Positions 1 through 64,000 of a stretch of DNA of 64,000 nt are shown piece by piece. Both the position numbers and the translations under genes were made by a program. Numbering within the stretch: the stretch's first letter is position 1; the number at the start of each line of letters is the position of its first letter. The stretch spans positions 34,041,542 to 34,105,541 of the forward strand of contig NC_079492.1 in the NCBI RefSeq assembly GCF_020520425.1, given 5' to 3'. This DNA comes from Spinacia oleracea. Lineage: Eukaryota > Streptophyta > Magnoliopsida > Caryophyllales > Amaranthaceae. The notes below the pieces were generated by a model. That model was not told where the DNA came from and ran no database searches. It saw only the letters and a program-made list of their open reading frames with translations.

Positions 1-1
1 A

Positions 2-2342
2 GTAGAGAATCAATTAGGCAAGAAGATTAAGGCACTGCGGTCTGATAGAGGCGGTGAATATCTGAGCTATGAATTTGATGACCATCTGAAAGAATGTGGA
101 ATTCTATCAGAATTGACTCCTCCTGGAACACCACAATGGAACGGTGTGTCAGAACGGAGAAACAGAACCTTGCTAGACATGGTCAGGTCAATGATGGGTC
201 AGGCCGAACTTCCATTAGAATTTTGGGGACATGCACTAAATACAGCTGCACTCACTATAAATAGAGCTCCGTCTAAAGCTGTCGAAAAGACTCCATACGA
301 ATTATGGTTTGGAAAGCCTCCAAATGTGTCTTTTCTTAAGATTTGGGGATGTGAAGTATACGTCAAACGATTAATTTCAGACAAACTTCATCCAAAATCT
401 GACAAATGTATCCTTGTGGGCTATCCAAAGGAAACAAAGGGGTATTACTTCTACAATACATCTGAGAACAAAGTGTTTGTTGCTCGAGATGGTGTCTTTT
501 TGGAGAAGGATCACATTTCCAAAATGACAAGTGGGAGAAAAGTAGACCTCGAAGAAATTCGAGTCGAACAACAAACTCTAGAGAATGCTCAAGATGACAT
601 TCAGGATGAAACTCATAGATCTTTAGAAGAATCTGGTGAGAATCATGGTCAATCTAGAAATGTTACCCCGCGTAGATCGCAAAGATATAGATCTCAACCG
701 GAGAGGTACTTAGGTATTTTGACGAACGAGAGCTATGACGTTCTATTACTTGAAAGTGATGAACCTGCGACTTACAAGCAAGCTATGACGAGCCCTAGCT
801 CCAAGCAGTGGCAAGAAGCCATGCAATCTGAATTAGACTCCATGTCTGAAAACCAAGTATGGGATTTGGTCGATTTGCCAGATGGCTACCAAGCCATTGG
901 AAGCAAATGGGTTTTCAAACTGAAAAAGGACAAGGATGGGAAACTTGAGGTTTTCAAAGCTAGATTGGTCGCAAAAGGTTACAGGCAAGTCCACGGTGTG
1001 GATTACGATGAAACCTTTTCACCAGTTGCAATGCTAAAGTCTATTCGAATAATGTTAGCAATCGCTGCATATTACGATTACGAAATATGGCAGATGGATG
1101 TCAAAACTGCTTTCTTAAACGGCGTTTTAACAGAAACTGTGTTTATGACACAGCCTGAAGGTTTTGAGGATCCAAAGAATGCTAAAAAGGTATGCAAGCT
1201 AAAGAAGTCAATCTACGGATTGAAGCAGGCATCCAGGAGCTGGAATATACGTTTTGATGAAGCAGTCAGTGACTTTGGTTTCATCAAGAACGCGGACGAA
1301 TCTTGTGTATACAAGAAGGTCAGTGGGAGCAAAATTGCTTTCCTAGTATTATATGTCGACGACATATTGCTTATCGGAAATGACATTCCTATGTTGAACT
1401 CTGTCAAGATTTGGCTTGGGAAATGTTTTTCAATGAAGGATCTAGGAGAAGCACAGTACATATTGGGCATCAAGATTTACAGAGATAGATCTAAAAAGAT
1501 GATTGGACTTAGTCAAAGCACTTATATCAATAAGGTGCTTGATAGGTTCAAGATGGCGGACTCCAAGCGAGGCTACCTACCCCATGTCTCATGGAATGAC
1601 TCTAAGCAAGACTCAGTGCCCAAAAACACTTGATGAGCGTAGACGAATGAATGGGATTCCATATGCATCATTGATTGGTTCAATAATGTATGCTATGATA
1701 TGTACACGCCCAGATGTTGCGTACGCACTCAGTGCTACGAGCAGATACCAGTCAGACCCAGGAGAGGCGCATTGGACTGCTGCCAAGAACATTCTGAAGT
1801 ACCTGAAAAGGCACAAAGATGACTTCCTGGTCTATGGTGGAGATGATGAATTAATTGTTAAAGGCTATACGGACGCAAGTTTCCAAACCGACAAAGATGA
1901 TTTCAGATCACAGTCTGGGTTTGTCTTCTGCCTCAACGGAGGAGCAGTAAGCTGGAAAAGTGCTAAGCAAAGCACCATTGCGGATTCTACAACTGAAGCG
2001 GAGTACATTGCTGCACATGAAGCAGTAAAGGAAGCTATATGGCTAAGGAAGTTCATAGGAGAACTTGGTGTAGTCCCCTCCATTAAAGGACCAATAGCCT
2101 TGTATTGTGATAATAACGGAGCTATTGCGCAGGCAAAAGAGCCTAGACACCACCAGAGAGTCAAGCATGTACTTCGTAGATTTCACCTTCTACGAGAGTT
2201 CGTTGAAAGAAAAGAAGTCGAGATAAGCAAAATTGGAACTGATGACAACATATCAGATCCATTAACTAAACCTCTGCCGCAGGCGAAGCACAACTCGCAC
2301 ACTGCAGCTATGGGAATCAAGCATATTGGAGAATGGCTTTGA
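2..2342 (+). pseudogene. pol: Element A pol (integrase-RT-RNase H), partial and frameshifted
   Basis: The reading frame is open from the left edge. It contains the end of the integrase core (SDRGGEY, then the GTPQWNGVSERRNRTLLD segment with the third catalytic Glu), the reverse transcriptase (QMDVKTAFLNG and the YVDDILL active-site box) and RNase H (TDASF, STTEAEYIA, CDN). The protein ends in HIGEWL at 2342. Compared with B, E and F, a run of three C has become four at 1580-1583. This shifts the frame between RT and RNase H, so the intact frame stops at 1633 and the rest resumes in another frame. In the copia family these enzymes are cut from one Gag-Pol polyprotein and copy and integrate the element. 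As it stands, this copy could not make RNase H. Confidence 0.93.
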
Positions 2343-3206
2343 TATCTCTGTTTAATGTTTTAAAGTTTTAGAGTTTAAATCTTTGTAAAACATTATTGGT
2401 TAATTATTCACAATAAATGAAATGAATTCATTTTTCCATTTAATTTGTGGTTTATTAAATGATGAGTCCCTTCAACTTGACGATATATTCAAGATAGACT
2501 GTCAGGACCAGTCCTGTGACTAAGAAATGTCTATCAAGTGAACTTGAATGTCAAAGGTTGAAAATGGTCCCTAGTCGGAGTTTTCTATAAAATTGGACGC
2601 ATAGAAAACGTTAGACGATTAGAATGCAAGATGACTAGTAGTTCTGTTTCTTGAACTATGTGGACATGGCAATGTTATAATCATTTGCATAGATACTTAC
2701 TTTGGGAAGACTAGTATCGGACAAGACCTATGAAACTTTACTGTAAGAGATGAAAGTCTGTCATAAGTAAATTTCATTAAATTATTAGACACTAAATCCT
2801 GAATACCTGAGTGATTTGAGATTACTTGTTTGAGAACTGGTTGCTTTGACGTTGACCAACCGTCGCACCGTAAAAGGAGGCTATAAAGGCAACGCTCAGG
2901 TAATCACCTATCAAACGAAGTCTAATCTCAAGGTCGCAAGATTGGGATTGTCCTCCCATAAATCGGGATGAGATGCTTAAAAGTTGTACAAGGCCACTCG
3001 GAGAGCTAGAAACTGTGAAATGCATGGCCGTGCTCGGATGAATCATAGGCTATGATTATCTGTTTATTTGATCAGTTGAACTCTGAAACCGAGGAACACC
3101 TCTGGACGTAATAAGGATGACAACTCTTACCTTATGTTCAAGAGCAAGCATCGAGCGACAAAGGAATTAGGAAATGCACACTTGTCCCTAAGGACAAGTG
3201 GGAGAC
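2343..3206 (+). other. Element A 3' untranslated region, ending in the polypurine tract
   Basis: About 860 bp lie between the pol stop and the LTR. They are conserved in B (21644-22507), D, E and F at the same place and contain no sense-strand ORF of note. A 74-codon antisense frame at 2822-3046 is retained in A and D but has no recognisable domain. The length is unusual, since many copia elements have pol ending within about 100 bp of the polypurine tract. Confidence 0.8.
3179..3206 (+). promoter_or_regulatory. Polypurine tract and overlapping hairpin
   Basis: The second-strand primer tract AAGTGGGAGAC abuts the LTR. Its left part is the 3' arm of a perfect 9-bp inverted repeat: CACTTGTCC at 3179-3187 and GGACAAGTG at 3192-3200, with loop CTAA. 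The same arrangement is seen before each 3' LTR of B, D, E and F. The polypurine-tract role follows from its position; the hairpin is seen in the sequence and its role is inference. Confidence 0.75.
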
Positions 3207-4614
3207 TGAAGGAAATAATGCCCTTGGTCCAAGTATGCATTCTATGTTAAGTCTAATAAATGCGGTTCAGTATTAATTAACAAGTTAATAATTCAGTGAG
3301 ATCAAGTGAGCTGAATGCCTAGCTAGAGGCCGCTTCAGTTCAAGTGGAATTAATGATATTAATCCACAGCTTACTCTTGACTGAACCCGTAGGGTCACAC
3401 AAATAGTACGTAAACGGATCAAGTATTTAATGGCATTAAATACTCTATCTATGAATATTCGGAATCGACGGATCTTGGTTTCAGTGGGAGCTGAGATCGT
3501 CACAGGCAAGAAATGAATACTCCGGAAACGATGATATTGCCGGAAACGGAAATATGGATCGTATCGGAAATATAAATATTATCCAAGTCGTAGATGTTGC
3601 CGGAAACGGAAACATGGTACGTATCGGAAAATATTATCGGAAATGGAAATATTGCCAGAATCGGAAATATTGCCGGAAACGGAAATATTGTCAGAATCGG
3701 AAATATTACCGGAATCGGAAAATAATTCCGGAAACGGAAATATTAAATATTTGTTCGAAACGGAAATTAATTCCGGAATCGGAAATATTAAATATTGTTC
3801 GTATCGGAAATGAATTCCGGAATCGGAAAATTAATCGGAAGCGCATCGTACGAATAAGCATCGGACGAGGCCTGCCGGACGAGGCCCAGCACGAAGCCAG
3901 GCCATCGCCCAGCAAGCCAAGCGCGCCGCACAAACAGCCACGCCAGGCCCAGCGCAAGGCCAGGCCCAGCAGGCTGCGCAGCGCGCACAGCGCGCGCAGC
4001 ACGCACAGCGCGCAGCGCGCGCGGGCGCTGCGTGGGCTGCTGCTCGCGCGCACGCATGGGAGCCCATCGTGGCTGCCGTGCGTGTGTGTGCAAGTGTTTG
4101 TGTTCGTGCACGTTTCCTAAAACATGCAGAGTTCGGTTAATGATTAAATTCCTAATTCTAATTGATAAATTAATTAAATTAGAGTTCTTGTAGAATTATA
4201 GGTTTAATTAATTTGTATCTGAATAGGATTCCAATTCCCTTTCCATACCCCTATAAATATGTGGCCTGGGTTCACAATTTATAACAAGTTTAAAAGTATT
4301 CAAAGTGAGTTTTTGAGAGAAAAATTCAGTCACACATTTGCCTATAAAGTGCCGAAAATAATAGTACCTTAAGGGCGATTCTAGTTGGTCAATCTTAAGG
4401 CGGATCCGGACGTGCTGTGGACTATCTACGGAGGGACGACACTTGGAGTCCTAAAGACTTGTTCTTGTTCGGTTCGGGCGCAGCTAGGGAAGGCACGCAA
4501 CAAAGAGTATGCATCTAAATTATGCTATATGATTATGTGTAAATAATATGTTGTCCTGGGTTAATGGTTGTTTCCGCATGATCTATGTAATGTCATATGT
4601 ATCATAACCTAACA
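3207..4614 (+). repeat. Element A 3' LTR (1408 bp)
   Basis: The LTR begins TGAAGGAAATAATG and ends CATAACCTAACA (TG...CA). U3 carries an array of CGGAAATATT-type motifs (3530-3835). A GC-rich block of GCGC/CAGCGCGC motifs follows (3865-4060). The TATA box CTATAAATATG (about 4250) comes next, then a leader with CCTTAAGG and a U5 end. It matches both B LTRs at nearly every position. The 74-codon antisense frame at 3285-3509 is present in every LTR of the family simply because the LTR is conserved. Confidence 0.93.
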
Positions 4615-5515
4615 AAATTAAATATTTGCGAATCTTGTATATAAATCTTGAATCTATGATTGACCTATTGTATGTGTTTAACAATTTCAAAGCCTAATCT
4701 TGTTAATTATACAACCTAATTTGTAATTGTAATTAATTTGTTGAAATTCGAATAATTTAGAATTTGTTTTGATTTTCATAATTAATTGGCAATTTAATTA
4801 GGATCCTATGATTAAAACCACCATAAAATTTGTTAAAATTGAAAAGTTTTAAAATTTTATGACCTAGATTTGAATCCCTAAAATAAATGTAATCGGATAT
4901 TAATTTGAATAATAAAATTCGATTTTTGCCCAAATTTAATGAAATTAATATGATTTATTAATATGTCGATTAAATTTAAAGTAAAAGAATTATTAATTTT
5001 TATAAAACCGATCACCAATCTTGCACGCACGAAGCAATGGAAGCTAAATGTTACCCTTAAGGGGTGTTGCATAGTGCGGGCATGCGACGACGAGCAAGGG
5101 AGCTCGTCGCCCATTCGGTACGGGGTAATGAGCAAGCAAGGCATGCGCGGCAGGCAATGGCCTGTGTCGTGTGTGCCGTGTGGATGGTCGAGAAAAAATT
5201 GGGCAGCGATGCATCGTAGCGCAAGGCACGAGGCAAGGCAGCAGCATATGAGCAAGGGAGCTCGCATGCCGTTGCGCATGCCACTGCCAGCGCGCAACCA
5301 TCGAGCAGCGAGCAACAAGCATAGCACGAAGTTGTGCGATGCGATGGTGCATCACTCGGCCACAGCAACGCGGGCCTTGGGCGCTTCTTCGTGCACGCGA
5401 CCCATGGCGCTGCGAAGTTGATTCTTGGGCGAGGCTTGGACTTCGGCCTAAGGCCTTGCCTTGGTACGTTTTGGCAGTTTAGTTTATGTTTCGATTGAAA
5501 ACGATTTTAATTAAA
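4615..5515 (+). repeat. Truncated leader of a related copia element, lacking the primer-binding site
   Basis: Directly after LTR A the sequence matches element B's leader from about 15193 onward: AAATTAAATATTTGCG, then the AT-rich stretch, then the GC island with the CGACGAGC/GCTCGTCG hairpin at 5088-5109. The first ~335 bp of leader, including the primer-binding site, are missing. Either A inserted into the leader of a resident relative, or a deletion removed the segment. The GC island differs in detail from that of B and ends near 5460. At about 5515 the sequence switches to element G. Confidence 0.75.
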
Positions 5516-5516
5516 T

Positions 5517-7929
5517 TTAATTTTGTAATATGAAAGTCTTAGGGTCTTCCTCCACATTATAAAAATATGAAGATAGAGTCAAAACTGACTCTCTTGACCC
5601 CTCAACTAAGTACAACTGAAAATCAGGTCCAAAAAACTTTTCTTTCCTAATTCGTTTGTTTTTCCTTATTTCCGGTACAATAGTAACATGATCTTTTCCA
5701 ATATCATCTACTATACCGGAACTTGTACTAGGTAACATATCCTTTGGTCTTGGAATAGATGAAAAACGAGTTTCATCAAAAATTACATCCCTTGACCTCT
5801 ACCACGGTGTGTGTAGAGACATAGTCATTAGACTCAATGACATAAAACCTATAGGCTTTGCTATGTTCAGCATAGCCTATAAAGACGCAATCAATTCCCT
5901 TTTCACCCAAAGTTTTCCTTTTGGGTTCCGTCACTTTAACGATAGCCCTACATCCCCATACCTTAAGATAATTGAGATTAGGCTTCCGTTTGTGCCAAAA
6001 TTCATATGGGGTAGTCTTATTCCTTTTGTTAGGAACTCTATTCAAGACATAACAAGCTGTCAACATAGCTTCACCCCAAAAACCGTCACTAAGACCCGAA
6101 TTAGAAAGCATGGAATTAACCATTTCTTTTAGAACCCTATTCTTTCTTTCCGAAACCCCATTACTTTGAGGAGAATATGGTGCGGTAATTTCATGGATTA
6201 TACCAATAGACTGAAAATAACTTGGATCATAATACTCTCCACCCCTATCCGTTCGAAGTTTCTTGACTTTTTTATTAGTTTGCAATTCAACTTCGATTTT
6301 AAAGATCTTAAACTTATCAAGAGCTTCATCTTTAGAAGATAACAAATAAATGTAACACCATCTTGAATAAGCATCAATAAAAGTTACAATATATTTCTTA
6401 TTTCCTAAAGAAGGTGAACTATGAAAATCACATAAATCACTATGCACCAATTCAAGCAATTTTGTTTGTCTTTGCACGGTAGGAAAAGGATTTCTTGTAA
6501 TTTTATTTAACATGCATGTTTTACACTTCTCTATATTATAAGCAAAAGGAGGAATCAATCCTACTTTAGACATGTCATACAAGCGGCGCTAATTAACGTG
6601 ACATAAACGATTGTGCCATTGAGAAGAAACATCAAGCAAGTCAATAGAATCCACAACTTTATTATTAATGCTTAATTTAAACATCCCATTACAATAATAT
6701 CCTTGTCCTACATAAATACCACCCTTACTTAATACACCTCCAGACATTAAGTTTTTTCTAACTTCTGGTACAAAAACTACATCCCTAAGAGTTAGAGTTT
6801 TTCCAGATGTTAGCAATAATTCTATTTGGCCTATTCCTTTAGCCTTGACCATAGAATCATTCCCCATGTACAAAATTGGACCATCCTCCAAATCTTCAAA
6901 AGACTTGAAATAATTCCTATCTTTGCACACATGTCTAGAGGCTCCCGTATCAATCCACCAAGAGTCATCAACTTGCACAACATTGATTTCAGAAATCATA
7001 GCCAGAAAATTCATTTCTATATTTGTAGCATAATGTGCAACAACCATACCTTGGTTCTTGTCAACATTGTTATGTTGACCCTTGCTAGCCTTCTTGTTTT
7101 TGAAGGTTGGACAATCCCTCTTGAAATGAGGACCGTTACATTTCCAACAAGAAACAGATTTTGTCTTTTTATCCTTTTTGTTTGCAACACTTTTGTTGTT
7201 AGATTTATATGGCCTTTTGTTGAACTTTTTAGTCCAACTAGACTGCCCTTCTTCCACCATGTTGATAGAAGAACCAGGAGTAATCTTGTCATTGACATTA
7301 GACTCCTTAACACCATCTTGAACCCGGATACCCTCCTCAAAAAGAAGATGAGTACCTAATTGTTCCATGGTCATTTCCTCCTTTTTATGTTTCAAGGAGT
7401 TCTTTGTATCTTCCCAAGAAGATGGCAATTTATCAATAATAGATGTTACCGCTATAGCCTCATCCATTACCATACCATGCAATCTAATTTGACTCAAAAT
7501 ATGTTGAACTTCATGAAATTGTTCCATAATAGGTCTATCATTAGACATTTTAAAATTATTAAAATTGCTAACAAGAAATTTCTTACTTGAAGCATCCTCG
7601 GCCATATACTTGGAATCAAGTTTGTCCCAAAATTTCTTTGCACTCTCCTCATATTGGTACAGATCGAACAACGGGTTAGCCAACGCATTCAATATGTGCT
7701 CACGACAAATGTAATCATCGTTATCCCACTTGGTTCTACGCCGGGTATTCTCTAAAGTCTCTTCTTCTCCATCGGCGGGAGGATCTGGCATAGGAGTTGT
7801 TAGCACGTACACCACGTTCAATGTTGTCAAAAGAAAGTGAATTTTCTTTTGCCAACGGCGATAAACCGCACCCTCGAACTTGTCCAACTTCTGGAATTTC
7901 GTAGCCATATCACGCAATGAAGACGCCAT
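5517..7929 (-). pseudogene. gag-pol: Element G gag-protease-integrase, broken
   Basis: The start is MASSLRDM at 7929, 27 bp after the LTR end. The Gag core runs to about residue 240 and is followed by a zinc knuckle, CWKCNGPHFKRDC. That knuckle has three rather than the usual four residues between the second Cys and the His. The protease motif is WIDTGASRHVC. The frame stops at a single TAG (6589-6591) after RLCHVN, within the pre-integrase zinc-binding region, and continues in the same frame. The next part has the CKTC zinc ligands, the D,D-E integrase core (HSDLCDF, FIDAYSRW, SPQSNGVSERKN) and ends at 5776. A further frame at 5517-5738 holds the integrase C-terminal tail up to EDPKTF, where RT homology should start. 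At least one nonsense change, one frameshift and a 3' truncation make it inactive. Confidence 0.9.
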
Positions 7930-7956
7930 TATCCATAGATTAAAATACTATTATAT

Positions 7957-8691
7957 TGTTAGAAATATCACTGTGGGGAGACCGGATAAAATCTTCAAGG
8001 CACGAGATAACACGCTTTCCTAATAGTATTTTATCGACCCACAAAGGAACAATCAGGTTCACTATAACACTATTGAGATACAATGAAGAATCAATTGATC
8101 TTGTTTGTTCTCACAAAATCAATCCAACAAGAATTTGTGTTTAACCCTCAAATTTCTCACTTTGAAGAAATAATTTGCAAGAAGATTTCTCAAAATTATG
8201 CAAGTATATTAATATGTTAACCATCATGTTAAATGTGTCAAAAAGTACTCTATATATAGAGTTCTTAATGAAGAGTCACCATTGAAAATAATATCCAACG
8301 GTTACATCCGAGCAACCGTCACAAAAACGCTCAAAACGGACACTTTCTCCATTCGCCCGGTGGGCGGAGTTCCGCCCGGCGGGCGATTGGAGAAAGTCGC
8401 CCGACGGGTGAGGTTCTTCTTGTCGGGCGCGCGTGCAAACATTTAACTTTCTCCATTCGCCCGGTGGGCGGATCTTCGCCCGGCGGGCGATTGGAGAAAG
8501 TCGCCCGACGGGCGAGCTTCGCCCGATGGGCAGGCTAATGCAACGCCAAAACCGTTGCAATAGCCCAAATAACCGTTGCATCCGCTTGGAATAGACTCTA
8601 ATTTAAACATTATACTACCTCCTCAACTCCTAGTATAATACACACTTCACATTTAACTCATAAACCCATTTACTCTATAAATGTTCCAACA
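7957..8691 (-). repeat. Element G 5' LTR (about 735 bp)
   Basis: On the - strand it runs from TGTTGGAAC at 8691 to TTTCTAACA at 7957 (TG...CA). It contains a TATA-like TATATATAGAG near 8250-8262 (read on +) and a GC-rich tandem repeat in U3. The opposite LTR is absent because the element is truncated, so the boundaries rest on the terminal motifs and on the position just before gag. Confidence 0.65.
8342..8535 (-). repeat. GC-rich direct/inverted repeat in the G LTR
   Basis: Two ~70-bp copies lie at about 8342-8412 and 8450-8520, each starting CTTTCTCCATTCGCCCGGTG. Each is built of GCCCGGCGGGC and CGCCCGACGGGCG palindromes alternating with GGAGAAAG. The block is far more GC-rich than its AT-rich surroundings and lies upstream of the likely TATA region, as U3 enhancer repeats do. 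The regulatory role is inference. Confidence 0.7.
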
Positions 8692-8869
8692 CACTTAGCT
8701 ATATGATTCGAACAAGGCAAGGGGGTGGCCAGTAATGGCGCCACTTTCCCCATAATGTTCGAAATTTTCATGCAATGTTGCAAAGTAATTTAATTGGTCT
8801 ATTGGTATGTAACCTTAGTGTTGTCCACGTCAAACCCAATCATTAAAGTTATTCTTTTATTTCATTCAG

Positions 8870-9330
8870 GAGAAGGAGAATAATTGAGGTTGTTAGGCAA
8901 CTAGCTGCAGTAGTGTAGAACCTAGCAGAGACTAGGCAGAATTAATCCAAACAATGACCCTGTTGGGGAAATGTTCAAGAAAGTAGCCCAGAGTAAACTT
9001 AACCTCCGCTATACCAAGGGAAGTTTGACCCCAGTGTACTAGAGAACTGGCTAAGAGAGTTTGATAAACTAATTGTTGTGTGAACTGCCCATAAAATCTT
9101 AGGGTGAATAGTGATGTATATTACCTTAGGAATGAAGTTGATTTATGGTGGCTTTAAGCAGCGTAAGGGCTTGAGAGATGAGTTCTCCCAACTTGTTTTG
9201 AATTAAGTGATGAAAGGAGTAAGTGATGTGTTATCCAAGATGGGTAATTTGATTGAGGATTATGTCCCATGAATTCAAGTAGTAGAGTTGGGTTTTCCCA
9301 TACACATTAGACCAAATTCCAGTCCATTCC
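8870..9330 (+). pseudogene. Degenerate retrotransposon gag fragment (gypsy-like)
   Basis: Translating by eye with frame changes gives VVRQLAAVV...LAETRQN, ENWLREFDKLIVV and YYLRNEVDLWW-like segments. These resemble the retrotransposon Gag domain typical of plant gypsy elements (LENWIREFEKIF...FYLKDEADMWW). Several stops and frameshifts interrupt it and no LTR or pol was found beside it. It appears to be an old relic. Confidence 0.5.
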
Positions 9331-9446
9331 TAGAGGAATAACACTTGAATGGCTTCCCAGAAACCTTGATGTTCTTTGGATATAACGTGAAAGCAAGCAA
9401 GTGGATTAGGAAAGTCAAGTCATATGGTATTTCGTTCACAAAGGTT

Positions 9447-9720
9447 TTGGAAAATTTGTTAATTACTATGTTTCCTACTTTAATGCAAATTGTAATTAGG
9501 AAACTAATAGTATTTTGGTGTGTTTGTAACTCTAGAATTATTTAGACTTGGGGAACAAGTATAATTCTGTTAGACCAGGGTTTCTAGTTTATTCTATAAA
9601 AGAGGGTTAGACCGAGCTAGAAAGTAAATGGAAGAAATACATTGGTGAGAGGAATCATCAATTAAGGACTATTGTTAATTATCATCAATTTTCTTTTTAT
9701 TTTTTGAAGGAATTATCATA
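9447..9720 (+). repeat. LTR fragment, same family as 28653-29090
   Basis: This stretch matches the LTR at 28653-29090 over some 250 bp, including TAATTAGGAAA, CTAGAATTATTTAGACTTGG, the TATA box CTATAAAAG and ACATTGGTGAGAGGAATCAT. It lacks the terminal motifs. It ends about 60 bp before the stop codon of LEA1, so it probably lies in or just beyond that gene's 3' untranslated region. Confidence 0.7.
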
Positions 9721-9782
9721 CATTTATACTACACTAATCGATTAACCCCTCAACTTAATCAAAAAAGAAAAAAAAAACCACT

Positions 9783-12102
9783 CTACTTGTCTTGCTCAAC
9801 TGTCTCTTGAATTTTTTGTGCGGCATCCTTAACTGACTCCCACGCTCCCTTGGCCGTCTCCTCCACCTTATTCGCCCCTTCCTTGGCCTTGTCGGCTGTC
9901 CAGTCCGCCGTATCTTGAATATTGGCCTGTGTACTTTCTTTTGCACCTTGCAAGGCCTCTCCTGCTTTACTAGCCTCTTCCTTCACCTTCTCAGCTGCCC
10001 ACTCTGCTGAATCCATGTTCTTTTCATGTGCCTCGGTTATTCCCTTGCCTGCCCAATCTGCGCCTTCTTGGACATTTTTGGCTGCCGCATCAAAGTCCTT
10101 TTTAATTTTATCCGCAGCATCCTGCATTACATCGCCGACTTGATTGGTGCCATCGGCTTTTACTCTGATTCTTTCAGCTGCTCTCCCACCTTTGTATCCC
10201 GCAACATTTTCTCTCGCATATTGGTTCTAATAAACCACAAATTTTGAGTGTTAATTATGCCTTAGACAGTTTACAATACAATTAAATTTACACAAATTGC
10301 AAGGGCGAACCAAATTGGAACTTTGAAAGGAAAAAAAAATTGACACATAGTAAGACTCGGCTCAAAATGAGTAATATCTCAAAACATTATCCACTAAACT
10401 AGTTAATATTTGTGAAACCTGACAATAAAATTATAAATCTTATTAGAAAACTACTTACTCTGTATCTTTTTGTTCTTTACCTTTTCCTGTTTGGGTGTTC
10501 CAAAATGTTCTTTATATTTCCTTTTAAATTATCAATAAATGTTTTAATATTCTATCGAAATTTATATTGAATGATTAATTTACCAGTTAAATTCATTAGG
10601 TCATTTAATATCTCTCACTTTTTCATTAGGACATTAACATTTTCTCATTTTCCCAATATCAGAAATTTGATAATAGTAAAAGCCTTATAAATAAACGTAA
10701 TTTGTCTTGTTTAAATAAAAAAATAGAGGAATCTCAATACACATTAATTAGTCATTAAAACGTGTGCAAAATACAAAACGTAAAGAACAAAAAGAGACAT
10801 GCAAAATACAAGTAATTCGTAATTAATTGGATACACAATTACGGAGTACTCCCTCCGTTTCTTTTTGTTTGTTATGTTTAGATTTTTGCACGTTTATTAA
10901 CGTATAATAAATATATTTTTATTTTTTATTTTAAATGTTTTAGATTCCATCATTTATATTAAAAAGAAAATCCAAGTGAAACCTCAATCCACTAATCATT
11001 ACAACAACCAATAAGATTGTTTTATTTATTAAAATGAACCAATAATGGAAAAGGACACAGGTTGCTAACTTAACATACTTGGGAGATTGTAAAAAATTTA
11101 AAGAGTTGAAAAAATTGGACCAATTAAAATTAAAAGCTAGCACAAAAAATGACAGTATAATAAGTTTATAAAAGGAAAGTTTCTCCTACGTAACAAACAT
11201 TATGAAACACCCTAAAAGAAATATGTAAAAAAAAAAAAAGGAGAAAGTATTATTTTTGGTAAAAATAAGATAGAAATACAATATAAATTACAATCGGAGG
11301 AGGAGGTTACACAGACTCAATGTCTTTACCTCATCAAACTCATCGGTGAATTAGATTCACAAGTGATGAATGATAATAATTTCTTCCCTCCCTAGTGTTA
11401 CCTTCTCATAATCACTACATTTACACATTCACTAATTCACATGCATATTTATAGTTGTATGAGATTATGTTATTTCGTTTATTTTCATCATATATATTTT
11501 TGGGTGATGATAAAGGTCGCAAGTTGCGATGACATTTAGTTGTCGCAATCTTACGTGTCGCTATGACATTTAGTTGTCGCAATCTTACGTGTCGCTGTTT
11601 AATTGGTACATATAGGCGTCACGTAGGCTATGCATCATTAGAATATTTTTACTATCAATGCATTATTTTTACTATGAAATTATGTAAATAAGGTAGTCGA
11701 TATAAAGAAGGAAACAAATTAGAATATTAAGATTTTTTTACCTTTTTTTGAAAAATGTATAATAGTTATATAAGTTAAATATTTTAGTTTCCAATTTAAA
11801 TCATGACACACAAGTATGCCATGTCATCATTGTGACACGGCTTAAAGGTCGCATGTTGCGACCTTTATCATTTTCGTATATTTTTTTCTTAAATATAATT
11901 AGAGACACTAACACAAAAAATGAATTAAAAAATATGAAAAATGTAACGCGATAGTTTAACATGTAATTACCCCGTTAAATATGGTGGCAGAAGTGAAGCA
12001 AACCCTTGAGACATTACGAGAGCAAAGATAAGAAGCTTGAGGAGGTAAACCCACTTTCGAGACGTTCATAAAGGAGCTCTTAGCCATAATAACAGATGTC
12101 AT
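9783..12102 (-). CDS. LEA1: LEA_4-type (group 3) protein with putative organelle-targeting N-terminus, two exons
   Basis: Exon 1 is 12102-11971 (44 codons, MTSVIMAKSSF... ending FNG). The intron is 11970-10227 (GT...AG, 1744 bp, filled with MITEs). Exon 2 is 10226-9783. The predicted protein is 191 aa. The first ~45 residues are basic, rich in Ser and poor in acid, like a mitochondrial or plastid presequence. The mature part is made of 11-residue-type amphipathic repeats (DKIKKDFDAAAKNVQ, WAAEKVKEEASKAGEALQ, TADKAKEGANKVEET) rich in Ala, Lys, Glu and lacking Cys. LEA_4 proteins are unstructured when wet and fold into helices on drying, protecting membranes and enzymes. Splice sites are inferred from identical exon ends in LEA2 and LEA3. 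An in-frame ATG at 12087 is an alternative start. The organelle assignment is inference. Confidence 0.88.
10451..10800. repeat. MITE in the LEA1 intron (copy also at 29180-29533)
   Basis: Inverted ends read TCTTTTTGTTCTTTAC on the left and its reverse complement GTAAAGAACAAAAAGA on the right, with an AT-rich core. The whole ~350 bp aligns with 29180-29533. The CTCCGT-like ends suggest a Stowaway-type element; no clean TA duplication was confirmed. Confidence 0.65.
10847..11225. repeat. Second MITE-like insertion in the LEA1 intron
   Basis: It begins CTCCCTCCGTTTCTTTTTG, a start typical of plant Stowaway-like MITEs. A diverged inverted end with AACAAACATTATGAAACACC lies near 11190-11215. The ends match imperfectly, so the right boundary is approximate. 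Confidence 0.4.
11506..11872. repeat. MITE with ATGATAAAGGTCGCAA inverted ends in the LEA1 intron
   Basis: Left end ATGATAAAGGTCGCAA and right end TTGCGACCTTTATCAT are exact inverted repeats. A 34-bp segment around GACATTTAGTTGTCGCAA is tandemly duplicated (11531 and 11565). A related copy without the right end lies in the LEA3 intron at 34322-34580. Confidence 0.7.
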
Positions 12103-12686
12103 TATTGCAATTTAACTTAGTTTAGCTTAGCTTTAATTTGGATTAACTTTTGACTAATAAGCTAGAGAAGGAAGTTTGAACTCTTTGTTTTGGGTCTATG
12201 TTCACTAGATTTTACTATAAATAGTTTAAAGTTGAAAGAGGGAAATGACATGGCATGTTATATGCATGACACGTGTTGGCTTGTTAAGGTTTGTGACCTC
12301 AACGGTCCACTTCAGTCGACATGTATGTCGACGCAATCGACGTAATGAGTATGGAGTATGGGTTTGTATGGTTTTGTTTATCTTGGGACTTTCTAGCTAG
12401 GAGTCCTAGGACCGTTAAAAAAACACTTCAAAGCTAGGCCCATGCTTGTGTAGATAGCAGATTGTGAGGTAAGTAGTCTCTTGCCCAAAAGAAAAAAGAA
12501 AAGCAGAGGTAAGTAGTGCTGTCAAATCAGATTATTGGTGGATTGTAGATTGGGGTATGATTAATTATGGTATAATCGGATTCTGCTATGTGTGGGTTTA
12601 TTGTGCTCATGTGGATTAAATGTTTGAATTTTTTTTCGGTCTCACTTTGATTTTTTTCGGATGACGGTAGAGTCGGACTAGCTTTT
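12103..12686 (-). promoter_or_regulatory. LEA1 upstream region: TATA-like box, RY and ABRE/G-box motifs
   Basis: Read toward the gene (- strand): a CACGTG core in ACGTGTC context at 12270-12275, touching a CATGCA (RY) motif at 12263-12268, then TATTTATA at 12216-12223, about 115 bp before the ATG. RY plus ABRE is the known pairing for ABI3/FUS3/LEC2 and ABA-responsive bZIP factors in seed genes. The same pair occurs before LEA2 and LEA3. Only about 585 bp of native upstream sequence remain before the solo LTR. Confidence 0.65.
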
Positions 12687-13444
12687 TGAAAGAAATAATG
12701 CCCTTGGTCCAAGTATGCATTTAATGATAAGTCTAATAAATGCGGTTCATTATTAATTATGCAAGTTAATAATTCAGTGAGATCAAGTGAACTGAATGCC
12801 TAGCTAGAGGCCGCTTCAGTTCAAGTGGATTAATGATATTAATCCACAGCTTATTCTTGACTGAACCCGTATGGTCACACAAATAGTACGTAAACGGATC
12901 AAGTATTTAATGGCATTAAATACTCTATCTAATCAATATTCGGAATCGACGGATCTTGGTTTCAGTGGGAGCTGAGATCGTCAAAGGCAAGTAAATGAAT
13001 ACTCCGGAAACGATGATATTGCCGGAAACGGAAATATGGATTGTATCGGAAATATAAATATTATCCAAGTCGTAGATGTTGCCGGAAACGGAAACATGGT
13101 ACGTATCGGAAAATATTATCGGAAATGAAAATATTGCCGGTATCGGAAATATTGCCGGAAACGGAAATATTGTCAGAATCGGAAATATTATCGGAATCGG
13201 AAAATAATTCCGGAAACGGAAATATTAAATATTTGTTCGAGACGGAAATTAATTCCGGAATCGGAAATGTTAAATATTGTTCGTATCGGAAATGAATTCT
13301 GGAATCGGGAAATTAATCGGAAGCGCGTCGTACGAATTAGAATCGGACGAGCTTGCTAGACGAAGGCCCAGCACGAAGCCAGGCCCACGTCCAGCAAGAG
13401 AAACGCGCACCACAACGCACCAGCCCAAGGCTGCGCCAGGCCCA
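12687..13444 (+). repeat. Solo LTR C, left half
   Basis: It starts TGAAAGAAATAATGCCC and follows the family LTR through the CGGAAATATT array into the GC block, where element B interrupts it. It is visibly more diverged than LTRs A and B. The flank before it is CTTTT; the flank after the right half is CTTCT, a target-site duplication with one mismatch. No internal region belongs to it, hence a solo LTR. Confidence 0.88.
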
Positions 13445-14855
13445 TGAAGGAAATAATGCCCTTGGTCCAAGTATGCATTCTATGTTAAGTCTAATAAATG
13501 CGGTTCAGTATTAATTAACAAGTTAATAATTCAGTGAGATCAAGTGAGCTGAATGCCTAGCTAGAGGCCGCTTCAGTTCAAGTGGAATTAATGATATTAA
13601 TCCACAGCTTACTCTTGACTGAACCCGTAGGGTCACACAAATAGTACGTAAACGGATCAAGTATGTAATGGCATTAAATACTCTATCTATGAATATTCGG
13701 AATCGACGGATCTTGGTTTCAGTGGGAGCTGAGATCGTCACAGGCAAGAAATGAATACTCCGGAAACGATGATATTGCCGGAAACGGAAATATGGATCGT
13801 ATCGGAAATATAAATATTATCCAAGTCGTAGATGTTGTCGGAAACGGAAACATGGTACGTATCGGAAAATATTATCGGAAATGGAAATATTGCCTGAATC
13901 GGAAATATTGCCGGAAACGGAAATATTGTCAGAATCGGAAATATTACCGGAATCGGAAAATAATTCCGGAAACGGAAATATTAAATATTTGTTCGAAACG
14001 GAAATTAATTCCGGAATCGGAAATATTAAATATTGTTCGTATCGGAAATGAATTCCGGAATCGGAAAAATTAATCGGAAGCGCATCGTACGAATAAGCAT
14101 CGGACGAGGCCTGCCGGACGAGGCCCAGCACGAAGCCAGGCCATCGCCCAGCAAGCCAAGCGCGCCGCACAAACAGCCACGCCAGGCCCAGCGCAAGGCC
14201 AGGCCCAGCAGGCTGCGCAGCACGCACAGCGCGCGCAAGCACGCGCAGCGCGCAGCGCGCGCGGGCGCTGCGTGGGCTGCTGCTCGTGCGCACGCATGGG
14301 CGGCCCATCGTGGCTGCCGTGCGTGTGTGTACAAGTGTTTGTGTTCGTGCACGTTTCCTAAAACATGCAGAGTTCGGTTAATGATTAAATTCCTAATTCT
14401 AATTGATAAATTAATTAAATTAGAGTTCTTGTAGGATTCTAGGTTTAATTAATTTGTATCTGAATAGGATTTCGATTCCCTTTCCATACCCCTATAAATA
14501 TGAGGCTAGGGCTCACAATTTATAACAAGTTTAAAAGTATTCAAAGTGAGTTTTTGAGAGAAAAATTCAGTCACACATTTGCCTATAAAGTGCCGAAAAT
14601 AATAGTACCTTAAGGGCGATTCTAGTTGGTCAATCTTAAGGCGGATCCGGACGTGCTGTGGACTATCTACGGAGGGACGACACTTGGAGTCCTAAATACT
14701 TGTTCTTGTTCGGTTCGGGCGCAGCTAGGGAAGGCACGCAACAAAGAGTATGCATCTAAATTATGCTATATGATTATGTGTAAATAATATGTTGTCCTGG
14801 GTTAATGGTTGTTTCCGCATGATCTATGTAATGTCATATGTATCATAACCTAACA
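13445..14855 (+). repeat. Element B 5' LTR (1411 bp)
   Basis: It runs from TGAAGGAAATAATG to CATAACCTAACA. The TATA box TATAAATA is at 14493-14500, downstream of the CGGAAATATT array (13770-14075) and a GCGC-rich block (14105-14330). Transcription should begin some 30 bp after the TATA, giving R and U5 of roughly 330 bp. Differences from the 3' LTR include G/T at the GTATGTAATGG site and T/G in CCTAAATACTTG. Confidence 0.95.
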
Positions 14856-14856
14856 G

Positions 14857-14870
14857 TGGTATCACGAGCC
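14857..14870 (+). promoter_or_regulatory. Element B primer-binding site, tRNA-Met-like with an extra C
   Basis: TGGTATCACGAGCC starts one base after the LTR. The usual plant initiator-Met primer site is TGGTATCAGAGCC; here a C sits between the eighth and ninth bases. The same variant occurs in D (48485-48498) and E (57598-57611), so it is a family trait, not a chance mutation. Confidence 0.8.
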
Positions 14871-15932
14871 CCTTATTATTTTCATAATCTAAATTGCATG
14901 AACATGGTTAAATATTACAAATTTGCAAGAATTAAAAGGGGTGATTAATTTTCGTAATTGTTAATTAATTGCAAATTGCGTTTATTTAATTATACGTACG
15001 CAGTTTTTCGGCAGTTTCTTCGTTACTCATCGGAATTGAGTGATTTTTGTGTCAATTCCGCATGTAAAAGGCATTCTAAAATTTTGACAAAAAGAGTATT
15101 TTTCTGCCTAACCCAGAATTCTCAAATTCGAAGCCTAACTATGACTTTTCGAAGGTTTTAGTTTTTCGAATGCAAAATTTCGTAAATTTAAGATGTTAAA
15201 TTAAATATTTGCGATTCTTGTTGATAAATCTTGAATTTTTGATTGACCTACTGCATATGTTTAACAAGTTTGAATGCCTAGTCTTGTTAATTATGCAATC
15301 TAATTTGTAATTATGATTAATTTGTTGAAAATTAGAATAATTTAGAATTAATTTGATTTTCATAATTAATTGTAATTTAATTAGAAACCTATGATTAAAA
15401 ACCACCATAAAAATTGTAAATTTATGATAAATTTTAAATTTTTATGACCTAGACTTGAATCCATAACAATCGGAAATCAATTGGATAATAAATTTTCGAT
15501 TTTTCGCCCTAAAATTATGAAATTAATATTATTTATTAATTTGTCATTAATTTTAAATATAAATTTTAAATTTTTATGCGATTCGTTCATAAAACTTGCA
15601 CGCACGAAGCAATGGACGCTTCGTGTTACCCTTAAGGGGTGTTGTATAATGCGGGCATGCGACGACGAGCAAGGGAGCTCGTCGCCCGTGCGGCACGAAT
15701 GCAATAAGCAAGGGCGTAGTGCACGAGCACAAGGCAGCAGCCCTGCCTTGTGTCGTGTGCCATGAGCAATGAACGAATGGGCATGGGCGAAGGGCGAGCC
15801 AAGGCAGTCGCGTGTGGGCAGCAAGCGAGCTGCGCCACAACGCGCGCTGCCTCGCACAAGAGCGCGCAGCCTCGCGCGCAGCGAGCGCAAGCTCGCGTGC
15901 CACGAGCGCTGCGCCCAGCATTACTCGCACGC

Positions 15933-16079
15933 ACAGCGAGCGATGTCGTCCGCCCAGCGAGCGATGTCGCGCGCCCAGCGAGCGATGGCTCGCGCGCACA
16001 GCGAGCGATGTCGCGCGCCCAGCGAGCGATGTCGCGCGCCCAGCGAGCGATGTCGCGCGCGCAATGCGAGCGATAGCTC
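15933..16079 (+). repeat. Leader minisatellite, ~21-bp unit
   Basis: About seven tandem copies of CAGCGAGCGATGTCGCGCGC, with variants, lie in B's leader. D (about 47280-47450) and E (about 56360-56560) carry an equivalent but differently composed array on the other strand. Units of 21 bp, divisible by three, keep all frames open, which explains the overlapping long ORFs here. Confidence 0.8.
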
Positions 16080-16828
16080 GCGTGCGATGAGCGCTGGCGC
16101 GCGCAGCGAACACCAATGCGTGCGGAGGCTTGCGATGGGGATGCAGCAGCTATGCGACGAGCGCATGGGCTGCACGCACATGGCCAGCAATGGCTGTGTG
16201 CGTGCGGGCCATGGGCGTGCAATGCGTAGGGTGTTTGCGTTACGATTAGATCGTTTTGAATGTTTAATTTGAACATTTCAGTTCACGTAATTTTAATTAA
16301 TTTTAAAATTAATAATTTAAATTATTTTCTTGGATTTTAATTTTGAATATTATAATTATAATAAATGTTATTTATTCTAATTATTTTACTAAAATTAAAA
16401 TCATGAATTAATTTAAATACGACTGAAATTAAATTAAACTTTTTGGATTCAATTATAAATTTATATGAGCTTTAAATTTTAATTAAATTTGTATGTTTCC
16501 GGTTAGACTAGAAATACATTTTTATGTTTAAAATTAGTAAAGCATATGAATTTATTGGTTTAAGTGGGAGCGCTTTTTAGTCATAAACTCTTGATTAGGT
16601 CTACAAATCCTTAAGGTTAAAACAACTTGATTAGAATTAATAAGGACTGAATAATTGGTAGATTATTGGTTCCCTTGATTAATTGCTGCAAATGTTTACG
16701 TGATGCATAATGTGTTTTACTAACCAGCTATGTGGGCCATTCATGATAATGAATGGGTGAATGGTATATATTGTATATGTACTGTTTTGCAGGTTATGAA
16801 GTGACTAGTATGGCCCAAATAGGATAGA

Positions 16829-16915
16829 AAATATGGTCTGCGTACCATTAATTTGAATGTAATTGGTCTAAAGTACCAAAGTTATTTTTCAATTCAAATA
16901 TGGTCTGCGTACCAT
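16829..16915 (+). promoter_or_regulatory. Paired 20-bp leader motif with internal hairpin
   Basis: AAATATGGTCTGCGTACCAT occurs at 16829-16848 and again at 16896-16915. Each copy can fold ATGGT with ACCAT around CTGCGT. Both copies and their spacing persist in D (46440-46530) and E (55520-55610), although surrounding leader positions vary. A structured RNA or protein-binding role is possible but unproven. Confidence 0.6.
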
Positions 16916-17679
16916 CAAATAGTTGTAATTAGTTATAGCTTATCCTATTTGAAGAAAATGGTGCCTCCCACGGAGATTTTCAAGACGGACTTTGAAGTCA
17001 AAGCTTCAAGATGAAGTCGGGCCATACTAGATCACAAATATCTTATGCATGTTTTAAGTTATTTATTGCTTTTAAATATGTCTTAAAATGCATGAGATCA
17101 AAAGCTTGATTATGTTGCATGATTAAGGATTTTAGTTCACTTAAAATCTAACCAACATAGTAAGAGCCTTAAGTTCCAAACTTAAAAATTGAGTTAAAAG
17201 GTGCCATGCCAAAATATACACTTGCTTGGATATCCTTTACATCAATCTAGTAATAGTTTTCGCTCAGCGAGGTGTTACTTATTGGTCCTAAAGGGGCAAG
17301 GTACACAAATAATTGTGAGTACATGTTAGTTTTGGTGAAACTCAACGATATAAGTAAGGAGTCCTTTTATGTCGTGGCAAACAGATAGGTTTACCTAATA
17401 AGTTCTTAGACGTACCTATCAACCAAGAATAGTTTCTAGACTATTAGCAAAAGGCTTTTGCTTACCTAAGATGTTCTAGGATTAAGTCGACAAACTGTGC
17501 TTAGTTCTTCAATGATTTTAGGATCTTGGAATCATTTTATTCGCACCTGCCGGAACACATAATTTGAATAAAATGCTTAATAAACATTGAATTATGCATG
17601 TATGCTAGAATTTAAGTTTATTAAGAGAAACTGTGAATGGTTATTTATTTGTTTATTCTTTTCAATTGTAGTTTTTAAT

Positions 17680-20600
17680 ATGGCAAACAACAATTCATTC
17701 AACATTCGATCAATTCTCGAAAAGGAGAAGTTGAACGGGAAAAACTTCCTTGACTGGCAAAGGAACTTGCAAATAGTTCTTATGCAGGAAGAAAAGGAGT
17801 ATGTCCTAGATGAGGCGATGCCCGAAGCTGCAGGCGACGGGGTCACTCAGGCAGCCCTCAATCGTTGGATTGATGCCAACAAGGATGTGAAATGTCTAAT
17901 GCTCGCCACCATGAGTGCGGATCTGCAGAAAACGTTCATCAACTCAGATGCTTTCACAATCATCAGTGAGTTAAAGAACATGTTCCAAGATCTGGCTCGA
18001 GTCGAAAGATTCGAGACTCATAGGCAAATTCTTGAGACCAAGCTTAAGAAAGGCGAGCCCGTAAGTCCACATGTTCTCAAAATGATTGGACTCATTGAGA
18101 ATATGAGTCGGCTGGATCAGCAATTTTCTCAGGAAATGGCTATAGACACCATCCTCCATTCTCTTCATAGCGGGTATGATCAGTTCAAACTGAACTACAG
18201 TATGAATAGTCTGGACAAAACGCTCACTGAGCTTCACGGTATGCTGAAGACCGCTGAAAAGACGCTCAAAAGTGATAAGCAGGATGTGCTTATGGTGCGT
18301 GGGGGCAAGTTCAAGAAATCTGGAAAGAAGAGGAATGCTAAGAAAGGTGGCAACAAGGCCAGCCCAACTAAGCAAACTGGCGCCAAATCTGCAAAGAGGA
18401 AGGTCAGTCAACCCACTTCTGAATCCGAATGCTTCTACTGCAAGAAGAAGGGGCATTGGAAGAGAGATTGCTTGAAGCTAAAGGAAGATCAGAAGAACGG
18501 AACAGTCGTTCCATCTTCAGGTATTTTCGTTATAGACTGTATACTTGCTAATTCAACTTCTTGGGTATTAGATACAGGTTGTGGCTCACACTTATGTTCC
18601 AATCCACAGGGACTAAGAAGAAGTAGAAAGTTAAGCAAGGGTGAAGTCGACCTACGAGTGGGAAATGGAGCACGGATTGCTGCATTAGCCGTAGGAACTT
18701 ACTATTTGTCGTTGCCCTCCGGGCTAGTTTTGGAACTGGAAGAATGTTTCCATGTTCCAAGTCTTACTAAAAACATCATTTCAGTTTCTTGCTTAGATGC
18801 TAAGGGATTTTCCTTTATAATAAAAGACAATAGTTGTTCGTTTTATTTTAAAGAGATGTTTTATGGATCTGCTAGATTAGTCAATGGACTTTATTTATTA
18901 GATCACGACAAACAAGTATATAACATAAATACCAAAAAGGCCAAAAAGAATGATTCAGATCTCACCTATCTGTGGCATTGTCGATTAGGCCATATAAACT
19001 TGAAACGCTTAGAAAGACTTCAAAAGGAAGGAATTCTAGAGCCATTTGACTTAGAGGATTATGGTAAATGCGAATCATGTTTACTTGGCAAAATGACAAA
19101 GCAACCTTTCTCTAAAGTTGGAGAAAGAGCAAATGAACTATTGGGTTTAATCCATACAGATGTATGTGGACCAATGAGTACAAATGCTAGAGGTGGTTTC
19201 AGCTACTTTATCACTTTCACTGATGACTTCAGTAGGTATGGTTATGTCTACCTAATGAAGCATAAGTCTGAATCCTTTGACAAATTCAAGGAATTTCAGA
19301 GTGAAGTAGAGAATCAATTAGGCAAGAAGATTAAGGCACTGCGGTCTGATAGAGGCGGTGAATATCTGAGCTATGAATTTGATGACCATCTGAAAGAATG
19401 TGGAATTCTATCAGAATTGACTCCTCCTGGAACACCACAATGGAACGGTGTCAGAACGGAGAAACAGAACCTTGCTAGACATGGTCAGGTCAATGATGGG
19501 TCAGGCCGAACTTCCATTAGAATTTTGGGGACATGCACTAAATACAGCTGCACTCACTATAAATAGAGCTCCGTCTAAAGCTGTCGAAAAGACTCCATAC
19601 GAATTATGGTTTGGAAAGCCTCCAAATGTGTCTTTTCTTAAGATTTGGGGATGTGAAGTATACGTCAAACGATTAATTTCAGACAAACTTCATCCAAAAT
19701 CTGACAAATGTATCCTTGTGGGCTATCCAAAGGAAACAAAGGGGTATTACTTCTACAATACATCTGAGAACAAAGTGTTTGTTGCTCGAGATGGTGTCTT
19801 TTTGGAGAAGGATCACATTTCCAAAATGACAAGTGGGAGAAAAGTAGACCTCGAAGAAATTCGAGTCGAACAACAAACTCTAGAGAATGCTCAAGATGAC
19901 ATTCAGGATAAAACTCAGAGATCTTTAGAAGAATCTGGTGAGAAACATGGTCAATCTAGAAATGTTACCCCGCGTAGATCGCAAAGATATAGATCTCAAC
20001 CGGAAAGGTACTTAGGTATTTTGACGAACGAGAGCTATGACGTTCTATTACTTGAAAGTGATGAACCTGCGACTTACAAACAAGCTATGACGAGCCCTAG
20101 CTCCAAGCAGTGGCAAGAAGCCATGCAATCTGAATTAGACTCCATGTCTGAAAACCAAGTATGGGATTTGGTCGATTTGCCAGATGGCTACCAAGCCATT
20201 GGAAGCAAATGGGTTTTCAAACTGAAAAAGGACAAGGATGGGAAACTTGAGGTTTTCAAAGCTAGATTGGTCGCAAAAGGTTACAGGCAAGTCCACGGTG
20301 TGGATTACGATGAAACCTTTTCACCAGTTGCAATGCTAAAGTCTATTCGAATAATGTTAGCAATCGCTGCATATTACGATTACGAAATATGGCAGATGGA
20401 TGTCAAAACTGCTTTCTTAAACGGCGTTTTAACAGAAACTGTGTTTATGACACAGCCTGAAGGTTTTGAGGATCCAAAGAATGCTAAAAAGGTATGCAAG
20501 CTAAAGAAGTCAATCTACGGATTGAAGCAGGCATCCAGGAGCTGGAATATACGTTTTGATGAAGCAGTCAGTGACTTTGGTTTCATCAAGAACGCGGACG

Positions 20601-21643
20601 AATCTTGTGTATACAAGAAGGTCAGTGGGAGCAAAATTGCTTTCCTAGTATTATATGTCGACGACATATTGCTTATCGGAAATGACATTCCTATGTTGAA
20701 CTCTGTCAAGATTTGGCTTGGGAAATGTTTTTCGATGAAGGATCTAGGAGAAGCACAGTACATATTGGGCATCAAGATTTACAGAGATAGATCTAAAAAG
20801 ATGATTGGACTTAGTCAAAGCACTTATATCAATAAGGTGCTTGATAGGTTCAAGATGGCGGACTCCAAGCGAGGCTACCTACCCATGTCTCATGGAATGA
20901 CTCTAAGCAAGACTCAGTGCCCAAAAACACTTGATGAGCGTAGACGAATGAATGGGATTCCATATGCATCATTGATTGGTTCAATAATGTATGCTATGAT
21001 ATGTACACGCCCGGATGTTGCGTACGCACTCAGTGCTACGAGCAGATATCAGTCAGACCCAGGAGAGGCGCATTGGACTGCTGCCAAGAATATTCTGAAG
21101 TACCTGAAAAGGCACAAAGATGACTTCCTGGTCTATGGTGGAGATGATGAATTAATTGTTAAAGGCTATACGGACGCAAGTTTCCAAACCGACAAAGATG
21201 ATTTCAGATCACAGTCTGGGTTTGTCTTCTGCCTCAACGGAGGAGCAGTAAGTTGGAAAAGTGCTAAGCAAAGCACCATTGCGGATTCTACAACTGAAGC
21301 GGAGTACATTGCTGCACATGAAGCAGCAAAGGAAGCTATATGGCTAAGGAAGTTCATAGGAGAACTTGGTGTAGTCCCCTCCATTAAAGGACCAATAGCC
21401 CTGTATTGTGATAATAACGGAGCTATTGCACAGGCAAAAGAGCCTAGACACCACCAGAGAGTCAAGCATGTACTTCGTAGATTTCACCTTCTACGAGAGT
21501 TCGTTGAAAGAAAAGAAGTCGAGATAAGCAAAATTGGAACTGATGACAACATCTCAGATCCATTAACTAAACCTCTGCCGCAGGCGAAGCACAACTCGCA
21601 CACTGCAGCTATGGGAATCAAGCATATTGGAGAATGGCTTTGA
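17680..21643 (+). pseudogene. gag-pol: Element B gag-pol polyprotein, frameshifted in integrase
   Basis: ATG at 17680 (context AATATGGC) gives MANNNSFNIRSILEKEKLNG. An upstream in-frame ATG at 17587 would add 31 mostly hydrophobic residues, so I prefer the later start. Gag core covers residues ~10-210. The zinc knuckle CFYCKKKGHWKRDC is near residue 251 and the protease motif LDTGCGS near 298. The integrase zinc site (WHCRLGH...CESC) begins near 432, with the D,D-E core after it. RT has YVDDILL (about 20654) and RNase H ends at HIGEWL. Restoring the reading frame in thought gives ~1320 residues. Relative to A, E and F, two bases (GT) are missing at about 19448-19451 before the third catalytic residue of integrase, so the first frame ends at 19566 and the second runs 19448-21643. 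All other domains look intact. Confidence 0.95.
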
Positions 21644-22507
21644 TGTCTCTGTTTAATGTTTTAAAGTTTTAGAGTTTAAATCTTTGTAAAACATTATTGG
21701 TTAATCATTCACAATAAATGAAATGAATTCATTTTTCCATTTAATTTGTGGTTTATTAAATGATGAGTCCCTTCAACTTGACGATATATTCAAGATAGAC
21801 TGTCAGGACCAGTCCTGTGACTAAGAAATGTCTATCAAGTGAACTTGAATGTCATAGGTTGAAAATGGTCCCTAGTCGGAGTTTTCTATAAAATTGGACG
21901 CATAGAAAACGTTAGACGATTAGAATGCAAGATGACTAGTAGTTCTGTTTCTTGAACTATGTGGACATGGCAATGTTATAATCATTTGCATAGATACTTA
22001 CTTTGGGAAGACTAGTATCGGACAAGACCTATGAAACTTTACTGTAAGAGATGAAAGTCTGTCATAAGTAAATTTCATTAAATTATTAGACACTAAATCC
22101 TGAATACCTGAGTGATTTGAGATTACTTGTTTGAGAACTGGTTGCTTTGACGTTGACCAACCGTCGCACCGTAAAAGGAGGCTATAAAGGCAACGCTCAG
22201 GTAATCACCTATCAAACGAAGTCTAATCTCAAGATCGCAAGATTGGGATTATCCTCCCATAAATCGGGATGAGATGCTTAAAAGTTGTACAAGACCACTC
22301 GGAGAGCTAGAAACTGTGAAATGCATGGCCGTGCTCGGATGAATCATAGGCTATGATTATCTGTTTATTTGATCAGTTGAACTCTGAAACCGAGGAACAC
22401 CTCTGGACGTAATAAGGATGACAACTCTTACCTTATGTTCAAGAGCAAGCATCGAGCGACAAAGGAATTAGGAAATGCACACTTGTCCCTAAGGACAAGT
22501 GGGAGAC
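21644..22507 (+). other. Element B 3' untranslated region and polypurine tract
   Basis: This is collinear with 2343-3206 of element A, with only scattered base changes. It closes with the 9-bp hairpin and AAGTGGGAGAC just before the 3' LTR. Confidence 0.85.
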
Positions 22508-23918
22508 TGAAGGAAATAATGCCCTTGGTCCAAGTATGCATTCTATGTTAAGTCTAATAAATGCGGTTCAGTATTAATTAACAAGTTAATAATTCAGTGA
22601 GATCAAGTGAGCTGAATGCCTAGCTAGAGGCCGCTTCAGTTCAAGTGGAATTAATGATATTAATCCACAGCTTACTCTTGACTGAACCCGTAGGGTCACA
22701 CAAATAGTACGTAAACGGATCAAGTATTTAATGGCATTAAATACTTTATCTATGAATATTCGGAATCGACGGATCTTGGTTTCAGTGGGAGCTGAGATCG
22801 TCACAGGCAAGAAATGAATACTCCGGAAACGATGATATTGCCGGAAACGGAAATATGGATCGTATCGGAAATATAAATATTATCCAAGTCGTAGATGTTG
22901 CCGGAAACGGAAACATGGTACGTATCGGAAAATATTATCGGAAATGGAAATATTGCCAGAATCGGAAATATTGCCGGAAACGGAAATATTGTCAGAATCG
23001 GAAATATTACCGGAATCGGAAAATAATTCCGGAAACGGAAATATTAAATATTTGTTCGAAACGGAAATTAATTCCGGAATCGGAAATATTAAATATTGTT
23101 CGTATCGGAAATGAATTCCGGAATCGGAAAAATTAATCAGAAGCGCATCGTACGAATAAGCATCGGACGAGGCCTGCCGGACGAGGCCCAGCACGAAGCC
23201 AGGCCATCGCCCAGCAAGCCAAGCGCGCCGCACAAACAGCCACGCCAGGCCCAGCGCAAGGCCAGGCCCAGCAGGCTGCGCAGCACGCACAGCGCGCGCA
23301 AGCACGCGCAGCGCGCAGCGCGCGCGGGCGCTGCGTGGGCTGCTGCTCGTGCGCACGCATGGGCGGCCCATCGTGGCTGCCGTGCGTGTGTGTACAAGTG
23401 TTTGTGTTCGTGCACGTTTCCTAAAACTTGCAGAGTTCGGTTAATGATTAAATTCCTAATTCTAATTGATAAATTAATTAAATTAGAGTTCTTGTAGGAT
23501 TCTAGGTTTAATTAATTTGTATCTGAATAGGATTTCGATTCCCTTTCCATACCCCTATAAATATGAGGCTAGGGCTCACAATTTATAACAAGTTTAAAAG
23601 TATTCAAAGTGAGTTTTTGAGAGAAAAATTCAGTCACACATTTGCCTATAAAGTGCCGAAAATAATAGTACCTTAAGGGCGATTCTAGTTGGTCAATCTT
23701 AAGGCGGATCCGGACGTGCTGTGGACTATCTACGGAGGGACGACACTTGGAGTCCTAAAGACTTGTTCTTGTTCGGTTCGGGCGCAGCTAGGGAAGGCAC
23801 GCAACAAAGAGTATGCATCTAAATTATGCTATATGATTATGTGTAAATAATATGTTGTCCTGGGTTAATGGTTGTTTCCGCATGATCTATGTAATGTCAT
23901 ATGTATCATAACCTAACA
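22508..23918 (+). repeat. Element B 3' LTR (1411 bp)
   Basis: It has the same length and termini as the 5' LTR. About seven single-base differences were counted by eye, for example CAAGTATTTAATGG, AATTAATCAGAAG and CTAAAACTTGCAG. It ends at 23918 and is followed by the GCCCA target duplicate. Confidence 0.95.
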
Positions 23919-24571
23919 GCCCACCGCAAGGCAGGCCCAGCGCGCGCCCAAGGCTACGGCAGCGTGTGGGCTTCGTGGTAGTGGGCTGCGAGTGCTCGTG
24001 GGCTGCACGCGCGCGCATGGCGCCCCTCGTGGGCTGCTATGCGTGCGTGTGTGTTTGTGTTCCCTTACGATCAACCTAAAGCGTATAGGATTCATTTGTT
24101 GATTGAATTTCCTAATCCTAAAAGATAGATTAATTAATTTAGAGTTCTGCTAGGATTCTAATTTAATTAATTCGTATCCTAGTAGGATTCGATTACTTAT
24201 TCCATGGCCTATAAATATGAGTTAAGGGCTCATAATTTACAACGAGTTTCAAGTATTCAAAGGTAAGAATTTGAGCAAAAATTCAGCCAAACACTTGCCC
24301 ATATTAGCCGAATATTTTAGTACCTTAAGGGCGATTCTAGTTGGTCAATCTTAAGGCGGATCCGGACGTGCTGTGGACTTTCTACGGAGGGACGACACTT
24401 GGAGTCCTAAAGACTTGTTCTTGTTCGGTTCGGGCGCAGCAAGGGAGGGCACGCTACAAAGTGTATGCATCTAAATTATGCTAATTGTTATGTGGCAATT
24501 AATTTGGAATCCTGGCATTTATGGTTATTTCCGCATGATTTATATTCGTTTATATGTATCATAACCTAACA
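23919..24571 (+). repeat. Solo LTR C, right half
   Basis: It resumes with the duplicated GCCCA and the GC block, then the TATA region CTATAAATATGAG (about 24210), CCTTAAGG and the family end CATAACCTAACA. With the left half it makes an LTR of about 1406 bp, the family length. Confidence 0.88.
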
Positions 24572-25515
24572 CTTCTGACATCCCTAAAGGTAAGGAATGC
24601 TAGACCCAATAAGTTTTTTCTTTTGTTGATGTTGTGTGGTGCAAACGGGCCACTACTGCATTACAAACGAGGGAAGGGAAAAGCTTGTAACATATTGTAT
24701 ATGTCTTATTTGAGCCTCAATCTTACCACTAGGTCAAGACATAACATTATCATTGATATGTTCAATTCAATAAGTGAGGGATCGGAGCATGTTTACTCTC
24801 TTGTACGGTTTTACGCTAAGGGCCTAAGACCTAATAAGGAACCTTTAAGTTAAGGAAAATTTGTTACAAAAGACCTTATGGAAGGTCGAACTTGTGAGAA
24901 AGGACCTTATATTAACAAAGTGGTAAATTGAGACCTTAATAAACTTTTATTTTGTTGACAAAGAGTCTGAGACCTTAGGACGGAAAAGGGTTGTTGGCAA
25001 CATTTTCCCGGTGTTGACTCGGCCATGTGCCGGTCACATGACTGAAAAAACTCTGACCTTATATAAGGCTCTTTCTAACCAACTCGGTTAATTAAGGAGC
25101 ATGCAAAAATCACAATCTGATACGATTCGATGTCGCTCTGGAACTTCGCATATGTTTGGAAACTATACAACTTTCCTAATGAATCAGGTTAGTTGGAATA
25201 ACAATAATATTCAAAATAACACACACAAATAAATTGATTATCCAACAAGTGTTATAATCTCTAAATACGCTGCAAAACTTTTACTGAAAAGTTAAATAAT
25301 ACACAAGTGTTTACAACACTTATTTTAACTCACAACCCATACGCACCCCAATTACACCCAAGAATTTTTTTCTCTAAAAATTCTCATAAAGCTTTTCTCT
25401 CTATCCTTTTGTGGTTTTCTTTTTGTTTTGGGATGTTTATTATTACAAACAATAACATGCGTTTATATAGTTTTTTTAGTTTGCTAAAAATAGGTTGTTA
25501 AATTATCAAACTATT
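24572..25515. other. Intergenic, no gene recognised
   Basis: AT-rich flank of solo LTR C. The GACCTTAT/ATAAGG motifs at 24870-25070 hint at an old inverted-repeat element, but no clear boundaries were found. The 99-codon frame at 24554 runs across the LTR end and has no recognisable domain. Confidence 0.5.
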
Positions 25516-25640
25516 TCTTTCCTTATCAAATTTAAGACAATGCATGCATGCATGCAACAACAACAACTCTTTCCTTATCAAATTTAAGACAATGCATGCA
25601 TGCATGCAACAACAACAACAACAGCAACAACAACAACAAC
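25516..25640. repeat. 52-bp tandem duplication plus (CAA)n tract
   Basis: TCTTTCCTTATCAAATTTAA followed by GACAATGCATGCATGCATGC and (CAA)n occurs at 25516 and again at 25568. The (CAA)n run then extends to 25641, where it forms the 3' tail of the RTE LINE (its (TTG)n on the - strand). Slippage, or target duplication by the LINE, could have made the copy. Confidence 0.75.
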
Positions 25641-25785
25641 AAAGCCTTAGTCCCAAAATTATTTGAGGCCGGCTAATATGAATCGTCGTAGGAGATCGTT
25701 ATTGTCTTCAATCAAACCAGAAAGGAGCAGGAAGTAAAAAAATAAAAAACAAGGAAGAGAAAGTGGAATTAATGAAAGTAAGATT

Positions 25786-25849
<64 letters not shown>

Positions 25850-27782
25850 TATAGAAGAAATATTGTGAGATAATAAAAAAATAAGTAAAGTTTAAAGTAA
25901 ATGAGTAAGTAAAATAACTACATTTCAAAATAGCATGTAAAATTAAAATCAATTGAAAGAATTAAAAAAAAAAAGAGAGAGAGAGAGAGAGAGAATCAAA
26001 AACATTGAAGCTGTATAAGTCAAATGAAGTCATCAATGTATATTCTCTCCCTCCATTCTGTCCTATCCAACGCCATATTTTCCTCAATCCCAAGAAAGCT
26101 TATATCGTGCTCAATCACCTTGCTCCAAGTTTTCTTAGGTCTTCCTCTACCCCTTGCAATTCTATCACTTTGTCACCCTTCTATCCTCCTAACCGGGGCA
26201 TCACTTGATCTTCTGCTTTCATGTCCAAACCATCTTAAACGATTTTCCATCATCTTAAACTAAATCGGTGGAACTCCTACTTTCTTCCTAATAATCTCAT
26301 TTATCAAACGATCATTTCTTGTATGCCCACACATCCAATGTAACATGCGCATCTCCGCCACATTCATCTTATTCATGTGACAATGTTTCACTGCCCAACA
26401 TTCCGTGCCGTATAACAAAGCCGGTCGAATTGCCGTGCGGGAAAATTATCCCTTCAATCTTTGGGGCATCTCTGAATCACATAGGAACCCCGTGGCACCT
26501 TTCCACTTTAACCAACCTGCTTTGATTCTATGGGCCACATCGCCATCAATTTCTCCATGCTTTTGGATAATAGATCCTAAATAACGGACATTTCAGAGCT
26601 TTGGATAATTTTCCCATCTAAGGTAATTGCCCCTATCTCTCTATCTTGGACTCCACTAAACTTACACTCCATATATTCCGTCTTGTTTCTACTCAGCCTA
26701 AAACCCTGAGATTCCAAAGTTTGTCTCCATAACTCCAACTTACTTTCCACTCCTTCTTTTGTTTCATCAATCAACACAATATCATCTGCAAACATCATGC
26801 ACCAGGGTATACCATATTGGATTGTCCTCGTCAATTCGTCCATGACTATAGCAAAAAGAAACGGGCTAAGTGCGGAGCCTTGATTCACTCCAATCGTAAT
26901 GGGGAATTCTTCGGTCTTACCAACACTAGTTCTCACACTCGTGCTAACTCCCTCATACATGTCCTTGATGATATCAATATATTTCCTCGGAATTCCTTTC
27001 CTACTTAATGCCCATCAAAGAATTTCCCTTGGTACCTTATCATACGCCTTCTCCAAATCAATGAAAACCATATGTAAATCCTTCTTCTTATCCTGATAAT
27101 TCTCCATTAGTTGCCTTATAAGATAAATGGCCTCCATAGTAGATCTCCCAAGCATAAATCCAAACTGGTTCTCCGAAATTTTCACAGTTCTCCTCAATCT
27201 TTTCTCAATAATCCGCTCCCAAAGTTTCATAGTATGACTCATTAGTTTGATTCCTCGATAGTTGGCACAATCCTGGACATCACCCTTATTCTTGTACAAG
27301 GGGATGATAGTACTTTTCCTCCACTCTAATGGCATCCTATTACTCCCCCAAATATTTTTGAAAAGAGTTGTTAACCATACTACCCCTCTCTCTCCCAAGA
27401 ATCTCCAGACTTCGATAGTATACCATCGGGCCCCACCGCCCTCTTGCGTCCCATGTTTTTCAGTGCCATTTCGACTTCTCGCCCTTGATCCCCGTTGAAC
27501 AAGTTATTAAAGTAGAACCTCCATCTATCCTTGATTTCCTTATCTCACAACAAAACTTTTTGATCAACATCTTTCACACATTTAATCCTCCCGATGTCTC
27601 GCGTCTTTCTATCTCTCATTCGAGCAAGTCTATAAATGTCTTTTTTCCCTTCTTTTGTATCCAATCTTGCGTAAAGATCCTGATTCACCTTTGCTCTAGC
27701 CTCTCTTACGGCCTTCTTTGCTTCTCTTTTAGCCTCCTTGTACTTCTCGTAGTTCTCATCACTTATACATTTTCCCAACACT
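25613..27782 (-). mobile_element. 5'-truncated RTE-clade LINE
   Basis: Read on the - strand, the pieces follow the order of plant RTE ORF2: a basic linker (27781-27545, KYKEAKREAKKAVREARAK), then AVGPDGI, the RT core (LEWRKSTIIPLYKNKGD..CANYRGIKLMSH, 27398-27015) and FADDIVLIDE (26577-26960). A C-terminal domain ends RTEWRERIYIDDFI near 26022. Breaks include a TGG-to-TGA stop after VPREIL and frameshifts near 27400-27545. The 3' UTR has (AG)n and (TA)n runs and finishes with GCCGGCTAATATGAATCG and a (TTG)n tail, typical of plant RTEs. The 5' side ends abruptly at a CACTA-type terminus. Confidence 0.88.
25789..25848. repeat. (TA)n microsatellite
   Basis: About 25 TA units lie within the RTE 3' region. 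A shorter (AG)n run is at 25973-25994. Confidence 0.9.
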
Positions 27783-28160
27783 CACTAGTGGAAAAATAGT
27801 CATTTGCGTTAGTCATTATTTAAGCCCATTTGCGTCGCACATTGGTGCGACGCAACTGGCTGCAACGCAAATGAAAAAAGTCATTTGCGCCGCACATTTG
27901 GGCGACGCAAATAAGAGTCATTTGCGTCGCAGTTTAGTTAAAGTGCGGCGCAAATGACATTTTTGAAAAAATGCTGAAAAGTCATTTGCGCCGTAGATTT
28001 AGCTAAAGTGCGACGTAAATGACATTTTTGAAAAAATGCTAAAAAGTCATTTGCGTCGCTGTTTTACTAAAAGAGAGACGCAAATGACTTTATGGATATT
28101 TAAAAAAAATAGCTGCTGATTTTATTTAATCTACACATTAAATAAAATAAGCAGCTTTTA
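27783..28160 (+). mobile_element. CACTA-type transposon terminus with subterminal stem-loops
   Basis: It starts CACTAGTGGAAAAATAGTC. At least three subterminal units follow, each an inverted repeat of GTCATTTGCGYCGCA and TGCGRCGCAAATGAC around an ATTTAGYTAAAG loop (about 27908-27960, 27979-28023, 28046-28090), spaced ~70 bp. A long hairpin with arms AGCTGCT..TTTTATTTAAT and ATTAAATAAAAT..AGCAGCT sits at 28111-28156. No transposase and no matching right terminus were seen, so this is a fragment or a small nonautonomous copy. Confidence 0.65.
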
Positions 28161-28333
28161 ATACTACCAAAATACAAAATTTAAATATAGTGACATTCAA
28201 TTTAAACAAAATTCCATAATGTTAAAAGTTACATAAATTATCAAAAGAACAAAAATATGGTATCAAAGCCGGAAAGATATACCGAGCACCAACATCTAGA
28301 CCTTACGGTTACAATATTCCATAGGGGAAATCC

Positions 28334-28652
28334 ATGCAAGGACCCATCCCAAAAAAAGTGTTACTGGAAGCTAAGTCTTCATGGACTTCCTTATATGGTA
28401 GCATTTCGAGACTTGATCGCAATCTTATATCTTTGGGTCGTTTGGATGGCTTGAGTTATGCTATTCATATTGAGGGAGGTCGTTTGGAGGTCACCAAGGC
28501 TAGGAATGTGATCTTGAAGGGACGATGTAACAAACAAAATCTCTTCATACTTGAAGGAGGTAATGAGGGACAAGTTTTGGCTCAAGGGAAGGCAAGTTCC
28601 GAAAGTTGCTCGTTAGTTCGCGAAGAGACTAAGTTGAGTTTAAGGGAAGGTT
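28334..28652 (+). pseudogene. Copia pol fragment (protease to pre-integrase segment)
   Basis: The frame contains RNLISLGRLDGLSYAIHIEGGRLEVTKA and LKGRCNKQNLFILEGG. These match the stretch between protease and the integrase zinc site in many plant copia elements (NLISLGxLD...GG.LKV.KG). Neither the protease active site nor integrase follows; an LTR-like sequence is joined directly at 28653. It is a scrap of an element unrelated to the A/B/E family. Confidence 0.65.
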
Positions 28653-29090
28653 TGTTAGGAAATAAACACAACTTAGTTAAGTTGACAAAAATACGAAACG
28701 GACTTGTATGATTTAATATCTTGTTTCCTAGTTTAATTAGAATTGTAATTAGGAAAGTAGATATATTTTGGTATGTAACCATCTCTAGAATTATTTAGAC
28801 TTGGGGAGCAAGTATAATTCTAGTAGACGTGGGTTTCTAGTTTAGCCTATAAAAGGGGGTTTAGGCCTAGCTAGAAAATAGGAGGGGAAAATACATTGGT
28901 GAGAGGAATCATCAATTGAGGGGTTATTGTGTTATTTTGTAGGAACTTAATAATACGATAATATTTGAGGGGAGGAAATCTAAATTTCCTCATAAACTCT
29001 CGTGTATTTTATTATTGTCTTTGCTATTTGTCCTATATTATATTTTTGGGTTTGTTCTCAATCGTTCGTGGCACGCATTTAGTTATAACA
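28653..29090 (+). repeat. LTR of an unassigned copia family (~438 bp)
   Basis: It starts TGTTAGGAAATAAAC, has a TATA box CCTATAAAAGG near 28848 and ends AGTTATAACA. The related fragment at 9447-9720 confirms that it is a repeat. There is no obvious target-site duplication, so it may be part of a rearranged copy. Confidence 0.6.
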
Positions 29091-29179
29091 ACGACTATAC
29101 TCCATTTGTTTCAGTTTAAGTGCAACAGTTTGACTTCAAACTATTCACATACTAACGTTGACTTTAAGTATTTACTATT

Positions 29180-29533
29180 TCCTCCTCCATCTCTTTTTCT
29201 TCTTTACGTTTTTCTTTTTGTGTGTTCCAAAATTGTTTTTTTCATTTCTTTTTATATTATCATATAAATACCTTAATATTCTATCAAAATTTGTGTCGAA
29301 TTATTATTCTAATCAATTAAATTAATTGGTAATTTAATCTCACACGATTTTCCATTACAACATTAAAATTTTCTCATTTTCTCAATATCAGAATTTTGAT
29401 AAAAGTGAAATCATTATAAATAAACGTATTTTTCCTTGTTAAAATATAAAAAAAAGATCAACCTCAATGCACATTAGTTAGTCGTTAAATGCGTGTAAAA
29501 TACCTAACGTAAAGAACAAAAGGAGAGGGGGGA
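29180..29533. repeat. MITE (copy of 10451-10800)
   Basis: Ends TTCTTTACGTT and AACGTAAAGAACAAAAGGAG form the inverted repeat. The core aligns along its length with the MITE in the LEA1 intron. Confidence 0.6.
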
Positions 29534-29546
29534 GTGATATATAGGA

Positions 29547-29925
29547 ATTTTTTATACTTATCATCTTTTAAGTTTCACGTTTTTGTATTTATCCCCTTAT
29601 AAAGTATAATTTTATACTTACCACCTTAATTTTATGAAAAGTTTTTATTTACCACTTTTTAACGGATTTCATTCAATTTTTCATCCATATGAGAATCACT
29701 TAACCAACTTCTTTAATTTTCCAACTCTTTTATTTGGTTTTCAATTAAAAAAGTTAGTTTAATAGGCTTCACATGGACTGAAAGTTGGATGATAACCATT
29801 ATGAGGTGGTGAATTTAAAACGTTTCATAAAATTAAGGTAGTAAATATGAAATTACATTTTATAAGGTGGTAAATACAAAGCCTGGAATTTAAAATGTGA
29901 TAAATATCAAAATACTAGATAAGAT
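29547..29925. repeat. MITE with long (~100 bp) inverted repeats
   Basis: The left arm reads TATTTATCCCCTTATAAAG... TTACCACCTTAATTTTATGA. The right arm is its reverse complement, with about 85% match by eye (TCATAAAATTAAGGTAGTAA ... CTTTATAAGGTGGTAAATA-like). Long inverted repeats and no coding capacity suggest a Mutator-like or foldback MITE. Confidence 0.7.
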
Positions 29926-30369
29926 CTCGTGCACGCACGGTTATTCAAAAAAAAATTAAAATATTTGAGTAACAAAAGATTTGTTCAATATTAAAGTAGT
30001 ACGAAGTACAAATGATTTTGCAGATTTTTAATAAGACTAATAAAGTTAAAAATATATATTTTATGATTTTACAAATATTATTTTTTAGAAATAAAATTAA
30101 TTACAGTTGAAAATCTTTATTGAAGATCAAATAAATAGAGAAAGATAAAATTTAAGTCTATACTGAACATTTTCCATAAAAGTTAATTGAAAAAAAATAT
30201 TAAGTAAAAAAAATTCGAAATTTTTTTTCACCAGGAAGTGACACGTAATAGATCTTAAAATATATTAACTTATTATCGTGTAATAAGTTGTTGGAATAAC
30301 CACAAAAAATATTTTGAAATGAAGGAGGTTACATTTATTTAACACATGTTTTAATTGACATTTTACAAC
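29926..30369. other. AT-rich intergenic stretch
   Basis: No gene, LTR or clear terminal repeat was found. The motif CTCGTGCACGCACGGTT at 29925-29942 resembles the end of a common plant MITE, but its partner was not seen. Confidence 0.5.
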
Positions 30370-30781
30370 TTTGTTTATTAACTTTTTTTTTTTTTGATAG
30401 GAAGCTTGTGCGGGCATTTTATTAATATAAGTCAATTTCCGCTAAAGTTGTTACACTTTGGGGGAAAGAGCCAATACAAACATGTTCTGTATGATTACTA
30501 GTATCCCACCTTGCCACTAAGTGAGCTACCGTATTATATACCCGTCTAATATGAGAAATATTAAAAGATTCAAAAAGCAAGCTATCTTATCTAATGTCTC
30601 CGTAGATCAGATGGATTGGGAAAAGACCCCTACTCGAACACTTCGTCTCATTGACCACATTTATAGCATCACATTCTATCAATATACGATCAAAACCAAG
30701 TCGTCTAGCCATTTGCAAACCATACCTTACCGCCAAAGCTTCAGCAATCTCTGGAGTTGTAGCATTTTGTTTATTAACTTT
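30370..30781 (-). mobile_element. 5'-truncated L1-type LINE tail with 16-bp target-site duplication
   Basis: The exact repeat TTTGTTTATTAACTTT flanks the insert (30370-30385 and 30766-30781). On the - strand the 380-bp insert encodes PEIAEALAVRYGLQMARRLGFDRILIECDAINVVN, the RNase H-like domain found at the C-terminus of plant L1 ORF2. A stretch VRRVYNTVAHLVAR.. follows, then a poly(A) tail (seen as T13 near 30383-30395). Short length, poly(A) and a long target duplication are the hallmarks of target-primed reverse transcription. Confidence 0.88.
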
Positions 30782-31071
30782 ATTAATTGACAATTAGAGA
30801 TTTTGTGAAAATTGTGTCATTCAAACGGTTGCAATTATTTTCTAAGTGTTGCATTGTTGCAATAATGATTAGATCAAAAGAAGTTGCAAATTATTTTAAT
30901 CACATCGTACAGAATAAAATGTAGACCAATTTAACATGTACTGTATGTGCCATTTTATCCTCATCTTAGACAACTTGAACATAAAATACAAATGAAAGTA
31001 TAAATTAGAAAAAGGTTATCTAACACATTCTCAACGCTTAGGCAAAATTAATGATGTTGGATATATACAAA

Positions 31072-32616
31072 TCAACCCTCTACTTTGTCTTGGATTTTTT
31101 GTGCGGTATCCTTGGCTGATTCCCACGCTCCCTTGGCCGCCTCTTCCACTTTCGAGTTGACATCTTTCGATATCTCCCCCGCCTTATCCGCCGCTTCCTT
31201 CACCTTGTCAGCTCCCAAGTCCGCCGTATCCTTGTTCTTTTCGTGTGCCTCTTTCAAGTTGGCTTCGGTGCTTTCTTTTGCACTTTGTAAGGCGTCTCCA
31301 GCTTTACCGGCCTCTTCCTTTACCTTGTCAGCTGCCCACTCAGCTGAATCCACGTTCTTTTCATGTGTCTCGCTTATTGCCTTGCCTGCCCAATCTGCGC
31401 CTTCTTGGGCGTTTTTTGTTGCGGTCTCAACGCCCTCTTTGATTTTGTCTGCAGCATCTTGCATTACATCGCCGACTTGTTTGCTGCTCTCCTCGGCTTT
31501 TACTATGATTCTGTCAGCTCTTCCGCTTTTGTATCCCGCAACGTTCTGAAGCACAAATTTAGAATCACATATTAAGACCAAATGCTAGTCACATACTAAG
31601 ACTCGATCGAGTCACTCGAACCCTAAGTCTTGAGTAATATCCCAAAGTTTTATCAATTCATTAATACGGAGTATCCATTAAAATCTGACAAATTACTAAT
31701 TTTTAATGCCAACTCAGCATGAATTGGATACACGGGTTATTAATGATAATATTTTCTTTAAGCAATAGTTTTACCAGTTTTACCGACTTTATGTTGGTTC
31801 AGTGGTGATTGGGGCTGAATTTGGTAGGAAGAATTCGTGTACGATCCCCGCAATAACAATTGCGAGGGAACTGAAACTTATCCACCTAGAACTCGCCTCG
31901 AACACGGATTAAGAGTCAACCGGGTGTTAACACCAAAAAATAATAATCACTATTCCTCCGATTTTTTATTCTTTTAATAGATTCACATTTGATCATCTTA
32001 TCTAAGGAGAAACATAATGCACTGAGATATTGATAGAATATTTTAGACAAAAAAATTAATTATTATAATTTTTATAATGTAATTAGACATATTAAATGTC
32101 AAAGTTATGCATAATGCATTAAAAGAAAAGAGTAAACGCAAATGGTAGATCTACTAAAAAATAGATAACAGAGCTAGGGAAAAATATGCAAAATATGTTA
32201 CAAATCTAAGAAGATACATATAAAAATAGCCATAATTTTTCATCTACTAAAACACTTATGATAGTGCTAGCGGTGTTACTAACACAATAGAATTTGTACT
32301 AAATGTACATTTTATTTAACTGATTTTCACTCGTATTTTACTAAAGTTATACTCATAATATACGAAGTTATTTTATTTTAGTTTATAAATTACACTCCTT
32401 GAATAACCCTTAATTTTCCTAAATTGGATCCAAAAAATTAATTAACGAAATACATACAAAAATTGAATGCAATAAATAATAGTTAATTACCCCGTTAAAC
32501 GTGGTGGCGGAAGTGAACGAAACCCTTGAGACTTTACGAGGGCTAAGATAAGCTTGTGGTGAACCGACATTTGTGACCTTAATAAAGGTACCCTTAGCCA
32601 TAATAACAGAAGCCAT
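31072..32616 (-). CDS. LEA2: LEA_4-type (group 3) protein with putative organelle-targeting N-terminus, two exons
   Basis: Exon 1 is 32616-32491 (MASVIMAKGTFIKVTNVGSP... to FNG, 42 codons). The intron is 32490-31546 (945 bp, GT...AG). Exon 2 is 31545-31072. The predicted protein is 199 aa. Residues 1-42 are basic and Ser-rich like an organelle presequence. The rest is helical-repeat LEA sequence (QDAADKIKEGVETATKNAQEG, WAADKVKEEAGKAGDALQ, GADKVKEAADKAGEIS) without Cys. Compared with LEA1 and LEA3, exon 2 begins about six residues further in (NVAGYK, no NQYARE), so the splice acceptor lies within formerly coding sequence or 18 bp were deleted. The role is inferred from the family: desiccation protection inside mitochondria or plastids. 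Confidence 0.88.
31791..31945 (+). mobile_element. SINE-like sequence in the LEA2 intron
   Basis: GGTTCAGTGGTG (31796-31807) resembles an RNA polymerase III A box. GTGTACGATCCCC (31838-31849), 30 bp on, resembles a B box. A tRNA-unrelated body and an A-rich end (AACACCAAAAAATAATAATC) follow. No target-site duplication was identified. Confidence 0.45.
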
Positions 32617-32860
32617 TATTATAATAACTAACTTTGCTTAAGTTAACTTGCTTTAATTTGGTTTGATAAGATAAGATCTTCTAGTCTTTATTTTGCTTTG
32701 TTCTCTTTTCACTAAAGTTCACTATAAATGGTTTAAAGAAGGTAGAGGAGAGATTGGGTGGCAGGTTCTATGCATGCCACGTGTTGGCTTGTAAAGACCG
32801 TGAGCTTCAACAGTCTACATCGGTCGACATATTATATACGAAGCTATGTCGACGCAATCG
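32617..32860 (-). promoter_or_regulatory. LEA2 upstream region: TATA-like box, RY and ABRE/G-box
   Basis: Read toward the gene: CACGTGGC with core at 32778-32783, CATGCA at 32771-32776, and an ATTTATA box at 32723-32729, about 107 bp before the ATG. Order and spacing match LEA1. Confidence 0.65.
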
Positions 32861-33514
32861 ACATGTTTCGCTTAAAATATCTATTTTCCGTATGGTTTTG
32901 TTTGTCCTGAGATTGGAAACTTTCTATGGCACTAAAGCCCATCTATGTGTAGATTTCTGATATTCGGCCCAATAAGTGAAGTTGCATATTTGGATGTCGT
33001 GCTAAGGTCCAATAAGATTTTGGTTAGGTAGCGGGTTGAAGTGGCAGAAGTGTCGTTTCCGCATCGCATTGGTGTATGGACCTTTAATAAAACTATGTAA
33101 AGCGTAAGATCATTGCATAATCAGATATCTAAATGGGCCTTGTACCAATTGATTTTGTGTCGTGTTGGCCTAGTGTTTTCTGCCGCTATTCATTTGCCGG
33201 TTTTAGTGGTATCAAAGATTGCCAAATCTAAGCAAAATTAACCGATATGAACAATTATATTTTGGGTTAATTGAAATCGGATACGGATGAATATTGACCA
33301 TATAGTCACATTAGAACCACCTAATGAGTTTGATATTAATATTGACTATAGTTTGATACAATGATCGTTTGGTCAAAAGAAGTCCCAAGTTTATTACACA
33401 TCCAAAAGTGAAAATTGGACCAATTTAACATATAAAGGGCCATAATTTTCTTTTCCTATGTTACATTACTTGCAAACATAAAATACAAAAGCATATATAG
33501 ATTAACAAAAGTGA
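32861..33514. other. Spacer between LEA2 upstream region and LEA3 3' end
   Basis: About 650 bp with no ORF or repeat structure that I can support. The 3' untranslated region of LEA3 should occupy its right end. Confidence 0.5.
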
Positions 33515-35642
33515 TCAACGATCACGGTTGATTTTCTGGTCCCAACCATCACCGGGACGCTTAGGCAAATGATTTTCAACATAATCATCAACCCTCTTAT
33601 CCTCCTCATCTTTTCCCACCACCGTCTCCTTTATCTTATGGGTCGCATCTTTCGCGGTCTCCCACGCCCCCTTGGCCGTCTCCTTCACTTTCTCGTTCAC
33701 ATTATGCATCGTCTCTCCCACCTTCCCCGCCCCTTCCTTCGCCTTGTCAGCCGTCCACCCCGCCGTATCCTTAGTCCTTTCTTTTGCATCGTTCATGGTT
33801 TCCTTGGTCGTTTCCTTTGCATCCCTCATTGTTTCTCCGACTTTATTAGCCCCTTCCTTCGCCTTGTCGGATGTCCACTCTGCCGTATCCTTAGTCCTTT
33901 CTTTTGCATTGTACATTGTTTCCCCTGCCTTATTCATTCCCTCTTGAGCCTTCCGCTTTGCCGCCTCAGTGCCCTGTTTTGCTCTGTCCGCAGCATCCTG
34001 CATTGCTTCGCCGGCTTGTCGGGTGCCCTCTTTGGCCTTCTCGTTCACGTCCTGGGCGGTGTCCTTGGCTTTCTGCTTCATTTCTGAGTATTTCCTCTCA
34101 ACCTCCTCGGCTTCTTTGTCGCTCTCGTACACTTGCCGTGCCTCCCTAATTCTTTCAGCAGCTTTTGCGTCTTCTTCTCCCCCAGCATCCTCTCTAGCAT
34201 ACTGATTCTAAAGCACAAATTTTAAGTACTGTTAACTCTCAAAAATTGTCCAAAACTTCAATTAATTTCAACAACATTTTAAGCATGAACAAGATTAAAT
34301 AAATGGGATTAAATAAATGGGTGATGATAAAAGGTTGCGACAATATTTAGTTATCGCAATCTTACTTGTCGCAGTTTAATTGGTACATATAGGCGCCACA
34401 AAAACCGCATTATCGGAATAAATAATGGTAATCGATATAAAGAAAGAAACAAATTAGAATATTAAGAGTTTCCTACCATTTTCTGAAACATGTGTAATAG
34501 TTTATATAAGTTAAATATTTTAATTTTCAATTTAAATCATGACACATACGCATGTCATGTCATTATTGTGACACGGTTTAACGCGCACGATCCCCCAAGG
34601 TATACAAACTTATTTTGTATAAGTGTTACGTAAAAGACTGTCATGTACAAGTTTACGTTAATCCTAGATTAGGAATGCTAAAGTTCGAATTGCATGTAAT
34701 TGATAATACGAAATCATAAATACGTTTACAACATTAGTGTCATTGATATTGTAGCATTCCACAAGCAACATTAAAATCACTACAATTGTTATTGTAGCAT
34801 TCCACGGGCAACATTAGCAACGTGCTTCTATATTAATGAAGCTATTTAATGAGGAAATGCATAAATTTTACAACCCGTCATTAGAAAACAAAACAAATAA
34901 AGAATCACAAAAACCTCTAATTATATTAACATAAGGTCGCATATTCAATCGTGACAACATTGATAAGGCAAAGGTTATAACCGTAAGTACTCTATTCTTA
35001 AGGAAAAGACAAAAATATAAACACGAAGGAAATTGGTGTAATTCAGATAATTCACTATTGTATGAATAGTAACCAAAGTATGAGACTTTATAAGTGTTAG
35101 GATTTGGTGTGAAAGCATTTTTATTTTAACCGGAATAAAATTGGCCACTTAAATGAGAGAGCCGGAAGAGTTTAAAAAAAAAGTAGTCCTAAATTGTTGA
35201 TTTCATATCATTCCTAATTGTTTGTTTAATTGTTGATTCCATTCCCAGTTGTTTGTTTAATTGATGATTCCATTCCCAGTTGTTTGTTCTATTAAGAATT
35301 TGTTGAATGAAATTGAGAAAAGGATAAAAATGATGAGACAATGACAAATGAGCCAAACAAACCGGATAAAGGATTAATAAACAATGTTTTTTTTTAATAA
35401 CTGAGTAACTCGTAATAGCACCACATCATCCGTGTTACTGCGACACAAGAAATTCGTACACACGCAAAGTAACATACGTGATACAAATCGAACAACAAAG
35501 GGTTTACCTGATTAAACTTGGAGGCTGAAGTAAAGTAAACCCTTGAAACTTTACGAGGGAAAAGATAAGAAACCCCTTGAGGAGGTAAACCCACTTTTGA
35601 GACCTTCAAAAAGGTGTTCTTCACCATAAACATAGACGCCAT
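33515..35642 (-). CDS. LEA3: longer LEA_4-type (group 3) protein, two exons
   Basis: Exon 1 is 35642-35508 (MASMFMVKNTFLKVSKVGLP... FNQ, 45 codons). The intron is 35507-34208 (1300 bp, GT...AG). Exon 2 is 34207-33515. The predicted protein is 275 aa, longer than its paralogs because the repeat region is expanded: TKDTAEWTSDKAKEGANKVGE and TKDTAGWTADKAKEGAGKVGE are successive copies. The N-terminus is again basic with few acids, like an organelle presequence, and is followed by NQYAREDAGG. The end, KDEEDKRVDDYVENHLPKRPGDGWDQKINRDR, is an acidic/basic tail missing from LEA1 and LEA2. The function is LEA-type dehydration protection, from family knowledge. Confidence 0.9.
34322..34580. repeat. 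MITE remnant in LEA3 intron, related to 11506-11872
   Basis: It begins GTGATGATAAAAGGTTGCGA and follows the LEA1-intron element through TTTAATTGGTACATATAGGC and CATTATTGTGACACGG. It has one copy of the GTCGCAATCTTAC segment and lacks the right inverted end. Confidence 0.65.
35200..35295. repeat. 31-bp tandem repeat in LEA3 intron
   Basis: About three units of GATTCCATTCCCAGTTGTTT, starting at 35235 and 35266 with a diverged unit before them. Confidence 0.65.
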
Positions 35643-36189
35643 TCTTGCAAATACTTAGCTTTGCTTTGTTTTGTTTCCAAAAGAAGATAAAAATAGGATT
35701 TCAACTTAGTTTTAATTTACTTCAAGAGAGTAAACAATTGGTTGATCAAGTTTGGAGATGGTGTTAACTATAAAGGGTTTCAAGTTGTAAGAGGAGATAT
35801 TAGGTGGAGTGTTAGTTGCATGCCACGTTAAGTGCGATATTGACACGTGTTTGTTGTCAAAGTTAGCGAGCTTCAGCAGTCAACACATATGTCTCTACTC
35901 ATATATTTTTTTCTAAAAAAAATTGTGGTTTTGTTTAGTTTTCGGTTGGGCCTATTCATTTGTAGATTTTTGAGGTTAGGGACTTAGGGATTCCAACTTC
36001 CAACGTTGGTTCGGCCCAATAAGTAGAGTTATTGGTAATCTGTCGGTTATGGATCAGGTTTAGGTTCGATTATAACGGTTTGTTAATTGATTGTTTTTTA
36101 GTTTGTCTATGTGTGGCGCGACACAACATCAATTGATGGTATGACGCGTTTACGTTAAGAAAATAGCAGAGTTGAACGTTGAACGTGGA
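35643..36189 (-). promoter_or_regulatory. LEA3 upstream region: TATA-like box, two ACGTG motifs and RY
   Basis: Read toward the gene: CACGTG in ACGTGTC context (35844-35849), ACGTGGC (35822-35828) overlapping CATGCA (35817-35822), and a CTTTATA box at 35769-35775, about 127 bp before the ATG. This is the richest of the three LEA upstream regions in ABRE-type motifs. Nothing else is recognised further out. Confidence 0.65.
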
Positions 36190-36490
36190 ACTAGGGGTGG
36201 CAATCATATCAGGTTGGGTCGGGTTCGTGTTCGGGTTGACTATTTTCAGGTTGACTACCCCCGTACCCGAACCTGATCTGTTTAAGAATTCGGGTTGAAA
36301 ACCTAAACCTGAACCTGATCTGTTGATTATCAGGTCAACCAGAACCTGATCTGTTTTTGACCTGAAAATTTTAAAAATTTTAACATACACGAAAAAATTT
36401 AGGTTGAAGCTGCTGTTTTCAGGTTGGGTTGACCTGAACCTGCTGTTTTCAGGTTGAGTCAACCCAAACCTGCTGTTTTCGGGTCATCCC
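36190..36490. repeat. hAT-like repeat rich in GGTCGGGTT/AACCTGA motifs
   Basis: It starts TAGGGGTGGCAATCATATCA, a beginning common to plant hAT elements, and continues with reiterated CAGGTTGGGTTGACC and AACCTGATCTG motifs. Similar sequence recurs at 39950-40170. No confirmed right terminus. Confidence 0.45.
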
Positions 36491-37273
36491 AAACAATAAA
36501 TTCTAAATTCTGATCTCAAATACAATTTAAATTTTAGCATCTAAGGGCAGCAGTTGAGTTAAAGGTGCCATTAAAGTTAGCACACCCTAATAGGTTTGCA
36601 GAAAGTATTAATAGTTTTACAGACCAAATTAGGTTGCCTCAAAGGCACAAATTACAACTTGAATTTAAAACAAGAACATTATAAATTGTTGGAGGAGGAT
36701 GGCTGGTGAGCCTCAACCGGAGGCAACTTTGTCAATGGAATCTCATCACCTTCTACATTCACCCTCAAATTTACGACGGATCCTAAACATTAGCATAAAT
36801 AAATAAAATATTAGCATAAATAAATAAAACATTAGCATAAATAAATAAAATATTAGCATAAATAAAATAGAAAAAACCAAAATCGAAAAATCCTAAACAA
36901 AATCGAAAAAATCCTAAACAAAATCAATAAAACTCTAAACCCTAAACATACTCGAACAAAGCGAAAATAAAATCGAAAAAATAAAAACCATCAGCATAAA
37001 TCAAATCGAAAAAACACAAAATCGATAAATTAGAAAATATCAACATATAATCATATATAAAATCGAATAAAACAAAAATAACAGCATGAATTCGCATATA
37101 AAATTCAAAAAGATAAAAAAATAGCATAAATTAGAGAAATGACAACAAAGGAAATGAAAAAGAGTGAAGAACATTACCGAGTGAATGAAGAGGAACGAAA
37201 AATGAACCGTTGAGCAGAGGATGAGATGAACTGATGAGTGAGGAAGAGAGGAACCATTTAGTTGTTTAGAGAG
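36491..37273. other. Intergenic stretch, with a 21-bp tandem repeat at 36789-36868
   Basis: No supported gene. About 3.8 copies of ATTAGCATAAATAAATAAAA lie at 36789-36868, followed by reiterated AAATCGAAAAAA motifs to about 37130. Confidence 0.6.
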
Positions 37274-38046
37274 TAAGGGTGCAAATGAGCTAGGACGTTC
37301 GTGAACAACTCGCGAACAAGCTCGGTCAAAGCTCGGTCAAAGCTCGTTCATTAAGCAATTGAACGAGCTCGAGCAAATATTTAAGGCTCGTTTGTTAAAC
37401 GAGCTTTACTCGAACAACATCCCGTTCGGCTCGTTATTGTTCACGAACAGCCCGTTTATATCTCTTTTGTAACTCGTTAGTAGCCCGTTTATAACTCCGT
37501 TATAGCTTGTAAAATATTTTAATAGAATAATACAAATTTAAATATAGAATATGTATTATTTTGTATAATGGTAAAGTCTAAATTTAATATGGTAAAAAGT
37601 AAACAAATTTTAGGAATTATATATCTAGAAACTCAATAGTCAATGCATATTTGCTTGAATTTTGTCAATTATACATTCATATTTCCTGCTTCCTCTTTTA
37701 GTCTTCTCAATCACGACAATCAACAAGAATTTTGCTGGACTTCCAAATTAGCTACTTCTTCATATTTCGTCAATCTTTATGGCCACTATAAGTACCCTTG
37801 AATTGAATAGGTTTTCGATCATTTACTAAAACCCGTTTAAAGCTCGTTAAGATTTGAGCTCGAGCTCGAAATACAAACGAGCAAGCTCAAGCCGAGCCCG
37901 AGAAAGTATTTTATTAAACGAGCCTGGCTCGAACAAAAAAAATTAAAGCTCGTTCAAGCTCGAGCCTGCTCGAATACCAATGTTCCTTAACAAGCTTAGC
38001 TCGATAAGGTTATTACTCGACTCGGCTCGGCTCATTTGCAGCCCTA
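37274..38046. mobile_element. Nonautonomous hAT element (773 bp)
   Basis: Inverted ends TAAGGGTGCAAATGAGC and GCTCATTTGCAGCCCTA match at 15 of 17 positions. An exact 8-bp target duplication TTAGAGAG flanks it (37266-37273 and 38047-38054). Subterminal GAGCTCG/CGAGCTC motifs are dense at both ends. No transposase frame. The 8-bp duplication and TIR form fit the hAT superfamily. Confidence 0.85.
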
Positions 38047-38230
38047 TTAGAGAGAGAGTGTTTGAGGGAGTCAGTGAGGGAGTAAGAGAGTGGTGGCCGG
38101 TGGGTAGAAAGTAATGAATTAGGGTTTAGGTAAATTTAGTTTTATACTGTGATTTAAATGTTTGGGTAAAATAAAGTTATTTGGGCTTGGCCCATTATTG
38201 TCAATGACCTACCCCGTATTCTTTCTTTGT

Positions 38231-39881
38231 AATTGCTGACTGCTGTACCCGGGTACAGCCAGCTCTGGCTGTACCCCCCAAAAACGACGCGCTCATATTG
38301 TTTGTTCATTCTTGTCGACTGTTTGTTCTTTTTTATTGTACTGTTTGTTCATTCTTATTGTACTGATTGTTCTTTCTTGTTGTACTGTTTGTTCTTTCAT
38401 GTTGTTTTTTAAATTCATCATCAAATTTTCATAATTGTTGTATTTTTTGTTATTTCTTCTGGAATTTTATGTTCTTTTTTATATTGTTTGTTCTTTCTTG
38501 TTTATTTGTTTGTTTATAATAATCATATGGTTAATGTTCATAATTAAATTCTTCATTAATCTTTTATTCTTTCTTTTGGTATTGTTTGTTCTTTCTTGTT
38601 GTACTGTTTGTTATTTCTTGTTGTTTTTTAAATTCATTCATCAAACTTATTGTTGTATTGTTTGTTCTTTCATGCTGGCTTTAAAATTCATCATAAAATT
38701 GTTCATAATTGTTGTATTGTTTGTTCTTTTTTCTGGAATTTTATGTTCTTTTTTATATTGTTTGTTCTTTTTTGTTGAATTATTTGTTCTTTCTTGTTTA
38801 TTTGTTTGTTCATAATAATTATTTGCTTTATTGTTTTTTCTTTCTTGTTGTATTGTTTGTTCTTTCATGTTGGCTTTAAAATTCATCATAAATTAAAATT
38901 GTTCATAATTGTTGTATTGTTTGTTCTTTTTTCTGAAATTTTATGTTCTTTTTTATATTGTTTGTTCTTTTTTGTTGAATTATTTGTTTGTTCACAATAA
39001 ATATATGGTTAATGTTCATAATGAAATTGTTCACTTCATTGGTCTTTTATGTTTTTACAAGCGCCTATATTGTTTATTTCCAAATAAATAAATAAATGTT
39101 CATTTCCAAAATAGTAAATGTTCATTCCAAATAAATAAATAAATATTCTTTTCCGAAATAGTAAATGTTCATTTCCGAAATAGTAAATGCTCATTTTTGT
39201 AGTGTATTTCCAAATAAATAAATAAATGTTCATTTCCAAAATAGTAAATGTTCATTCCAAATAAATAAATAAACGTTCATTTTCGAAATAGTAAATGTTC
39301 ATTTTTGTACCAGTATTTGTTCTTTCTTGTTTTATTGTTTGTTCTTTCATGTTGGCTTTAAAATTCATCATAAAATTGTTCATAATTGTTGTTTTGGTTG
39401 TTCTTTTTTCTGGAATTTTATGTTCTTTTTTATATTGTTTGTTCTTTTTTGTTGAATTATTTGTTCTTTCTTGTTTATTTGTTTGTTCACAATAAATATA
39501 TGGTTAATGTTCATAATGAAATTGTTCACTTAATTGGTTTTTATGTTTTTACAAGCGCCTATATTGTTTATTTCCAAATAAATACATAAATGTTCATATC
39601 CAAAATAGTAAATGTTCATTCCAAATAAATAAATAAATGTTCATTTCCGAAATAGTAAATGCTCATTTTTGTAGTTTATTTCTAAATAAATAAATAAATG
39701 TTCATTTCCAAAATAGTAAATGTTCATTCCAAATAAATAAATAAATGTTCATTTTCGAAATAGTAAATGTTCATTTTTGTACCAGTATATTAATGTTCAT
39801 TTTAAACAACACAAAACGACATCGTTTTGGATGGGGGTACAGCCAGCTTTGGCTGTACCCGGGTATAGCCAAAAATTTGCG
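38231..39881. mobile_element. Nonautonomous Mutator-like element with compound inverted repeats
   Basis: Near the left end is GCTGTACCCGGGTACAGCCA (38242-38261), then GCTCTGGCTGTACCCCC. Near the right end the reverse complement appears (GGGGGTACAGCCAGC, then TTGGCTGTACCCGGGTATAG, 39833-39868). Exact 10-bp repeats CTTTCTTTGT at 38221-38230 and 39882-39891 are a candidate target duplication. The interior is T-rich reiterated TTGTTCTTT motifs with a ~475-bp tandem duplication and has no credible ORF. Confidence 0.6.
38851..39788. repeat. Tandem duplication of ~475 bp inside the Mutator-like element
   Basis: Copy 1 runs about 38851-39316 and copy 2 about 39333-39788, both from TATTGTTTGTTCTTTCATG to TTTTTGTACCAGTAT. 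The offset is 482 at the start and 472 at the end, owing to small indels. Part of the unit also occurs a third time at 38650-38830. Confidence 0.75.
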
Positions 39882-39949
39882 CTTTCTTTGTTCTTTACAA
39901 AATTGTCGTTCTTTTTTAACTAATTATTTTAAAAAAAAATTGTTTTAAC

Positions 39950-40867
39950 TTTTGTCGGGTTATCAGGTCGGGTTGACCCGACCTGATTTTAACCCATTTA
40001 AATAATCAGGTTACACAAGTTGATTTCGGGTTGAGATTTTCAACCCAAACCTAACCCATTTAACTTCAGGTCGGGTTTGTGTCGACCCATTTAATTAATC
40101 GGGTTGAAAATCTCAACCCAAACCCGCTATTTTCAGGTCGGGTTCAGGTCGGGTTTTCAGGTCGGGTCAACTTTTGATTATACGGAGTTATAAAATATTA
40201 AATCATTGGCTGATTTGTTAGACATATTCTTCCTAGAAAAGTGGTAGACTCGCTCATACAATACTCACGTGGTAGTGAGTTAGACACCCTAGTAACATAT
40301 ATTTCTAAAAAATCTCAACTTTTTTTTTAGTTCCTATTTCAAAATACTTTTTTAGTTCCAAATATTATCATTTTAAGATACTTTTTATATTATTTATGTT
40401 ACTCAACGTAATATTTGGTGTTACACTGTTACTAGTTATATAAGTTACTATTCTCTCCGTATTTATTTAAGAGATACACTTGGTAGGGCACGGGTATTAA
40501 GAAGAAGAATTGAATGAAATAAAGTAATAAAACAAGTGGGGTTAGGTAGATATTTTAATAAGTAAAATAAGTGAGGACCATATCATTTTAGTGAGTGGGG
40601 GTGGGGTGTAGTGTAACACCCTAATAATTCCTTGCTTTTACCAAGATATTACCGCCACCGTGATAACGGCTAAGGCTATTTACCAGAATTACGCAGCGAA
40701 ATTAACTAACTTTCAAAACATAATAAATAGTTAATGGTCATTAAAACAAACTGGAACCACTAAGGCCCAAAACCAAAGTATTAAATATTTCAAAATCCAT
40801 TAACTATAAATAGTAGTAATAGTAGTAATAACGATAGTCATGACTAAATAAAAGTAGAGTTTATAAA
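39950..40867. repeat. hAT-like, MITE and LTR scraps left of the copia array
   Basis: 39950-40170 repeats the GGTCGGGTT/AACCCGACC motifs of 36190-36490. 40446-40600 resembles the end of a common plant MITE (CTCCGTATTTATTTAAG, GGCACGGGTATTAAG). From 40613, TGTAACACCCTAATAATTCC looks like the start of a gypsy LTR, cut at 40867 by the array. Each call is tentative. Confidence 0.4.
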
Positions 40868-42262
40868 TGTTAGGTTATGATACATATGTCAATTCATAAA
40901 TCATGCGGAAAAACCATAAAGCCAGGAAAACATATTATTTACACATAATCATTTAGCATAGTTTAGATGCATACTCTTTGTTGCGTGCCTTCCCTAGCTG
41001 CGCCCGAACCGAACAAGAACAAGTCTTTAGGACTCCAAGTGTCGTCCCTCCGTAGATAGTCCACAGCACGTCCGGATCCGCCTTAAGATTGACCAACTAG
41101 AATCGCCCTTAAGGTACTATTATTTTCGGCACTTTATAGGCAATTGTGTGACTGAATTTTGCTCTCAAAAACTCACTTTGAATACTTGAATGCTCGATTT
41201 AAATATGTGACCCTAGGCACGTATTTATAGAGTTATGGAAAAGGATTTGGAATCCTATTAGGATACTAATTTATTTAATTATAATCCTACTAGGACTCTA
41301 ATTAAATAAACTAAATCTTTTCGGATTAGATTTAATCATATGACAAATCCCGGTAGCTTTAGTATTCGAGTAGCACACAAACACACACGCACGCACAGCA
41401 GCCCACGAGGGGCGCTATGCGCGCGCGCGCAGCCCGCGAGCTCGCAGCCCACTGCCGCAAGCCCATACGCTGCCGCAGCCTTGGCGCGCGCTGGGCCTGC
41501 CTTGCGGTGGGCCTGGCGCAGCCTTGGCTGGTGCGTTTGTGGCGCGCTGGCTTGCTGGGCGATGGCCCGGCTTCGTGCTGGGCCTTCGTCTGGCAGGCCT
41601 CGTCCGATGCTAATTCGTACGATACGCTTCCGATTAATTTCCCGATTCCGGAATTCATTTCCGATACGAACAATATTCAACATTTCCGATTCCGGAATCA
41701 ATTTCCGTTTCGAACAAATATTTAATATTTCCGTTTCCGGAATTATTTTCCGATTCCGATAATATTTCCGATTCTGACAATATTTCCGTTTCCGGCAATA
41801 TTTCCGATTCCGGCAATATTTCCATTTCCGATAATATTTTCCGATACGTACCATGTTTCCGTTTCCGGCAACATCTACGACTTGGATAATATTTATATTT
41901 CCGATACGATCCATATTTCCGTTTCCGGCAATATCATCGTTTCCGGAGTATTCATTTCTTGCCTGTGACGATCTCAGCTCCCACTGAAACAAAGATCCGT
42001 CGATTTCGAATATCCATAGATGGAGTATTTAATGCCATTAAAAATTTGATCCGTTTACGTACTATTTGTGTGACCCTACGGGTTCAGTCAAGAGTAAGCT
42101 GTGGATTAATATCATTAATTCCACTTGAACTGAAGCGGCCTCTAGCTAGGCATTCAGCTCACTGGATCTCACTGAATTATTAACCTGTTAATTAATACTG
42201 AACCGCATTTATTAGACCTTAACATAGAATGCATACTTGGACCAAGGGCATTATTTCTTTCA
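40868..42262 (-). repeat. LTR1 (1395 bp), 3' LTR of element D
   Basis: Read on the - strand it runs from TGAAAGAAATAATG (42262) to CATAACCTAACA (40868). U3 has the CGGAAATATT array, then a GC block of a different type from A/B, then the TATA region CTATAAATACG. I count roughly 18 differences from LTR2, about 1.3%. The array's left flank is ATAAA. Confidence 0.92.
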
Positions 42263-43018
42263 GTCTCCCACTTGTCCTTAGGGACAAGTGTGCATTTCCT
42301 AATTCCTTTGTCGCTCGATGCTTGCTCTTGAACATAAGGTAAGAGTTGTCATCCTTATTATGTCCAGAGGTGTTCCTCGGTTTCAGAGTTCAACTGATCA
42401 AATAAACAGATAATCATAGCCTATGATTCATCCGAGCACGGCCATACATTTCACAGTTTCTAGCTCTCCGAGTGGCCTTGTACAACTTTTAAGCATCTCA
42501 TCCCGATTTATGGGAGGACAATCCCAATCTTGCGATCTTGAGATTAGACTTCGTTTGATAGGTGATTACCTGAGCGTTGCCTTTATAGCCTCCTTTTACA
42601 GTGCGACGGTTGGTCAACGTCAAAGCAACCAGTTCTCAAACAAGTAATCTCAAATCACTCAGGTATTGAGGATTTAGTGTCTAATAATTTTAATGAAATT
42701 TACTTATGACAGATTTTCATCTCTTACAGTAAAGTTTCATAGGTCTTGTCCGATACTAGTCTTCCCAAAGTAAGTATCTATGCAAATGATTATGACATTG
42801 CCATGTCCACATAGTTCAAGAAACAGAACTACTAGTCATCTTGCATTTTAATCGTCTAACGTTTTCTATGCGTCCAATTTTATAGAAAACTCCGACTAGG
42901 GACCATTTTCAACCTTTGACATTCAAGTTCACTTGATAGACATTTCTTAGTCACAGGACTGGTCCTGACAGTCTATCTTGAATATATCGTCAAATTTGAA
43001 GGGACTCATCATTTAAAT
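42263..43018 (-). other. Element D 3' untranslated region and polypurine tract
   Basis: It matches the A/B/E 3' region from GTCTCCCACTTGTCC up to GAAGGGACTCATCATTTAA. It then leaves the family sequence before the point where pol should end. One position (ACTAGGGACC) agrees with A and B rather than E and F (ACCAGGGACC). Confidence 0.8.
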
Positions 43019-45650
43019 CTGTACTTAGAAACTAAAATACTTATTAGCTTCACTAAAATACATTTCTAATTCCCAATTGCTTGCTTAAATCTGTACTTAG
43101 ATTTTATAAACTAGCTTTTCTTTTCAAGCATTTATTTGGATCCACAAATCCTATGACATACCATGTACATAGTTTCTTCCAACATTTGACTGAGGAAGAT
43201 GTTTTGTCATCCAATTGCCATATGTACCAATATGCAATCATTGCTTGAATTATAGACTTAAGCATTACGATTTTGCATGAGGTTTCAACACAATCCACAT
43301 CGTGAATTTGCTTGTAACCTTTAGCAACTAATCTAGCTTTGTGTGTGAACACAATTTCATGTTTGATGGTTTTTATCCTTAAAACAAACTTGCAACCAAT
43401 AGGTGTGAAACTATTCTTGCAAATCAACAAAATTTCAATTTTGTCATCAAAACATTGAGTATGTTTTATGGCCTCTAACCATTTAAAACATTTGAGTCTA
43501 TATATGGCCTCTAACCATTTTAGGGAATCTGGGTTTCGTCATAGCTTTCTTACAAGTCACAAACTCATTAATCTACATGATAATAGTTTGACTGCAAGTT
43601 GTAGGTTTCTTCACTATCTAATAGAAGAATCGCATAGCTTCAGTGACCTGAACTCCATGATTCTTCACTATTTAATAGAAGAATCTCATAGTTTCAGTGA
43701 CTTGAACTCTATGCCTACTTGGGTATAGAACATCAAACAATAGAATATCAATAGCCACTTGAAAGTCCTTTGAATATTCTGTTCTCCTTGAAGCACTTGG
43801 AAAGTCTTCTAAGAGATGTCTATTCTTTAAAGCCACTTCTAAAGTCTTTAAAGGATAAGTTCGGATTTTCTGAAGCACTTCGAAAAGCCTCCGGAATGTC
43901 TGTTTATGTTTGTTGTTCGCCTCGAAGACTTTCGAGGTCTATTTTCTCCCACTTGTCATTTTGGAAACGAATCTCCAAAAGGACATCATTTCGAGCAAAC
44001 AAACATTATGTTCTCAAAAATTCGTGGTAGAAACAATACCCTTGTGTCTCATTTGAATAAATCACAATGAAACATATATCTATACTTGGGGCCTTAGTTT
44101 GTTGAATAACAAACACTAAGCTCCCACTGAGTTTAGGAACTCTTTAAATATATTATGAAAAGAAATTTTGAAATTACTTTTCAATAGCTTTGACGAATTT
44201 GGTTTAGTTTGGTGGTAGTTGAGCATTTTATTTTAGAAATTATAGGAAAAGTCTTTATGATTCATCATTGATCGAATCAAGTACTAATTGACTTCGATTA
44301 TTCCAACTAAGATATGCCATATCTTATGGACCTAGATTGTGAAATTACAACACACAATCATTGATGATCATATTTGGTCTCAAGTAATCATCAACATGAT
44401 CTAACCTAGATCTTTATGATTTCTTGCCAAGTGGATTTTATACTTCTGAATCTTTGAACTAGTCAAACAGATTCAAACCTATATTCACTCAAATCCATGT
44501 GAAATAATAAAGTCATAAAACCTTTCTTTAACTTTGAACTCTATCGTCTAGGCGTTCTAACAATAGTTCATATTCTTTGTTACTTTCAACAAGTAAGACT
44601 GGCTTGTCTTAAGTTGATCTAGAAATCAACCAACTTTCAAAAGTCCATTAAAATAGAGCTTGTGATTGTTAACTTGTTGACATGGTCTAAGCAACAATGC
44701 CAAAGATTAGTGGAACTCAAATCAAGGGTTTGATTTGAACCTAGTAAAGTTTTTATTGTTAAAGAGTTGTTTGTTTTAATCAAGCATATTGACTCAACCC
44801 GTAATTGACCATTTCACTCAAATAAACAAACAAACATTGTTTTTGTTTTTCTTGAATGTGAGTCTTTCTGTGTTTGAAAAACAGAAATTTAGGTATGCTG
44901 ATTATGGAACAAAATAGCCATTAAGTTCCAGCCTTTGAAAGGACTTAAAACAAACTAGATGACCCTACAACTAATGTAGCATTGCCATGCTTCATTTCCC
45001 ACTTGTAGGCCATTAGTGTAGCCTAGCTTCCATTGTTTGAGTTATTACCGAAGTAAGAACCTCAAGCGGTATATGATACCAAGGAAGTTTGATTCCTAGG
45101 TCACTTCTCTTTAAACATAAACTTATAGGTAGAAACGGAATTGTAAATTCCTGTCATCTGTTCCTTTGTTTTCCTATTTCTTGTACCCTTTCTTATAGTC
45201 TTAAGAATTGAATTCTTTAGTGTTGACTTTTATACTTTGTTAGACATGTCCAATGTCACCAACAAGGTTCTTTACCATTTTAATTTATGTTGAATATTTT
45301 GTTTCAACTAGATGATCTTACCAGAAGCTTCTAAAGTTCTCTAAGTATCGATCTATTCGAATGTCTAGGGACTAGACTCATTCGAGAATTAAATGGAAAA
45401 AAGATTTTAGGTTGTTAACCATTGGTAAAGCTGAGCGTTTAAACTCAATGCTTTATGATCTCAAAACTACATTGTATTTTGAATTCACAAGCACCAATCG
45501 GTTTGCCATTCGACTTTGATGTTCGAAAACAACCATAAAAGTCGCTATAAGAAACGTACATTTTAAATTGCTCACTTTCTCTCATTTCCTTGAATCGTTC
45601 TTGGATTCACTACCAATCGAAGAAATTTACTGTTACCTTTCTAAAAGGAT
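43019..45650 (-). pseudogene. gag-pol: Element D gag-pol remnant, heavily decayed
   Basis: Scattered homology survives in order. An RT start (43430-43104) reads IGCKFVLRIK, HKARLVAKGYKQIHDVDCVET and VMLKSI. A stretch matching the integrase-RT spacer (TCTCCCACTTGTCATTTTGG) lies near 43944. A protease region around 44950-45010 reads ACAACTAATGTAGCATTGCC and CATTTCCCACTTGTAGG on +. Traces of the zinc-knuckle downstream segment lie near 45130-45200. Small tandem duplications (54 bp near 43612/43666, 36 bp near 43470/43506) and many stops break it up. The span is about 1.3 kb shorter than in E and most of Gag, integrase and RNase H is not recognisable. It codes for nothing functional. Confidence 0.75.
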
Positions 45651-45789
45651 TTACCGCAGTGCAAGAATTTAATTATAAACAATAATTAAAACATACATTG
45701 AAGCATGCAAAGTCTAAACATTTATCATGAGTAATAACTTGAAAATTAAAGCAATCATGCAATTTCAACAAGTTATTAGCATTTTATTC

Positions 45790-48484
45790 GAATTTATTGT
45801 TCCGGCAGGTGCGAATAAAATGATTCCAAGATCCTAAAACCATTGAAGAATTAAGCACAGTTTGTCGACTCAATTCTAAAACATTTTAGGTAAGCAAAAG
45901 CCTTTTGCTAATAGTCTAGAAACTACTCTTGGTTGATAGGTACGTCTAAGAACTTATTAGGTAAACCTATCGATTTTGCCACGACATAAAAGGACTCCTT
46001 ACTTATATCGTTGAGTTTCACCAAAACTAACATGTACTCACAATTATTTGTGTACCTTGCCCCTTTAGGACCAATAAGTAACACCTCGCTGAGCGAAAAC
46101 TATTACTAGATTGATGTAAAGGATATCCAAGCAAGTGTATATTTTGGCATGGCACCTTTTAACTCAATTTTTAAGTTTGGAACTTAAGGCTCTTACTATG
46201 TTGGTTAGATTTTAAGTGAACTAAAATCCTTAATCATGCAACATAATCAAGCTTTTGATCTCATGCATTTTAAGACATATTTAAAAGCAATAAATAACTT
46301 AAAACATGCATAAGATAAATGTGATCTAGTATAGCCCGACTTCATCTTGAAGCTTTAACTTCAAAGTCCGTCTTGAAAATCTCCGTGGGAGGCACCATTT
46401 TCTTCAAATAGAATAAGCTATAATTAAAAATAATTACAACTATTTGATGGTACGCAGACCATATTTGAATTGAAAAACAACTTTGGTCCTTTAGACCAAT
46501 TACATTCAAATTAATGGTACGCAGACCATATTTTCTATCCTATTTGGGCCATACTAGTCACTTCATAACCTGCAAAACAGTACATATACAATATATACCA
46601 TTCATCCATTCATTAAAATGAATGGCCCACATAGCTGGTTAGTAAAACACATTATGCATCACATAAACATTTGCATCAATTAATCAAGGGCACAAATAAT
46701 CTACAAATTATTCAGTCCTTATTAATTCTAATCAAGTTGTTTTAACCTTAAGGTTTTGTAGACCTAATCAAGAGTTTATGACTAAAAAGGGCTCCCACTT
46801 AAACCAATAAATTCATATGCTTTACTAATTTTAAACATAAAAATGTATTTCTAGTCTAACCGGAAACATACAAATTTAATTAAAATTTAAAGCTCATATA
46901 AATTTATAATTGAATCCAAAAAGTTTAATTTAATTTCAGTCGTATTTAAATTAATTCATGATTTTAATTTTAGTAAAATAATTAGAATAAATAAAATTTA
47001 TTATAATTACAATATTCAAAAAAATCCAAGAAAATAATTTAAATTATTAATTTTAAAATTAATTAAAATTACGTAAACTGAAAATTTCAAATTAAAATTT
47101 CAAAACGATCTAATCGCAACGCAACAACCCTACGCAACGTACGCCTATGGGCCACACGCACACAGCCATCGCTGGCCATGTGCGCGCTGCCCATGCGCTG
47201 CGTCGCATTGCTGCTGCTGCTTTCCTTGGCAAGGCATCACGCGAGCTGGTGCTCGCTGCGCGCGCCAGCATTCGATGCACGCGAGCCATCGCTCGCTGCG
47301 CTCGCTCGCCAGCGCTCGCTTCATGCGAGCCAGCGCCCGCTGCGCGCGCTCGCCAGCGCTTGCTTTATGCGGGCCATTGCTCGCTGCGCACGCTCGCCAG
47401 CGCTTGCTGCGCGCGCTTGCCATCGCTCGATCCTGCGAGGCATCGACGCTGGGCGTAGCACTCGTGGCACGCGAGCTTGCGCTCGCTGCGCGCGAGGCTT
47501 CGCACGCTTTGCGCGAGGCAATGCGCGCTGTGGCGCAGCTCGCTTGCTGCCCACACGCGACTGCTGTGCCTTGCTTTCGCCCTCGCCCATTCATCCATTG
47601 CTCACAGCCCACGACACAAGGCAGGGCTGCTGCCTTGTGCTCGTGCACCATGGCTTTGCTCATTGCATTCGTGCCGCATGGGCGACGAGCTCCCTTGCTC
47701 GTCGTCACATGCCCGCACTATACAACACCCCTTAAGGGTAACACGTAGCGTCCATTGCTTTGTGCGTGCAAGTTTCATGAGCGAATCGCATAAAATTTAA
47801 AAATTTATATTTAAAATTAATGACAAATTAATAAATAATATTAATTTCATAATTTTAGGGCGAAAAATCGAAAATTTATTATTCAATTGATTTCCGATTA
47901 ACATGGATTCAAGTCTAGGTCATAAAAATTTAAAATTTAACATAAATTTACAATTTTTATGGTGGTTTTTAATCATAGGTATCTAATTAAATTATAATTA
48001 ATTATGAAAATCAAATTAATTCTAAATTATTCTAATTTTCAACAAATTAATCATAATTACAAATTAGATTGCATAATTAACAAGGCTAGGCATTCAAACT
48101 TGTTAAACATATACAGCAGGTCAATCAAAAATTCAAGATTTATCAACAAGAATCGCAAATATTTAATTTAACATCTTAAATTTACGAAATTTTGCATTCG
48201 AAAAACTAAAACCTTCGAAAAGTCATAGTTAGGCTTCGAATTTGAGAATTCTGGGTTCGGCGGAATTTGAAAATTTTAGAATGCCTTTTACATGCGGAAT
48301 TGACACAAAAATCACTCGATTTGGATGAGTAACGAAGAAACTGCCGAAAAACTGCGTACGTATAATTAAATAAACGCAATTTGCAATTAATTAACAATTA
48401 CGAAAATTAATCACCCCTTTTAATTCTTGCAAATTTGTAATATTTAACCATGTTCATGCAATTTAGATTATGAAAATAATAAGA
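45790..48484 (-). other. Element D leader
   Basis: It matches E's leader (54855-57597) almost base for base, including the paired GGTACGCAGACCAT motifs, the GC minisatellite (about 47280-47450), the CGACGAGC/GCTCGTCG hairpin (47683-47704) and ACCCCTTAAGGGT. The array composition of the minisatellite and a ~20-bp segment near 48262 differ. The leader ends at the primer-binding site. Confidence 0.85.
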
Positions 48485-48498
48485 GGCTCGTGATACCA
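48485..48498 (-). promoter_or_regulatory. Element D primer-binding site
   Basis: On the - strand TGGTATCACGAGCC follows LTR2 after one base, with the family's extra C relative to the usual initiator-Met site. Confidence 0.8.
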
Positions 48499-48499
48499 C

Positions 48500-49896
48500 T
48501 GTTAGGTTATGATACATATGACAATTCATAAATCATGCGGAAAAACCATAAAGCCAGGAAAACATATTATTTACACATAATCATTTAGCATAGTTTAGAT
48601 GCATACTCTTTGTTGCGTGCCTTCCCTAGCTGCGCCCGAACCGAACAAGAACAAGTCTTTAGGACTCCAAGTGTCGTCCCTCCGTAGATAGTCCACAGCA
48701 CGTCCGGATCCGCCTTAAGATTGACCAACTAGAATCGCCCTTAAGGTACTATTATTTTCGGCACTTTATAGGCAATTGTGTGACTGAATTTTGCTCTCAA
48801 AAACTCACTTTGAATACTTGAATGCTCGATTTAAATATGTGACCCTAGGCACGTTTTTATAGAGTTATGGAAAAGGATTTGGAATCCTATTAGGATACTA
48901 ATTTATTTAATTATAATCCTACTAGGACTCTAATTAAATAAACTAAATCTTTTCGGATTAGATTTAATCATATGAAAAATCCCGGTAGCTTTAGGATTCG
49001 AGTAGCACACAAACACACACGCACGCACAGCAGCCCACGAGGGGCGCTATGCGCGCGCAGCGCGCAGCCCGCGAGCTCGCAGCCCACTGCCGCAAGCCCA
49101 TACGCTGCCGCAGCCTTGGCGCGCGCTGGGCCTGCCTTGCGGTGGGCCTGGCGCAGCCTTGGCTGGTGCGTTTGTGGCGCGCTGGCTTGCTGGGCGATGG
49201 CCCGGCTTCGTGCTGGGCCTTCGTCTGGCAGGCCTCGTCCGATGCTAATTCGTACGATACGCTTCCGATTAATTTCCCGATTCCGGAATTCATTTCCGAT
49301 ACGAACAATATTCAACATTTCCGATTCCGGAATCAATTTCCGTTTCGAACAAATATTTAATATTTCCGTTTCCGGAATTATTTTCCGATTCCGATAATAT
49401 TTCCGATTCTCACAATATTTCCGTTTCCGGCAATATTTCTGATTCCGGCAATATTTCCATTTCCGATAATATTTTTCGATACGTACCATGTTTCCGTTTC
49501 CGGCAACATCTACGACTTGGATAATATTTATATTTCCGATACGATCCATATTTCCGTTTCCGGCAATATCATCGTTTCCGTAGTATTCATTTCTTGCCTG
49601 TGACGATCTCAGCTCCCACTGAAACCAAGATCCGTCGATTCCGAATATCCATAGATGGAGTATTTAATGCCATTAAATACTTGATCCGTTTACGTACTAT
49701 TTGTGTGACCCTACGGGTTCAGTCAAGAGTAAGCTGTGGATTAATATCATTAATTCCACTTGAACTGAAGCGGCCTCTAGCTAGGCATTCAGCTCACTTG
49801 ATCTCACTGAATTATTAACTTGTTAATTAATACTGAACCGCATTTATTAGACTTAACATAGAATGCATACTTGGACCAAGGGTATTATTTCCTTCA
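48500..49896 (-). repeat. LTR2 (1397 bp), shared: 5' LTR of D and 3' LTR of E
   Basis: Both boundaries are normal family LTR ends. Its low-coordinate side meets a primer-binding site and its high-coordinate side meets a polypurine tract (CTCCCACTTGTCC read on +). It is nearly identical to the 58118-59264 part of LTR3. Confidence 0.92.
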
Positions 49897-50760
49897 GTCT
49901 CCCACTTGTCCTTAGGGACAAGTGTGCATTTCCTAATTCCTTTGTCGCTCGATGCTTGCTCTTGAACATAAGGTAAGAGTTGTCATCCTTATTATGTCCA
50001 GAGGTGTTTCTCGGTTTCAGAGTTCAACTGATCAAATAAACAGATAATCATAGCCTATGATTCATCCGAGCACGGCCATGCATTTCACAGTTTCTAGCTC
50101 TCCGAGTGGCCTTGTATAACTTTTAAGCATCTCATCCCGATTTATGGGAGGACAATCCCAATCTTGTGATATTGAGATTAGACTTCGTTTGATAGGTGAT
50201 TACCTGAGCGTTGCCTTTATAGCCTCCTTTTACGGTGCGACGGTTGGTCAACGTCAAAGCAACCAGTTCTCAAACAAGTAATCTCAAATTACTCAGGTAT
50301 TGAGGATTCAGTGTCTAATAATTTTAATGAAATTTACTTATGACAGATTTTCATCTCTTACAGTAAAGTTTCATAGGTCTTGTTTGATACTAGTCTTCCC
50401 AAAGTAAGTATCTATGCAAATGATTATGACATGGCCATGTCCACATAGTTCAAGAAACAGAACTACTAGTCATCTTGCATTCTAATCGTCTAACGTTTTC
50501 TATGCGTCCAATTTTATAGAAAACTCCGACCAGGGACCTTTTCAACCTTTGACATTCAAGTTCACTTGATAGACATTTCTTAGTCACAGGACTGGTCCTG
50601 ACAGTCTATCTTGAATATATCGTCAAATTGAAGGGACTTATCATTTAATAAACCACAAATTAAATGGAAAAATGAATTCTTTTCATTTATTGTGAATGAT
50701 TAACCAATAATGTTTTACAAAGATTTAAACTCTAAAACTTTAAAACATTAAACAGAGACA
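49897..50760 (-). other. Element E 3' untranslated region and polypurine tract
   Basis: About 864 bp, collinear with A/B. It ends at the 9-bp hairpin and polypurine tract next to LTR2. It shares with F the ACCAGGGACC variant. Confidence 0.85.
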
Positions 50761-53700
50761 TCAAAGCCATTCTCCAATATGCTTGATTCCCATAGCTGCA
50801 GTGTGCGAGTTGTGCTTCGCTTGCGGCAGAGGTTTAGTCAATGGATCTGATATGTTGTCATCAGTTCCAATTTTGCTTATCTCGACTTCTTTTCTTTCAA
50901 CGAACTCTCGTAGAAGGTGAAATCTACGAAGTACATGCTTGACTCTCTGGTGGTGTCTAGGCTCCTTTGCCTGTGCAATAGCTCCGTTATTGTCACAATA
51001 CAGGGCTATTGGTCCTTTAATGGAGGGGACTACACCAAGTTCACCTATGAACTTCCTTAGCCATATAGCTTCCTTTGCTGCTTCATGTGCAGCAATGTAC
51101 TCCGCTTCAGTTGTAGAATCCGCAATGGTGCTTTGTTTAGCACTTTTCCAGCTTACTGCTCCTCCGTTGAGGCAGAAGACAAACCCAGACTGTGATCTGA
51201 AATCATCTTTGTCGGTTTGGAAACTTGCGTCCGTATAGCCTTTAACAATTAATTCATCATCTCCACCAAAGACCAGGAAGTCATCTTTGTGCCTTTTCAG
51301 GTACTTCAGAATGTTCTTGGCAGCAGTCCAATGCGCCTCTCCTGGGTCTGACCGGTATCTGCTCGTAGCACTGAGTGCGTAAGCAACATCCGGGCGTGTA
51401 CATATCATAGCATACATTATTGAACCAATCAATGATGCATATGGAATCCCATTCATTCGTCTACGCTCATCAAGTGTTTTTGGACACTGAGTCTTGCTTA
51501 GAGTCATTCCATGAGACATGGGTAGGTAGCCTCGCTTGGAGTCTGCCATCTTGAACCTATCAAGCACCTTATTGATATAAGTGCTTTGACTAAGTCCAAT
51601 CATCTTTTTAGATCTATCTCTGTAAATCTTGATGCCCAATATGTACTGTGCTTCTCCTAGATCTTTCATCGAAAAACATTTCCCAAGCCAAATCTTGACA
51701 GAGTTCAACATAGGAATGTCATTTCCGATAAGTAATATGTCGTCGACATATAGTACTAGGAAAGCAATTTTGCTCCCACTGACTTTCTTGTATACACAAG
51801 ATTCGTCTGCGTTCTTGATGAAACCAAAGTCACTGACTGCTTCATCAAAACGTATATTCCAGCTCCTGGATGCCTGCTTCAATCCGTAGATTGACTTCTT
51901 TAGCTTACATACCTTTTTAGCATTCTTTGGATCCTCAAAACCTTCAGGCTGTGTCATAAACACAGTTTCTGTTAAAACGCCGTTTAAGAAAGCAGTTTTG
52001 ACATCCATCTGCCATATTTCGTAATCGTAATATGCAGCGATTGCTAACATTATCCGAATAGACTTTAGCATTGCAACTGGTGAAAAGGTTTCATCGTAAT
52101 CCACACCGTGGACTTGCCTGTAACCTTTTGCAACCAATCTAGCTTTGAAAACTTCAAGTTTCCCATCCTTGTCCTTTTTCAGTTTGAAAACCCATTTGCT
52201 TCCAATGGCTTGGTAGCCATCTGGCAAATCGACCAAATCCCATACTTGGTTTTCAGACATGGAGTCTAATTCAGATTGCATGGCTTCTTGCCACTGCTTG
52301 GAGCTAGGGCTCGTCATAGCTTGTTTGTAAGTCGCAGGTTCATCACTTTCAAGTAATAGAACGTCATAGCTCTCGTTCGTCAAAATACCTAAGTACCTTT
52401 CCGGTTGAGATCTATATCTTTGCGATCTACGCGGGGTAACATTTCTAGTTTGACCATGATTCTCACCAGATTCTTCTAAAGATCTCTGAGTTTCATCCTG
52501 AATGTCATCTTGAGCATTCTCTAGAGTTTGTTGTTTGACTCGAATTTCTTCGAGGTCTACTTTTCTCCCACTTGTCATTTTGGAAATGTGATCTTTCTCC
52601 AAAAAGACACCATCTCGAGCAACAAACACCTTGTTCTCAGATGTATTGTAGAAGTAATACCCCTTTGTTTCCTTTGGATAGCCCACAAGGATACATTTGT
52701 CAGATTTTGGATGAAGTTTGTCTGAAATTAATCGTTTGACGTATACTTCACATCCCCAAATCTTAAGAAAAGACACATTTGGAGGCTTTCCAAACCATAA
52801 TTCGTATGGAGTCTTTTCGACAGCTTTAGACGGAGCTCTATTTATAGTGAGTGCAGCTGTATTTAGTGCATGTCCCCAAAATTCTAATGGAAGTTTGGCC
52901 TGACCCATCATTGACCTGACCATGTCTAGCAAGGTTCTGTTCCTCCGTTCCGACACACCGTTCCATTGTGGTGTTCCAGGAGGAGTCAATTCTGATAGAA
53001 TTCCACATTCTTTCAGATGGTCATCAAATTCATAGCTCAGATATTCACCGCCTCTATCAGACCGCAGTGCCTTAATCTTCTTGCTTAATTGATTCTCTAC
53101 TTCACTCTGAAATTCCTTGAATTTGTCAAAGGATTCAGACTTATGCTTCATTAGGTAGACATAACCATACCTACTGAAGTCATCAGTGAAAGTGATAAAG
53201 TAGCTGAAACCACCTCTAGCATTTGTACTCATTGGTCCACATACATCTGTATGGATTAAACCCAATAGTTCATTTGCTCTTTCTCCAACTTTAGAGAAAG
53301 GTTGCTTTGTCATTTTGCCAAGTAAACATGATTCGCATTTACCATAATCCTCTAAGTCAAATGGTTCTAGAATTCCTTCCTTTTGAAGTCTTTCTAAGCG
53401 TTTCAAGTTTATATGGCCTAATCGACAATGCCACAGATAGGTGAGATCTGAATCATCCTTTTTGGCCTTTTTGGTATTTATGTTATATACTTGTTTGTCG
53501 TGATCTAATAAATAAAGTCCATTGACTAATCTAGCAGATCCATAAAACATCTCTTTAAAATAAAACGAACAACTATTGTCTTTTATTAAAAAGGAAAATC
53601 CCTTAGCATCTAATCAAGAAACTGAAATGATGTTTTTTTTTTTAGTAAGACTTGGAACATGGAAACATTCTTCCAGTTCCAAAACTAGCCCGGAGGGCAA

Positions 53701-54753
53701 CGACAAATAGTAAGTTCCTACAGCTAATGCAGCAATCCGTGCTCCATTTCCCACTCGTAGGTCGACTTCACCCTTGCTTAACTTTCTACTTCTTCTTAGT
53801 CCCTGTGGATTGGAACATAAGTGTGAGCCACAACCTGTATCTAATACCCAAGAAGTTGAATTAGCAAGTATACAGTCTATAACGAAAATACCTGAAGATG
53901 GAACGACTGTTCCGTTCTTCTGATCTTCCTTTAGCTTTGGACATTCTCTTTTGTAATGGCCTATTCCATCACAATAAAGACAGCTTGATGTGGACTTGTC
54001 CTGCTTTGATTTAGCATTGCCCTTGGACTTTCCACCTTTCTTGAATGGTCTCCTTCCAGCCTTGAGTAAATCTTTGGCTTCACAGTCCAGTATTATTTCA
54101 GCCTTTCTGACAAGGTGAACAAATTCTGCAACTGTTTCTTCTCTTGGTTCACTTAGGAATAGTTGCTTGAAGCGACCAAACCCACTGTGTAGTGAATTGA
54201 GCAAGATAGAGGCTGCCATCCTTTCGCTTATTGGTGTTCCTAGTAGACTTAGGCGATCAAAGTATGAACGCATAAGATCCACATGGAACCTCAGTGGGAC
54301 TCCTACCCTCTGTTTAGTGCGAAGGAGCTGAACATGTGTTTCTTGGATCTCCATCCTATAACACCTGTTGGAAGAACTAACCTTTAGACCAGACATTGAT
54401 TCAATCAACTCATGGACGTTTAGGTCCCTGTCCTCCGTGCTTCCACGACAGATATCCCTCAGATTCTTGATGAGCGTAAAAGGTTCATAGGCTACAAACC
54501 TTTTAGCCCAATCATCAGGGATATTGTTCAGCATGAGACTCATAACCTTTTTGAGATCCGCATCCCAGGCGTAAAATCTCTCAGGGGTCATGTCTCTGGC
54601 ATAGTAGCTTGGCATGGGATGTGACAGTACATACTCAAGTCCATTGAGTTTGACTATTTCAACTAGCTTAGCTTCCCATTCAAGAAAATTTGCCAGGTTC
54701 AGCTTGACCATAAGCTCAGAACCTATGATGATGTTTTGATTGTTGTTTGCCAT
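50761..54753 (-). pseudogene. gag-pol: Element E gag-pol: one frame interrupted by a single TGA
   Basis: ATG at 54753 starts MANNNQNIIIGSELMVKL. Gag (to about residue 270) is unlike B's: LEYVLSHPMPSYYARDMTPERFYAWDADLKKV..., with zinc knuckle CLYCDGIGHYKREC. From KLKEDQKNGTVVPSSG on, the sequence is almost identical to B. The protease motif LDTGCGS is followed by LTKKKNIISVS (two extra Lys from an A-run expansion). Then comes TGA (53614-53616), where B has TGC (Cys). The frame continues without shift through integrase, RT (YVDDILL) and RNase H to HIGEWL at 50761. Total length is 1330 codons plus stop, the longest intact pol in the window. F has the same TGA and A-run. Without readthrough, only Gag-protease would be made. 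Confidence 0.93.
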
Positions 54754-57597
54754 TTTAAAAACTACAATTGAAAAGAATAAACAAATAAATAACCATTCAC
54801 AGTTTCTCTTAATAAACTTAAATTCTAGCATACATGCATAATTCAATGTTTATTAAGCATTTTATTCAAGTTATGTGTTCCGGCAGGTGTGAATAAAATG
54901 ATTCCAAGATCCTAAAATCATTGAAGAACTAAGCACAGTTTGTCGACTTAATCCTAAAACATCTTAGGTAAGCAAAAGCCTTTTGCTAATAGTCTAGAAA
55001 CTATTCTTGGTTGATAGGTACGTCTAAGAACTTATTAGGTAAACCTATCGATTTTGCCACGACATAAAAGGACTCCTTACTTATATCGTTGAGTTTCACC
55101 AAAACTAACATGTACTCACAATTATTTGTGTACCTTGCCCCTTTAGGACCAATAAGTAACACCTCGCTGAGCGAAAACTATTACTAGATTGATGAAAAGG
55201 ATATCCAAGCAAGTGTATATTTTGGCATGGCACCTTTTAACTCAATTTTTAAGTTTGGAACTTAAGGCTCTTACTATGTTGGTTAGATTTTAAGTGAACT
55301 AAAATCCTTAATCATGCAACATAATCAAGCTTTTGATCTCATGCATTTTAAGACATATTTAAAAGCAATAAATAACTTAAAACATGCATAAGATAAATGT
55401 GATCTAGTATAGCCCGACTTCATCTTGAAGCTTTAACTTCAAAGTCCGTCTTGAAAATCTCCGTGGGAGGCACCATTTTCTTCAAATAGAATAAGCTATA
55501 ATTAAAAATAATTACAACTATTTGATGGTACGCAGACCATATTTGAATTGAAAAACAACTTTGGTCCTTTAGACCAATTACATTCAAATTAATGGTACGC
55601 AGACCATATTTTCTATCCTATTTGGGCCATACTAGTCACTTCATAACCTGCAAAACAGTACATATACAATATATACCATTCATCCATTCATTAAAATGAA
55701 TGGCCCACATAGCTGGTTAGTAAAACACATTATGCATCACATAAACATTTGCATCAATTAATCAAGGGCACAAATAATCTACAAATTATTCAGTCCTTAT
55801 TAATTCTAATCAAGTTGTTTTAACCTTAAGGTTTTGTAGACCTAATCAAGAGTTTATGACTAAAAAGGTCTCCCACTTAAACCAATAAATTCATATGCTT
55901 TACTAATTTTAAACATAAAAATGTATTTCTAGTCTAACCGGAAACATACAAATTTAATTAAAATTTAAAGCTCATATAAATTTATAATTGAATCCAAAAA
56001 GTTTAATTTAATTTCAGTCGTATTTAAATTAATTCATGATTTTAATTTTAGTAAAATAATTAGAATAAATAAAATTTATTATAATTACAATATTCAAAAA
56101 AATCCAAGAAAATAATTTAAATTATTAATTTTAAAATTAATTAAAATTACGTAAACTGAAAATTTCAAATTAAAATTTCAAAACGATCTAATCGCAACGC
56201 AACAACCCTACGCAACGTACGCCCATGGGCCACACGCACACAGCCATCGCTGGCCATGTGCGCGCAGCCCATGCGCTGCGTCGCATTGCTGCTGCTGCTT
56301 TCCTTGGCAAGGCATCACGCGAGCTGGTGCTCGCTGCGCGCGCCAGCATTCGATGCACGCGAGCCATCGCTCGCTGCGCTCGCTCGCCAGCGCTCGCTGC
56401 GCGCGCTCGCCAGCGCTTGCTTTATGCGGGCCATTGCTCGCTGCGCACGCTCGCCAGCGCTCGCTGCGCGCGCTTGCCAGCGCTCGCTGCGCGCGCTTGC
56501 CAGCGCTCGATCCTGCGAGCCATCGCTCGCTGCGCGAGGCATCGACGCTGGGCGTAGCACTCGTGGCACGCGAGCTTGCGCTCGCTGCGCGCGAGGATCC
56601 GCACGCTTTGCGCGAGGCAATGCGCCCTGTGGCGCAGCTCGCTTGCTGCCCACACGCGACTGCTGTGCCTTGCTTTCGCCCTCGCCCATTCGTCCATTGC
56701 TCACAGCCCACGACACAAGGCAGGGCTGCTGCCTTGTGCTCGTGCACCATGGCCTTGCTCATTGCATTCGTGCCGCATGGGCGACGAGCTCCCTTGCTCG
56801 TCGTCACATGCCCGCACTATACAACACCCCTTAAGGGTAACACGTAGCGTCCATTGCTTTGTGCGTGCAAGTTTCATGAGCGAATCGCATAAAATTTAAA
56901 AATTTATATTTAAAATTAATGACAAATTAATAAATAATATTAATTTCATAATTTTAGGGCGAAAAAATCGAAAATTTATTATTCAATTGATTTCCGATTA
57001 ACATGGATTCAAGTCTAGGTCATAAAAATTTAAAATTTAACATAAATTTACAATTTTTATGGTGGTTTTTAATCATAGGTATCTAATTAAATTATAATTA
57101 ATTATGAAAATCAAATTAATTCTAAATTATTCTAATTTTCAACAAATTAATCATAATTACAAATTAGATTGCATAATTAACAAGGCTAGGCATTCAAACT
57201 TGTTAAACATATACAGCAGGTCAATCAAAAATTCAAGATTTATCAACAAGAATCGCAAATATTTAATTTAACATCTTAAATTTACGAAATTTTGCATTCG
57301 AAAAACTAAAACCTTCGAAAAGTCATAGTTAGGCTTCGAATTTGAGAATTCTGGGTTCGGCAGAAAAATACTCTTTTTGTCAAAATTTTAGAATGCCTTT
57401 TACATGCGGAATTGACACAAAAATCACTCGATTTGGATGAGTAACGAAGAAACTGCCGAAAAAACTGCGTACGTATAATTAAATAAACGCAATTTGCAAT
57501 TAATTAACAATTACGAAAATTAATCACCCCTTTTAATTCTTGCAAATTTGTAATATTTAACCATGTTCATGCAATTTAGATTATGAAAATAATAAGA
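54754..57597 (-). other. Element E leader
   Basis: About 2.8 kb. The first 31 codons before the Gag ATG (54846-54754) are open in frame and hydrophobic, as in B. Just before the ATG lies TTTCAATTGTAG, a splice-acceptor-like tract. The paired GGTACGCAGACCAT motifs lie at 55520-55610, the GC minisatellite at about 56360-56560, the hairpin at 56782-56803. Confidence 0.85.
56340..56590 (-). repeat. GC-rich minisatellite in E leader
   Basis: About ten variants of a ~21-bp unit (CGCTCGCTGCGCGCGCTCGC read on +). E has more copies than D at the same place, so the array changes length between near-identical elements. Confidence 0.75.
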
Positions 57598-57611
57598 GGC
57601 TCGTGATACCA
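57598..57611 (-). promoter_or_regulatory. Element E primer-binding site
   Basis: TGGTATCACGAGCC on the - strand, one base from LTR3, identical to B and D. Confidence 0.8.
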
Positions 57612-57612
57612 C

Positions 57613-59264
57613 TGTTAGGTTATGATACATATGACAATTCATAAATCATGCGGAAAAACCATAAAGCCAGGAAAACATATTATTTACACATAATCATTTA
57701 GCATAGTTTAGATGCATACTCTTTGTTGCGTGCCTTCCCTAGCTGCGCCCGAACCGAACAAGAACAAGTCTTTAGGACTCCAAGTGTCGTCCCTCCGTAG
57801 ATAGTCCACAGCACGTCCGGATCCGCCTTAAGATTGACCAACTAGAATCGCCCTTAAGGTACTATTATTTTCGGCACTTTATAGGCAAATGTGTGACTGA
57901 ATTTTTCTCTCAAAAACTCACTTTGAATACTTTTAAACTTGTTATAAATTGTGAGCCCTAGCCTCATATTTATAGGGGTATGGAAAGGGAATCGAAATCC
58001 TATTCAGATACAAATTAATTAAACCTAGAATCCTACAAGAACTCTAATTTAATTAATTTATCAATTAGAATTAGGAATTTAATCATTAACCGAACTCTGC
58101 ATGTTTTAGGAAACGTGACTGAATTTTCGGCACTTTATAGGCAATTGTGTGACTGAATTTTGCTCTCAAAAACTCACTTTGAATACTTGAATGCTCGATT
58201 TAAATATGTGACCCTAGGCACGTTTTTATAGAGTTATGGAAAAGGATTTGGAATCCTATTAGGATACTAATTTATTTAATTATAATCCTACTAGGACTCT
58301 AATTAAATAAACTAAATCTTTTCGGATTAGATTTAATCATATGAAAAATCCCGGTAGCTTTAGGATTCGAGTAGCACACAAACACACACGCACGCACAGC
58401 AGCCCACGAGGGGCGCTATGCGCGCGCGCGCTCAGCCCGCAAGCTCGCAGCCCACTGCCGCAAGCCCATACGCTGCCGCAGCCTTGGCGCGCACTGGGCC
58501 TGCCTTGCGGTGGGCCTGGCGCAGCCTTGGCTGGTGCGTTTGTGGCGCGCTGGCTTGCTGGGCGATGGCCCGGCTTCGTGCTGGGCCTTCGTCTGGCAGG
58601 CCTCGTCCGATGCTAATTCGTACGATACGCTTCCGATTAATTTCCCGATTCCGGAATTCATTTCCGATACGAACAATATTCAACATTTCCGATTCCGGAA
58701 TCAATTTCCGTTTCGAACAAATATTTAATATTTCCGTTTCCGGAATTATTTTCCGATTCCGATAATATTTCCGATTCTCACAATATTTCCGTTTCCGGCA
58801 ATATTTCTGATTCCGGCAATATTTCCATTTCCGATAATATTTTTCGATACGTACCATGTTTCCGTTTCCGGCAACATCTACGACTTGGATAATATTTATA
58901 TTTCCGATACGATCCATATTTCCGTTTCCGGCAATATCATCGTTTCCGGAGTATTCATTTCTTGCCTGTGACGATCTCAGCTCCCACTGAAACCAAGATC
59001 CGTCGATTCCGAATATCCATAGATGGAGTATTTAATGCCATTAAATACTTGATCCGTTTACGTACTATTTGTGTGACCCTACGGGTTCAGTCAAGAGTAA
59101 GCTGTGGATTAATATCATTAATTCCACTTGAACTGAAGCGGCCTCTAGCTAGGCATTCAGCTCACTTGATCTCACTGAATTATTAACTTGTTAATTAATA
59201 CTGAACCGCATTTATTAGACTTAACATAGAATGCATACTTGGACCAAGGGTATTATTTCCTTCA
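57613..59264 (-). repeat. LTR3 (1652 bp), chimeric and shared: 5' LTR of E and 3' LTR of F
   Basis: From 59264 down to about 58118 it is an E-type LTR (U3, GC block, TATA CTATAAAAACG near 58222-58231, start of the transcribed leader to GCCGAAAATTCAGTCAC). It then jumps back into an A/B-type LTR at GTTTCCTAAAACATGCAG and runs through a second TATA (CTATAAATATGAGG, 57965-57975) to the LTR end at 57613. About 255 bp are thus duplicated in a diverged form, giving two promoters in tandem. The junction is at about 58117-58130. Confidence 0.9.
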
Positions 59265-60128
59265 GTCTCCCACTTGTCCTTAGGGACAAGTGTGCATTTC
59301 CTAATTCCTTTGTCGCTCGATGCTTGCTCTTGAACATAAGGTAAGAGTTGTCATCCTTATTATGTCCAGAGGTGTTTCTCGGTTTCAGAGTTCAACTGAT
59401 CAAATAAACAGATAATCATAGCCTATGATTCATCCGAGCACGGCCATGCATTTCACAGTTTCTAGCTCTCCGAGTGGCCTTGTATAACTTTTAAGCATCT
59501 CATCCCGATTTATGGGAGGACAATCCCAATCTTGTGATATTGAGATTAGACTTCGTTTGATAGGTGATTACCTGAGCGTTGCCTTTATAGCCTCCTTTTA
59601 CGGTGCGACGGTTGGTCAACGTCAAAGCAACCAGTTCTCAAACAAGTAATCTCAAATTACTCAGGTATTGAGGATTCAGTGTCTAATAATTTTAATGAAA
59701 TTTACTTATGACAGATTTTCATCTCTTACAGTAAAGTTTCATAGGTCTTGTTTGATACTAGTCTTCCCAAAGTAAGTATCTATGCAAATGATTATGACAT
59801 GGCCATGTCCACATAGTTCAAGAAACAGAACTACTAGTCATCTTGCATTCTAATCGTCTAACGTTTTCTATGCGTCCAATTTTATAGAAAACTCCGACCA
59901 GGGACCTTTTCAACCTTTGACATTCAAGTTCACTTGATAGACATTTCTTAGTCACAGGACTGGTCCTGACAGTCTATCTTGAATATATCGTCAAATTGAA
60001 GGGACTCATCATTTAATAAACCACAAATTAAATGGAAAAATGAATTCTTTTCATTTATTGTGAATGATTAACCAATAATGTTTTACAAAGATTTAAACTC
60101 TAAAACTCTAAAACATTAAACAGAGACA
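59265..60128 (-). other. Element F 3' untranslated region and polypurine tract
   Basis: Nearly identical to 49897-50760. Two differences noted are GGGACTCATC for GGGACTTATC, and AAAACTCTAAAAC for AAAACTTTAAAAC. Confidence 0.85.
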
Positions 60129-63100
60129 TCAAAGCCATTCTCCAATATGCTTGATTCCCATAGCTGCAGTGTGCGAGTTGTGCTTCGCTTGCGGCAGAGG
60201 TTTAGTCAATGGATCTGATATGTTGTCATCAGTTCCAATTTTGCTTATCTCGACTTCTTTTCTTTCAACGAACTCTCGTAGAAGGTGAAATCTACGAAGT
60301 ACATGCTTGACTCTCTGGTGGTGTCTAGGCTCCTTTGCCTGTGCAATAGCTCCGTTATTGTCACAATACAGGGCTATTGGTCCTTTAATGGAGGGGACTA
60401 CACCAAGTTCACCTATGAACTTCCTTAGCCATATAGCTTCCTTTGCTGCTTCATGTGCAGCAATGTACTCCGCTTCAGTTGTAGAATCCGCAATGGTGCT
60501 TTGTTTAGCACTTTTCCAGCTTACTGCTCCTCCGTTGAGGCAGAAGACAAACCCAGACTGTGATCTGAAATCATCTTTGTCGGTTTGGAAACTTGCGTCC
60601 GTATAGCCTTTAACAATTAATTCATCATCTCCACCAAAGACCAGGAAGTCATCTTTGTGCCTTTTCAAGTACTTCAGAATGTTCTTGGCAGCAGTCCAAT
60701 GCGCCTCTCCTGGGTCTGACTGGTATCTGCTCGTAGCACTGAGTGCGTACGCAACATCCGGGCGTGTACATATCATAGCATACATTATTGAACCAATCAA
60801 TGATGCATATGGAATCCCATTCATTCGTCTACGCTCATCAAGTGTTTTTGGGCACTGAGTCTTGCTTAGAGTCATTCCATGAGACATGGGTAGGTAGCCT
60901 CGCTTGGAGTCTGCCATCTTGAACCTATCAAGCACCTTATTGATATAAGTGCTTTGACTAAGTCCAATCATCTTTTTAGATCTATCTCTGTAAATCTTGA
61001 TGCCCAATATGTACTGTGCTTCTCCTAGATCTTTCATCGAAAAACATTTCCCAAGCCAAATCTTGACAGAGTTCAACATAGGAATGTCATTTCCGATAAG
61101 TAATATGTCGTCGACATATAATACTAGGAAAGCAATTTTGCTCCCACTGACTTTCTTGTATACACAAGATTCGTCTGCGTTCTTGATGAAACCAAAGTCA
61201 CTGACTGCTTCATCAAAACGTATATTCCAGCTCCTGGATGCCTGCTTCAATCCGTAGATTGACTTCTTTAGCTTGCATACCTTTTTAGCATTCTTTGGAT
61301 CCTCAAAACCTTCAGGCTGTGTCATAAACACAGTTTCTGTTAAAACTCCGTTTAAGAAAGCAGTTTTGACATCCATCTGCCATATTTCGTAATCGTAATA
61401 TGCAGCGATTGCTAACATTATCCGAATAGACTTTAGCATTGCAACTGGTGAAAAGGTTTCATCGTAATCCACACCGTGGACTTGCCTGTAACCTTTTGCA
61501 ACCAATCTAGCTTTGAAAACTTCAAGTTTCCCATCCTTGTCCTTTTTCAGTTTGAAAACCCATTTGCTTCCAATGGCTTGGTAGCCATCTGGCAAATCGA
61601 CCAAATCCCATACTTGGTTTTCAGACATGGAGTCTAATTCAGATTGCATGGCTTCTTGCCACTGCTTGGAGCTAGGGCTCGTCATAGCTTGTTTGTAAGT
61701 CGCAGGTTCATCACTTTCAAGTAATAGAACGTCATAGCTCTCGTTCGTCAAAATACCTAAGTACCTTTCGATTGAGATCTATATCTTTGCGATCTACGCG
61801 GGGTAACATTTCTAGTTTGACCATGATTCTCACCAGATTCTTCTAAAGATCTCTGAGTTTCATCCTGAATGTCATCTTGAGCATTCTCTAGAGTTTGTTG
61901 TTTGACTCGAATTTCTTCGAGGTCTACTTTTCTCCCACTTGTCATTTTGGAAATGTGATCTTTCTCCAAAAAGACACCATCTCGAGCAACAAACACCTTG
62001 TTCTCAGATGTATTGTAGAAGTAATACCCCTTTGTTTCCTTTGGATATCCCACAAGGATACATTTGTCAGATTTTGGATGAAGTTTGTCTGAAATTAATC
62101 GTTTGACGTATACTTCACATCCCCAAATCTTAAGAAAAGACACATTTGGAGGCTTTCCAAACCATAATTCGTATGGAGTCTTTTCGACAGCTTTAGACGG
62201 AGCTCTATTTATAGTGAGTGCAGCTGTATTTAGTGCATGTCCCCAAAATTCTAATGGAAGTTTGGCCTGACCCATCATTGACCTGACCATGTCTAGCAAG
62301 GTTCTGTTCCTCCGTTCCGACACACCTTTCCATTGTGGTGTTCCAGGAGGAGTCAATTCTGATAGAATTCCACATTCTTTCAGATGGTCATCAAATTCAT
62401 AGCTCAGATATTCACCGCCTCTATCAGACCGCAGTGCCTTAATCTTCTTGCTTAATTGATTCTCTACTTCACTCTGAAATTCCTTGAATTTGTCAAAGGA
62501 TTCAGACTTATGCTTCATTAGGTAGACATAACCATACCTACTGAAGTCATCAGTGAAAGTGATAAAGTAGCTGAAACCACCTCTAGCATTTGTACTCATT
62601 GGTCCACATACATCTGTATGGATTAAACCCAATAGTTCATTTGCTCTTTCTCCAACTTTAGAGAAAGGTTGCTTTGTCATTTTGCCAAGTAAACATGATT
62701 CGCATTTACCATAATCCTCTAAGTCAAATGGTTCTAGAATTCCTTCCTTTTGAAGTCTTTGTAAGCGTTTCAAGTTTATATGGCCTAATCGACAATGCCA
62801 CAGATAGGTGAGATCTGAATCATCCTTTTTGGCCTTTTTGGTATTTATGTTATATACTTGTTTGTCGTGATCTAATAAATAAAGTCCATTGACTAATCTA
62901 GCAGATCCATAAAACATCTCTTTAAAATAAAACGAACAACTATTGTCTTTTATTAAAAAGGAAAATCCCTTAGCATCTAATCAAGAAACTGAAATGATGT
63001 TTTTTTTTTTAGTAAGACTTGGAACATGGAAACATTCTTCCAGTTCCAAAACTAGCCCGGAGGGCAACGACAAATAGTAAGTTCCTACAGCTAATGCAGC

Positions 63101-64000
63101 AATCCGTGCTCCATTTCCCACTCGTAGGTCGACTTCACCCTTGCTTAACTTTCTACTTCTTCTTAGTCCCTGTGGATTGGAACATAAGTGTGAGCCACAA
63201 CCTGTATCTAATACCCAAGAAGTTGAATTAGCAAGTATACAGTCTATAACGAAAATACCTGAAGATGGAACGACTGTTCCGTTCTTCTGATCTTCCTTTA
63301 GCTTTGGACATTCTCTTTTGTAATGGCCTATTCCATCACAATAAAGACAGCTTGATGTGGACTTGTCCTGCTTTGATTTAGCATTGCCCTTGGACTTTCC
63401 ACCTTTCTTGAATGGTCTCCTTCCAGCCTTGAGTAAATCTTTGGCTTCACAGTCCAGTATTATTTCAGCCTTTCTGACAAGGTGAACAAATTCTGCAACT
63501 GTTTCTTCTCTTGGTTCACTTAGGAATAGTTGCTTGAAGCGACCAAACCCACTGTGTAGTGAATTGAGCAAGATAGAGACTGCCATCCTTTCGCTTATTG
63601 GTGTTCCTAGTAGACTTAGGCGATCAAAGTATGAACGCATAAGATCCACATGGAACCTCAGTGGGACTCCTACCCTCTGTTTAGTGCGAAGGAGCTGAAC
63701 ATGTGTTTCTTGGATCTCCATCCTATAACACCTGTTGGGAGAACTAACCTTTAGACCAGACATTGATTCAATCAACTCATGGACGTTTAGGTCCCTGTCC
63801 TCCGTGCTTCCACGACAGATATCCCTCAGATTCTTGATGAGCGTAAAAGGTTCATAGGCTACAAACCTTTTAGCCCAATCATCAGGGATATTGTTCAGCA
63901 TGAGACTCATAACCTTTTTGAGATCCGCATCCCAGGCGTAAAATCTCTCTGGGGTCATGTCTCTGGCATAGTAGCTTGGCATGGGATGTGACAGTACATA
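60129..64000 (-). pseudogene. gag-pol: Element F gag-pol, partial, with frameshift and shared TGA
   Basis: Gag of the E type enters from the right edge (YVLSHPMPSYYARD...). The zinc knuckle, protease and A-run follow, then TGA at 62981-62983 in the same place as E. Integrase and the start of the spacer run to 61757, where a one-base loss at about 61769 (CTTTCGATTG against CTTTCCGGTTG in E) shifts the frame. RT-RNase H continues in the other frame to 60129. A change WNG to WKG in the integrase motif GTPQWNGVSE is F-specific. F is therefore more damaged than E. Confidence 0.92.

Follow-up and report, generated by a model that had tools for sequence, protein, structure and literature searches.

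In Saccharomyces, the Ty1 and Ty1' subfamilies have different gag genes and a shared pol, with recombinants near the gag/pol boundary; in the passages of that work used here, the origin of the gag difference is given as horizontal transfer plus recombination, 93 amino-acid and three indel changes are counted across Gag, and Gag-based copy number control is shown (PMC7055915). Among plants, Athila elements of Arabidopsis have obtained gag, pol or env from distant families via recombination (PMC2410132, in part), and members of the Arabidopsis ONSEN family undergo frequent pairwise recombination during transposition bursts (abstract of PMC5668417). In wheat, RLC_Angela includes non-autonomous elements with a degenerate coding region and LTRs resembling those of their autonomous partners, and in RLG_Sabrina the GAG-Pro region has been replaced by unrelated short genes (passages of PMC9744471). 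Angela makes up over 70% of the full-length Copia elements of spinach (PMC6337768, in part).

The stretch of spinach DNA analysed here in its entirety (64,000 nucleotides, hereafter the window) contains all or part of elements A, B, D, E and F (Table 1). They are very probably members of a single, very abundant Ty1/copia family that has two capsid modules on one backbone, the outcome of a founding swap, amplification and later re-exchange, with template switching as the likeliest route. The Pfam domains stand in the order of copia elements (Retrotran_gag_2, zf-CCHC, Pol_BBD, gag_pre-integrs and rve, then RVT_2), and B has the LTR pair and target duplication of a Ty1/copia LTR retrotransposon (LTR divergence 0.0050). 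Directly after the 5' LTR, in the position of a primer site, lies GTGGTATCACGAGCC, which we take to resemble the tRNA-Met primer site; the exact tRNA-site string tried gave no match. In the window, the frames of B, E and F are all broken, and F and E have almost the same sequence (99.6% across 5,880 nt when the window is compared with itself by BLASTN), so these two are not independent. The insertion of B has apparently split an older LTR belonging to a related element (12687-13444 and 23920-24571). Also present are a minus-strand copia element (5776-7929), more distantly related, whose ORFs code for gag and integrase, and a local array of diverged direct repeats (38295-39788).

Table 1. Coordinates of the elements and their parts (positions in the window, except those beginning with L012 or L013, which lie beside it)
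Feature	Position	Strand	Remarks
E-type gag module, element E	53938..54753	-	272 aa, capsid region and CCHC knuckle
B-type gag module, element B	17680..18474	+	265 aa
E-type gag of element F, partial	63305..64000	-	99.6% to E over 695 nt
Start of F gag beyond window	L012:1-120		Continues 63305..64000
Element B	13445..23919	+	LTRs 13445-14856 and 22508-23919, 99.5% identical; 5-bp target duplication GCCCA
Protease-integrase-RT-RNase H region of B, common to E	18475..21643	+	Frame broken, two overlapping ORFs
Protease-integrase-RT-RNase H region of E	50761..53937	-	98.5-99.4% to B; frame broken
3' LTR of E = 5' LTR of D	48500..49896	-	Tandem array
5' leader of E	54754..57611	-	95.8% to B, 99.1% to D
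Element A, from part of pol to 3' LTR	1..4614	+	~99% to B
E-type gag of element A	L013:8355-9170		Just left of window
Coding region of D	43013..45747	-	Degenerate remnants of copia from another origin, flanked by E-like leader and 3' UTR

The initial annotation had proposed that a whole structural module, comprising capsid and zinc knuckle, differs between elements that are otherwise nearly identical, and the comparison of B with E confirms this. When the window was compared with itself (BLASTN), B-E homology was split at gag: B 14350-17694 matched E 58117-54739 at 94.2% and B 18475-23919 matched E 53937-48499 at 96.1%, with no B-E match of at least 200 nt between these two blocks. In 50-nt windows, identity was 0.94-1.00 across B 17309-17632 upstream of the module, 0.20-0.72 inside it, and back at 0.98-1.00 past it (B 18483-18708), with values of 0.84-0.88 beyond B 18708 at the site of a 6-7-nt gap. 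The letters common to the two elements extend up to and include the start, ATGGCAAACAACAA, and resume at AAGCTAAAGGAAGATCAG, and the adjoining DNA is 94-100% identical. The edges are therefore where they had been placed, at the Gag start and directly past the zinc knuckle, and the fall in identity at each of them is abrupt, not gradual. The span originally given (53614-54753) does contain the module, but also takes in shared protease sequence; the limits in Table 1 are those of the module itself.

Outside gag the two elements have diverged little: PR-IN is 99.4% and IN-RT-RH 98.5% identical, so that divergence in pol is far from equalling that in gag, and the values for the 3' UTR, the 3' LTR and the 5' leader are 97.7%, 94.2% and 95.8%, the leader being similar near gag, with its divergence peak at 15,757-16,357. 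The module proteins are only 30% identical. Even where aligned residues are the same, 53 of 86 codons differ, and the fourfold sites differ at 26 of 33 places inside the module (synonymous sites are thus saturated), against controls of 1/45 at the protease start and 7/284 in IN-RT-RH. Substitution in place cannot saturate the synonymous sites of gag and leave its neighbours untouched, and so the module was exchanged. That the two Gags might instead have diverged where they stand, by fast evolution or positive selection, could draw on a six-row Gag tree in which E is sister to B (93/99, not starred), on a long branch, the alternative topology being not rejected (p-AU 0.199); however, selection on a protein does not saturate synonymous sites, and element A is ~99% identical to B outside gag, so that with the synonymous-site comparison we reject in-place divergence as very improbable. 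It had also been stated that only general copia-Gag features remain in common. Divergence is indeed strong, but the statement goes slightly too far, as the two Gags are detectable homologues by BLASTP (E ~1e-34) and their nucleotide alignment scores 91, where shuffles average 30.7 and none of 200 scored as high.

Both types of Gag end in a CCHC knuckle, and alignment gives the E-type an extra stretch of ~26 residues. With a Pfam cut-off of 27, the B-type scores 43.1 bits for Retrotran_gag_2 and the E-type 20.8, below the cut-off. The structural model of the B-type (pLDDT 74.7) has a match in the Copia capsid structure solved for Drosophila (E 1.9e-6); that of the E-type is poor (pLDDT 55.6) and had no structural match at E <=0.001, the best being the C-terminal domain of the Ty1' capsid (E 0.021). 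Presumably, both capsids work. In front of the Gag ATG, in both types, inspection by eye reveals a pyrimidine-rich stretch ending in TTGTAG (54754-54780 in E), a putative splice acceptor.

E and F had initially been regarded as exceptions, and here the earlier view is not supported: the gag dimorphism is genome-wide, and each type forms a major subfamily. Across the whole genome, exact matches to the knuckle/protease junction number 5,775 in the B-form and 2,479 in the E-form (reversed-pattern controls gave 0 for both). Repeats are easily mis-joined, and assembly error might be thought to have created such junctions; yet each junction is present in thousands of exact copies, many of them in long open frames, and this copy number leads us to dismiss assembly error, with negligible residual probability, as the source of the dimorphism. 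Protein searches gave at least 142 E-type Gag matches at 96-100% identity (15,921 first-look candidates) and at least 144 B-type matches, all at 100% (17,923 first-look candidates); among the matches listed, open frames of at least 1,300 codons were found in 45/142 E-type and 66/144 B-type copies.

The copies compared further were not taken at random but were those matching the Gags of the window itself best. There were 31 of each type, the E-type set taking in E and F of the window (L014, L015) and A (L013), and four of the 62, with disturbed flanks, were dropped before diversity and haplotypes were counted but kept in the trees. LTR divergence was 0.0037-0.0166 in five E-type copies (one measured on 184 nt only) and 0-0.0033 in five of the B-type, and mean diversity of the flanks was 0.0185 and 0.0145 in 28 sampled E-type copies and 0.0091 and 0.0072 in 30 of the B-type. 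In these samples, picked by likeness, both types are young, the E-type being somewhat the older.

Since the founding swap the module has been exchanged again, as is evident from A and at least one further sampled copy, which have an E-type gag on a B-type backbone. A is the clearest case. Its gag differs from that of E at 19 of 816 sites, and outside gag it differs from B at 29/2,821 sites in the leader, 0/830 in PR-IN, 16/2,452 in IN-RT-RH, 4/751 in the 3' UTR and 16/1,408 in the LTR. Because A, too, has E-type gag, it is B that is the odd one among A, B, E and F. A is identical to B in all 30 upstream diagnostic columns (58 copies); its downstream haplotype consists of two of ten columns, L013 ending there. 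Another E-type copy (L039) has the same upstream haplotype as a B-type copy (L066) and is B-like, not identical, downstream, and L028 and L048 have mixed haplotypes. The diagnostic columns were picked with the four recombinants left out, and 11 of the 30 upstream columns are accounted for by two gap places, which lowers the number of independent sites. On trees of the 1.5-kb flanks (31 copies of each type) gag type requires 5 and 3 changes, against ~21 in shuffles; it thus clusters strongly, though not perfectly, on both trees, and only one change is forced by starred branches. Re-exchange has therefore been limited, and the case for it rests mainly on A and L039.

How might the module have moved? 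On the very probable reading given above, a founding recombination swapped the entire Gag module, start codon and zinc knuckle included; both forms then multiplied to thousands of copies, and the near-identical flanking DNA permitted later re-exchange between backbones. The likeliest route would be packaging of two element RNAs per particle and a change of template by reverse transcriptase on each side of gag. The main rival is an exchange at the DNA level, without reverse transcription, in which integrated copies undergo gene conversion or double crossover: thousands of dispersed copies offer long homologous arms for it, A is like B both before and after gag, and the array of D, E and F with common LTRs implies that DNA-level recombination may act at this locus. 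Nothing counts decisively against DNA exchange, as both routes leave the same marks, but founding edges with little homology inside the module would fit template switching somewhat better; we infer template switching and consider DNA conversion unlikely. It may be added that no target duplication was seen between the members of this tandem array (40868-64000), and that the end of the 5' LTR of E (57613-58123) is B-like (98.0% to B vs 92.4% to the 3' LTR of E itself) and runs into a truncated LTR of F, the two overlapping by ~250 nt.

No donor was found. Searches for relatives gave none of the E-type Gag in viral_contigs or plasmids, and none of pol in viral_contigs or phages. Two copia contigs from bacterial assemblies, to both of which PR-IN of B is ~49% identical, have Gags closer to the B-type (38% and 32%) than to the E-type (23% and 18%). 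A genome search with the nearer of them (369 aa) gave 111 listed matches at 39-40%, among which the commonest open frame, 1,353 codons, is that of B-type copies; two that were inspected were B-type. The nearness of B-type Gag to both contigs, together with the inspected matches, suggests weakly that B-type Gag may be the older partner of pol and the E-type the acquired one; the six-row Gag tree, in which E is sister to B, speaks against this. Frames of 1,321 codons among the same 111 listed matches had hinted at a third Gag type, but the two inspected copies (L094, L095) proved to be B-type with an altered start. Copia pol sequences 54-63% identical to this spinach family occur in bacterial records (L005, L006, L001, L002, L003, L004) from Streptomyces, Kitasatospora, Solirubrobacter and Bradyrhizobium, and the label of two of these records is complete plasmid; they are likely to be plant contamination.

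Element D (40868-48499) shows a second kind of exchange, having the LTRs and UTRs of the family (its leader is 99.1% and its 3' UTR 98.1% identical to those of E) on both sides of a coding region that is degenerate and derives from a different copia source. The gag region of D matched neither Gag type above shuffles, 48/200 and 73/200 shuffles scoring as high. Immediately to the right of the window, on the opposite strand, there is a second copy of D (94.2%; L012:5434-9778). D is a candidate for a non-autonomous partner of the sort found with Angela in wheat.

The identity of the capsid is one factor in deciding which RNAs enter particles and which elements are able to parasitise others. A new capsid specificity might, as the initial annotation suggested, let an element evade host silencing or cross-packaging. 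We may tentatively picture, as a doubtful possibility, two capsid alleles maintained over a long time on one replicative backbone: the Gags would be too different to co-assemble, would be traded as cassettes, and would both be kept by escape from interference aimed at the commoner, whether this interference came from a dominant-negative Gag or from non-autonomous elements, D for example, being packaged. Two capsid types in thousands of copies on one backbone form a natural, countable system for studying capsid trading and its frequency, suited also to asking if capsid incompatibility protects from parasites or self-restriction, and they make modular evolution measurable inside one genome.

In the literature searched (with partial coverage) we found no earlier report of the spinach pair. 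Shared pol, divergent gag and recombinants are all present, as in a gag-swapped subfamily pair of the Ty1/Ty1' kind; but most Gag residues are shared by Ty1 and Ty1' (on the passages of PMC7055915 used), whereas the spinach modules have 30% identity and thousands of copies. The Athila mosaics are likewise plant LTR elements built by recombination, but these are of Ty3/gypsy type, with breakpoints inside gag and many elements non-autonomous (PMC2410132, in part), whereas the spinach swap takes a whole module, and long open frames are present among the copies of either form. The abstract on ONSEN mentions no capsid dimorphism (PMC5668417), and the passages on Angela in PMC9744471 contain no description of a backbone with two types of capsid, although the non-autonomous RLC_Angela elements of wheat are comparable to D. 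Capsid exchange as such is thus already known from Ty1/Ty1' and Athila; what sets the spinach pair apart is the divergence of the modules, their abundance and their clean edges.
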